From Steromphala cineraria (taxonomy: Eukaryota; Mollusca; Gastropoda; Trochida; Trochidae): 64,000 nt of DNA. Below, piece by piece: positions 1-64,000 of the stretch. A model generated the notes under the pieces. It was given only the letters and a program-made list of their open reading frames with translations, made no database searches and had not been told where the DNA came from. The position numbers and the translations under genes were made by a program. The stretch is from NCBI GenBank assembly GCA_916613615.1, contig OU744721.1, positions 51,966,747-52,030,746 of the forward strand. The letters are read 5' to 3'. The stretch's first letter is position 1. Each line of letters begins with the position of its first letter.

Positions 1-3000
1 TGTATATTGTTTTCTGCATATGGGCCCTTTTGGTCGTTTTTTTCCAAAACAATCTTTGACTTTGAGAATTGCATTTTTGACTCATAAGTGGATAGGGTTA
101 GGGTAAAAATTAGGGTTAGGGTTTAACATTTGGGAAAGCTACTTAGAGTTCTAGTAAGTATATTCAAACTATTTTCTATGCATTGTTGATAGCTGAAAAC
201 CACGAAGGACCAATTATTTCCCATGATATTATTTTGTTTATATACACCAAATTAGACACATTAGTGGATAGGGTTAGGGTTAAAACAAGGGTTAGAGTTT
301 AATATTCTGACACCTTGTAAAAGGGTCTGTAAAGGGAATTCAAACTGTTTTCTGTATATTGTTTACAGCATATGGGCCCTTTTGGTCGTTTTTTTCCAAA
401 ACAATCTTTGACTTTGAGAATTGCATTTTTGACTCATAAGTGGATAGGGTTAGGGTAAAAATTAGGGTTAGGGTTTAACATTTTGGAAAGCTACTTAGAG
501 TTCTAGTAAGTATATTCAAACTATTTTCTATGCATTGTTGATAGCTGAAAACCACGAAGGACCAATTATTTCCCATGATATTATTTTGTTTATATACACC
601 AAATTAGACACATTAGTGGATAGGGTTAGGGTTAAAACAAGGGTTAGAGTTTAATATTCTGACACCTTGAGGAAGCGTCTGGAAAGGGTAATCAAACTGT
701 TTTCTATGTATTGTTTACAGCATAAAGGCCCTTTTGGTCGATTTTTTCCTAGACAATCTTTGACTTTGGAGAATTGCATTTTTGACTCATTAGTGGATAG
801 GGTTAGGGTAAAAATTAGGTTTAGGGTTTCACATTTGGGAAAGCTACTTAGAGTTCTAGTAAGTATATTCAAATGATTTTCTATGCATTGTTGATAGCTG
901 AATACCACGAGGAACCCATTATTTCCCGTGATATTATTGTTTTTATAAACACCAACTTAGACACATTAGTGAATAGGGTTAGGATTAAAACAAGGGTTAG
1001 AGATTAATATTCTGACAACTTGTGGAAGGGTCTGTAAAGGGTATTCAAACTGTTTTCTGTATATTGTTCTCTGCATATGGGCCCTTTTGGTCGTTTTTTT
1101 CCAAAACAATCTTTGACTTTGAGAATTGCATTTTTGACTCATAAGTGGATAGGGTGAGGGTAAAAATTTACGGTTAGGGTTTAACATTTGGGAAAGCTAC
1201 TGAGAGTTCTAGTAAGTATATTCAAACTATTTTCTATGCATTGTTGATAGCTGAAAACTACGAAGGACCAATTATTTCCCATGATATTATTGTTTTCATA
1301 AACACCAATTTAAACACATTAGTGGATAGGGTTAGGGTTAGAACAAGGGTTAGAGTTTAATATTCTGACACCTTGTGGATGGGTCTGTAAAGGGTATTCA
1401 AACTGTTTTCTGTATATTGTTTTCTGCATATAGGCCCTTTTGGTCGTTTTTTTCCAAAACAATCTTTGACTTTGAGAATTGCATTTTTGACTCATAAGTG
1501 GATAGGGTTAGGGTAAAAATTAGGGTTAGGGTTTAACATTTGGGAAAGCTACTTAGAGTTCTAGTAAGTATATTCAAACTATTTTCTATGCATTGTAGAT
1601 AGCTGAAAACCACGAAGGACGATATATTCCCATGATATTATTGTTTTTATAAACACCAATTTAGACACACTAGTGGATATGGTAAGGGCAAAACAAGGGT
1701 GAGAGCTTTATATTCTGACAACTTGTGGAAGGGTCTGTAAAGGGTATTCAAACTGTTTTCTGCATATTGTTTAGAGCAGAAGGGCCCTTTTGGTTGATTT
1801 TTCCATAAATATTCTTTGAGTTTGGAGAATTGCATTTTTGACTCATAAGTGGATAGGGTTAGGGTAAAAATTAGGGTTAGGGTTTAACATTTGGGAAAGC
1901 TACTTAGAGTTCTAGTAAGTATATTCAAACTATTTTCTATGCATTGTTGATAGCTGGAAACCACGTAGGACCAATTATTTCCCATGATATTATTGTTTTT
2001 ATAAACACCAGTTTAGACACATTAGTGGATAGGGTTAGGGTTAAAACAAGGGTGAGAGCTTAATATTCTGACAACTTGTGGAAGGGTCTGTAAAGGGTAT
2101 TCAAACCGTTTTCTGTATATTGTTTAGAGCAGAAGGGCCCTTTTGGTCGATTTTTCCAAAAATATTCTTTGAGTTTGGAGAATTGCATTTTTGACTCATT
2201 AGTGGATAGGGTTAGGGTAAAACTTAGGGTTAGGGTTTAACATTTGGGAAAGCTAATTAGAGTTCTAGTAAGTATATTCAAACTTTTGTCTATGCATTGT
2301 TGATAGCTGAAAAACACGAAGGACCAATTATTTCCCATGATATTTTGTTTTTATAAACACCAATTTCGACACACTAGTGGATAGGGTTAGGGTTAAAACA
2401 AGGGTTAGTGTTTAATATTCTAACAACTTGTGGAAGGGTCTGTAAAGGGTATTCAAACTGTTTTCTATGTTTTCTTGCAGCATAAAGGCCCTTATGGTCG
2501 ATCTTTTCCAAAACAATCTTTGACTTTGAAAAATTACATTTTTGACTCATTAGCGGATAGGGTTAGGGTAAAAATTAGGGTTAGGGTTTAACATTTGGAA
2601 AAGCTAATTAGAGTTCTAGTAAGTATATTCAAACTATTTTCTATGCATTGTTGATAGCTGAAAAACACGAAGGACCAATTATTTCCCATGATATTTTGTT
2701 TTTATAAACACCAATTTCGACACACTAGTGGATAGGGTTAGGGTTAAAACAAGGGTTAGAGTTTAATATTCTGACACCTTGAGGAAGCGTCTGGAAAGGG
2801 TAATCAAACTGTTTTCTATGTATTGTTTACAGCATAAAGGCCCTTTTGGTCGATGTTTTCCTAGACAATCTTTGACTTTGAAAAATTGCATTTTTGACTC
2901 ATTAGTGGATAGGGTTAGGGCAAAAATTAGGGTTAGGGTTTAACATTTGGGAAAGCTACTTAGAGTTCTAGTAAGTATATTCAAACTATTTTCTATGCAT

Positions 3001-5064
3001 TCTGATAACTGAAAACCACGAAGGGCCAAATTATTTCCCATGATATTTTTGTTTTTATAAACACCAATTTAGACACACTAGTGGATAGGGTTAGGGTTAA
3101 AACAAGGGTTAGAGTTTAATATTCTGACAACTTGTTGTAGGGTCTGTAAAGGGTATTCAAACTGTTTTCTATGTTTTGCTTGCAGCATAAAGGCCCTTAT
3201 GGTCGATCTTTTCCAAAACAATCTTTGACTTTGAAAAATTGCATTTTTGACTCATTAGTGGATAGGGTTAGGGTAAAAATTAGGGTTAGGGTTTAACATT
3301 TGGGAAAGCTAATTAGAGTTCTAGTAAGTATATTCAAACTATTTTCTATGCATTGTTGATAGCTGAAAAACACGAAGGACCAATTATTTCCCATGATATT
3401 TTGTTTTTATAAACACCAATTTCGACATACTAGTGGATAGGGTTAGGGTTAAAACAAGGGTTAGTGTTTAATATTCTAACAACTTGTGGAAGGGTCTGTA
3501 AAGGGTATTCAAACTGTTTTCTGTATATTTTTTACAGCATAAAGGCCCTTTTGGTCGATTTTTTCCAAAACAATCTTTGACTTTGGAAAATTGCATTTTT
3601 GATTCATTAGTGGATAGGGTTAGGGTAAAAATTAGGGTTAGGGTTTAACATTTGGGAAAGTTACTTAGAGTTCTAGTAAGTATATTCAAACTGTTTTCTA
3701 TGCATTGTTGATAGCTGAAAACCACGAAGGACCCATTATTTCCCATGATTTTATTGTTTTTATAAATACCAACTTAGACACATTAGTGGATAGGGTTAGG
3801 GTTAAAACAAGGGTTAGAGTTTAATATTCTGACACCTTGAGGAAGCGTCTGGAAAGGGTAATCAAACTGTTTTCTATGTATTGTTTACAGCATAAAGGCC
3901 CTTTTGGTCGATTTTTTCCTAGACAATCTTTGACTTTGGAGAATTGCATTTTTGACTCATTAGTGGATAGGGTTAGGGTAAATATTAGGGTAAGGGTTTA
4001 ACATTTGGGAAAGCTACTTAGATTTCTAATAAGTACATTCAAATTATTTTCTATGCATTGTTGATAGCTGAAAACCACGAAGGACCAATTATTTCCCATG
4101 ATATTATTTTGTTTATATACACCAAATTAGACACATTAGTGGATAGGGTTAGGGTTAAAACAAGGGTTAGAGTTTAATATTCTGACACCTTGAGGAAGCG
4201 TCTGGAAAGGGTAATCAAACTGTTTTCTATGTATTGTTTACAGCATAAAGGCCCTTTTGGTCGATTTTTTCCTAGACAATCTTTGACTTTGGAGAATTGC
4301 ATTTTTGACTCATTAGTGGATAGGGTTAGGGTAAAAATTAGGTTTAGGGTTTAACATTTGGGAAAGCTACTTAGAGTTCTAGTAAGTATATTCAAATTAT
4401 TTTCTATGCATTGTTGATAGCTGAATACCACGAAGAACCCATTATTTCCCGTGATATTATTGTTTTTATAAACACCAACTTAGACACATTAGTGAATAGG
4501 GTTAGGATTAAAACAAGGGTTAGAGATTAATATTCTGACAACTTGTGGAAGGGTCTGGAAAGGGTAATCAAACTGTTTTCTATGTATTGTTTACAGCATA
4601 AAGGCCCTTTTGGTCGATTTTTTCCAAAACAATCTTTGACTTTGGAGAATTGCATTTTTGACTCATTAGTGGATAGGGTTAGGTAAAAATTAGGTTTAGG
4701 GTTTAATATTTGGGAAAGCTACTTAGAGTTCTAGTAAGTATATTCAAACTATTTTCTATTCATTGTTGATAACTGAAAACCACGAAGGGCCAAATTATTT
4801 CCCATGATATTATTGTTTTTATAAACACCAACTTAGACACACTAGTGGATAGGGTTCGGGTTAAAACAAGGGTTAGAATTTAATATTCTGACACCTTACG
4901 GAGGCGTCTAGAAAGGGTAATCAAACTGTTTTCTATGTTTTGTTTACAGCATAAAGGCCCTTTTGGTCGATTTTTTCCAAGACAATCTTTGACTTTGAAA
5001 AATTGCATTTTTGACTCATTAGTGGATAGGGTTAGGGCAAAAATAAGGGTTGGGGTTTAACATT
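1..5064. repeat. Dimeric satellite array, left block (176-bp monomer, 352-bp dimer)
   Basis: Each monomer carries a GTGGATAGGGTTAGGG block. These blocks fall at 88, 264, 440, 793, 1145 and 1498, so the monomer is 176 bp and two diverged monomer types alternate with a 352/353-bp period. Type A has four GGG runs in a telomere-like block; type B has three. The rest of the unit is AT-rich with no conserved reading frame. The start of the array lies outside the window. The role is unknown; centromeric, pericentric or subtelomeric satellite are all possible. ORFs inside it change from unit to unit and are not genes. Confidence 0.95.
5058..5064. repeat. Target-site duplication, left copy (TAACATT)
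   Basis: TAACATT at 5058-5064 is repeated at 9464-9470. Removing the element and one copy restores a normal satellite unit (…GGTTTAACATTTGGGAAAGC…). This fixes the LINE ends at 5065 and 9463. Confidence 0.85.
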
Positions 5065-5775
5065 GGGGTCAAATCCGATCTAAGTTCTGACATTAATGAA
5101 TTAAGAACTGAGGTCAAAAGCATCGGACAGAAATGTGAACGATTAGAGAAATCAGTTTGCGAATTAAAATCTGATATCAACAATGTTAAAGAAGAAAACC
5201 ATATACTCCAATTAGACGTTGACACTGTGGTAGATAAAGTTGATGCTATCAATGATAAGCTTACACAAGTTGATGTTGAATTGGAAAAACTCGAGTCGTT
5301 TAGCCGACGAGACAACGTTATTATATATGGTGTGGAAGAAAGTAATGGTGAAAAGTCAATGGCTTGCAAGGAGAAAGCGATCAGTGTATTCAACGACAAC
5401 GCTACGTTCAAAAATTGGCAGCCATCTGACGTCGTGCGTGCACACCGCCTTGGTACTAAAAGACCTGGTATTGAGAGACCGCGCCCAATAATTGCTAAAT
5501 TGGTAGTTTCTGATGACAAGGTTCGACTACTAAAGGCCAGGTCAACGTTTAAAGCCAACGGACTTGGAATCGCTAGCGACCTTACAACTCGTCAACGCGA
5601 ACAACTACAGGCTCTGAAGGGAACAGGTAATTTTGGCTTTTTCCAGAACGGCAAGCTCGTCACAGTACCTCGTACGTCAACTAGCCAACGAGGACAGAGT
5701 CAGCTAGGGGACACATCTAGGAATCGTACCTCAGACAGACTCAGAAACCGAAGTGATTCGCGCCCAAGGAAATAG
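5065..5775 (+). CDS. LINE ORF1 protein, N-terminally truncated
   Basis: An open frame of 236 residues that enters directly from the satellite, so its natural start is lost. The first ~80 residues are a heptad-like coiled coil (repeated L/I/V with E/K/D). The middle has an RRM-like core of the transposase_22/L1-ORF1 style: RRDNVIIYGVEE, then VVRAHRLGTKRPG and PIIAKLV. The C-terminus is basic, rich in R, S and T. The known role of this family is a trimeric RNA-binding chaperone of the retrotransposition RNP. ORF2 begins 81 bp downstream. Confidence 0.85.
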   Translation, partial: GVKSDLSSDINELRTEVKSIGQKCERLEKSVCELKSDINNVKEENHILQLDVDTVVDKVDAINDKLTQVDVELEKLESFSRRDNVIIYGVEESNGEKSMACKEKAISVFNDNATFKNWQPSDVVRAHRLGTKRPGIERPRPIIAKLVVSDDKVRLLKARSTFKANGLGIASDLTTRQREQLQALKGTGNFGFFQNGKLVTVPRTSTSQRGQSQLGDTSRNRTSDRLRNRSDSRPRK

Positions 5776-5856
5776 GATGAAGGTCATGGCCCGGATATAA
5801 TTTCACAAGGAACTTCTGATGATTTCACCGGTGATACGAGCTTTTGTTGCGGGGAC

Positions 5857-8800
5857 ATGAACGATTCGTTCTCCTTTCTGTGTTGGAACGTGAGTGGACT
5901 ATTTACGAAAATAAATGATAAGGACTTCTTAGCTTACATAAGTAAATTCGACATTGTGTGTCTTATCGAGACATTTACTATAAACATTCTTGGAAATGAT
6001 TGGCTGAATGGGTACAATACTTTCTACAGTCCTGCTATCAAAATATCTGACCATGGTCGCCTTTCAGGTGGTGTTTGTCTGTGTGTACGTGATACGATCA
6101 GCACTTTTTGTAAAGTGATTAAGCCAGGTTTAGATAACTTTATTGGTTTATCAATATCTAAAGATTTGTTTAAAATTGATAAAGATGTAAATTTGATATG
6201 TACCTATATACCACCGTCAGGATCTTCATATTACCAGCATAGTACCACTAAATGTAATTTAGTTAAATTAGAAGAATACTTATATGATAATCACGAAACA
6301 TTTTCAGACTCTTATAATTTAATTTGTGGGGATTTTAATGCAAGAACGGGAGAAGAAAATAATCCTGAACTTGACACACACGATGATAATTTGGGAGCTA
6401 ATACTCCCTTCCCGGAGGAAGATGATGACCCTGTTGAAGATCGTAAGTCTCATGATAAAGTTGTAAATAGATTTGGTAAAGTGTTGTTGGATTTATGCTA
6501 TGCTTTTAAGTTATACATTGTGAATGGAAGGGTCTACGGTGATAGAAATGGTGAGTTTACCTTTTGTGGTCAACAAGGATCAAGTGTTAATGATTATTTT
6601 TTGAGTTCAACAGATTTTTTTCAGTACATTAATACTTTTAATGTTGGGGATCGTTTTGATTCAGATCATTTTCCCTTAGAATTGATATGTAAATTCCCAA
6701 AATTGAACTGTACAAGTGATGCTTATGCAAACTCGGATTCATCTTATAAGATTAAGTGGAATGATTCTTGTACGAATATATTTCTAGATAACCTTAAAAG
6801 CAGGATTTTAGAGAAAAAACAAACGCTGTTCAATGAAATCGACAATGCTGTTGAAAATGCAATTGATAATTTTGTTACTATACTTTTAGAATCTGCTAAC
6901 TGCATGAAGAAGACGGTTAGACATGAAACACAATCTAATTATCGAAGAGTATTGAATTCAGAATGTAGACAAGCCAAACGGGAAACGCGTAGAGCACTCA
7001 GACGATTCAGGACACACCGTACTGTCACAAATCGAAAAACCTTTTGTAAACAGAGAAATCACTTTAAAGCTTGTTGCAGAAATTTTAAATCTACCCTACG
7101 TAAGCAATCAGTAGATAAACTACAAAGAAGCATAAATAACCAAAATAGCTTCTGGAAACAAATAAGGTTATTACAAAACAGATCAAAACAGAAAATTTTT
7201 ATTTCTAAAACCGAATGGTTAACTCATTTTAAAGATGTTTTTTCAAATGACAATGTTTATTCTCAAGACTCGAACAATGATTATGAAACATTTTCTGATC
7301 AATATGACGAAGTTGATGCAACTATACTTGATTCGCCAATTACTGAACAGGAAATTAAATCTTCTATAAACAAGTTGAAAAATGGTAAGTCTGCTGGTCC
7401 CGATCAAGTGTTAATAGAAATGCTCAAATGTTCCAAATTGGAAATTATGCCATTCCTTCTTAAATGTTTCAACAAACTATTTGACAGTAAGATATTTCCT
7501 AGTAATTGGTCATTATCAGAAATAGTCCCTTTGCATAAGAAAGGTAATCCCAGAAACCCTGACAACTACAGAGAGATATCATTAATGAGTGTTTTAGGGA
7601 AAGTTTTTACCTCTATTTTGAACAACAGACTTACAAACTGGGCTAATATGAAAGACAGAATTCCCGAGGTTCAAGCAGGGTTTAGAAAGAACTATTCTAC
7701 CACTGATCATATCTTTAACCTTTATGCTGTCATTCAGAAATGCTTATCACGCCGTAAACATAAGGTTTATGTAGCCTTTATTGATTTTAAAAAAGCATTT
7801 GATACTGTTGATCGTTTTAAATTATGGTACTGTTTAAGGAAGTCTGGACTTCAAGGGAAGATGTATAATATGTTAGTATCTATGTATTCTAATGTCAAAT
7901 CATGTGTACGAAGTGAGTATGGTGTTACTGACTTTTTCGATTGTCCATCTGGTTTACGCCAGGGATGCATATTAAGTCCTTTGTTATTCTCATTCTTTAT
8001 TAGTGAGTTATATTATGAAATTGCTAGTAACGGTAAACATGGGATACAGATGTATCCTGCCATCATTGAAATTCTAATGTTCCTTTTTGCAGATGATGTT
8101 ATTTTACTGTCAGATACTGTCATTGGTTTACAAAATCAGTTAAATATACTGCATAGATATACCGAAGAATGGAAATTATCGGTAAATTTAGAGAAAACAG
8201 AAATTATTGTATTTCGGAAGGGTGGTCCTTTAAGTAATAAAGATAAATGGTATTTTAATGGAAATGAAGTGAATGTAGTTAACGGTTATAAATATCTTGG
8301 TATAACGTTCAATTCGAGCTTAAACATGGACAAGTGTGTATTGGACTTAGCACTGCGTGGCAAAAGAGCATTGCTCAATATCATGTCTGTTTCACATAAA
8401 CTTGGAGTTCTGACACCTCATGTATTTTTTAAGCTGTTTGATAGTCAGATACAACCTATTCTATTATATGGATCTGAAGTGTGGGGTTATCAAAGATATG
8501 AATGTTTAGAAAGAATTCACCTTCTAGCATGTAAAAAGTTCTTATGTTTTGGAATATCTACACCTAATTGTATGATTTATGGAGAATGTGGAAGATATCC
8601 ACTTTATATCAACTCACAGATAAGATGTTTAAAATATTGGTTTAAGATTCTCCGTATGGCTGAACATAGACTTCCGAAAGTAGCTTACAAGATGATGTTT
8701 CACTTAGATAATATCGGTAAGACAACATGGGTATCGCATATAAGAACAATATTATGTTCTCATCGATATGGTTTTATATGGATTGCTCAAAATGTAGGGG

Positions 8801-9285
8801 ATATACAAATGTTTTTGAAAGATTTCCGTATCGTTGCAACTAATATGTTTTATCAAGGATGGCAATCAAATATAGAAAACAGTTCTCGTTATGATTTGTA
8901 CAAAAAATTTAAGAGTTTATTAGAACCAGAAAAATATTTATCAGTTCTGACAAATAGTTATCTTAGAAAGTTATACACTAAGTTCAGACTTGGGTTACTT
9001 AAACTTATGATAAACTATGGACGATATATCTCACTTGAAAGATCACAGAGACTCTGTCCATTATGTAATGATTCTATTGAAGATGAAATACACTTCACTT
9101 TTGATTGTCCATTTTATATTGAACTAAGAACTAAATATATACCTGAACGCTTCCTTCGAAAAACGAGTGCAACAGGATTTATCTCTATTTTGACATCAAA
9201 GGAGGACGATGTTATTCATAAGTTGTCATTGTTTATAAAGCATGGTACGGAATTAAGACAGAACTACTTAGATACTAACTCGTAG
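5857..9285 (+). CDS. LINE ORF2: endonuclease-reverse transcriptase, intact (1142 aa)
   Basis: The N-terminal ~280 residues are an exonuclease-endonuclease-phosphatase domain, with CWNVSG (Asn), LIETF (catalytic Glu), GDFNART and SDHFPL (the SDH catalytic triad end). The reverse transcriptase covers about residues 480-830: GKSAGPD, PLHKKGNPRNPDNYR, AFIDFKKAFD (catalytic Asp), GLRQGCILSPLLF, FADDVILLSD (catalytic pair) and YKYLGI. Near the C-terminus is CPLCNDSIEDEIHFTFDCP, a C-x2-C-x8-H-x4-C zinc knuckle. No stop or frameshift breaks it, so this copy is young or selected. Start chosen as the first ATG after ORF1. It nicks target DNA and copies the element RNA in place. Confidence 0.97.
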   Translation: MNDSFSFLCWNVSGLFTKINDKDFLAYISKFDIVCLIETFTINILGNDWLNGYNTFYSPAIKISDHGRLSGGVCLCVRDTISTFCKVIKPGLDNFIGLSISKDLFKIDKDVNLICTYIPPSGSSYYQHSTTKCNLVKLEEYLYDNHETFSDSYNLICGDFNARTGEENNPELDTHDDNLGANTPFPEEDDDPVEDRKSHDKVVNRFGKVLLDLCYAFKLYIVNGRVYGDRNGEFTFCGQQGSSVNDYFLSSTDFFQYINTFNVGDRFDSDHFPLELICKFPKLNCTSDAYANSDSSYKIKWNDSCTNIFLDNLKSRILEKKQTLFNEIDNAVENAIDNFVTILLESANCMKKTVRHETQSNYRRVLNSECRQAKRETRRALRRFRTHRTVTNRKTFCKQRNHFKACCRNFKSTLRKQSVDKLQRSINNQNSFWKQIRLLQNRSKQKIFISKTEWLTHFKDVFSNDNVYSQDSNNDYETFSDQYDEVDATILDSPITEQEIKSSINKLKNGKSAGPDQVLIEMLKCSKLEIMPFLLKCFNKLFDSKIFPSNWSLSEIVPLHKKGNPRNPDNYREISLMSVLGKVFTSILNNRLTNWANMKDRIPEVQAGFRKNYSTTDHIFNLYAVIQKCLSRRKHKVYVAFIDFKKAFDTVDRFKLWYCLRKSGLQGKMYNMLVSMYSNVKSCVRSEYGVTDFFDCPSGLRQGCILSPLLFSFFISELYYEIASNGKHGIQMYPAIIEILMFLFADDVILLSDTVIGLQNQLNILHRYTEEWKLSVNLEKTEIIVFRKGGPLSNKDKWYFNGNEVNVVNGYKYLGITFNSSLNMDKCVLDLALRGKRALLNIMSVSHKLGVLTPHVFFKLFDSQIQPILLYGSEVWGYQRYECLERIHLLACKKFLCFGISTPNCMIYGECGRYPLYINSQIRCLKYWFKILRMAEHRLPKVAYKMMFHLDNIGKTTWVSHIRTILCSHRYGFIWIAQNVGDIQMFLKDFRIVATNMFYQGWQSNIENSSRYDLYKKFKSLLEPEKYLSVLTNSYLRKLYTKFRLGLLKLMINYGRYISLERSQRLCPLCNDSIEDEIHFTFDCPFYIELRTKYIPERFLRKTSATGFISILTSKEDDVIHKLSLFIKHGTELRQNYLDTNS

Positions 9286-9463
9286 ATCAAGATTAAGACG
9301 ATTTGTTTGCCAGAAACTTGCGTATAGCAAAATGATTGTGAATATGAATGTAGATACAAATATGAAATTGTTTATATTATATACAATATTGTATACGTGT
9401 ATATACTTTGAACTGTATATGGGCCAGAGGCCTCAAGTACAATAAACACTCTTTGACTTTGAC

Positions 9464-12400
9464 TAACATTTGGGAAAGCTACTTAGAGTTCTTGTAAGTA
9501 TATTCAAACTATTTTCTATGCATTGTTGATAACTGAAAACAACGAAGGGCCAATTATTTCCCATGATATTATTGTTTTTATAAACACCAACTTAGACACA
9601 CTAGTGGATAGGGTTAGGATTAAAACAAGGGTTAGAGATTAATATTCTGACAACTTGTGGAAGGGTCTGGAAAGGGTAATCAAACTGTTTTCTATGTATT
9701 GTTTACAGCATAAAGGCCCTTTTGGTCGATTTTTTCCAAAACAATCTTTGACTTTGAAAAATTGCATTTTTGACTCATTAGTGGATAGGGTTAGGGCAAA
9801 AATTAGGGTTAGGGTTTAACATTTGGGAAAGCTACTTAGAGTTCTTGTAAGTATATTCAAACTATTTTCTATGCATTGTTGATAACTGAAAACCACGAAG
9901 GGCCAAATTATTTCCCATGATATTTTTGTTTTTATAAACACCAATTTAGACACACTAGTGGATAGGGTTAGGGTTAAAACAAGGGTTAGAGTTTAATATT
10001 CTGACAACTTGTTGTAGGGTCTGTAAAGGGTATTCAAACTGTTTTCTATGTTTTGCTTGCAGCATAAAGGCCCTTATGGTCGATCTTTTCCAAAACAATC
10101 TTTGACTTTGAAAAATTGCATTTTTGACTCATTAGCGGATAGGGTTAGGGTAAAAATTAGGGTTAGGGTTTAACATTTGGGAAAGCTAATTAGAGTTCTA
10201 GTAAGTATATTCAAACTATTTTCTATGCATTGTTGATAGCTGAAAAACACGAAGGACCAATTATTTCCCATGATATTTTGTTTTTATAAACACCAATTTC
10301 GACATACTAGTGGATAGGGTTAGGGTTAAAACAAGGGTTAGTGTTTAATATTCTAACAACTTGTGGAAGGGTCTGTAAAGGGTATTCAAACTGTTTTCTG
10401 TATATTTTTTACAGCATAAAGGCCCTTTTGGTCGATTTTTTCCAAAACAATCTTTGACTTTGGAAAATTGCATTTTTGATTCATTAGTGGATAGGGTTAG
10501 GGTAAAAATTAGGGTTAGGGTTTAACATTTGGGAAAGTTTCTTAGAGTTCTAGTAAGTATATTCAAACTGTTTTCTATGCATTGTTGATAGCTGAAAACC
10601 ACGAAGGACCCATTATTTCCCATGATATTATTGCTTTTATAAACACCAACTTAGACACATTAGTGGATAGGGTTAGGGTTAAAACAAGGGTTAGAGTTTA
10701 ATATTCTGACACCTTGAGGAAGCGTCTGGAAAGGGTAATCAAACTGTTTTCTATGTATTGTTTACAACATAAAGGCCCTTTTGGTCGATTTTTTCCTAGA
10801 CAATCTTTGACTTTGGAGAATTGCATTTTTGACTCATTAGTGGATAGGGTGAGGGTAGATATTAGGGTTAGGGTTTAACATTTGGGAAAGCTACTTAGAT
10901 TTCAAATAAGTACATTCAAATTATTTTCTATGCATTGTTGATAGCTGAAAACGACGAAGGACCAATTATTTCCCATGATATTATTTTGTTTATATACACC
11001 AAATTAGACACATTAGTGGATAGGGTTAGGGTTAAAACAAGGGTTAGAGTTTAATATTCTGACACCTTGAGGAAGCGTCTGGAAAGGGTAATCAAACTGT
11101 TTTCTATGTATTGTTTACAGCATAAAGGCCCTTTTGGTCGATTTTTTCCTAGACAATCTTTGACTTTGGAGAATTGCATTTTTGACTCATTAGTGGATAG
11201 GGTTAGGGTAAAAATTAGGGTTAGGGTTTAACATTTGGGAAAGCTACTTAGAGTTCTAGTAAGTATATTCAAATTATTTTCTATGCATTGTTGATAGCTG
11301 AATACCACGAAGAACCCATTATTTCCCGTGATATTATTGTTTTTATAAACACCAACTTAGACACACTAGTGGATAGGGTTCGGGTTAAAACAAGGGTTGG
11401 AATTTAATATTCTGACACCTTACGGGGCGTCTAGAAAGGGTAATCAAACTGTTTTCTATTTATTGTTTACAGCATAAAGGCCCTTTTGGTCGATTTTTTC
11501 CAAAACAATCTTTGACTTTGGAAAATTGCATTTTTGATTCATTAGTGGATAGGGTTAGGGTAAAAATTAGGGTTAGGGTTTAACATTTGGGAAAGTTACT
11601 TAGAGTTCTAGTAAGTATATTCAAACTGTTTTCTATGCATTGTTGATAGCTGAAAACCACGAAGGACCCTTTATTTCCCATGATTTTATTGTTTTTATAA
11701 ACACCAATTTAGACACACTAGTGGATAGGGTTTGGGTTAAAACGAGGGTTAGAAATTAATATTCTGACAACTTGTGGAAGGGTCTGGAAAGGGTATTCAA
11801 ACTGTTTTCTGTATATTGTTTACAGCATAAGGGCCCTTTTGGTCGATTTTTTCTAAGACAATCTTTGACTTTGGAGAATAGCATTTTTGACTCATTAGTG
11901 GATAGGGTTAGGGTAAAATTTAGGGTTAGGGTTTAACATTTGGGAAAGTTACTTAGAGTTCTAGTAAGTATATTCAAACTGTTTTCTATGCATTGTTGAT
12001 AGCTGAAAACCACGAAGGACCCATTATTTCCCATGATATTATTGCTTTTATAAACACCAACTTAGACACATTAGTGGATAGGGTTAGGGTTAAAACAAGG
12101 GTTAGAGTTTAATATTCTGACACCTTGAGGAAGCGTCTGGAAAGGGTAATCAAACTGTTTTCTATGTATTGTTTACAACATAAAGGCCCTTTTGGTCGAT
12201 TTTTTCCTAGACAATCTTTGACTTTGGAGAATTGCATTTTTGACTCATTAGTGGATAGGGTGAGGGTAGATATTAGGGTTAGGGTTTAACATTTGGGAAA
12301 GCTACTTAGATTTCAAATAAGTACATTCAAATTATTTTCTATGCATTGTTGATAGCTGAAAACGACGAAGGACCAATTATTTCCCATGATATTATTTTGT

Positions 12401-15400
12401 TTATATACACCAAATTAGACACATTAGTGGATAGGGTTAGGGTTAAAACAAGGGTTAGAGTTTAATATTCTGACACCTTGAGGAAGCGTCTGGAAAGGGT
12501 AATCAAACTGTTTTCTATGTATTGTTTACAGCATAAAGGCCCTTTTGGTCGATTTTTTCCTAGACAATCTTTGACTTTGGAGAATTGCATTTTTGACTCA
12601 TTAGTGGATAGGGTTAGGGTAAAAATTAGGGTTAGGGTTTAACATTTGGGAAAGCTACTTAGAGTTCTAGTAAGTATATTCAAATTATTTTCTATGCATT
12701 GTTGATAGCTGAATACCACGAAGAACCCATTATTTCCCGTGATATTATTGTTTTTATAAACACCAACTTAGACACACTAGTGGATAGGGTTCGGGTTAAA
12801 ACAAGGGTTGGAATTTAATATTCTGACACCTTACGGGGCGTCTAGAAAGGGTAATCAAACTGTTTTCTATTTATTGTTTACAGCATAAAGGCCCTTTTGG
12901 TCGATTTTTTCCAAAACAATCTTTGACTTTGGAAAATTGCATTTTTGATTCATTAGTGGATAGGGTTAGGGTAAAAATTAGGGTTAGGGTTTAACATTTG
13001 GGAAAGTTACTTAGAGTTCTAGTAAGTATATTCAAACTGTTTTCTATGCATTGTTGATAGCTGAAAACCACGAAGGACCCTTTATTTCCCATGATTTTAT
13101 TGTTTTTATAAACACCAATTTAGACACACTAGTGGATAGGGTTTGGGTTAAAACGAGGGTTAGAAATTAATATTCTGACAACTTGTGGAAGGGTCTGGAA
13201 AGGGTATTCAAACTGTTTTCTGTATATTGTTTACAGCATAAGGGCCCTTTTGGTCGATTTTTTCTAAGACAATCTTTGACTTTGGAGAATAGCATTTTTG
13301 ACTCATTAGTGGATAGGGTTAGGGTAAAATTTAGGGTTAGGGTTTAACATTTGGGAAAGTTACTTAGAGTTCTAGTAAGTATATTCAAACTGTTTTCTAT
13401 GCATTGTTGATAGCAGAAAACGACGAAGGACCAATTATTTCCCATGATTTTATTGTTTTTATAAACACCAATTTAGACACATTAGTGGATTGGGTTAGGG
13501 TTAAAACAAGGGTTAGAGTTTAATATTCTGACACCTTGAGGAAGCGTCTGGAAAGGGTAATCAAACTGTTTTCTATGTATTGTTTACAGCATAAAGGCCC
13601 TTTTGGTCGATTTTTTCCTAGACAATCTTTGACTTTGGAGAATTGCATTTTTGACTCATAAGTGGATAGGGTTAGGGTAAAAATTAGGGTTAGGGTTTAA
13701 CATTTGGGAAAGCTACTTAGAGTTCTAGTAAGTATATTCAAACTATTTTCTATGCATTGTTGATAGCTGAAAATCACGAAGGACCAATTATTTCCCATGA
13801 TATTATTGTTTTTATAAACACAAATTTAGACACATTAGTGGATAGGGTTAGGGTTAAAACAAGGGTTAGAGTTTAATATTCTGACACCTTGTGAAAGGGT
13901 CTGTAAAGGGAATTCAAACTGTTTTCTGTATATTGTTTACAGCATTTGGGCCCTTTTGGTCGTTTTTTTCCAAAACAATCTTTGACTTTGAGAATTGCAT
14001 TTTTGACTCATAAGTGGATAGGGTTAGGGTAAAAATTTACGGTTAGGGTTTAACATTTGGGAAAGCTACTGAGAGTTCTAGTAAGTATATTCAAACTATT
14101 TTATATGCATTGTTGATAGCTGAAAACTACGAAGGACCAATTATTTCCCATGATATTATTGTTTTTATAAACACCAATTTAGACACACTAGTGGATAGGG
14201 TTAGGGTTAGAACAAGGGTTAGAGTTTAATATTCTGACACCTTGTGGATGGGTCTGTAAAGGGTATTCAAACTGTTTTCTGTATATTGTTTTCTGCATAT
14301 GGGCCCTTTTGGTCGTTTTTTTCCAAAACAATCTTTGACTTTGAGAATTGCATTTTTGACTCATAAGTGGATAGGGTTAGGGTAAAAATTAGGGTTAGGG
14401 TTTAACATTTGGGAAAGCTAATTAGAGTTCTAGTAAGTATATTCAAACTATTTTCTATGCATTGTTGATAGCTGAAAACCACGAAGGACCAATTATTTCC
14501 CATGATATTATTTTGTTTATATACACCAATTTAGACACACTAGTGGATAGGGTTAGGGTTAGAACAAGGGTTAGAGTTTAATATTCTGACATCTTGTGGA
14601 TGGGTCTGTAAAGGGTATTCAAACTGTTTTCTGTATATTGTTTTCTGCATATGGGCCCTTTTGGTCGTTTTTTTCCAAAACAATCTTTGACTTTGAGAAT
14701 TGCATTTTTGACTCATAAGTGGATAGGGTTAGGGTAAAAATTAGGGTTAGGGTTTAACATTTGGGAAAGCTACTTAGAGTTCTAGTAAGTATATTCAAAC
14801 TATTTTCTATGCATTGTTGATAGCTGAAAACCAAGTAGGACCAATTATTTCCCATGATATTATTGTTTAGATAAACACCAGTTTAGACACATTAGTGGAT
14901 AGGTTTAGGGTTAAAACAAGGGTGAGAGCTTAATATTCTGACAACTTGTGGAAGGGTCTGTAAAGCGTATTCAAACTGTTTTCTGTATATTGTTTACAGC
15001 AGAAGGGCCCTTTTGGTCGATTTTTCCAAAAATATTCTTTGAGTTTGGAGAATTGCATTTTTGACTCATTAGTGGATAGGGTTAGGGTAAAAATTAGGGT
15101 TAGGGTTTAACATTTGGGAAAGTTACTAAGAGTTCTAGTAAGTATATTCAAACTATTTTTTATGCATTGTTGATAGCTGAAAACCACGAAGGACCAATTA
15201 TTTCCCATGATATTATTGTTTTTATAAACACCAATTTTGACACATTAGTGGATAGGGTTAGGGTTAAAACAAGGGTTAGAGTTTAATATTCTGACAACTT
15301 GTGGAAGGGTCTGGAAAGGGTAATCAAACTGTTTTCTATTTATTGTTTACAGCATAAAGGCCCTTTTGGTCGATTTTTTCCAAGACAATCTTTGACTTTG

Positions 15401-18400
15401 AAAAATTGCATTTTTGACTCATTAGTGGATAGGGTTATGGCAAAAATAAGGGTTAGGGTTTAACATTTGGGAAAGCTACTTAGAGTTCTAGTAAGTATAT
15501 TCAAACTATTTTCTATGCATTGTTGATAACTGAAAACCACATAGGACCCATTATTTCCCATGATATTATTGTTTTTATAAACACCAATTTAGACACACTA
15601 GTGTATAGGGTTAGGGTTAAAACAAGGTTTAGAGTTTAATATTCTGACAACTTGTGGAAGGGCCTGGAAAGGGTAATCAATCTGTTTTCTATGTATTGTT
15701 TGCAGCATTAAGGCCCTTGTGGTCGATTTTTTCCAAGACAATCTTTGACTTTGAAAAATTGCATTTTTGACTCATTAGTGGATAGGGTTATGGCAAAAAT
15801 TAGGGTTAGGGTTTAACATTTTGAAAAGCTACTTAGAGTTTTAGTAAGTATATTCAAATTATTTTCTATGCATTGTTGATAACTGAAAACCACGAAGGGC
15901 CAAATAATTTCCCATGATATTTTTGTTTTTATAAACACCAATTTAGACACACTAGTGGATAGGGTTAGGGTTAAAACAAGGGTTAGTGTTTAATATTCTG
16001 AGAACTTGTTGTAGGGTCTGTGAAGGGTATTCAAACTGTTTTCTATGTTTTGCTTGCAGCATAAAGGCCCTTATGGTCGATCTTTTCCAAAACAATCTTT
16101 GACTTTGAAAAATTGCATTTTTGACTCATTAGTGGATAGGGTTAGGGCAAAAATTAGGGTTAGGGTTTAACATTTGGAAAAGTTACTTAGAGTTCTAGTA
16201 AGTATATTCAAACTGTTTTCTATGCATTGTTGATAGCTGAAAACCACGAAGGACCCATTATTTCCCATGATTTTATTGTTTTTATAAACACCAATTTAGA
16301 CACACTAGTGGATAGGGTAAGGGTTAAAAAGAGGGTTAGAGATTAATATTCTGACAACTTGTTGAAGGGTCTGGAAAGGGTATTCAAACTGTTTTCTGTA
16401 TATTGTTTGCAGCATAAGGGCCCTTTTGGTCGATTATTTCTAAGACAATGTTTGACTTTGGAGAATTGCTTTTTTGACTCATTAGTGGATAGGGTTAGGG
16501 TAAAAATTAGGGTTAGGGTTTAACATTTGGGAAAGCTACTTAGAGTTCTAGTAAGTATATTCAAATTATTTTCTATGCATTGTTGATAGCTGAAAACCAC
16601 ATAGAACCCATTATTTCCCATGATATTATTGTTTTTATAAACACCAATTTAGACACACTAGTGTATAGGGTTAGGGTTAGAACAAGGTTTAGAGTTTAAT
16701 ATTCTGACAACTTGTGGAAGGGCCTGGAAAGGGTAATCAATCTGTTTTCTATGTATTGTTTGCAGCATTAAGGCCCTTGTGGTCGATTTTTTCCAAGACA
16801 ATCTTTGACTTTGAAAAATTGCATTTTTGATTCATTAGTGGATAGGGTTAGGGCAAAAATTAGGGTTAGGGTTTAACATTTGGGAAAGTTACTTAGAGTT
16901 CTAGTAAGTATATTCAAACTGTTTTCTATGCATTGTTGATAGCTGAAAACCACGAAGGACCCATTATTTCCCATGATATTAATGTTTTTATAAACACCAA
17001 TTTAGACACACTAGTGGATAGGGTTAGGGTTAAAACGAGGGTTAGAGATTAATATTCTGACAACTTGTGGAAGGGTCTGGAAAGGGTATTCAAACTGTTT
17101 TCTGTATATTGTTTGCAGCATAAGGACCCTTTTGGTCGATTTTTTCCAAGACAATCTTTGACTTTGGAGAATTGCATTTTTGACTCATTTGTGGATAGGG
17201 TTAGGGTAAAAATTAGGGTTAGGGTTTAACATTTGGGAAAGCTACTTAGAGTTCTAGTAAGTATATTCAAATTATTTTCTATGCATTGTTGATAGCTGAA
17301 AACCACATAGAACCCATTATTTCCCATGATATTATTGTTTTTATAAACACCAATTTAGACACATTAGTGGATAGGCTTAGGGTTAAAACAAGGGTTAGAG
17401 TTTAATATTCTGACAACTTGTGGAAGGGTCTGTAAAGGGTAATCAAACTGTTTTCTATGTATTGTTTGCAGCATAAAGGCCCTTGTGGTCGATTTTTTCC
17501 AAGACAATCTTTGACTTTGGAGAATTGCATTTTTGACTCATTAGTGGATAGGGTTAGGGTAAAAATTAGGGTTAGGGTTTAACATTTGGGAAAGCTACTT
17601 AGAGTTCTAATAAGTATATTCACATTATTTTCTATGCATTGTTGATAGCTGAAAACGACGAAGGACCAATTATTTCCCATGATATTATTGTTTTTATAAA
17701 CACCAACTTAGACACACTAGTAGATAGGGTTAGGGTTAAAACAAGGGTTAGAGTTTAATATTCTGACACCTTGTGGAAGCGTCTGGAAAGGGTCATCAAA
17801 CTGTTTTCTATGTATTGTTTACAGCATAAAGGCCCTTTTGGTCGATTTTTTCCTAGACAATCTTTGACTTTGGAGAATTGCATTTTTGACTCATTAGTGG
17901 ATAGGGTTAGGGTAAAAATTAGGTTTAGGGTTTAACATTTGGGAAAGCTACTTAGAGTTCTAGTAAGTATATTCAAATTATTTTCTATGCATTGTTGATA
18001 GCTGAAAAACACGAAGAACCCATTATTTCCCGTGATACTATTGTTTTTATAAACACCAACTTAGACACATTAGTGGATAGGCTTAGGGTTAAAACAAGGG
18101 TTAGAGTTTAATATTCTGACAACTTGTGGAAGGGTCTGTAAAGGGTAATCAAACTGTTTTCTATGTATTGTTTGCAGCATAAAGGCCCTTGTGGTCGATT
18201 TTTTCCAAGACAATCTTTGACTTTGGAGAATTGCATTTTTGACTCATTAGTGGATAGGGTTAGGGTAAAAATTAGGGTTAGGGTTTAACATTTGGGAAAG
18301 CTACTTAGAGTTCTAATAAGTTTATTCACATTATTTTCTATGCATTGTTAATAGCTGAAAACGACGAAGGACCAATTATTTCCCATGATATTATTGTTTT

Positions 18401-21400
18401 TATAAACACCAACTTAGACACACTAGTAGATAGGGTTAGGGGTAAAACAAGGGTTTGAGTTTAATATTCTGACACCTTGTGGAAGCGTCTGGAAAGGGTA
18501 ATCAAACTGTTTTCTATGTATTGTTTACAGCATAAAGGCCCTTTTGGTCGATTTTTTCCTAGACAATCTTTGACTTTGGAGAATTGCATTTTTGACTCAT
18601 TAGTGGATAGGGTTAGGGTAAAAGTTAGGTTTAGGGTTTAACATTTGGGAAAGCTACTTAGAGTTCTAGTAAGTATATTCAAATTATTTTCTATGCATTG
18701 TTGATAGCTGAAAAACACGAAGAACCCATTATTTCCCGTGATACTATTGTTTTTATAAACACCAACTTAGACACATTAGTGGATAGGGTTAGGGTTAAAA
18801 CAAGGGTTAGAGTTTAATATTCTGACAACTTGTGGAAGGGTCTGTAAAGGGTAATCAAACTGTTTTCTGAATATTGTTTACAGCATAAAGGCCCAATTGT
18901 CGATTTTTTCCAAGACAATCTTTGACTTTGAAAAATTGCATTTTTGACTCATTAGTGGATAGGGTTAGGGCAAAAATTAGGTTTAAGGTTTAACATTTGG
19001 GAAAGCTACTTAGAGTTCTAGTAAGTATATTCAAATTATTTTCTATGCATTGTTGATAGCTGAAAACCACGAAGAACCCATTATTTCCCGTGATACTATT
19101 GTTTTTATAAACACCAACTTAGACACATTAGTGGATAGGGTTAGGGTTAAAACGAGGGTTAGAGTTTAATATTCTGACACCTTGAGGAAGCGTCTGGAAA
19201 GGGTATTCAAACTGTTTTCTGTATATTTTTTACAGCATAAAGGCCCTTTTGGTCGATTTTTTCCAAAACAATCTTTGACTTTGGAAAATTGCATTTTTGA
19301 TTCATTAGTGGATAGGGTTAGGGTAAAAATTAGGGTTAGGGTTTAACATTTGGGAAAGCTACTTAGAGTTCTAATAAGTTTATTCACATTATTTTCTATG
19401 CATTGTTGATAGCTGAAAACGACGAAGGACCAATTATTTCCCATGATATTATTGTTTTTATAAACACCAACTTAGACACACTTGTAGATAGGGTTAGGGT
19501 TAAAACAAGGGTTTGAGTTTAATATTCTGACACCTTGTTGAAGCGTCTGGAAAGGGTCATCAAACTGTTTTTTATGTATTGTTTACAGCATAAAGGCCCT
19601 TTTGGTCGATTTTTTTCCTAGACAATCTTTGACTTTGAAAAATTGCATTTTTGACTCATTAGTGGATAGGGTTAGGGTAAAAATTAGGGTTAGGGTTTAA
19701 CATTTGGGAAAGCTAATTAGAGTTCTTGTAAGTATATTCAAACTATTTTCTATGCATTGTTGATAACTGAAAACCACGAAGGGCCAAATTATTTCCCATG
19801 ATATTTTTGTTTTTATAAACACCAATTTAGACACACTAGTGGATAGGGTTAGGATTAAAACAAGGGTTAGAGGTTAATATTCTGACAACTTGTTGTAGGG
19901 TCTGTAAAGGGTATTCAAACTGTTTTATATGTTTTGCTTGCAGCATAAAGGCCCTTATGGTCGATCTTTTCCAAAACAATCTTTGACTTTGAAAAATTGC
20001 ATTTTTGACTCATAAGCGGATAGGGTTAGGGTAAAAATTAGGGTTAGGGTTTAACATTTGGGAAAGCTAATTAGAGTTCTAGTAAGTATATTCAAACTAT
20101 TTTCTATGCATTGTTGATCGCTGAAAAACACGAAGGACCAATTATTTCCCATGATATTATTGTTTTTATAAACACCAATTTCGACACACTAGTGGATAGG
20201 GTTAGGGTTAAAACAAGAGTTAATGTTTAATATTCTGACAACTTGTGGAAGGGTCTGTAAAGGGTATTCAAACTGTTTTCTGTATATTTTTTACAGCATA
20301 AAGGCCCTTTTGGTCGATTTTTTTCAAAACAATCTTTGACTTTGGAAAATTTTCATTTTTGATTCATTAGTGGATAGGGTTAGGGTAAAAATTAGGGTTA
20401 GGGTTTAACATTTGGGAAAGCTAATTAGAGTTCTAGTAAGTATATTCAAACTGTTTTCTATGCATTGTTGATAGCTGAAAACCACGAAGGATCCATTTTT
20501 TCCCATGATATTATTGTTTTTATAAACACCAATTTAGACACACTAGTGGATAGGGTTAGGGTTAAAACAAGGGTTAGAGATTAATATTCTGACAACTTGT
20601 GGAAGGGTCTGGAAAGGGTATTCAAACTGTTTTCTGTATATTGTTTGCAGCATAAGGGCCGTTTTGGTCGATTTTTTCTGAGACAATCTTTGACTTTGGA
20701 GAATTGCGTTTTTGACTCATTAGTGGATAGGGTTAGGGTTATAACGAGGGTTAAAGTTTAATATTCTGACACCTTGCGGAGGCGTCTGTAAAGGGTATTC
20801 AAACTGTTTTCTGTATATTGTTTACAACATAAGGGCCCTTTTGGTCGATTTTTTCCAAAACAATCTTTGACTTTGAAAAATTGCATTTTTGACTCATTAG
20901 TGGATAGGCTTATTGTAAAAATGATGGTTAGGTTTAAAATTTGGGAAAGCTACTTAGAGTTCTAGTAAGTAGATTCAAACTGTTTTCTATGCAACGTTGA
21001 TAGCGGAAAACAACGAAGGACCAATTATTTCCCATGATATTATTGTTTTTATAAACACCAATTCAGACACATTAGTGGATAGGGTTAGGGTTAAAACAAG
21101 GGTTAGAGTTTAATATTCTGACAACTTGCTGATCGGTCTGTAAAGGGTATTCAACCTGATTTCTATGTATTGTTTACAGCATAAAGGTCATTTTAGTCGA
21201 ATTTTCCAAAAATATCATTGACTTTAAAACATTGCAATTTTGACTAATTAGTGGATAGGGTTATGGTAAAATTGAGGGTTAGGTTTAACATTAGGGAAAG
21301 CGACTTAGAGTTCTGGTAAGAATGTTCAAACTATATTCTATGCATTGTTGATAGTTAGAACCACGAAGGGCCAATTATTTCCTATGATATTATTGTTTTT

Positions 21401-23033
21401 ATAAACACCAATTTAGACACATTAGTGGATAGGGTTAGGGTTAAAACGAGGGTTAGAGTTTAATATTCTGACACCTTGAGGAAGCGTCTGGAAAGGGTAA
21501 TCAAACTGTTTTCTGTATATTGTTTACAGCATAAAGGTCATTTTGGTCGAATTATTCAAAAAAATCTTTGACTATAAAAAAACTCATTTTTGACTCATTA
21601 GTGGATAGGGTTAGGGTCAAATTGAGGGTTAGGCTTGAACATTTGGAAAAGCTCCTTAGAGTTCTAGTACGTATATTCATTCTATTTTCTATGCATTGTT
21701 GATAGTTAGAACCACGAAGGTCCAATTATTTCCCATGATATTATTGTTTTTATAAACACCAATTTAGACACATTAGTGGATAGGGTTAGGGTTAAAACAA
21801 GGGTTAGAGTTTAATATTCTGACAACTTGTGGAAGGGTCTGTTAAGGGTATTCAAACTGTTTTCTATATATTGTTTACAGCATAAAGGCCCTTTTAGTCG
21901 AATTTTCCAAAAATATCGCTGACGTTAAAAAATTGTTCTAATAAGTATATTCACATTATTTTCTATGCATTGTTGATAGCTGAAAACGACGAAGGACCAA
22001 TTATTTCCCATGATATTATTTTGTTTATAAACACCAACTTATACACATTAGTGGATAGGGTTAGGGTTAAAACAAGGGTTAGAGTTTAATATTCTGACAC
22101 CTTGAGGAAGCGTCTGGAAAGGGTAATCAAACTGTTTTCTATGTATTGTTTACAGCATAAAGGCCCTTTTGGTCGATTTTTTCCTAGACAATCTTTGACT
22201 TTGGAGAATTGCATTTTTGACTCATTAGTGGATAGGGTTAGGATAAAAATGAGGGTAAGGGTTTAACATTTGGGTAAGCTACTTAGAGTTCTAGTAAGTA
22301 TATTCATACTATTTTCTATGATTTGTTGATAGCAGAATACCACGAACTACCAATTATTTCCTATGATATTATTGTTTTTATAAACACCAATTTAGACACA
22401 TTAGTGGATAGGGTTAGGGATCAAACGAGGGTTAGAGTTCAATATTCTGACAACTTGTGGAAGGGTCTGTATAGGGTATTCAAACTGTTTTCTGTATATT
22501 GTTTACAGCATAAGGACCCTTTGGTCGATGTTTTCCAAGACAATCTTTGACTTTGGAGAATTGCATTTTTGACTCATTAGTGGATAGGGTTAGGGTAAAA
22601 ATGAGGGTAAGGGAAAGCTACTTAGAGTTCCAGTAAGTATATTCAAACTATATTCTATGCATTGTTGATAGCTGAAAACCACGAAGGACCAATTATTTCC
22701 CATGATATTTTTGTTTTATAAACACCAATTCAGACACATTAGTGGATAGGGTTATGGTTAAAACAGGGGTTAGAGTTTAATATTCTGACAACTCGCGGGA
22801 GGTTCTGTAAAGGGTATTCAAACTGTTTTCTGTATATTGTTTTCAGCATAACGGCCCTTTTGGTAGATTTTTTCCAAAACAATCTTTGACTTTAGAGAAT
22901 TGCATTTTTGACTCATTAGTGGATAGGGTTAGGGTAAGCTACTTAGAGTTCTGGTTAGTATATTCAAACTATTTTCTATGTGTTGTTGATAGCAGAAAGT
23001 CACGAAGGACCAATTATTTCCTATGATATTATT
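9464..23033. repeat. Dimeric satellite array, right block
   Basis: Continuation of the 176/352-bp satellite after the LINE, starting with the second TAACATT. About 38 further dimers. Units up to ~20.7 kb are very alike; from there to 23033 they accumulate substitutions, small deletions and a missing half-monomer (near 20720 and 21940), as expected at an array edge. Similarity stops abruptly at ~23033 in a run of A. Contains a 1.41-kb internal duplication (about 10.53-11.94 kb and 11.94-13.35 kb). Confidence 0.95.
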
Positions 23034-25263
23034 AAAAAAATGTATTCCTCGGAGCACGGTCGATTCTAATCGGTCTGAAATGTGCTCGAAAGAATAAGGA
23101 CTACATGCACGTACCACTCCAATACACTGAGAGAGGTTAATCCAGTTATCCACTCAAAAAAATAGCGGAAGAGGAAAACATCGTCCGATCATCGGTTGTC
23201 TTTAAATGTATTTCACATCAATACTAGATAGTAACAAATAGTATAAATTATAATAATTTTCCTTCGGGAATGTGTAGGTATACATCATAATCTGAATTTT
23301 AAACCGCCGCTGATGGTTAGAATATTGCCCAAGCGGAGTTAAGCCCTCACTCACTCACTCACTGAGTTTTAAAAAATGTAACAAGTGAAAAGAAACTAAA
23401 GGTTAGGAGAAAGGTAACCTCTAGGTATGAGGGAATATTCTGATGTTGTGAATGTGCGTGTCTGAATAAATTCTGCATTGAGCAATGACGTAATAAACAA
23501 GCTTCAAGCCATTCCGATGATTTCAAATAAAAAATACATGTGAGGGTTAAAAGAATATTGAATGAATAAATGTATTAAATAAAACAAATGATATGTTATA
23601 ACCCCAAAACTACTCTGTGGCTTATTATATGATAATAATGACTGATAGTTCTGTCTCATTCACTCACTAAGTAATGAATATCACTTCCTGCTCAACGATC
23701 TCGAGAGTTTGGCCTAAATTATATGCAAAATATGTAACCAAACAGGTGACTTGGGTGTATTATAATATTATTGGTTTGTCATATAAGGATTTATTAAAGG
23801 ATTTGCTGGATGTCCGAAAATGGAACTTTGCAAGGTAGATTGTATAAGTAGCCAGTCACTTTCATTGAATCTTGATGCTATGTTTTAATTGAAATGAAAG
23901 ATGAATGCAGTATTTATCAAATACAAAACGTTCTTTTTGCATAAAATGTTGAAATGTTGAAATATAAGGAGTCTCGAGAAACCATGATACCAAGATATGG
24001 TAAGGTTGTGGATCCTTCACGATAAAGGAGGGAAAACCTGAGGATGCGAGTGTGTTCCTATAACTTCCTGTCAACGCGACAGTGCACGGAATGCACGAGC
24101 TTTTCGGTAAGTCGGACAGCCTGTGGTAATATGATTTAAACGCACTCGATAAAGCGTGATTCCCTAAAGTTACTGTAATACTATAAGGTATCATACAGTT
24201 TGATTAAAATCGGCCTAATTTCGAGGGATAAAAGTTTAAAATATTAATTCTATTGAGACTCAAATGTTATTTTGTGGGGTTTCCTCTCCATTGGAACCCA
24301 GGGTAGAGGATTCCATGACTCCGTAGAGTTAATATTGTTGTTTTGAGTCGACTACGTAGCTTTCTGTTAATACGTACGGATTCAAAGACGATTGCGGGTT
24401 CGATCCTGTAAGGCCGACCGGAAAAACTATACAATTGAAAAGTTCGACCAAAATAAGTTATCAATATTGTTATTTAACATTGCAAAATAATTTGTTAAAG
24501 TGACATTGTAAACAAGTTGGTATTTACCATGAGGAAATAGATGTTTAAAATGGTGTTTTACCAACTTAGCTATATGAATCAATTGCAGAACATGTTTTAT
24601 ATTGCCTTTTACAGGTTAAAATGCAAAACATTTGCATATTTGCACACATTTGGAAATATGTTATAGCTTACGTCACTATCAGCAATGAGTATGACAACAA
24701 ACATGCAAAGCTATTTTACTGGAATTTGCAACTCTCCAATTGACAATTAAAGTCATAAATGAACTCGTCAGAATAGAAGTTTCACATACATGCACGTTTA
24801 GGTGTGTAAACAGAAAGGAAAACCACGAACTCTCAAGTTTTTGTTATGAATTTTAATATCACATAAGGTAATATATTTAAGATAGATAAGCATTGTACAA
24901 TAAGGAAAAGATTTTGTCGGACCGTACTGAGATTTCATCTAACAAACATACTATAGCTTGCATCAAATATGCATTTCGACGGATTTTACAAAAACTGTCT
25001 AAAAGAAAAGAAAAACATAATGAATGAATATTCAGAATGAAAACCTAAAGTTTGTTCAAAATAAGAAAATAGTTGTAAATAATAAATTATTTTATTTATA
25101 TTTCACTGTTTATTATGATATCCACAATGAACGACGCATGCAATAATGTTAACTATCCGTAAGTCACAATCAGAAAGTCACTATATTATTACAGCTTTAA
25201 TAGGATGAATACTGTATTTAAAAAAGGAAACGTTTACAACTGTTAGCCTAAGCTTCTCTCATC
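23034..25263. other. AT-rich non-coding stretch
   Basis: No convincing gene. At 23300-23345 there is a molluscan repeat tail with AATATTGCCCAAGCGGAGTTAA followed by a CACT run; a related tail sits at 56725-56767. A GGGTTCGATCC motif at ~24388, resembling a polymerase III B box, may mark an old tRNA-derived SINE. Short ORFs on the minus strand at 23862-24464 show no recognisable domain. Confidence 0.6.
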
Positions 25264-25267
25264 TTAA

Positions 25268-25623
25268 AGGGGCAGTAGCACGTTTTTTGATAATTCTATT
25301 TTCTAAATTTTTCACTGATAATTGTAAGATAATGTTAAGTGTATTATTCTGACAGTGTCAGAAATATCATTACACAAGTCAATCATCCATAGTCAGAGGA
25401 CAGAGTAAGAAGATTCACATAAAATCCATTGGCGGCCATTTTTTGTGAACACCTTTCATTCATTCTGTGTGATAAAAAGGAATCGCATGGCTACACTTTA
25501 CGTTATGTACTTGAATTATTACTGCTCCATTTAGTTTAAATACATTGTCTTTTAATTGGAATCATTAATTTTCATTTTCCTGACATCACCTTATATTCCC
25601 CCTAAAAACGTGCTACTGCCCCT
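25268..25623. mobile_element. TTAA-flanked MITE, copy 1 (356 bp)
   Basis: Terminal inverted repeats start AGGGGCAGTAGCACGTTTTT and end with the reverse complement (AACGTGCTACTGCCCCT). TTAA flanks both sides (25264-25267 and 25624-25627). TTAA target sites are known for piggyBac and Kolobok superfamilies; the family is not settled here. A second copy of the same length lies at 56773-57128. Confidence 0.85.
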
Positions 25624-27699
25624 TTAAATAACATGTATATAATGGTGACACATATATAACATTTAACAATATGGTACATATAGTTAGCTCCGCTATTTAA
25701 AGTGTAGAGCACTCTTAACTGGAAAAGAATACAAATTTGTATTAAAACAAGTACATATACAAGTTTTCAATGTGGCGAAAATTAACATACTTTCTTTGAT
25801 ATTCAATATGAAGATATGAAAATACTATTGTGTATGTACATTCTTTGAAATTCAAGATGAAAATGAGAAAATACTTTTGAAGTTTTATTCATAGATCTTT
25901 CAGTTTTAATGCGTTCAGTGGTATCGACACTTAAATAAAAACTATTTACCATCTCATGCTTATAGTAAAAGTAGGTTTCATATTTGAAAACTCTTCAAAC
26001 TGTCAATACAAAACAAAATATAGAGCTCTTCATTGTTAATATCAATGGGCTTCAACTGTAGAATTTGTTTTTATCAAAAACGAAAAAGTTTATTGCCCTT
26101 GAATGCCATTGATGCAATGGAATAATGAAACATTGCATAAACTAGGGCTTTTAATATACGAATTCTATCAAAATTTACCTAGATATATGTATTATACACG
26201 AAAAAGCATATTCAGAGCTTAACTATACATAATGCTTGCATACAGCTATAACGAATGTTAATAATACGGTAACAGTTGTGTAATACAAAAGTTTACTTTT
26301 AAAAAATTTATTTGAGAAGCGTCAATAAAATCCCCATTTCTGGGTCTTGTAGATATCCAATTCCGATGTCTCTCGATTATATAGTTGGATCCAAAACGTT
26401 TTCCTTGAAAATTGGATTAATGCGATGCAAGTCCAGCGTCACAAAAATATATGCATTTAACCCGAAAATCAACAAATTTTAAAATTTTCAATTTGATTTT
26501 ATTCAAACTCTTCATTTGATATTATTAACCAGTGACCATAATATGAATTTCTTTCGGTAAAGGTTTGCAATAAATGAATTTACCGAGTAAATTAAATGTG
26601 ACAATTTAATACAATTTAAGATTTTTAGTGGATAATGTTATAAACATATAACTTAAAGATATATATAATCTGCTGGAAAATAAAAACACACCTCAAATAT
26701 TTTAAATAAATCTAATTCTTTTAAACAAACTAAACTATAATCCTTCCACTCCAAAGAAATCATTAACAAAACGTTAATTAGCATAATTTCTGACTTGTAG
26801 TGGTATTGTTTAGCTCATCGATTAGGTCTGAGAAATGAAGATTAGGAACAGAGCAAACATAAAACTAACCTCATTTAAAGTTCATAAACAGCATAATAGG
26901 TAAAAATGTGATTCGCTGGGTATTTTCCCGAACCTTATTCAGTGAAACGTATTGACGTGACAGAAATATTAAAAAACTAATTCCATTTTCAGAAAATATA
27001 TGTACAAATATGAGCATAACATAAGGTATATACAACTTTTACAAAGACACTGGAACAATTTTAAAGTAAACTTAAACAAAGTTTCATTTCAAGGTAATCT
27101 CCTTAACTAGACGAGATATGAAAGTAAAAATATCCCCTTTTGCTTGTTTTTAAACCAAATTACAGACAAAATGCATGAACAAATACGTTTTTTTAATATA
27201 GATAGCATCTTAGATTTATCAAATTTATATATTTCATATATTTGTTCCAATTCTAAAGATGATGACAAAAATTAAAATTGAAAAGGCTGTTTTGGAACCC
27301 CTCGTGGATTTGAACAGTCATACATTGATAAGAATCTACAAAAAAAAGTAATTTGCTGGATATTTGCCAGAACCTTATTCAGTGAAACCTATTGACATAA
27401 CAGAAATATTTAAAAAACGGACTACATTCAAGAAAATATGTGTACAAATATGAGCATAACAATGTTTAATTTCAAGGTAACTACTTGAATGTTTATACAC
27501 TAAATGGATATTTCATTAAGACTTATGATCTTAAATTTTGGTTATAAACCGATCATTACGTTTCTTAATTGTGTATGCAGTTACAATTATCATAATTTTT
27601 TTTTCTCCATTGGACTCCTGGCAAAACAAGTTAGGAGACTGGAGGAGCCATTCGGTTAAAGTAACTTGGAGTACATGTTTCATACAAGACTATGATATG

Positions 27700-27765
27700 G
27701 ATGTCAACTTCTTTATTTATTTCACACGACGTTTCTTGGCTAGTTCTTGCCCCTTCCTCAGGTGC
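27700..27765 (-). mobile_element. Penelope-like 3'-end fragment with hammerhead-like core
   Basis: On the minus strand the order is CCTGAGGAAGGGGCAAGAAC, GCC, GAAACGTCG, then AATAAAGAAGTTGACATCC. The same order occurs on the plus strand at 36044-36110, just downstream of a Penelope-like endonuclease frame. Confidence 0.5.
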
Positions 27766-28443
27766 GTAATGAGCATAGTGGTAGATGCATAATATATAGT
27801 TGCAGGAAGCCAGTGATTTCATGTTTCATTTATCAAACTGACACTATCGGTTCTTAAATATATTTTTTCAACAATTTCTCCTCAATAAATTTTCATTTAC
27901 GACAAATGTTTGATTTTAAGTGAATCGAACATCACATTACTTAATGCTATTTTACGGAGCCATAGAAGACGTTATCAATAGTCATGTGAAATCTGCTCTC
28001 GGCAATTTTAATATTTTTCGATTGACTTCTGTATGAGTTTATCCTTTGTTTCTCCGAGGATTTCTATTATTATTTAAAATACATTCCTTGCAGTTTATAA
28101 AATTATTCGTGAGATAGGCATTTCTCTATATTATTTTGAACTCGGTGAGTTGTTACCGTCACTTTGCTGATCTTAAAGGGACAGTCCCCCGGGGTATTGT
28201 TTGTGGAAACAAAATTCAAGAGGACGCAGTGATGCATTCTATTCTTTGTCGAATTGTTTAATCTAGAACAACAAACATGTTTTTTCCAAAATTGTCCATA
28301 AGTTTTGTGCATTCAGTAAGTTGTAACAGTTCTTTTGCTGAAGTACTGATTGAAACTGAAAAAAATCATTTAATGAATATCAAGGGATTTCACTTGTTGC
28401 AAGTATTTGCGCTTTCTAACACGTGTATGTAAATTTGGCATAA

Positions 28444-28449
28444 TTTATT
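28444..28449 (-). promoter_or_regulatory. Candidate poly(A) signal of receptor A
   Basis: AATAAA on the minus strand, 17 bases after the stop codon of the last exon. Close, but the only signal nearby; inferred, no transcript evidence. Confidence 0.4.
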
Positions 28450-28465
28450 CATTAATCGGGATATA

Positions 28466-28646
28466 TTAAATTGCTACATTGTCCTCTGGGCAGGTATTTT
28501 CATATATAGGCTGGATGGCTTCATATATGTTATTTTCTGTCTCTGTGATGTAGCTCGGAGTCTCATACACGTGTTCAGGTCGACTGGTGACGTCACTTCT
28601 CTGCACGAGGTCACGTGACACCTTGGTTGACTTCACCCACAGCAAT
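28466..28646 (-). CDS. Receptor A exon 7: cytoplasmic tail
   Basis: Enters after TACCAG with one base that completes Arg272. Begins RLLWVKSTK, like exon RLQWVKKSTK of receptor B. Ends with VYETPSYIT, NIYEAI and PIYENT before CPEDNVAI and stop. YEN fits the pYxN form bound by Grb2-type SH2 domains; YEAI is a half-ITAM-like YxxI. Motif meaning is inferred from known signalling motifs. Confidence 0.85.
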
Positions 28647-31600
28647 CTGGTATTGTAAGAGTAATCGAAGCAAAACAATCATTAATAAGGCATGATTTCA
28701 TCAATTATAACAGTTTATACATGTGCATTGATATGTCGAGATGTCTCACTTAAAAATAACCTTATACATGAACAGAAGCCGAAATCACAGGCCCGACTTT
28801 CATACTTCTGTGTTTCTAGTTGCATAATTCTGATCTTAGTGCTAGTTATAGATGTCATGTTTAGTCTTGTCCTTGACCTTTAACCTTGCACACATTCAGC
28901 CAATCAGGTCTAGCGCAGACGACTTGCTAGCCTCCGTTGATTGGCTGGGGTACAAGGTCACTTAACATTATCGCGATACGCAGAACTCAGGCCAGAACCA
29001 GAACGATTGTTAAATTCTATGTAAGATATTTCAAAGTTGAATGACTATCGAATTATACGTTATTATGACCTGCACCAAAGTAAATGTTCACATAATAATT
29101 ATGACAACCTTTTCAGGACCTTTCTGCAAGGTGGCACATATCGAGTACTAAAGATTGAAAGTTGGAACTTTGGTTAAGTTTACCCGGAGTTGGAGATGTG
29201 GAAGTTCGGAGCTTAATCTTATAATATTTGTCTGGTAACCACTAATCATCATTCCATACACATACATGTTTCACAAAGGTTAAAGCACCATATTCAAAGT
29301 GTAGTGAAGTTCAATATTTAAAAAAAAGTATAACTGTATTCATTGTATTTTTAGCAAAATTTTGCAACCAACCCAGGTCGGATCAAAATTCATAAAATAG
29401 GAGACACTTTACCAAAATGACCGAAATGGCAGCCGACATAAAGGCGAATCAAGTGTGGCCATCTAACAATTTCCGTTTCTCGAATATAGGCTTGAAAGCC
29501 GATTTTGTCGCACATGACTGGGTTTTCTTTTCTTTTTCTCAGAATCGGGTACGTGTTGCCACCTAAGTTGATACCCATCGGACGCAATTGCGGTAGCTGA
29601 GACGCGGTGTAAATCCTACACACACAATGATTACGTCACCAAAAGCGGGTTGCTATGACACTTTTGCAGATGAAACTGTACTTTTACTTTTGTCGAGTAT
29701 TTTATTGTTTATCAAAACATGTAAATATGATATCCAACTTCCGACGAAAAGGTTTTCTACCGAGTGATGTATTTGTTTTCCTTCTTAAAGGTATTTACCC
29801 TTTACACCCCTTGGGAAGTTATTGCCTTTATTGTATGCCGTGAGTTCCATCCGCGTAGGTTGGATATCTTATAACCACCTTGGTCGGTTATAAGATTGTA
29901 AAGAATCGCAAACATTTGGACTTGTAAAATTTGGATTTTGATCAAACAAGAAAGTTAAGTTTATGAACAACGAAAGTGGGATTCGAACCAGGAACCTCCA
30001 TGTTGTCCATCAGCGCTCTTACCTGTTGAGCTATCGAGGATCCATGCCAGTTGATGTAAATTTGTTTGTGTTATATTTGGTATTTTATTTCCCCCATAAA
30101 TATAATAATAAATATATAATTAATATTGCAATAAAAAAGTTTTTAATGTACGGAATCAAGGTTTTAGTTCTAAAAACCCTAAGCAAGGGGTATAGTAGGT
30201 AGTCTAAAATAGTATTCTTATCAAGACAAATCAAACCCGCAAAATGGATCTCTAAAACTTTTTCAATTATTTGTATGTAAACCAATTAAGTTGAAACACC
30301 GTCATAAAATAGTTTTTATTGTAAGAAATCAAGAGTTTATTTCTAAAACCCTAATCTGAGGGTATCTAAAAAATAATCTTATCAAGATATGATAAACCCG
30401 CGAATGATATCAGTAAAACGTTTTAAATTAACTGTATATACACCACGTGGTGTGGTTATCAATGATGATATCTAGGTCGTTATCCTGGATAACCAAACCA
30501 TGGTTTGGTTATCAGATAACCACCATGGGTTGATTATCAGAGAGCAAACATGGACGACAATACATGAACGGTGCCTCGGCCCGATACGGCAGGTCTTCGG
30601 CTTTCGCCTCAGACCTTGCCGTATCGTCCCTCGGGAAAAAACTTACCCTTGACGTGATATTAAACTACATCTCGAAATGATTGGTCAAAGTTGACGCAAA
30701 AAAAGGTTTTTTATTATTGTCAATTGTTACCCCCAATAATCATTTAATGTACAATCCAATTCACAAAATTGCAAGAAGCACACTTGAAAGAGCTAATGAT
30801 ACTTTACGATAAAACCTACCTTAAATTCGTTCTGAGAATACCATAAAACACAGATAAACATTTTTCGAAGCAGGACACAGCTCTAATTTCCCCCACCTCT
30901 TTGAACACCATGTGCTTACGAGAGTTTGAACATGAAATTCATGAATTCCGTGCAGCTCAAGGTGAAATGAACAACATCCTCGCAGCCTCACGTAAAAGGT
31001 TTTGTTACAGACTGATACAGTTCATAGACTGAATGTCGGTTTAATTTAGGAATATCCTGAGAAATTAAACAGATTTTCTTTGACCTTTTGACTATTTGTT
31101 TTTGGACATGTTTCATTTTAATTAACGATGGAGAATGTTAGTATTTTTAGAACTCACTCAACACAGTTAGTTAGTAGAAGTTACTGGTTAAGAATTGTCT
31201 GACAACCAAGTCAGGACACTCTCAATCAGCACGTGAAATACGTGTTTCGTGAGTATGCAAACGACAATGAAGAAATGTTAAGGAATGGAGTTCACTCAAC
31301 CATTAAACCACTAAACCAACTTTGTAAAACTTTCTTCATTTGATTAACACTAAAACTTTTTATGGAAGGAAAAAACTGCCATGCTGTGGCCATGAAAGGA
31401 AAAATTGCCATGTGGTGTATATGAAATAATGACTTTGACTTCATGAATATCTGTGATAACCATCTCGCTGATCGCTCACAGATATTCACTCAGTCAGAGG
31501 TCATTATTTCAACCATTAACAAATTAAGTTGAAACTTTTGCATGAGTCTTCTGCGGGAGTGTAAGTCAAATAAAACCCCGTTTGTCTCGGGTTATGGAAA

Positions 31601-34600
31601 TAACCTCTGCTCGGGCTACGCCCTCGCGAGGTTATTTTCCATAACCCCTCGGTACCGGGTTATCATTTACCTCTTACACTCCCGCGGAACATTCCAGCAA
31701 TGGTTACAACTAAATTTGTTTATATACAATTAATTCATACACGTTTTAGTGACATTTCGCTGATTTAACATATCTTATTAAGAATACACATTTAAACTTC
31801 TTACAATACCCCTGCTTAGGGTTTAAGAACAAACAAGTTGATTCTTGCATTAAAAAATATTGTATTACAAAGTTTTAATTTAATTTGTTTATATACATTT
31901 ATTGATAAACGTTTCAGTGATATATTTAGCGGGTTTATCATGTCTTGATAAAAATAAACAAAACAAAAAACCGACCAAGGTGGTTATGAGATAACCAACC
32001 TACGCATATGGAGTTTACGGCTTATAAAATTCAACTAAAATACAGGCAATATATTCCCAAGGTGTATAATGGGTACGGGGTGTAAGGATTATTAATATCT
32101 CAATGATAGTGACACCTCACACTCTATCCATGTATATTCTCACACGATCCTTTGATGTAATCAACATCTAATATATAACAAAGGCAGAAATAAAGATGAT
32201 GATGATTGATCATGATAATGATTGATGATATTGACGACGTCGATAACTTTGCATGATGATGATAATGGTGATGGTGAAGACGACTGCGATGATGATAATG
32301 ATGATTGATAATGATAATGATGACGCCGACGATGAAAATGATAATGGTGACGATAATAATGATGACGACGACGAAGTCGATACCGACGACGACCGATACC
32401 GACGACGACGACGATGATGGTGATGATGATGATGATGATGACGAAGATGATGATGACGATGACGATGACGATGACGATGATGATAATAGCTTACCTCCCT
32501 TGTTTGAGCAGACAAATACCGATTCCAGCAACAAGGAGGACAATAGTGAGACCAGTGCCAACAGCGGAAACAACCATTGACAGAGCATGCCAGTTAGTGC
32601 TTGTGTCTGAAAGTATAGCAGTTGATGTTCAACTCATACAATGTCGTATCACCATCAACGTTTGGTCATTACGAAAATGTCGTTTAATATTTTCTATCCG
32701 TCAATTAATATGCACCCCTTACTTTTTGAATGATTAAGCATATAAAATATATACATTATAACGATTGCAAGACGTGTATTATTTGTTTAGATATTGATGT
32801 CCATCTTCGTGTGTACCTTCTGTAAATGGTCTAGGTAAAATCAACCGCATACCATAAAAGGTCAAAGTAATGCAGCTCTTTGAAAGCTCTCTTAAGAGGC
32901 AAAATCCTTCAAGACACATTTAACTGATAAGCCTCAATCGACTGAAGTTGTGTTATTTAACTCTTTTTTCATTCGCATGCACATAGAACACGACAATGTT
33001 GGGGGTACATGTCAATTTTAATTGACGAAATCACATTTACATTTAAAAATACACCTCTAACATATACAATCAAGTAAAATTTAAATGATTTTAAAAGTTT
33101 ATGAGTCCATTGCACTTTTAAAAAGAATTAAAAAGTCTATAACCCGGGTGGGTGGGTGGTCGCTGTCTCGCCTGCCGGTGAGAGACTAACCACAGGGTGG
33201 TCGGGTCTTCACACGTGAGTGCACGTGCAGGGGGTCCTCGGGTATTTCTGCCAGATCCCGAATGTTGCCGAGTTAAACATAAAATAATACATCATTTTTC
33301 ATCTTAACTCTTTTTTCATTCGCATGCACATAGAACACGACAATGTTGGGGGTACATGTCAATTTTAATTGACGAAATCACATTTACATTTAAAAATACA
33401 CCTCCAAACCCCCAACATTGTAGAATTATGAACTTAGACTTGCTGCCACAACCAAAGCACGTGCAAATTTAGAATGGGTTTCTGGTTTTAAGAAGACATA
33501 ACGCTCATACGCGTTGGATTTCCAATCTCCATGGTATTTGATCAACACGCTAGGCATGCCGATAGATAAGGCAAAAGAGCAGCCACCCCGTCTGAAGGAG
33601 TGACCGCTGAACTGGGAAGGAGGATAGCCGCACTGACGTAGGTATTCCGATTCTGAATAGGCATCCTTGTTGGTCGTTTACCATTATCCCTCTTATCCAA
33701 ATAGTAAAAGACTGAGTGAAAGTCTATATTACACCATCGACTTTGCTTTTCTGCCTGCGATTTTCTATGCATGTGGTCGAACATCATGACCGAGGAGACT
33801 GTGACTCTGTAGGTAGACACCAACACACGCTGTATACTCTAAGTACTCTATCAATCCCTGTGAATGAAATTTGCCATCCTTTATAAGTTTAGCCAAAATT
33901 CTAGCATTAGAAGAAATCCACTGAGGCATTGAAATTTCTTCGGGTTTAAGTTTTGAATTTCCTTTCCTTAAAATAAACTGAGACCCCTCGGATTGACTTA
34001 AAGTTTCTTCACTTTCATATTGAACAGTTTTTGGTCTAGTCACAAAGTCTGTTATGAATAATGGCTTCTCACCTGACGTGCGTACACCGTGACAAGATGA
34101 AGCTGGCGCTTGTTCCGTGTGTATCAAATCCGTGAATTGTGTAGAGCCGAGGGCGCCTAGCAGCGAGTTCAGCTCTGTGTTGGCGGCTAGTGAGCGGGTT
34201 GTAGCATGGTCAGCACAGCCGTCGGTAACTGGTTTTGTTAGGTTTTCTTGTTTAACTTCTTCAACGAGTTTTTCTATAAGCTTCCTCTGTGCCATTTTAA
34301 GAGGGATGAAATATCGGTTGAGGTTAAGTCGCCCAATTGTTCTGGTGATTCGAACTCTTCATAATGCAATATATCTATCGTTTTCTCAGTACAACCTTTA
34401 TTTTCAAGCCACTGTGTAAAACTCTCCGCCATGGTTGCGCTGCATGTAGTCAAACGACTCGCTGTCTCGCCGGCCGGTGAGAGACTAACCACAGGGTGGT
34501 CGGGTCTTCACACGTGAGTGCACGTGCAGGGGGTCCTCGGGTATTTCCGCCAGATCCCGAATGTTGCCGAGTTAAACATAAAATAATACATCATTTTTCA

Positions 34601-37600
34601 TCGTTAATCTTCATAATGAATAAATGTACTATGACCATTATGAAGGAAGACAATGAATGAGACAGAATTGCTCTGGGACTAAGATACAATGTCGGTCGAA
34701 GAAACTTGAAATTCGTATATCTTAAAGAGCCACTCCGTCAGTTGTATGTGATCCCATGTGCAAAACTTTATCAATAGTTTCATTCGATCGAAAATTATCG
34801 GCCGTTAGGACAAAGTATCATTTAAAAGCCAATCGATTTGGCATAGTGGCAATAGTAAGGTTTGAATTCGGGATTATGATTGAAATCCGCATTAAAACAC
34901 TGATGCCCCGACGCCAAGGTCACGGTCACATGGTCAAAAGTTATGATTTCATATCAAAAGTCTTATCATGATAGATGTCCATATGGAATATCAATGGTCT
35001 TCCCTCAAACAATCAAAAGTTGTGAGCAAGGTACATAAACACGATTCGTTACTTTAATCAACTCGGGTTGATAAAATCGATATTGGAAGACACTTGGGCG
35101 AGAATCTCTATTTGAAAGATTTCAAATCTGCCCTTTCAGAACATATTGTGAACAACCCCAACCATTCAATCTGCTGAAACAACACTGAAATCCCAATCTA
35201 AATAAATTTAGATCAACAGGTTTTATATTTGGTCATACTGTTGATCTAAGATTTGCCCGTAAGGCGGGTCATCCCGCTGACCTCTAAAATCAGCCGCTCG
35301 GTCAATCAGAAAAGATGCCCTAGCTCGCTGGAAGTTTTTTTTTATCAAACTCGTTTGTACTAATTTATTTCGTTTCCATCAAAATAAATTAAAAAATAGT
35401 GATTTTTTGTCAATCATAAAACTAAAAATGTTTCATACAACCAATATAAAACCAACTGATGTTTTTCTTATCAGTATCAAAACCAGATCTATTTTTCACA
35501 ATGCACACTGTTATTGAGAACAGGCCATAAGCTATCGTATGTTTCTTCTGTTCACACCTTGAATGAGCGACTATGAACTGTTTGTGACGTCGAATTTGAT
35601 TGATCGAATCGCGAATTCGTTATTTGCATACGAAAGGTCACCGGGACGACCTCTCACACTGGTCAAGTATGACAAAATAAAAAAACTGTTGATCTAAATT
35701 TATTTAGATTGCTGAAATCCTGGCCTCCAACATCACTGATAGGCGAAAACGAAAACTAATTGAATCAATCAACCTCAGGAGATTAGCACCCGAGATTAAT
35801 CGTGATCAAAGAGTTTATCTCCATAATTCCTGGTGCATCACCAAGCAATCATAAACTCTATCTCCTGTACGACTCTGCTGTGAAAACATTAATCTGTCCA
35901 TTGTATTTTCTCTTTCATCTCATGTTTTGATTGTACATAGCTAATTGATAACTGTCTTCTGTATTGGATATTCTAAGTCACTTAATTTGCTTTATGTATA
36001 TCTTTGTATATAAATACCATACTGGATATTTCATTATCAGTCGCCTGAAGAAGGGGCAAGAACTGGGCCAGAAACGTCGTAAAAAACAATAAAGAAGTTG
36101 TTATCCATAACATTTGTCTTCTTTAGTCCTTTAAATGTAATCATCTTACGTGTTTGACAGTCATCACCCTCGTATCCAGCTCGACATCCCAGTTTACATC
36201 TCCCGGTCACCTTGTCACACACCTCGTCTGAGTTGAGACATTTGCATGGCTTATCACAATCTTCTCCAAACCAGCCGTCACTGCAAACTGTGACAAGAGT
36301 CATCAGGAGAACATATATCCCACTGGCCCCAAATACTTCAAAATATCAATCTTAAACTTTTGAAAGATTGAAATAGAGGAAAAATAGAGCCATTGGCTCT
36401 GTAGCTCATCAGGCTTCATCTTCAATCTTACTTTAGGGTGTGACTGCTACAGTGGCCCTTATAAGGGTAACAGGATCACCAAAGTTACAATTTATAATCC
36501 TCACTAGTCAAGAAGTCTATACTCAAGATTTCAGCTTTTAATCCTTTAGGTTATGGAGAAAAAGAAGAAAATAGTTTTTACGACGTGGTCCCTGTGTCCC
36601 TTATTAGCGGTCACAGGGACCACCAAAGTTACAATTTATAATCCTCACTAGTCAAGGAGTCTGTACACAAAGTTACAGCTTTCTAGGCCTTATGCTTCTG
36701 GAGAAGAAGATGAAAATAGGTATTTATAGAGCGTGGCCCCTGTGGTCCTTATTAAGGATCACAGGGCCACCAAGGCTACAATTTATAATCCTCACTAGCC
36801 AAGGAGTCTGTACACAAAGTTTCAGCTTTCTAGTCCTTATGCTTCTGGATAAGAAGATGAAATTCCAAGTTTACGGACGGACGGACACCGGACACCATGC
36901 CATGTCGTAAACCCATCGGGCCTTACAGGCCAGATGAGAAAAAACGTCATAAGTTAAATATCAATTGTAACCACCAAATATAAATATCTGAAGAAGTTGA
37001 AAATCCCCAAAAACACATTTTCACATGCTGAATGAACCCAATACAAAGTTTCAGTTAACTAGGTCTAATAGCTTTGTGTAATGCTCAGGAAACGAAGTTC
37101 CAAGTTATGTTTTCATTGAAACTGTCAACAACAAAATTCCGAAGATTAATTGATCTGAAAAATCTCAAAGCCATAACTGTACATGTTGACTGATACACAT
37201 TACAAAATTTCAATAAGTTATGTCATACAGTTTTTTTTAGAAACGAAAGATCTCGAACGAACTCATAATAATGCAACGTGCATATATACATAAATATACA
37301 TAACTATACATATAAAAGAATACAATATCTATAAGTTAACCCTAACCCTACTTTTCAATTCTTCTCTCCAATAAAACTCATTGTACGTGTTTAATATACT
37401 ATTGATAGCTGATGGCGAAGTAAGGATCAGCCGTTCATTTATTATAGATTTGAACAAAATGCAATATTTACTCACCAAACACTTGTACTTCACACAAAGA
37501 GAAGAAATGTCCCAGCACAGTGATTGTCAGATTGTGTCCCGTCAGAGTCTGGCTACAAGTCACATCTTCGATAGTTCCAGGTATTTTATCATCTGGCCAT

Positions 37601-39398
37601 TTCTTGCACCGTTTTCCATCAATCAATATTTCCATTCCCTTTCTTCTCCATACATCTGAATGAAAAGTGAACAGTGTGTGCATTTCTCGATTTCTTTATC
37701 ATAACTTACTTTTCATTACCTTACTTTTCAAAAATACTTTTAGATATGTGTTATACCCTCGACGTTGATAGGGGATGTACAGATAAACCAACAATTTTAC
37801 CCATCCGTCCGTCAGTCCGTCCGAGGAAATTTTTTGTTCCACCAATTGCAGAACAAATATATTTATCTATTTCCTTTTAAAGTTTGCACTTTTAGAATTG
37901 CTGTGCCAAATAAAAAGCTATTTAGTCTTTGAATATTTTACAAGTTACCATGTTTTCCTAAGGGATTTTCGAAGATCGACATTTAATTTTTTTACGAAAA
38001 TAAAAAAATGGTCCCATTCTTTTCAAACGGTGTATTTATATATGTATTTCTTACCTAATTCACAGAGCTTCAGTACTTACAAGAGGTTTCATGAATAGTT
38101 TTGTCAGAATGACAAGTTTCATATTTAAAAAAAAGCAAATAGGACTTTACATTAAACACATGCTTCAGTGTCACCCGACGAAAAATCAGTAGTGAACATC
38201 ACTGTCGATCTAGAGGATTTAGCATTTTTCTTTTATCACATTGGTACATTGATTAGATTTAGAAAAATTACTTATTCTAACAACCGTCTATGCTCCCAAA
38301 TATACTGACCTTTTTTGTGTTCTCCCCGGTTGTAGATCTTCATGTACCTAATCTGGTTGACTCCATTGTCTCTTAGTTGTACACTCCACCAGGAGTTATT
38401 CCTCTCGTCTGTGTGGGTACAACTCCCATGGTTGAAATTAGTGTCTGTTATGCCATCTACAGCGAGGCCAGCTATCGTTGAGTGGACTCTATTAATGTAA
38501 GTCCCTTTTTGACTGGCATTACCATTCAAGGCAACATTTTCTGCAACGAAATATTGCTTATATAGCACATTAAATGTTTTATATATTAGTATTTGATTTC
38601 AGAAGAGAAGAAAATGTGATGGCAATTTGTATAACTTGCTCTTTGTCACCAAATCAACTTCTACAAAGGCAAATAAAGGAATAAAGGTAACGCGACAATT
38701 TTGGTTTCAGTGTTTGTTTCAAAATCCCAAAAAAGCTTTGTCTTCTTAGGGGATAGTTTGCATCAGAGGATTTTGAAACAAAAACTGAAACCAAAATTGT
38801 GGCATCCAACAGTAGCTTCTGAGAAAGGCTCTAGTTATACCTTTCGAGGACAGTTGGTATATTATTAAAGAACATTGAACAGGGACTTCCCATGCATGTG
38901 TGACCCTATTCACTCTACTCACTTTTCTGACAGTAAGGTCCATACCAGCCAGCTTTACACGACCCACATCTATATAACAGATTTCTTGTACATCCCTCCT
39001 CACAGTTGCAGTCACTTGCTGGAAAATATCATACACTGGGAATTGAAGAATATTCAACATTTTGCTTTGTGTTTGTAACTTTATGATTTTACGATGGCCA
39101 TTCTTTTCGTATAGGAACTGAAGATTTTGATAGATTTTTAAGAATTCTTTAAGGACATATTAAAGTTAAGGAAGGATATCAACATGTTGAGTTAGTTTCA
39201 ATAATCATTAATGTTCTTTGCTCTTACATTGCTCGTAAACAGAGGTTAAGATAGAATTTCATCATAATCAGAGAATGGTTGTATCTGTGAAAGCATATTA
39301 TCTATTGTGAACAAAGAGAGGAATCGAAATCCTTGCTTACCGACTGTTGGAGATAGAAATGCTGATATGACACATAACACGAGGAAAGGAACAATCAT
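28466..39398 (-). CDS. Receptor A: signal peptide, EGF, fucolectin-like, EGF, TM, Tyr-rich tail (7 exons, 331 aa)
   Basis: Seven exons join in frame: 39341-39398, 38923-39018, 38310-38540, 37476-37655, 36150-36287, 32495-32606 and 28466-28646. They sum to 996 nt, exactly 331 codons plus stop. Every junction has AG and GT; the first five introns are phase 1 and the last is phase 2, the pattern of shuffled extracellular modules. Residues 1-19 signal peptide; 20-51 EGF-like (6 Cys); 52-188 F5/8 (fucolectin-like) lectin domain; 189-234 laminin/MEGF-type EGF (8 Cys); ~245-268 transmembrane helix; 269-331 cytoplasmic tail with tyrosines at 299, 304, 313 and 320. Likely a surface lectin/scavenger-type receptor related to MEGF10/SREC proteins; ligand unknown. 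The exon chain is direct from sequence and the function is inferred. Extra alternative exons cannot be excluded. Confidence 0.82.
29333..29779 (+). repeat. Dispersed repeat R, copy 1
   Basis: About 450 bp alignable to 63533-64000 in the same orientation. Shared blocks include GGCGAATCAAGTGTGGCCAT, TTGATACCCATCG and GGTGTAAATCCTACAC. No coding frame is kept between copies. It ends next to the foldback element. Confidence 0.8.
29966..30048 (-). repeat. tRNA-derived SINE head (minus strand)
   Basis: On the minus strand, a TAGCTCAACAGGTAAGAGCG A box is followed by GGTTCGAATCC, a perfect B box, with tRNA-like spacing. Acceptor ends do not pair and no CCA or body is clear, so a SINE head or tRNA pseudogene is more likely than a working tRNA. 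Confidence 0.55.
31553..31685. repeat. Inverted repeat (GCGGGAGTGTAAG arms)
   Basis: GCGGGAGTGTAAG at 31553 and CTTACACTCCCGC ending at 31685, with inner arms built on GGGTTATGGAAATAACCTC and its near complement. Sits near the middle of the foldback element. Confidence 0.75.
32170..32488. repeat. (GAT/GAC)n microsatellite beside an exon
   Basis: About 320 bp of mixed GAT, GAC and GATAAT triplets. It begins six bases past the 5' splice site of receptor A exon 6 on the minus strand. Long poly-Asp, poly-Ser and His-rich ORFs across it are artefacts of the triplets. Confidence 0.95.
32495..32606 (-). CDS. Receptor A exon 6: transmembrane segment
   Basis: Acceptor TATACTTTCAG, donor AG|GTAAGC. 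Encodes a hydrophilic lead, about 24 apolar residues (MVVSAVGTGLTIVLLVAGIG and following), then KQGR as stop-transfer. Phase 1 in, phase 2 out, the same phases as the TM exon of receptor B at 61866-61971. Confidence 0.88.
32957..34602 (-). mobile_element. Tyrosine-recombinase element with split direct repeats (Ngaro/DIRS-like, decayed)
   Basis: Two direct-repeat families frame the coding region. Family A (144 bp): 34459-34602 and 33160-33303. Family B (101 bp): 33304-33404 and 32957-33057. Read on the minus strand the order is A1, ORF, B1, A2, B2, the 'split direct repeat' plan known for Ngaro-type YR retrotransposons; B1 and A2 abut, and A2 and B2 are separated by 102 bp. Copies are nearly identical (one or two mismatches seen). 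No reverse transcriptase is present, so the copy is internally deleted. It lies in intron 5 of receptor A. Confidence 0.75.
33426..34432 (-). pseudogene. YR-element ORF remnant: N-terminal region fused to recombinase C-terminus
   Basis: Starts MAESFTQWLENKGC at 34432. A one-base shift near 34300 moves to the frame MAQRKLIEKLVEEV, and a second shift near 33815 leads to VMMFDHMHRKSQAEKQSRW. From ~33680 the frame jumps to the tyrosine recombinase end: FSGHSFRRGG (the HxxR box), HGDWKSNAYERY (the conserved H/W and the nucleophilic Tyr), then a stop at 33426. Most of the recombinase and any RT are missing. It cannot be functional as it stands. Confidence 0.75.
35062..35854 (+). pseudogene. Penelope-like element C-terminus (GIY-YIG endonuclease remnant), interrupted by MITE
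   Basis: The frame before the MITE reads GRHLGENLYLKDFKSALSEH then NNPNHSIC; after removal of the MITE and one TSD copy it continues through EILAS, DRRKRKLIESI and EINRD to SW and a stop at 35854. The order 'LGxRLxxH, H-x-I-x-W, RKxxEAI, lN-x-D' is that of the C-terminal endonuclease of Penelope-like elements. A TGA stands where Trp is expected after HSIC. Upstream RT sequence is not recognisable. Confidence 0.6.
35194..35711. mobile_element. MITE, 518 bp, with 9-bp target duplication
   Basis: Ends are inverted: CAATCTAAATAAATTTAGAT at the left and the complement AAATTTATTTAGATTG at the right, with GATCAACAG continuing the match. CTGAAATCC flanks both sides (35085-35093 corresponds to 35185-35193; right copy 35712-35720). 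Nine-base duplications are typical of Mutator-like elements. A short relative lies at 58322-58404. Confidence 0.88.
36044..36110 (+). mobile_element. Penelope-like 3' end with degenerate hammerhead-like core
   Basis: CCTGAAGAAGGGGCAAGAAC, a GGCC that can pair with GGGGC, GAAACGTCG, then AATAAAGAAGTTG. The order resembles a hammerhead core (CUGANGA, helix II, GAAAC…), but the U after CUGA is A here. Penelope-like elements are known to carry hammerhead motifs. Lies 190 bp after the endonuclease stop codon. Confidence 0.45.
36150..36287 (-). CDS. Receptor A exon 5: EGF-like repeat, 8 Cys
   Basis: Acceptor TTGTCACAG, donor C|GTAAGA, phase 1 at both ends. Encodes VCSDGWFGEDCDKPC, then C-x-C, EVCDKVTGRC, GCRAGYEGDDC: the MEGF/SREC-type EGF with GWFGxxC and GYEGxxC ends. 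Close in form to the receptor B exon at 63204-63338. Confidence 0.9.
36390..36940. repeat. Bivalve-type repeat with ~145-bp tandem subunits and GGACGGACGG tail
   Basis: The block AGTTACAATTTATAATCCTC (last copy AGGCTACA…) recurs near 36482, 36625 and 36773, so about three units of 143-148 bp. It ends with a GGACGGACGGACACCGGACA tail and a CAGATGAG end that mirrors CTCATCAGG at the start. Non-coding. Confidence 0.8.
37476..37655 (-). CDS. Receptor A exon 4: second half of fucolectin-like domain
   Basis: Acceptor TTTTCATTCAG, donor G|GTGAGT, phase 1 both ends. Encodes DVWRRKGMEILIDGKRC, CSQTLTGHNLTITVLGHFFS and ends LCEVQVFG, the closing strand typical of F5/8-type (FTP) domains. Confidence 0.9.
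38310..38540 (-). CDS. Receptor A exon 3: first half of fucolectin-like domain
   Basis: Acceptor ATTTCGTTGCAG, donor G|GTCAGT, phase 1 both ends. Encodes NVALNGNASQKGTY, LAVDGITDTN, GSCTHT, WWSVQLRDN and MKIYNRGEHKK. NVAL…AVDG…GSCTHT…WW…IYNR is the fucolectin/tachylectin-4 signature. The usual R-x-D with paired cysteines after IYNR reads RGEHKK, so classical fucose binding is doubtful. Confidence 0.92.
38923..39018 (-). CDS. Receptor A exon 2: short EGF-like repeat, 6 Cys
   Basis: Acceptor ATATTTTCCAG, donor A|GTGAGT, phase 1 both ends. Encodes SDCNCEEGC, then C-x2-C and KAGWYGPYC. Six cysteines with GWYGPYC at the end identify an EGF-like module. Shorter than exon 5. Confidence 0.85.
39341..39398 (-). 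CDS. Receptor A exon 1 (coding): signal peptide
   Basis: ATG at 39398 starts MIVPFLVLCVISAFLSPTV, a short hydrophobic leader, followed by donor G|GTAAGC. Phase 1 out, matching exon 2. Directly upstream on the minus strand is TTTCTATCTCTTCTTCAG, a strong 3' splice site, so a 5'UTR exon probably lies further upstream and the exon would run from 39405. This exon is the last, diverged copy of the 64-bp array. Confidence 0.85.
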
Positions 39399-42300
39399 CG
39401 TCTACCTGAAGAAGAGATAGAAATGCTGGTATGACACATGAGATGAGGAGACGAACAACCATTGTCTACCTGAAGAAGAGATAGAAATGCTGGTATGACA
39501 CATAAGATGAGGAGAGGAACAATCATCGTCTACCTGAAGAAGAGATAGAATTGCTGGTATGACACATTAGATGAGGAGACATACAATCATCGTCTACCTG
39601 AAGAAGAGATAGAAATGCTGGTATGACACATGAGATGAGGAGACGAACAACCATTGTCTACCTGAAGAAGAGATAGAAATGCTGGTATGAAACATAAAAC
39701 GAGGAGACGAACAATCATCGTCTGCCTGAAGAAGAGATAGAAATGCTGGTATGACACATGAGATGAGGAGACGAACAACCATTGTCTACCTGAAGAAAAG
39801 ATAGAAATGGTGGTATGACACATAAAACGAGGAGACGAACAATCATCGTCTACCTGAAGAAGAGATAGAAATGCTGGTATGACACATGAGATGAGGAGAC
39901 GAACAACCATTGTCTACCTGAAAAAAAGATAGAAATGCTGGTATGACACATAAACCGAGGAGACGAACAATCATTGTCTACCTGAAGAGGAGATAGAAAT
40001 GCTGGTATGACACATAACACGAGGAGACGAACAATCATCGTCTGCCTGAAGAAGAGATAGAAATGCTGGTATGACACATGAGATGAGGAGACGAACAACC
40101 ATTGTCTACCTGAAGAAAAGATAGAAATGGTGGTATGACACATAAAACGAGGAGACGAACAATCATCGTCTACCTGAAGAAGAGATAGAAATGCTGGTAT
40201 GACACATGAGATGAGGAGACGAACAACCATTGTCTACCTGAAGAAAAGATAGAAATGCTGGTATGACACATAAAACGAGGAGACGAACAATCATTGTCTA
40301 CCTGAAGAGGAGATAGAAATGCTGGTATGACACATAACACGAGGAGACGAACAATCATCGTCTACCTGAAGAAGAGATAGAAATGCTGATATGACACATA
40401 ACACGAGGAGACGAACAATCATCGTCTACCTGAAGAAGAGATAGAAATGCTGGTATGACACAGAAGATTGGGAGACGAACAATCATCGTCTACCTGAAGA
40501 AAAGATAGAAATGGTGGTATGACACATAAAACGAGGAGACGAACAATCATCGTCTACCTGAAGAAGATATAGAAATGCTGGTATGACACATGAGATGAGG
40601 AGACGAACAATCATCGTCTACCTGAAGAAAAGATAGAAATGCTGGTATGACACATAAAACTAGGAGACGAACAATCATTGTCTACCTGAAGGAGAGAAAG
40701 AAATGCTGGTATGACACATGAGATGAGGAGACGAACAACCATTTTCTACCTGAAGAAGAGATAGAAATGCTGGTATGATACATAACACGAGGAGACGAAC
40801 AATCATCGTCTACCTGAAGAGGAGATAGAAATGCTAGTATGACACACAAGATGAGGAGAGGAACAATAATTGTCTACCTGAAGAAAAGATAGAAATGCTG
40901 GTATGACACATAAAACGAGGAGACGAACAATCATTGTCTACCTGAAGGAGAGATAGAAATGCTGGTATGACACAGAAGATGGGGAGACGAACAACCATTG
41001 TCTACCTGAAGAAGAGATAGAAATGCTGGTATGACACATGAGATGAGGAGAGGAACAATCATCGTCTACCTGAAGAAGAGATAGAAATGCTGGTATGACA
41101 CATGAGATGAGGAGACGAACAACCATTGTCTACCTGAAGAAGAGATAGAAATGCTGGCATAACACATTAGATGAGGAGACGAACAACCATTGTCTACCTG
41201 AAGAAGAGATAGAAATGCTGGCATAACACATTAGATGAGGAGACGAACAATCATTGTCTACCTGAAGAAGAGATAGAAATGCTGGCATAACACATTAGAT
41301 GAGGAGACGAACAACCATTGTCTACCTGAAGAAGAGATAGAAATGCTGGTATGACACATGAGATGAGGAGACGAACAACCATTTTCTACCTGAAGAAGAG
41401 ATAGAAATGCTGGTATGACACATAACAAGAGGAGACGAACAATCATTGTCTACCTGAAGAGGAGATAGAAATGCTAGTATGACACATGAGATGAGGAGAG
41501 GAACAATCATTGTCTACCTGAAGAAGAGATAGAAATGCTGATATGACACATAAAACGAGGAGACATACAATCATCGTCTACCTGAAGAAGAGATAGAAAT
41601 GCTGATATGACACATGAGATGAGGAGACGAACAACCATTGTCTACCTGAAGAAAATATAGAAATGGTGGTATGACACATAAAACGAGGAGACATACAATC
41701 ATTGTTTACCTGAAGAAGAGATAGAAATGCTGGTATGACACATGAGATGAGGAGACGAACAACCATTGTCTACCTGAAGAAAAGATAGAAATGGTGGTAT
41801 GACACATAAAACGAGGAGACATACAATCATCGTCTACCTGAAGAAGAGATAGAAATGCTGATATGACACATAAAACGAGGAGACGAACAACCATCGTCTA
41901 CCTGAAGAAAAGATAGAAATGGTGGTATGACACATGAGATGAGGAGACGAACAACCATCGTCTACCTGAAGAAAAGATAGAAATGCTGGTATGACACACA
42001 AAACGAGGAGACGAACAACCATCGTCTACCTGAAGAAGAGATAGAAATGCTGATATGACACATAAAACGAGGAGACGAACAACCATCGTCTACCTGAAGA
42101 AAAGATAGAAATGCTGGTATGACACACAAAACGAGGAGACAAACAATCATCGTCTACCTGAAGAGGAGATAGAAATGCTGGTATGACACATGAGATGAGG
42201 AAACGAACAACCATTGTCTACCTGAAGAAGAGATAGAAATGCTGGTATGACACATAAAATGAGGAGACGAACAACCATTGTCTACCTGAAGAGGAGATAG

Positions 42301-45300
42301 AAATGCTGGTATGACACATAAAACGAGGAGAGGAAAAATCATTGTCTACCTGAAGAAGAGATAGAAATGCTGGTATGACACATGAGATGAGGAGACGAAC
42401 AACCATCGTCTGCCTGAAGAAGAGATAGAAATGCTGGTATGACATACAAAATGAGGAGACGAACAACCATTGTCTACCTGAAGAAGAAATAGAAATGCTG
42501 ATATGACACATAACACGAGGAGACGAACAATCATCGTCTACCTGAAGAAGAGATAGAAATGCTGGTATGACACATGAGATGAGGAGACGAACAACCATTG
42601 TCTACCTGAAGAAGAGATAGAAATGCTGATATGACACATAAAACGAGGAGACATACAATCATCGTCTACCTGAAGAAGAGATAGAATTGCTGGTATGACA
42701 CATGAGATGAGGAGACGAACAACCATTGTCTACCTGAAGAAAAGATAGAAATGGTGGTATGACACATGAGATGAGGAGACGAACAATCATCGTCTACCTG
42801 AAGAAGAGATAGAATTGCTGGTATGACACATGAGATGAGGAGACGAACAACCATTTTCTACCTGAAGAAGAGATAGAAATGCTGGTATGACACATTAGAT
42901 GAGGAGACGAACAATCATCGTCTACCTGAAGAAAAGATAGAAATGGTGGTATGACACATGAGATGAGGAGACGAACAACCATTGTCTACCTGAAGAGGAG
43001 ATCGAAATGCTGGTATGACACACAAGATGAGGAGACGAACAATCATTGTCTACCGAAGAAGAGATAGAAATGCTGGTATGACACACAAGATGAGGAGAGG
43101 AACAATCATTGTCTAACCGAAGAAGAGATAGAAATGCTGGTATGACACATGAGATGAGGAGACGAACAACCATCGTCTACCTGAAGAAGAGATAGAAATG
43201 CTGGTATGACACATAAGATGAGGAGACGAACAATCATCGTCTACCTGAAGAAGAGATAGAAATGCTGGTATGACACATGAGATGAGGAGACATACAATCA
43301 TCGTCTACCTGAAGAAGAGATAGAAATGCTGGTATGACACATAAGATGAGGAGACGAACAATCATCGTCTACCTGAAGAAGAGATAGAAATGCTGGTATG
43401 ACACATGAGATGAGGAGACGAACAATCATCGTCTACCTGAAGAAGAGATAGAAATGCTGGTATGACACATAAGATGAGGAGACGAACAATCATCGTCTAC
43501 CTGAAGAAGAGATAGAAATGCTGGTATGACACATAAGATGAGGAGACGAACAATCATCGTCTACCTGAAGAAGAGATAGAAATGCTGGTATGACACATGA
43601 GATGAGGAGACGAACAATCATCGTCTACCTGAAGAAGAGATAGAAATGCTGGTATGACACATGAGATGAGGAGACGAACAACCATCGTCTACCTGAAGAA
43701 GAGATAGAAATGCTGGTATGACACATAAGATGAGGAGACGAACAATCATCGTCTACCTGAAGAAGAGATAGAAATGGTGGTATGACACATGAGATGAGGA
43801 GACAAACAATCATCGTCTACCTGAAGAAGAGATAGAATTGCTGGTATGACACATGAGATGAGGAGACGAACAACCATTTTCTACCTGAAGAAGAGATAGA
43901 AATGCTGGTATGACACATTAGATGAGGAGACGAACAATCATCGTCTACCTGAAGAAAAGATAGAAATGGTGGTATGACACATGAGATTAGGAGACGAACA
44001 ACCATTGTCTACCTGAAGAGGAGATCGAAATGCTGGTATGACACACAAGATGAGGAGACGAACAATCATTGTCTACCGAAGAAGAGATAGAAATGCTGGT
44101 ATGACACACAAGATGAGGAGAGGAACAATCATTGTCTAACCGAAGAAGAGATAGAAATGCTGGTATGACACATGAGATGAGGAGACGAACAACCATCGTC
44201 TACCTGAAGAAGAGATAGAAATGCTGGTATGACACATAAGATGAGGAGACGAACAATCATCGTCTACCTGAAGAAGAGATAGAAATGCTGGTATGACACA
44301 TGAGATGAGGAGACGAACAACCATTGTCTACCTGAAGAGGAGATCGAAATGCTGGTATGACACACAAGATGAGGAGACGAACAATCATTGTCTACCGAAG
44401 AAGAGATAGAAATGCTGGTATGACACACAAGATGAGGAGAGGAACAATCATTGTCTAACCGAAGAAGAGATAGAAATGCTGGTATGACACATGAGATGAG
44501 GAGACGAACAACCATCGTCTACCTGAAGAAGAGATAGAAATGCTGGTATGACACATAAGATGAGGAGACGAACAATCATCGTCTGCCTGAAGAAGAGATA
44601 GAAATGCTGGTATGACACATGAGATGAGGAGACGAACAACCATCGTCTACCTGAAGAAGAGATAGAAATGCTGGTATGACACAGAAGATGGGGAGACGAA
44701 CAATCATCGTCTACCTGAAGAAAAGATAGAAATGCTAGTATGACACACAAGATGATGAGAGGAACAATCATTGTCTACCTGAAGAAGAGATAGAAATGTT
44801 GGTATGACACATAAGATGAGGTGACGAACAATCATTGTCTACCTGAAGAAGAGAAAGAAATGCTGGTATGACACATGAGATGAGGAGACGAACAATCATC
44901 GTCTACCTGAAGAAGAGATAGAAATGCTAGTATGACACACAAGATGATGAGAGGAACAATCATTGTCTACCCGAAGAAGAGATAGAAATGCTGGTATGAC
45001 ACATGAGATGAGGAGACGAACAACCATTGTCTACCTGAAGAAGAGATAGAAATGCTGGTATGACACATAAAACGAGGAGACGAACAACCATTTTCTACCT
45101 GAAGAAGAGATAGAAATGCTGGTTTGACACATGAGATGAGGAGACGAACAACCATTTTCTACCTGAAGAAGAGATAGAAATGCTGGTATGACACATAAAA
45201 CGAGGAGACGAACAATCATTGTCTATCTGAAGAAGAGATAGAAATGCTGGTATGACACATAAAACGAGGAGACGAACAACCATTGTCTACCTGAAGAAAA

Positions 45301-46360
45301 GATATAAATGCTGGTATGACACATGAGATGAGGAGACGAACAACCATTTTCTACCTGAAGAAGAGATAGAAATGCTGGTATGACACATGAGATGAGGGGA
45401 CGAACAATCATCGTCTACCTGAAGAAAAGATATAAATGCTGGTGTGACACATGAGATGAGGAGACGAACAACCATTTTCTACCTGAAGAAGAGATAGAAA
45501 TGCTGGTATGACACATAACACGAGGGGACGAACAATCATCGTCTACCTGAAGAGGAGATAGAAATGCTGGTATGACACATGAGATGAGGAGACGAACAAT
45601 CATCGTCTACCTGAAGAAAAGATAGAAATGCTAGTATGACACACAAGATGATGAGAGGAACAATCATTGTCTACCTGAAGAAGAGATAGAAATGCTGGTA
45701 TGACACATAAGATGAGGAGACGAACAATCATCGTCTACCTGAAGAAGAGATAGAAATGCTAGTATGACACATGAGATGAGGAGACGAACAATCATCGTCT
45801 ACCTGAAGAAAAGATAGAAATGCTAGTATGACACACAAGATGATGAGAGGAACAATCATTGTCTACCTGAAGAAGAGATAGAAATGCTGGTATGACACAT
45901 AAGATGAGGAGACGAACAATCATCGTCTACCTGAAGAAGAGATAGAAATGCTAGTATGACACATGAGATGAGGAGACGAACAATCATCGTCTACCTGAAG
46001 AAAAGATAGAAATGCTAGTATGACACACAAGATGATGAGAGGAACAATCATTGTCTACCTGAAGAAGAGATTGAAATGCTGGTATGACACATAAGATGAG
46101 GAGACGAACAATCATCGTCTACCTGAAGAAGAGATAGAAATGCTAGTATGACACACAAGATGATGAGAGGTACAATCATTGTCTACCTGAAGAAGAGATT
46201 GAAATGCTGGTATGACACATAAGATGAGGAGACGAACAATCATCGTCTACCTGAAGAAGAGATAGAAATGCTGGTATGACACATAAGATGAGGAGACGAA
46301 CAATCATTTTCTACCCGAAGAAGAGATAGAAATGCTGATATAACACATAAGATGAGGAGG
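39350..46360 (-). repeat. 64-bp minisatellite (~109 copies) built from the receptor A signal-peptide exon
   Basis: Unit period 64 bp; occasional 63-bp units (e.g. near 43055, 44080, 44390). On the minus strand every unit reads: TTTCTATCTCTTCTTCAG, GTAGAC(G/A), ATG, a ~19-codon leader such as MVVRLLISCVIPAFLSLLQ, and back into the splice-site tract. The ATG is kept in almost all units (lost near 40866 and in the last unit at ~46360). As 64 is not a multiple of 3, a start in one unit runs through two frames and stops in the third, which gives the recurring 62-codon ORFs. These ORFs are not proteins. Whether any unit is transcribed or spliced cannot be seen from DNA. Confidence 0.96.
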
Positions 46361-46362
46361 CG

Positions 46363-46378
46363 TTGTAAACCTGGAGAA
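46363..46378 (-). promoter_or_regulatory. Candidate ancestral 3' splice site at the far edge of the array
   Basis: On the minus strand TGTCCTTTTCTCCAG precedes GTTTACAACG and then the first recognisable unit (CCTCCTCATCTTATGTG). It resembles the in-unit splice site in position and may be the remnant of the original exon's acceptor. Confidence 0.3.
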
Positions 46379-47204
46379 AAGGACAGTAACATTATTTAAT
46401 GATAACAAAAACATAGATAATTTCTGAATTGAATACATGTATGTATTAGCCAATTTATAGAATACATTGTCATATTAATTGTAAGACATTTACTTCAAAT
46501 TTAATTCTTAATTTGGCAAAATGAAATCAATATGATTTTAATAGCCTAATAAAATAACCCCAATGAGATGTTCCCAATTCACAAAATAAATTTACTGTCG
46601 AAAGTGAGGGCAATCCCTTTTAAACCCCTCGCACACTAATCACTTCTCTGATGGAAAACGCATACTGGAGAGGCTTATAGCCTAACTTGAAAGAGAATCA
46701 TTACTTATTTGGTTTTTAACTTATCCAATCTTATATAAAGAGTTATGACTGTAGAAAAATATGCTTTACAAAATATTGCAATATTCATAAAACTAGAAAT
46801 ACTCAACATGGATATTTCATGTTTTAGTTTTTCAACTCGAACTATAACTCGCTTATCTTTGGTGTTGGAGGTTTTCCAAATATCAATAGCATCAGCCCGA
46901 CACTGGTATATAGCATAGTTATTACAATTTACCGCGTTAATTACTTCCTTGCACTTCATATTAGTTCCAATAAATATTTTGGGCACATGTGCTTTTTACC
47001 CATACTCAAATGTGAAATGACAACTTGGTGTCATGTTGACCCCAAGTATTTCTTAAGTAATTTTCAGCATGTTTTTACAACGATTACATACATGTATATA
47101 CGATAAGATCTAGTTAATTTAGCACGCAATACACATGTCAAAAATAAAATAAGACATATTTTTATATACCTTAATTCTTTTTAAATATTTCAATGAATTA
47201 ATGA

Positions 47205-47470
47205 TAATAATAATAATGTGGATATTTATATAGCTCCTTTTCCAGGTCCTAAGACATGCTCAAAGTGTTACCTGCATTATTACCCTGAGGATTGTACCTT
47301 CACAACTGCTATAAAACGCTAGTCACAACCACGTAGGTCAGTACATCCTGTTTTCAGGTACCCATTGCTGGGTTGACTGAGTGCAATGTGGATGAAGTGC
47401 TTTGTCCACAACACAACTGTGTTCCACGAAAATGAGACTTGGGACCACAAACATTGCATAATGGTTAAAC
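47205..47470 (-). repeat. SINE-like element, minus strand
   Basis: On the minus strand GCACTTCATCCACATTG, ACTCAGTC, GGGTACCTG, CAGGGTAATAATG and ATGTCTTAGGACC follow in the same order as in the plus-strand SINE at 51671-51950. The tRNA-like head is degenerate. Confidence 0.7.
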
Positions 47471-47536
47471 AGGATATTTTACTGCAATTCTAAATCGTAA
47501 AGTCTTTTTTTACATTATCCTAGCTACATAAAACAC

Positions 47537-47622
47537 CATCCTGTCTTAGGGTACGAACGTTACGCTAACTCCACTAATAGATTAGTGGAGTTAGCGTAAC
47601 GTTCGTGCCCGGAGACAGGATG
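47537..47622. repeat. Near-perfect palindrome, ~42-bp arms, 2-bp centre
   Basis: Arms contain GAACGTTACGCTAACTCCAC and its complement, and end in CATCCTGTCT and AGACAGGATG. Would form a long hairpin; possible foldback MITE. Confidence 0.9.
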
Positions 47623-47927
47623 ATAAAACACTCGATTAAGGTTATGCATTGATTTGTAAAATAATCCTAAATACGATTGCCAATTTTGCTTTCGGTTTTA
47701 CATCCTAAGCAACGTATTTCCTTACATCTTTGATATTCTTTTGAAAGGAAATGGTGCCTTTTATGTGAGAACAGGCAGTAAGAGAAAATTAATGTGACGA
47801 GGAGGGGTTTCCCTTACAACGAACTATTAGAAACTACCACTAAGTTAGTCATTGAAATTGATGAGAAATATGAAAAACTTGAAATACACTTTTAGGCGTG
47901 ACATTTTTAAACGAATGTTTCAAAGTT

Positions 47928-48130
47928 TGCTATGGTGTATTTGCTTTGTCGTATAATATTTTGAATGCTATGGAGTATAATATTTTACTTGCTATGGATA
48001 TATTTTATATGCTATGGTATATAATATTTTACTTGCTATGGTATATAATATTGTACTTGCTATGGTATATACTAATTTGAATGATATGGTATATAATTTT
48101 TCACATGCTATGAATTATGATATTTTACTT
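47928..48130. repeat. ~24-bp minisatellite (TTGCTATGGTATATAATATT type)
   Basis: About seven imperfect copies of a unit built on GCTATGGTATATAATATTTT. A hydrophobic ORF across it is a product of the repeat. Confidence 0.85.
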
Positions 48131-49688
48131 ACTTTAGTTAACGTTTTTTTAATATTCATATCCCTAAATGACTTGTAGTTTAAAACCATTCCTCATCATT
48201 CATTTGTCATCATCAAAAAAGGATTTTAAGGGTTTTTAAAAACTCGATATCTTAAAAATTAAGCTTATTTTATATTTTTTTTATCGGAAATAATTTCTTT
48301 AATAAACTGAAAATGAGTAGTCGAGCAATTTTCTTGGTGACAACCATTTCTGTCACATTTATCCAGAATATTGTCCAATGTTTGAAAGTCATATACGATG
48401 TACTCCAATGCTTAATATTTTAATCGCATTATATAAATTACATTTTTAGATACTGAATTTTCCAAAATGTAAAACGAAAGTTCATTGATAAACTCCATCC
48501 ATACACCTATTTAAAAGTATGACAAAATCCTAAAACGAAAGCGCATTAATACATGAAAACAAAATATACTTATTCAAAAGTATGTCCAAATTCTAGAACG
48601 AAAGCCCATTGATTAACTCCATCAATGCACATGAAAAAATCTGTCTATTTACACCAAGGTATATATTTTGCTGCAAATTAACAATGTGTTCGTTACAATT
48701 CTTGTAAAACATTTTTAAAAAGACACCGTGCCATTACCGATCAATATCAACAATTTCATTTCATTTATGTTGTTTGTTGATTCTATGTCTAATAAACACG
48801 CAAATGCATGATTCTAACATGACACGAAAACTAGTTTGAAAATACTGCGTTCTGATTGGTTACTCATAAACATTTTGGAGTAATTATTTCGCCGATAATC
48901 ACCTCTAAATATTTACGACCGCTTCACATTCCTCCGCGCACGCGTATACAATCTGCACTCAGCGACTTTCTGTTTAAAAATAGACATGTTGGCGACGACA
49001 AGTTCAATATCAGAAATGTGTCGACATTTTGAAACATCTACAAATTTTAATCGAATAACGAGGTGTTTGGTTCCTGTTTGAAGTGTTTCTTACTGCGTCG
49101 CGATGTAAATTAATCAGTCCACAGATCTAAAAACAAAATCAACGATCGCACACCTCTCCTACAGGGATTCGTCAAATGAACGGTAGCGACTTTATTCCTT
49201 AATTTCGCAGAATGCTGTCACTGCCCCTACATCTAATTTACAAGTGACCACTTCTCCTGTCACAGTCTCCCCAACCATGACACAAAATATAACTTTCTTG
49301 ACAGCTTCCACTAAGTTTGAAACAGTTCACCGACACGTAGTGAACAACTATTTTCAGAGTAACGTCCCTTGATTTGGTCAGTCCTTGTCGCTCTTGTAGG
49401 GGTGATGGGTCGACCCATGTATTTAGGTAAAAAATCGTAACTTTGACGACATTGAAATCTGTTTTCTATTGATAATATGCTCAATAGATTACAGATGAGT
49501 CTATTTAAACACGTTTTTTTCTGTATGCAATGACATTTTAATTGTAATGTGTTCTTCATGAAAGTGGACTGTACCGTTGTTTTGCAATCGAGTGGAACCG
49601 GTCTGCACCGGTTTGACCTTATCACATTGCTTTTGCGCAAGTCAAAATAGTTCCAACTTTTTTTACTAATTAGTCATGTTAGAATGGT

Positions 49689-49844
49689 GATAAATCCATT
49701 CTGATTTTTATTTTGGGGTTGTATGTCGTGCATTCTTAACCCCTAAATAAACATTCAAACCTCGCAAGCTCGGTTTGAAATTATATTTAGGGGTAAAGAA
49801 TGCACGACATACAACCCCAAAATAAAAAACAGAATGGATTTATC
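49689..49844. repeat. Foldback element, ~60-bp arms
   Basis: GATAAATCCATTCTG, TTTTGGGGTTGTATGTCGTG and CATTCTT occur inverted in the right arm; the loop has a second small hairpin (CAAACCTCG/CTCGGTTTG). Confidence 0.88.
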
Positions 49845-51010
49845 CCCTAAATATGAAATGGTTAATGTACTTACTCTGTATGTTGTACTTGACTTGCTTA
49901 CGTAATGTATATCTTGACAGTTATCATAAGCTTATTACTTGTAAATGATCTACCATATATAGAAACCATTTTATACAAACAAAAATACAACTGCATGAGG
50001 AAGGAAGTAGTCTTGCTTTGAAACGGTTGACTGGAGAAGCTGCAAGTATTTTAGTTTTGATGATCATTTATTTCCCTATACAATCAAAGGACTGTATGTG
50101 CACTATTCCACCATGAGCTGTTGATCATACTGATCATAAAACTTCCTCTCGGTTTTTTTCCACAGAAATAGGCTTAAGAAGTTTCGAGTTTTCGACAATA
50201 ATTACTGAGAAAGCTTGGCTTGTTAATTGGTTGTACTTGTTTTTCATATTTGTAAAAACTTAGAATTTTCGTTCGGGTATCTTTCTCAGAAAAGGGCAAT
50301 ATACGTTTCGAGCTATCTACAATAAGCTTTGGGGAAACCTGGCTTGGTTTTACTTTTAGAAATATAATAATATCAAGTCAACGTACATTGTTATGAAACC
50401 ATTTTTTATTATCAATTTGATTATTTAACAACATAACCGTGTGAAACGGTACTCAAATCAAGAGAGACATTTTAGTTAGTTTATGTTTACTGTTGGTGAT
50501 ACCAGTAGCTCATAATCGTCTTCAGTTGGACCAACATGTACATGTGTGTAAGTAAAGACGTGGGAATATCTTATGCTGTTATTGCAGTAAAAAAAGCTCA
50601 ACATTGCTCAAGTTCTTATATCATTCGCATACCGTAACATGTTTATGCAAACACTTCCAATAGAAATTCTGGTGAATATGGGAGGAAGCTAGCTGTTTTT
50701 GTTTGACACAATTTTTTTGTACAGGAAAAACATCGGATTTAATGAAAACTATAGTTCAAACTTTCACGGAAATGAAACATGCATGTTGTGGTGATCCGCT
50801 GGAAATCGATATTTCTCCTACCACTCAATCAGAGATATATGCTCCAAAATCAAATGCAGGAAAATAAAATTACATGACAGTGACATGTTATTCTGTTACA
50901 CAATCCAATGATAAATCAATTTAAGGATCAAACAACTAGTCAGGATCAGACACAACGAGTTAATTCAGCTGACCCATATAAGGAAATAACGATGCCGTCA
51001 ATCGTTATAA

Positions 51011-51186
51011 AAGACTGCTGCTATATATTTGACTGTGAGTTTTGTTTTATATATATCTGCATTTGCAATGCCCACCTGGCGGAGTACCTTGAACAGCGAG
51101 ACAGATGTAAATACCTACGAGGGTCTCTGGCACCTGTACCAATTCGGCGTTCGATTGTCAATCATACCCAGTCTTTGTAGACGAAC
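51011..51186 (+). CDS. Claudin-like exon 1: TM1 and first extracellular loop
   Basis: Open frame from an in-frame TAA at 51008-51010 to the donor at 51187 (GTAAGT). One base removed between the ATG at 50992 and 51013 would join MPSIVIK to TAAIYLTVSF. The competing frame gives a Cys-rich ORF without family features. Confidence 0.6.
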
Positions 51187-54100
51187 GTAAGTAATATAGA
51201 AGAGATTTTACTATTTTATATTCAAAACAGCTTATGTTATTTGTATGTGTGAACATCTTTATCATGAAAGGCACGTTATCACGCACGTATGCGCTTTTTT
51301 AAGGAATATATAGTAACTTGAACTTTCTGAGACGCCGAGGTCACTTAGGGATCTGTAAGATCTCAATCAGTTCTATAAGTTTATGATGAATAAGATGAAG
51401 TCAATGTTATGGATTTACAACTTCTTTATCTAGGTTAAGCGACGTTTCGACATAAATTCTGTTGGTTTTCTTAAGCAAATGATCAAACTTGATAACTCAA
51501 TAATATTGCCTTCATCTTCTTCATCTCAACTTTTAGAATACCCTTAAAGGAAAGAATATGTTCTTTTGAATATACCTATCCTTGATGAAATATTAAGTAT
51601 GTAACATTCTTTATACACACGTTTAACGTTAGGTTTGGCAAACTCTGCGAATTAAGTTATTAATCGTATCGGAGCATAGTGGTGTAGTGGTTAGCATGCT
51701 GGCCTCTCACGCCAGAAACCCGGGTTCGGATCCCGGTGGAGAAACCAAAAATGTATGAGTTTGGTCAGGTCTTGTGTTGTGTCCCTCGGCAAGGCACTTA
51801 TCCACATTGGACTCAGTCCATACAGCTGTTAAAATGGGTACCTGATAATTCGCTTGAAGCAGCTGTGAAAGTACACTTCTTCAGGGTAATGATGTAGCGC
51901 TTTGTGCATGTCGTAGGACGTAGAAAAGGCGCAATATAAGTAAGTATTTATCTTCATTTATAATCGCTGGGAGAGTGAAGGCAAAAAGTCACAGTTCTAA
52001 TCGAAAACCGGAAAATGATGCCAGGCAATACGTCATGGGTAATTTTGGAAACATATATTAGCAGTCAGAGAATCAGTTTGTAGTTGATATTGTTTGGTAA
52101 TGTAACTAGGATCTCCATATCGATTCACATGTTTGTGCCCTTGAAGTTTTAACAAATGGGCCTTTGAAATGCCAATATTTATACATAGTAAATAGATGAC
52201 TTGATAGCGCACTTCCGAGAATTTATTTACGTCGTAATGAGTTCGTTTCCTGGAAACCATAATCACGTTTGTTCTCTTAAAATTTGTCTTGAAGGTGTCT
52301 TTAGTGATAAAATCATGTCAGTTTGTAAAGTTAAATGGTGGGAAATATTTATAGTAAATTTTTATTGCAGTTTTCGTCGAGTCATATTTTGATTTATTGA
52401 GCTACATTCGGTGTCATGGATTTGCATTTGTATTTGCATTTGCATTTGCATCAAGTAATTTTACCTGACACATGATCCTCACGTCATTTATAATCAAATT
52501 AATGAAATGATCGTGTCGACTGTTTGCGAATTTTAAGTGAACAAACTGGGCGAGTTTTTCAAAATAACAGATCATATAATTGCCTTATCGACTTAATGAG
52601 AAGATAATCATTGGTACATTGGATGATTATAACGAATGTAATTCGATTAATGTTTAACGTAGGAGATTATGTCAACGAATTTTTATTTCCAGCTATATTC
52701 TTATGTCAAACATATATGAATTTTTTTAATTTTTCATTACAAATATATTACAAAATACATATTTTTACTTTGATGTAGGTATCCAAGTTTCGGGATAAAG
52801 CTGTATTTATTGACTTTTATAAAATAAACATAAACCCCTTTAAGAGAGAAAAAAATCATTTTCAAAGATCAAATGCTCCTTTGTTCTACACTTTATCACC
52901 CCTTGGACTATTCATCAGAAAATGATATACTGATAGTGAACGCCTTTGAATTAACCAATCCAATGATACTGCTTCCTCGATTTGATAACCTCTCAAAACA
53001 CGTGTTAAACACCCTTCGGTCGAGTGTTGAGGAATTCGCTTACAAATACTGTTTTTTGCTCACTTTCTTGTTATCAGTCTACAAATTGGCGAGGTTTTGT
53101 TACAAATGTCGATACACATGAAGGATGTTTCAATTCTGAAATATTTTTTAAAAAACGTTCATCATCTCATTTCAAGAGCTTTAATTTGATTTTTTTTCAA
53201 ACGTTCAAAGAGAAATACAAATTATATGCATCTACAACTTCTTTATTGCAACGAGATGCGATGTTTCGTTTTTTGTTTCAGTTTTCTACACCGAAACGTT
53301 GCATCCCTTTGCAATTACCGGGAATCCTCGTATTTAAGCCCTGGGCTTAATTTCGAATTTCACCCTTTTCATAAGAGAAATATATTTTCTGAAATTAAGC
53401 CCTGGGCGTAATTTCGAGGAGAAATGAAAAAGAACTTTTCTTCTTTTTACTTTTTACTGATTAAATGAATCCATGTGTGGCAAAGAAGTTAAAGCTTTAT
53501 TTGTTAATGATTCCACATAAATGACACGCTGCAAAAGCCGATGAAAAAAAGTTTCCTTTTAAACGAGTTGCTAACCAAAATAAATCGAGTTTACTCTCAT
53601 CAGCTTCTGAATGCGTATGTCAAATGAATCAAAACTTTCATGTTTTGTGTCTTAAATGACACTTGCATTTCAAAACCAATTGCAAGCCTTGTCTACGTCT
53701 GAAATCCTGTTAACCGGTATTTTAGTCTTATATAGAACGAGTGATTCCATCGAGAGCCCTTGTTTTGTACAATTTTGAAGGAAGAAATGTAATATCAAAG
53801 TTAAGCCCATGGGCTAAAATTCGAAAATGAAAACTCGTTAATAAGCTCATGGGCTTAATAAAGGCAGGGCTTAAATACGAGGATTCCCGGTAAGACGTTG
53901 CGAATCCATATGATATGTATATCTTCATCATTCCAACTTCCTAATTGCCACTAAAAGAAGTAAAAAATCAAGGGCCAGTAATTCAAAAAAATAATTCTGA
54001 TGAAAAGAGCAAGGGGTGGTATTATCGTGAAGAACATCTGAACCTTCAGTCTGCATGATTTGGCTAACGGAGGACTTCTCTGTTGCAGCCTTTCTCCAAG

Positions 54101-54861
54101 CAAGTCGATCCCTGGCCTGTATCGCCCTGTCTCTCTACTGTATAGCGGCCCTTCTACTCGCCATACATAACTGCACTGTGTACTGGAAAAATGTACAGAT
54201 AGATAACAAAATCGTTTCATATATATCTTTTGTTTCAGGTATAAGCCAAATGTTGTTTTGTGAATAAAGGTTTCCCTCTGAATAAGATTGCTCTAATGGT
54301 TTATGTTATATTATAACTCGTTGATACTCTTTTGAAATAAATAAAATGTTCAGAGGTTTAAGATAGTGCTTCACTATGCTATGCTGATGAGATTAAGTTA
54401 TGTTAAACAGTTGTTACGGCCAGTGCATGAGTGCTAGTGTTGCTACTATTGCTGATACTGAGATCCCCAATATTGTAATGTTCACTTTTGACAGTAGAAG
54501 ATTGTTTAAAATCTAGTTCAGTAGGCATAAGGCATTCTCTCAAATCAAGTAGCGCTAATTTATTCATGAATATATGATATTTTGCAAAACTAGAATAGTC
54601 CATAATCAAGTATCATTTTTTTAAACGCAGGCGGCTTAAAGATGTTATGAAAATACCCCAACCATCCCGTTAAAAAACTACATTGGATATTTTCATGTTT
54701 GTCCAGGTGTATTCGGAGTAGTCACGTGTGTGTTGTACCTGGCAACTATTGTGGGATCAACTGAACCGTCTGTGACTGCAGAATGGGGACTCGTGATCTT
54801 CATATCTTTATCACCTGTGTTCCAAGGAAAATATTATGCTTTTATAGTAGCGATGGGATGA
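51011..54861 (+). CDS. Claudin/PMP22-like tetraspan gene (3 exons, 5' frame problem)
   Basis: Exons: 51011-51186, about 54033-54238, 54707-54861. Exon 1 encodes TM1 (IYLTVSFVLYISAFAMPTW), then TYEGLW, the ECL1 signature, and C before the donor AC|GTAAGT. Exon 2 encodes TM2 (FLQASRSLACIALSLYCIAA) and part of TM3; exon 3 finishes TM3 and TM4 (WGLVIFISLSPVFQ) and stops after VAMG. Claudin-type proteins form cell junctions or act as membrane adaptors. Odd points: the expected first ECL1 Cys (GLWxxC) is Tyr; the nearest ATG (50992, MPSIVIK) is one frame off TM1 with a TAA at 51008; exon 2 is in frame only with a weak acceptor (AAG|AACATC) rather than TTCAG at 54049. It may be diverged, mis-sequenced or decaying. 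Confidence 0.6.
51430..51470 (-). mobile_element. Penelope-like 3'-end fragment
   Basis: On the minus strand CGAAACGTCGC is followed by GATAAAGAAGTTG, as in the other two copies; the CTGA half is not recognisable. Confidence 0.4.
51671..51950 (+). repeat. tRNA-derived SINE
   Basis: Head 51671-51746 resembles tRNA-Glu: GTGTAGTGGTTAGCATGCTG (A box), CTCTCAC anticodon region, GGGTTCGGATCCCGG (B box). The body has CTCGGCAAGGCACTTATCC, ACTCAGTCCA, GGGTACCTG, CAGGGTAATGATG and TAGGAC, the kind of conserved central domain shared by metazoan SINE families. Sits in intron 1 of the claudin-like gene. Confidence 0.85.
53315..53893. mobile_element. TIR element with perfect 28-bp inverted ends (579 bp)
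   Basis: 53315-53342 (TTACCGGGAATCCTCG…AAGCCCT) is the exact reverse complement of 53866-53893. Inside, palindromic TTAAGCCC(T/A)(G/T)GGGCTTAA blocks recur four times (53334, 53395, 53801, 53842). No coding frame. Lies in the claudin-like intron. Confidence 0.85.
54033..54238 (+). CDS. Claudin-like exon 2: TM2 and start of TM3
   Basis: Encodes VCMIWLTEDFSVAAFLQASR, a helix, a short hydrophilic loop with NCTVYW, then IVSYISFVSG. Donor TTTCAG|GTATAA in phase 1. The start could be 54050 if the stronger CAG acceptor is used, but then exon 1 does not join in frame. Confidence 0.62.
54707..54861 (+). CDS. Claudin-like exon 3: TM3 end, TM4, stop
   Basis: Acceptor TTTGTCCAG. Encodes VFGVVTCVLYLATIVGS, a short loop (TEPSVTAEW), GLVIFISLSPVFQGKYYAF and VAMG-stop. 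Phase matches exon 2. The cytoplasmic tail is only a few residues, so no PDZ-binding tail is seen. Confidence 0.68.
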
Positions 54862-56772
54862 GATTTAGCATCATCTCAGGAATGATATCTTCTTGAGAAA
54901 CCTATATTGGGTGTCAGTTTTAACTTATAGCCCATGGAAGTTTCAAATATGAAGATTGGTGATTAAGAAACCGATGATGTTGCCATATTGAACAAATAAT
55001 CTAGATTTCACACTTTACATTGTACACTATACATACCGACATTAACCAATATGTACATTCATCATTCGGGTATTATCAGTTCGCCAAAGTAAGATACGCA
55101 AATCACATATATAACCATTCACTATGTACATGTCCTCATTTTTTACATACTGTTTAACTAAAGTATCGCATCATAATAATTTATTTGTGTGTGCCATATC
55201 AAGATTAGTATTACAATGTTGCAAAAGATTTGATGCCAAACTGATTTGACATATGTCTTCGACAGTATGCATTCAATGTTAGTGTAATGAATTAATTTTG
55301 TTTATTACAGAATTTATTTTTTTAAATGTCTTCTTTATTACATTGTTTACCAAACATTATCAGCTATTTTGTTCTTTAGTGCTACAATAGCTCACTACTC
55401 AACGCGATTACCTTTTGTGTTCCTAGTGCCAGTTTCGAACATCGTGCAGCCTTTAAATACGAACACCTTTAATTCGAGTTAGAGAAAAGGAAATTCGTGT
55501 TGCTTGAGCAAACTTGATTATTTCGTTTGAGAATCTCCTTTACTGGATTTGTAGCAACTTTGTGACTTCTTTCCCCAATAAGTGATGTCCCCAATATTTC
55601 AGTAAGAAAAACATGTAACGGTGCCTTTAAACGTGATGGGTATCTTGTTTAGAGCGACTGCATGACTTGTCAATATACATGTACTGTTTAAAATCTGTTA
55701 TTTTGGGTATCGTTGTACAAATGATGTCCTATCATGCAAGATTTTACGTGATAATTGTTCTTTCTGATACAAATATTCCGATGAACAAAAGTATTGACAA
55801 TACCGGGATACGAACATGTTCAGTCAAGCAGTTACCTATCCATATTGGTCTGGCCTCAGCAAACTCACAAGTTCTGTTAAGTGCAGATAAACATAGTTAT
55901 TAGCAGACAAATATCATCGCTGAGTTTAAACAACTGAACGGCATCGATCATGAAAACAAGGTAGGTAGGTAGGTGGATTAAAGGGCGACGTTGGGCCACA
56001 AATGACCTATTTGGGCCCTGCATTAATCATGAAAACAAATAGTACACAGAAGTTACCTGCCCCTAATCTCTGACACCAAATGCGTTTGTCTTATGTTTGG
56101 GTAGTAAAATGTGACTAACAGCGGCAACTCCATGATTGAATAACTTCGCATCCCGGTTGCGCAATATGTCTGAACTTTTATTTTTCGTAACAATGTTGAT
56201 TTGATCAGACTGTAAGGCTCCCATGTTGTCAACATAATTTAAACATTAACAAGGTTATAAGAAGAAATATTTTTCATTTTATTCAAGGTTTATATTGAGA
56301 CATTTTTATAGAAATAAACACAACTTTATGAAAATTCTCTGAGGTTTTGTAATAAAGAGGATACTTTGGCCTCATTACAATACAAGGTCAGCTTGTATCG
56401 AAGATATCTTCAAATCCAACTGCTTTATTTTTTTTAGGACTCGATAACTTGTATCCAGTGTATATCACCACGTTAAAACTTTTCACTAACTTTCATTCTA
56501 GTGAATGTAAAGAACAGTATATATTCAGAAAAAAATTAATAACAGAAACTCAAGTAACCTATTTCGGCTACACCTGAAACATTCATGCCACGCCAACAGT
56601 TCAGGAAATGACGGGTAAATTGGTTAAAGTGAACTTGATATATAGAACAAGCTATCAGCTTAAACAACTGAGTGAAACATAAAGCTCACTGGCTGAAGTT
56701 CCATGTTTATTAAAAAACGCTGGCTGGAATATTGCCCAAGTTGCGTTAAACTCAAGCCCACTCACACTTTAA
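54862..56772. other. Non-coding stretch
   Basis: No gene supported. The ORFs at 55667-55903 and 56053-56235 have no recognisable domain. A molluscan repeat tail (GGAATATTGCCCAAG) lies at 56725-56767. Confidence 0.5.
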
Positions 56773-57128
56773 AGGGGAAGTAGCACGTTTTTTGAAAATT
56801 GTATATTTTAAAATTTTCACTGATAATTGTACATTCATGCTAAACGTATCATTTTAATATTTTAATTCCTTTACACCAACCAATGATTATTAGTCAGAAA
56901 ACAAATGACAAAGATTCAAATAGAGTCCATTGGCAGCCATTTTTGTGTAAACACTTTATATTTCTTTTTGTGTAAGAAAAAGGAATCGCAAGGCTGAACT
57001 TTACATTATATATATTTGATTTATTACTACTTCATTTAATTCCAATACATTGTCCTTCAATTGAAACCATTTATTTTCACTTTCCTAACATCACCATATA
57101 TCCCCTCTTTAAACGTGCTACTGTCCCT
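56773..57128. mobile_element. TTAA-flanked MITE, copy 2 (356 bp)
   Basis: Same ends as copy 1 (AGGGGAAGTAGCACGTTTTT … AACGTGCTACTGTCCCT) and TTAA on each side (56769-56772, 57129-57132). Same length as copy 1 despite many substitutions. Confidence 0.85.
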
Positions 57129-58321
57129 TTAAAATGTTGCTTAATTAAGAATATAATTTTGTGTGCAAAAGGCTCGTAAAGGAACACAAATCAACTATCC
57201 ACATACCATAAATACCCGAATAATCGCTCTGCGACAAAGTTTAAACACCTTTTAGTACGGTAATAATTTAAGTGATCATTTTAAATTGTGACGTTTTACA
57301 AAAAATATTTCATATAATGGATTCAATGGTCATTCAAACATTTCCTACATTTTCAGTAAATGCAAAATAATTGTAAACAAAATTGTTAAAATTTGCAAAT
57401 TAAATGCAGTGATTATTCAAGGTAGGCGATTAATGAGTTAAACGGGCACCTAGACATATGTATAAACCGCAAAAAATAGAAAACATCATAATTAGATTGT
57501 TAAGATGTGTAAGTCTACTATAGCGAGTATTCAAGGCAGGCGATTAATCATAGTTTTACGGTAACTACCCTCACGTTCCACTGAAATGTTTTGACCAAAC
57601 TTCCACTTATCTGAAGTCAAACAAAACACTCAGGAAGGGGTTAAAAAGTTATATCTCTTGCATGAGATTGGTCTTCCGTAATAAAACGTAATTATTATAG
57701 AATGAAAATAAAGTTTAATCAAATGTTAAATTTCATTGATTGATAAAAATCGTTCAATATTGCAAAACAAATGAAGTTTTTCTACATATATTACATTACA
57801 ACAGTATTGATATCAATACATTGATCGTATGTCATAAGTTTTAAAACATATCCTCTGACCACAGTAAGAAACTTTTTTTAACATTGCAAAGATTGTCAAA
57901 ACCTGTTAATACATGTTTGTAAAGTACATAATATGAATAATGCAATAAAGAACAAATGCAACAAAGAAGTGGTATCAATTTTTGAATAAGGTACATAATA
58001 ATGAACATACTAAAAAATTTAGTTAGAAGCAAATTCATATAAGAAAAAAAAGCATATTTATGTTAAACAGTGCATTTATCCAGTTCTCATGTTTAAAAAA
58101 GGTTAAAAGTAGCAAGTAAGTGGTTAAATGTTTGGCAGGGTAGATAACAGTTTGATTATAATAAACGGTGCTCCGGGGAATAAGATTATAAATATATAGA
58201 TTATACGTGGTTTTCTCTCCGCACCCCCTTTAGGCGCATGTTCTAACGAGAGCTCATATACCAACCCGCGAAATCTCCAACAAAGCTTCCGGTATCAGTT
58301 GCTAGGGGCTTACATCGCCCC
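57129..58321. other. Non-coding AT-rich stretch
   Basis: A short imperfect duplication (ATTCAAGG(T/C)AGGCGATTAAT) occurs at 57415-57435 and 57529-57548. Nothing else is recognisable. Confidence 0.5.
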
Positions 58322-58404
58322 CAATCTAAATAAATTTAGATGAACAGGTTTTGTATTAGGTCATACAAAATATAAAATTTGTTGATCTTAATTTATTTAG
58401 ATTG
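58322..58404. mobile_element. Short deleted relative of the 518-bp MITE
   Basis: CAATCTAAATAAATTTAGAT and GAACAGGTTTT at the left; TTGTTGATCTTAATTTATTTAGATTG at the right in inverted form, only ~83 bp in all. No target duplication visible. Confidence 0.75.
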
Positions 58405-59392
58405 AATCACCACCATCCAGCTATCTAAAGGCGACGATGTGATTGGTTCCCCAGTAACTTGGTTTTGTCTACGCTAAACTGATAACGACATGCATTCAGA
58501 CATTATTGAGACGAAACTCCTTGTTGGAACATGTTTGATTCCCATCAGCGTCAATATTCCAACTTGTATTACCAAGAACACAGTCGAGTTTTTTTATCAG
58601 ACTGGGGCTATTATACAATAGTTAAAAGCCATCATCAAACGATTGGTATAAAGTTAAAGTAACGATATAGTAGTTATAGAGTTTTAAAATAAAATACGTA
58701 GGGATCAATTGAGTATAAACTGTTAAAGAGTGGAATATCACATAATTAGTTAAAAGGATGTGTTGAGTATTTAAAAAGCTAAGGTATCTTCCTTCATGCT
58801 CCTACACCTTCATGTCAAGGGAGACAACTGTCTTGAAGGATGGGAGTTCAAAAAGTGCAACCTTACTCTGATTGTTTACTACAATTCTGACCGATGTGAC
58901 ACAGATCATAACAGATATTAGACACGTGTCATGTCAAGCTGTAGACAAAACAACACTATATTGGCTTCGTACACCTGGATGCTAGACATAACTAGTATTT
59001 ATTTGAAACTCTTTTTTCAGGTCAACCGCATTTATTTCTGTCTTTCTCATCCCCCACTGACCCTGATTAACCCTCCCGGTGTAAAATAAAAAAAGTGTTT
59101 TTACTTGTCATTTGTCTGCCGTAATATTCAAAATCGCCCTGCTCTGATAAAATAATCTGTTTTATGACACATCCCTTAGGACTTCTATATTATCTCAACC
59201 AGGAAATCCCTTTTACCATTTGGCTTTTCTCTTTACATTGTCCTTCTGATGACATGGCCATATATCTACAAATACACACAACCTTTATTTTTTTACTTTT
59301 TTCATTTTTTTTACCTCCCGCGCACTTGGAGGAAGACATAGGAGATAAGAAACACAAACAAACACACAAAATTAATACGGATGACCTTGAAA
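58405..59392. other. Non-coding stretch
   Basis: No gene supported; the ORF at 59164-59403 runs into a MITE and has no family signature. Confidence 0.5.
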
Positions 59393-59690
59393 GCAGTGTT
59401 TGAAATAAGCATGAAAAATGTGCATGTCAATAAGGACCCGCCAATAAGAAAAACTGTGGGCCCATCTCTGAAACTGTCGGCACTCTAAATAAGTACTGAT
59501 TTGACTTATTCTAAAATAACAATATTCTTACAATATGGTAAGGAAGTTTTGGCTAGAAAAGTTGTCTTTCTGCAAGGTATTTGAGAATAAGGAACAGTGA
59601 GGAACAGTATCACGTTAAAAACAATGCGTGGGCCCTTGTGAATATCCGTCGACATTTGCCCTACGGGCCTACGCTTATTTCAAACACTGC
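59393..59690. mobile_element. MITE, 298 bp, 18-bp perfect TIRs
   Basis: GCAGTGTTTGAAATAAGC at 59393-59410 and its exact complement at 59673-59690. TTGAAA flanks both sides (59387-59392, 59691-59696), a probable 6-bp target duplication. Confidence 0.8.
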
Positions 59691-61028
59691 TTGAAAGGAA
59701 GGCCACAAACAAAGGAATACATTGATCGCTTGTGTGAAGTATACATAATGATAATATAATGATAATGTCATTTAGTATATTGATGTATATATCCATGCTA
59801 GGGATGCCCAACTGACATGAATTCTATCATAATCCTTAAGCAACATTACTTTTAATGCCGCTTCAAGAGCGACCTCTCTGGTACATAACATTCTGTGTTC
59901 AGCTGGTAAGACTGAGTACATTTGGATGTAGTACTTTTCCTAGGGGCAGTGACAATACAAAAACAAGGTCACAAATGTCCGGTGCCTCGATGGAAAGCCG
60001 AACCCAGTATATTGGTTTGCGAGGCCAGCACGCTATAACACTACAAAGCGGGGCTCCACAAGAAATGAAAATGATAACTGATGTCAATGAATGTTCAACA
60101 GTTGGTCGATGGAGTGTTTCATAATAATCCATGATAGCAATCAAATGTGAGAAGGATCTTGAAATTGCAACAAAGAAAGAATAAATTTGACCTATACTCA
60201 TCGAGTAAAGAAACGTTACAATCTAAAATACAGGATACTGTAATCCAAGATGGATAGATACAACTAGCATATAGTTACAGCAACAGTCTTCAAAGCCATC
60301 TATCTTAATTCATAAATTCTGAAACCATAATTATATATTGGCAATGTTTCTATATTCTACTCTAAAATCTACACAATCGTCTCTATATCATCTCTGGAAA
60401 TTTCATCAGGAAAACATTATTCGCCCTTGCAATTGAGTTTAACTTATCGAAAGATAGAAAGAAAAACGTGTCTTTGTACATGATATCATATTCCGAATTT
60501 AAAAAAAAAATTAACTGGCGCATGCTCAGTTACTCGAACTTTTTAGAAAAAAGGGAAGTCTTGATACTTGGTTGGTTGAGAACACGAAACTATAAGTTCA
60601 GAGCATGAAACGCAAACCAAAGGGGGAACTCGCGTATTGGTGGATTTTCTTGACGCACAGGTCAATCTGACGGCTTGATTAACGAGGCCAGGTGAGATCT
60701 ATACGCTAGGGGAACTGGGTTGTCTTAACATTGTGGATTTTGCCTCACTCTGGTATATCTGGTATACTCTCCCATGCTACATGTACAAATTTAAAGAACG
60801 AATTTTGTAAAACTGTACAAAAACTGTACTGTGCTAAAGTTATTAAAGTTCAAAATTGACCAAATGTTCAACAGCTTCTATAAAAGTCAATTTAATTTGT
60901 ATTTTACGCTAACATAGTAAAGCAATATAGACCTCAATTTATTGAGAATGCTCGTTATCAACTCTTCTACCAGAGGAAAGCATGATTGACAGCGAACAGT
61001 AAGCCTATTGGCAAAACAGATAATATTT
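59691..61028. other. Non-coding stretch downstream of receptor B
   Basis: Two overlapping ORFs on opposite strands at 59855-60201 have no recognised domain. A minus-strand AATAAA at about 60938-60943 is a candidate poly(A) signal for receptor B, ~86 bases past its stop. Confidence 0.45.
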
Positions 61029-61233
61029 TCAGGTATTTTGATAGGTGTTGTTCTTGAGGGCTTCATAAGTCTTGTCCTCCGGCTCTGACGTCATAAGTGA
61101 CGTGTCCAGGGCCGCATAGTTGCTCTCAACATGGCCGCTGGAGTGCGCATGCGCTGAGGAGTCTGTAGGTTGTTGCTCGACGTTGCTCATCTCTTGATCT
61201 GGTTTCTTCGTAGATTTCTTCACCCACTGCAGT
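61029..61233 (-). CDS. Receptor B last exon: cytoplasmic tail
   Basis: Acceptor AACATTCTAG; begins RLQWVKKSTKK. Contains NYAALDTSL and TYEALKNNTYQNT-stop. YAAL and YEAL are separated by 13 residues, slightly more than the 6-12 of a classical ITAM; YQN fits pYxN. Shares YEA(I/L)…Y(E/Q)NT with receptor A. Confidence 0.85.
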
Positions 61234-63338
61234 CTAGAATGTTGGAAAAGGTTTAAACTAATCCAACGAATGATTCGGACACTGTGAATTAAACTGCTAT
61301 ATGAGAATATTGACAGCGGAAATTCTATCTATTGGCTTTTAGGTTGATATTTTTATGCACGATGTAAAACGATCACATGCGATATACTTTCATAATTTCT
61401 TTAAGATGCACAATAACTAAATAACTGTTTGTAGCGATTGAATGTCCAAAATATTCATTGTCTTGTGTTTGAAGCAAGGCTTTGTACCTGTGTATCGCCG
61501 TTGATTGGTTATAGTGCGACTGGTTCATCGTTTTAAACCGATTTGTGACAGTTTGTAAAAGCAAATAAAGATATCTACCACTGGAGAAATTTTATTGGGA
61601 AATATATTTTAGTATTACCTAAGTGTTAAATGTTCCGATGTTCGGTATGACAAAAATACCAAGATAGAGTTTTTTCTTAAAAAAATAAATCTTTATAGTT
61701 TATAACCAATACAATTATGACAGTTCCTCACAACAGAAGTGATGTTTGAGAACTCAATAAAAAAAGATTATGCTATTGAGGAACCTTTTTTTATCAACCC
61801 GTGAATGATATATTTTAAGTCAAATCGTTGAATAACATGAATTAAATTGTCATGATCAAACTTACCGTTGATGTAGAAGAAGACAAAGAAATATCCCGGT
61901 ATATGAGAGAAGAACAAGGAGGCCAGTCACAACAGCCGCAACAATCGTAGTTTGAACAGGGCACTTGGTTTCTGGTATTGCAAACATGAAACGTTGGGCA
62001 CAGAAGATACTGTGCATGAGGAGACTCATCTTCCTACGCAGAGCCTAAAAGGCCAGTTTCAAAACTGTCATTTTATGCCTTGCTGCATAGCCTTGTGTTT
62101 TCTGTGCTTGCTCTCTAGTCTGTAGGGGCACTATAGCAGCACAGAAAAGTAGAGTCACTGCAGCAAGGCATAAAATGACAGTTTGGAAACTCAGTGGCCT
62201 TTTAGGCTCTGCGTAGGAAGATGGAGGAGACTGACACTCCCTTTCACCTTAAAATTATACATCTCAAGTCATTTTCAGAATTATTCCGATGATTTAGATA
62301 ATCTAAAGACATAGAGTCTTACGTTAAGATATTGGATTGGCAGCGAACGATTTATGAAGCTATACAACATAGGAAGAATGGTCTGCAAAATTAGAAAACA
62401 TGAAGAAAATATGAAAATGAAAGTAACTTTAGAATTTTATAAATTCCTTTTGAAGGATTAAAGAGCCTGTGAGAACCGATGAAGATACGCATCTCTCAAT
62501 AAAACACGTCTGTCTCACAACGCAGGGACATGCACGCCTGGAAGTCGTTACTCAAGGAAGTGAATGAGTGTCTCTTCGAAAAAATACAGTAATACCTTAA
62601 ACCGATTTGCACAAAAACAAACTTTCCTCTAGCTTAAGAACCCGTTCGCTTTCTTGAATTTCAAAGCGTACACGTTCCTCGTCCAACTGCTGCAAGGTCT
62701 TGAATAATCAGAGGACTGAATTCATCTTCCATTCTCCCGCACTATTACTCACTTCGCATATACAAATTTACTTCAAACCATGTTAACACGATACTTAATT
62801 TTGGGCGTTGTTGATTAGCATTCAGATTCTAATATATCTATATATCAAACATACTGTATATAATAGTATTAACTTAACGTTCCAATAAATGTTTACTTAT
62901 ACTTTAGATGCATCAACAGATTGTTTTATTTTGCTTGGTTTTAGTATAAGGAGTCTGCAATCTTGTCCAGCACCTCTTGACAGAAGCCGTTACCGATGAA
63001 TATTAAGGCCGAGGGTGCACGAGGCAATTTTGCATGTAAGCGGGGAAGGGATTTATCATAGTAGCCTTTATCTGGTTGGTTTTTAATACCATGCAAGGTA
63101 GTTTACTATGTACACAGCTATACCACAATGTAGAGCCGAGTAATTTCGAAGTCTTACCGCAAAGTTTGCGTTTATTCTTAGAAAAAAAGGAATTATTTCT
63201 TACTGTCACATTTCTTCCCATCCCATCCATCCTCGCAGGCACCGGGACAATGTCCGTCAATCTTGTCACAAGCTTGGCTGTCGGCACAGTGACCACATCT
63301 TTCGTAACAATCCTGTCCATATCTGCCCTTTCTACACG
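61029..63338 (-). CDS. Receptor B, 3' part: EGF, TM, Tyr-rich tail (3 exons)
   Basis: Exons 63204-63338, 61866-61971 and 61029-61233 join in frame with phases 1, 1 and 2, the same as the last three exons of receptor A. The product part is an 8-Cys EGF repeat, one transmembrane helix and a 67-residue tail. The 5' exons (signal peptide, other domains) lie beyond the right end of the window. Likely a MEGF/SREC-type surface receptor and paralogue of A; ligand unknown. Confidence 0.8.
61866..61971 (-). CDS. Receptor B transmembrane exon
   Basis: Acceptor GCAATACCAG, donor CG|GTAAG. Encodes TKCPVQTT, then IVAAVVTGLLVLLSYTGIFL and CLLLHQR. Same phases and same GxxxC-LL-K/H-Q-x-R ending style as the TM exon of receptor A. 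Confidence 0.85.
62028..62222. repeat. Foldback element, ~60-bp arms
   Basis: Left arm from ATCTTCCTACGCAGAGCCTA to GCCTTGCTGC (62086); right arm 62160-62222 is its near-complete complement. The loop has a second stem (TTTTCTGTGCT/AGCACAGAAAA). In the intron between receptor B EGF and TM exons. Confidence 0.88.
63204..63338 (-). CDS. Receptor B EGF-like exon, 8 Cys
   Basis: Acceptor TGTATTTCCAG, donor A|GTAAGA, phase 1 both ends. Encodes CRKGRYGQDCYERC, GHC, ACDKIDGHC, GACEDGWDGKKC. Eight cysteines with RYGxxC and GWDGxxC, as in MEGF/SREC repeats. Confidence 0.88.
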
Positions 63339-63532
63339 CTGGAAATACATTGCATAATACAAAAATATACGGAAACCATGTTACACAAATGTATTCATAG
63401 CCAATATAATTGATAAGATTTTTGGATGTTATCTAGTCCATACGAAAATGGGCAATGTTTATTCCCGTGGATATGTATTGTTCCTGTAGCCTAAGGCCTT
63501 AAAGATGCTGTATCATACTTGCAGTTTTTTAA

Positions 63533-64000
63533 AGTATTTTTAATGTATTCGTTGTATTTTTAGAAAAATTTAGCGACCAACCTAGGGAATATCGGACCAA
63601 AATTCATTAAATATGAGATAATTTACCAAAATTACGGAAACGGCAGCCAACATAAAGGCGAATCAAGTGTGGCCATCTCACAACTTCCCGTCTCTAAATA
63701 TACGCTTGAAACCCGTCTTTGTCGCGCACGACTAGATTTTCTTTTCTTTTTCTCCGAATAAGGTATTTGTTGCTGCCAAAGTTGATACCCATCGAACGCA
63801 AATACGCTAGTTGTGACACGGTGTAAATCCTACACGCGTAATGATTACGTCACCGAAAGCGGCGGGTTCGTTAAATGCTATGCCCTTTCTTCAAGGGGTA
63901 CTGTGCTTTGGGCGTCGAAATAAGTATGCTATTGTTGATTAAACAATCTAAATATGATATCAAAATCAAAGATTTTTCTACAAAGTGATGTATGTCTTTT
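63533..64000 (+). repeat. Dispersed repeat R, copy 2 (cut by window end)
   Basis: Aligns with 29333-29779 over its length; no frame conserved. Continues past the window. Confidence 0.8.

Follow-up and report, generated by a model that had tools for sequence, protein, structure and literature searches.

Minisatellite-like tandem duplications lying over an exon-intron boundary, termed mirages, have been described in the amphioxus genes Adh3, TnC and the globins BflGb6/9, and PGBD5 has been compared to them (PMC3087553, PMC3902484). In these accounts many units carry AG/GT signals, the arrays are unstable in length, and units at the edge lie outside homogenisation; regular splicing is reportedly undisturbed, as RT-PCR suggests (PMC3087553, PMC3902484). 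For the Adh mirage, length changes between cells are reported. The BflGb6 mirage comprises 6 and 3 units of 150-160 bp in two haplotypes and lies on the 3'-splice side of its exon (PMC3087553, PMC3902484). Duplicated AG/GT proto-splice sites have also been linked to intron gain (Rogers 1989, cited in PMC3087553), and juxtaposed AG/GT sites are described for the ratchet points of recursive splicing (PMC8605326).

An array that shares two features of a mirage, tandem units spanning an exon-intron boundary and AG/GT signals, occurs in the gastropod Steromphala cineraria at the predicted leader exon of an F5/8C-EGF receptor gene (receptor A; Table 1). It lies in a window of 64 kb, the whole stretch of DNA that was analysed, to which all positions not given in Mb refer. 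This array (array A) is probably an exon-boundary minisatellite of the mirage type, a passenger that evolves neutrally within an intron of the 5' UTR and would be spliced out. Compared with the BflGb6 mirage, the Steromphala arrays are found in two paralogues and consist of 110 and 25 units of 64 bp, and the unit covers almost the whole leader exon, including the start codon. Most units are flanked by repeated AG/GT, as in the proto-splice model of Rogers (1989), but there is no sign of any unit becoming a used intron. Like ratchet points as described in PMC8605326, the array places AG/GT in a long predicted first intron, but with a weak donor, a tandem layout and no selection seen. Like the mutually exclusive tandem exons described for Dscam, it is made of tandem copies of one exon; unlike them, its units are not intact exons, miss the GTRAGN donor and show no sign of coding constraint. 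A preliminary description of this DNA knew of no minisatellite of this kind, but the amphioxus mirages are such, and the duplication of exon-intron boundaries is already known from them. In the open-licence PMC literature searched, mirages appear in lancelets only, and nothing closer is named. What is new is the mollusc host, the ~110 copies, the inclusion of nearly the whole start exon, the second array in a paralogue (paralogue B) and a separate 7-copy donor array at paralogue B.

Table 1. Positions of the array and of the predicted receptor A features in the window (a slash marks a splice boundary)
Feature	Position	Strand	Basis
Array of 64-bp units, 110 units	39341..46378	-	TRF and unit alignment
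Distal-most unit, truncated, ATG lost, different acceptor CCTTTTCTCCAG/G continuing from single-copy flank	46323..46378	-	Unit alignment
Terminal unit, leader exon of receptor A; ATG 39398, encodes MIVPFLVLCVISAFLSPTV, acceptor AG ends 39406, donor G/GTAAGC at 39340	39341..39405	-	In frame with EGF exon
EGF-like exon	38923..39018	-	
F5/8C (galactose-binding) exon 1	38310..38540	-	
F5/8C exon 2 (3'-side exon of domain)	37476..37655	-	
Second EGF-like exon	36151..36288 (approximate ends)	-	
Transmembrane exon	32494..32607 (approximate ends)	-	
Cytoplasmic-tail exon and stop (...YETPSY...NIYEAIQPIYENTCPEDNVAI, stop)	28466..28645 (approximate start)	-	
Predicted promoter (TATAAAA 49975-49969) and predicted non-coding exon 1 ending 49875, donor GTAAGT 49874	49875..49975	-	Sequence, paralogue B conservation

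Wraparound alignment resolved array A into units totalling 7029 bp, and TRF gave a period of 64, 109.6 copies and 91% matches over 39350-46359. The two methods confirm the array of the preliminary description, with its 64-bp period and minus-strand units of acceptor, ATG and leader; the start at 39341 stands, but the end is at 46378 rather than 46360, and there are 110 units rather than ~109. The consensus unit consists of the 3' splice site TTTCTATCTCTTCTTCAG, a GTAGAC(A/G) spacer, an ATG and a hydrophobic leader, i.e. the acceptor and most of the leader exon. A splice site, an ATG and a leader, claimed for each unit, are present in most units, but the exon's final bases, CAACAGTCG, and the donor are present at the terminal copy only. 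Retention of the ATG by nearly all units, also claimed, holds for array A (108 of 110; the distal truncated unit lacks it and one unit has ATT instead), whereas in array B it reaches only 21 of 25. The acceptor AG (unit positions 7-8) is kept in 101 of the 110 A units, and GT follows at positions 9-10 in 101. A stop codon interrupts the leader in six units, three share an identical 1-bp deletion, and 102 combine an ATG, a stop-free leader and a hydrophobic 10-residue stretch. In total, 73 distinct units were found.

The sequence identifies the terminal unit as receptor A's leader exon: when it is joined computationally to the EGF-like exon and to both F5/8C exons, the frame stays open. This bears out the earlier proposals that the gene-proximal copy is the first coding exon, in frame with the EGF exon, and that the array is a tandem family derived from it. 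Further upstream, the block at 49848-50326, which includes the predicted promoter and exon 1, shares 93% identity with paralogue B over its aligned parts, compared with 63-83% for the introns and 5' flank. No tRNA genes were found within the window using ARAGORN (bacterial code).

A whole-genome search for the 64-bp unit, in which counts are lower bounds, returned at least 134 matches, and all those listed fall inside array A or array B; a dispersed repeat was rejected on this ground. Array B occupies the same exon position in a paralogue 1.1 Mb from receptor A, and homology between the two loci runs in pieces from 51154 to 29235. Thus a unit widespread away from the gene, named beforehand as grounds for abandoning the idea, was not encountered in this lower-bound search; the sole other place found is the same exon of a paralogue. 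Eight further paralogues have a single leader exon, i.e. 8 of the 10 with a located leader exon are unamplified; the survey covered paralogue places other than those at C2 52.09, 56.73, 56.78 and 17.81 Mb. Three of these eight exons can be recognised as homologues of the A/B exon and carry CAG/GT at the same place, and three have no ATG at the A/B position; the exon at 54.16 Mb has no ATG in the A/B frame of the matched stretch. In the 10 kb searched upstream of paralogue C, no credible leader was found, and a short match there was rejected as un-leader-like, sitting in a long coding-like stretch.

The units bear no detectable mark of constraint on codons or splice sites. Counting distinct variants in full units, which gives minimum counts and low power, we obtained 46 nonsynonymous changes against 40.8 expected under no selection and 14 synonymous changes against 17.7; with the truncated unit included, the figures were 48 against 45.0 and 15 against 19.2. 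Variants at codon positions 1, 2 and 3 numbered 21, 19 and 14 over 16, 15 and 15 sites, invariant sites 16 against 21.1 expected at random, and there is about one variant per site across splice site, spacer, ATG and leader alike. The ATG ranks 7th of 62 triplet windows by conservation in array A and 41st of 62 in array B. The majority form AGGT, present in 88% of full A units, takes 34th place among 61 windows in A and 32nd place among 61 in B, and neither AGGT nor AG is conserved in excess of other windows in either array; selection on the ATG or AG is unsupported by these ranks. Truncated distal unit aside, a single indel event was counted in the units, where the flank ratio predicts ~6; the shortfall could reflect some constraint or length-biased exchange. 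Divergence between the arrays (10.1%) is no larger than within them (8.8% and 10.3%), 24 variants are common to both against a null mean of 13.8, and the 757-bp 5' flank differs by 22%. As in mirages, the interior is homogenised and the edge diverged: the distal B unit shows 11 differences from consensus, the mean for the 25 units being 4.2, and the distal A unit is truncated. At the gene side, the edge shows no such excess of divergence.

We propose that a tandem duplication took in one leader exon of the receptor gene and the 3' splice site belonging to it. The join would have linked the pyrimidine-rich end of the exon, TTTCTATCTC, to the pyrimidine tract of the acceptor (...TTCTTCAG), and the resulting 64-bp unit would then have grown and shrunk in copy number through unequal exchange. 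The array would lie in the intron between predicted exon 1 and the first coding exon. The spliceosome would mostly join exon 1 to the terminal unit, the sole copy to offer a correctly phased GTRAGN donor, and the other 109 units would be removed as intron. Internal units would evolve neutrally and may exchange sequence with array B. The contrast of 110 and 25 units between paralogues is only suggestive of length instability.

Of the rival explanations, the most serious, though unlikely, is that ~100 acceptors compete with the true one and that the ATGs of retained units open upstream ORFs (uORFs) overlapping the real start, lowering receptor output, with copy number tuning expression. A wrong splice choice is plausible, since AG is kept in most units and the consensus AG stands behind a pyrimidine-rich tract. 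Use of the next acceptor upstream of the terminal one would yield a 129-nt exon with a uORF of 42 codons, which runs across the main ATG and terminates within the EGF exon; further uORFs are added by each of the following four acceptors tested, and the uORFs end before F5/8C exon 1. Against such tuning, AG and AGGT lack excess conservation in both arrays, the ATG shows it only in A, and amphioxus mirages reportedly leave splicing undisturbed. We regard it as quite improbable that the ~100 AG/GT sites act both as decoy acceptors and as partial ratchet points, retained units adding overlapping uORFs, and that length changes between individuals (or cells) set the amount of receptor.

Stepwise removal of units as 64n-nt introns, with CAG/GT as a juxtaposed acceptor and donor and any acceptor leading to the same final mRNA, is very doubtful. 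Most junctions have the AG/GT layout of ratchet points (PMC8605326). By sequence, removing 64n nt between AG/GT sites would regenerate the terminal junction. Directly after AG, however, the donor reads GTAGAC 91 times and GTAGAA 9 times, both weak against the donor consensus GTRAGT, and the conservation of AGGT is middling in both arrays.

We give still less credence to a pool of alternative signal peptides chosen by splicing or gene conversion, an outcome the preliminary description had entertained. Most units do encode a hydrophobic stretch within a stop-free leader that begins with an ATG, and each of the array's seven GTATGT sites lies in phase 1 relative to an open ATG upstream of it, which formally allows seven alternative leaders. 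These sites nevertheless come after ATT or TTT, which makes a poor context for a donor, and they are the only exceptions to the lack of a phase-matched donor per unit: GTAGAC is in phase 0 for its own unit's ATG, and the second coding exon needs phase 1. With one GTRAGN donor in array A, at the terminal copy, no purifying or codon-position signal, and stops in some leaders, a selected leader library is unsupported by the codon and donor tests. Internal units look unfit as leaders because the sole GTRAGN donor is terminal and retained units give uORFs; the last copy alone seems usable by the gene. Long arrays are difficult to assemble, but an assembly artefact is extremely improbable given the many distinct units, the HiFi reads listed in the assembly's data set and the separate array at paralogue B.

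The Steromphala array, which is much longer than the mirages in the accounts cited and has a start codon in nearly every unit of array A, is set in an evolutionary context of eight paralogues with a single leader exon and two with an amplified one, with a second boundary array in the gene family. It offers a natural test of how the spliceosome picks one true 3' splice site among ~100 near-identical ones, and of whether boundary arrays cost or tune expression.

The tandem array at the leader exon of receptor gene A, an F5/8C-EGF gene on the minus strand, is a real and striking structure. TRF gave 109.6 copies with 91% matches, and wraparound alignment resolved 110 units, 73 of them distinct; three share an identical 1-bp deletion, and the distal (promoter-side) unit is truncated. 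Read in the direction of the gene, the consensus unit consists, in order, of an acceptor (TTTCTATCTCTTCTTCAG), GTAGAC(A/G), an ATG and a hydrophobic leader ending TTTCTATCTC, where the acceptor of the next unit starts. The ATG is kept in 108 of the 110 units and the AG in 101, and six carry a stop inside the leader. Unlike the internal acceptors, the distal unit retains CCTTTTCTCCAG|G, and it runs on into single-copy flank. The terminal (gene-proximal) unit extends through CAACAGTCG to the donor GTAAGC (39340). This leader exon yields MIVPFLVLCVISAFLSPTV and forms a single open frame with 39018-38923 (exon 2, the EGF exon), 38540-38310 and 37655-37476; a second EGF exon and a transmembrane exon follow farther downstream, and the short tail contains several tyrosines. 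The F5_F8_type_C_2 match in A (E 2.8e-5, 25.1 bits) is below the Pfam cut-off of 27.8. The best eight of 11 protein matches to A are Haliotis proteins (36-53% identity), and Haliotis matches are annotated as draper-like, MEGF-like or uncharacterised. In paralogue B, a stop takes the place of A's Q in the tail (L012:1040-1207), 15 residues short of A's end (...NDIYEVI*SIYENTCPEDN).

Repeats and gene-family matches in the window (bare coordinates) and at other loci read (L numbers; C2, chromosome 2 contig)
Feature	Position	Strand	Remark
64-bp tandem array (array A)	46378 to 39341	minus	TRF and wraparound alignment
90-bp array, 6.9 copies	L010 295-911 (G000:C2 53.134 Mb)		end of second F5/8C exon and donor of B
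Transmembrane-like and EGF-like matches	61865-63339 and L026/L027	minus	probably the 3' part of adjacent paralogue A2
Single-copy leader ATG of A2	C2:52044178		
Large satellite, unit ~353 bp with TAGGGTTAGGG-like motifs	5-20765, further rows to 22937		58.4 copies over 5-20765 (TRF)
Diverged copies of a dispersed repeat	25260-25628 and 56764-57138		several matches around paralogue B

A one-unit DNA search of the whole genome returned at least 134 matches, and those listed all fall at two places, array A and C2:53128373-53129908. The latter is a 25-unit array at the equivalent position in paralogue B, ~1.1 Mb away, with a terminal unit that reads MVVPLLILCVIPTFLSPTV and is followed by the homologous EGF exon. 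A protein search placed EGF1-type exons at 15 sites on C2 (E <=1.3e-6). A leader exon was located at 10 of the 11 sites inspected, arrayed in A and B and single in eight, including paralogues A2 and D; for A2, the D-like candidate was taken as the leader and the other candidate set aside. Three single-copy paralogues have MN(R/C)(I/F)LLVCIIA(T/A)YLLEEV leaders. Single exons at 54.14, 54.16 and 54.19 Mb align to the A/B leader exon, with CAG|GT at the matching place. In these putative leader exons, the A/B start-codon position lacks an ATG; two of them have an in-phase ATG deeper in the exon, and the one at 54.16 Mb shows none in that frame of the aligned part. For paralogue C, no leader was located in the 10 kb searched upstream. 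Since the leader exon is arrayed in two paralogues and single in eight, one leader exon is probably ancestral, with the array arising in the A/B lineage.

On the promoter side, A and B are 93% identical where aligned in block 49848-50326, 86% in block 50420-50665 and 78% across the 757-bp 5' flank; intron 2 is 83% identical, and intron 1 shows 63% identity over one poorly aligned part. TATAAAA (49975) lies in the first block, as does a conserved GTAAGT (49874), and a non-coding exon 1 of A is predicted there, which would place array A in a ~10-kb 5'-UTR intron.

Units differ on average by 8.8% inside array A, by 10.3% inside array B and by 10.1% from one array to the other, despite the 22% difference between the 5' flanks. 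The arrays have 24 variants in common, more than in any of 5000 null draws (mean 13.8, highest 22), and array labels change 15 times on the unit tree, compared with a shuffled mean of 23.4 and minimum of 17 (500 shuffles); A and B units are thus partly sorted but interspersed. In array B, no unit is more diverged than the distal one, with 11 differences vs a mean of 4.2. These data fit unequal exchange within arrays together with either inter-locus exchange or retained old diversity. Exon identities among the paralogues are mosaic (second F5/8C exon, 37476-37655: A-A2 92%, A-B 73%), the second-EGF matches in B (L010) and C (L021) are identical, and the mosaic suggests exon-wise gene conversion.

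The 90-bp array of B keeps GGTGAGT in all seven copies, its acceptor-like AGs being variable. It is the sole array touching a family exon match among 108 TRF rows covering the window and L009-L031 (the leader lay outside the query). Gene A has one copy at the equivalent exon end, and TRF of the window found no such array. In contrast with the 64-bp array A, the 90-bp array varies in spacing, with values of 89 and 91 bp among its seven units.

One reading of the internal units is a decoy or upstream-ORF rheostat, in which the unit acceptors would compete in splicing and the retained ATGs would lower output. GTRAGN occurs in array A at the terminal donor only. Internal leaders run into CAG|GTAGAC (GTAGAC n=91), which is in phase 0 for their own leader, and exon 2 requires phase 1; each of the seven GTATGT sites has an open, in-phase ATG upstream but is preceded by ATT or TTT. 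Among unspliced ORFs from the 108 unit ATGs, 60 end after 43 codons and 29 after 62, and that of the terminal unit is still open at the end of the sequence read. When upstream acceptor use was modelled, each of five acceptors tested added upstream ATGs, the nearest giving a 42-codon ORF that overlaps the true start and ends in the EGF exon. Given these out-of-phase donors and overlapping ORFs, mis-splicing into internal units would be more likely to silence the gene than to diversify its product.

Neither coding selection nor splice-site selection is evident in the internal units. Across the 134 full units, the distinct substitutions number 46 nonsynonymous (40.8 expected), 14 synonymous (17.7), 1 stop (1.4), 3 start (3.3) and 7 non-coding (7.8), with 35 nonsynonymous and 7 synonymous in A (28.5 and 12.7 expected) and 26 and 12 in B (25.5 and 11.7 expected). 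Coding constraint would lower the nonsynonymous count, and the excess therefore speaks against it. Variants occur at about one per site throughout all parts of the unit, and 16 sites are invariant vs 21.1 expected. The ATG ranks 7th of 62 windows in conservation in A and 41st of 62 in B, and the AG 40th and 47th of 63. What weighs against an absence of selection is the scarcity of indels: truncated unit apart, one event was found vs ~6 predicted for 71 distinct variants at the substitution-to-indel ratio of the flank (401 to 32).

The amphioxus mirages are described (PMC3087553, PMC3902484) as minisatellite-like duplications of intron-exon boundaries whose clusters differ in length and for which RT-PCR suggested that splicing is not disturbed. 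Judged from genomic sequence, the snail arrays have the anatomy of a mirage; they differ in phylum and copy number, in covering almost the whole start exon and in occurring at two paralogues. The open-access literature searched, which leaves out most subscription papers, yielded no molluscan mirage-like case. The rheostat is a live alternative; the reading that fits the array best is a neutral minisatellite of the mirage type, in a new and extreme form.
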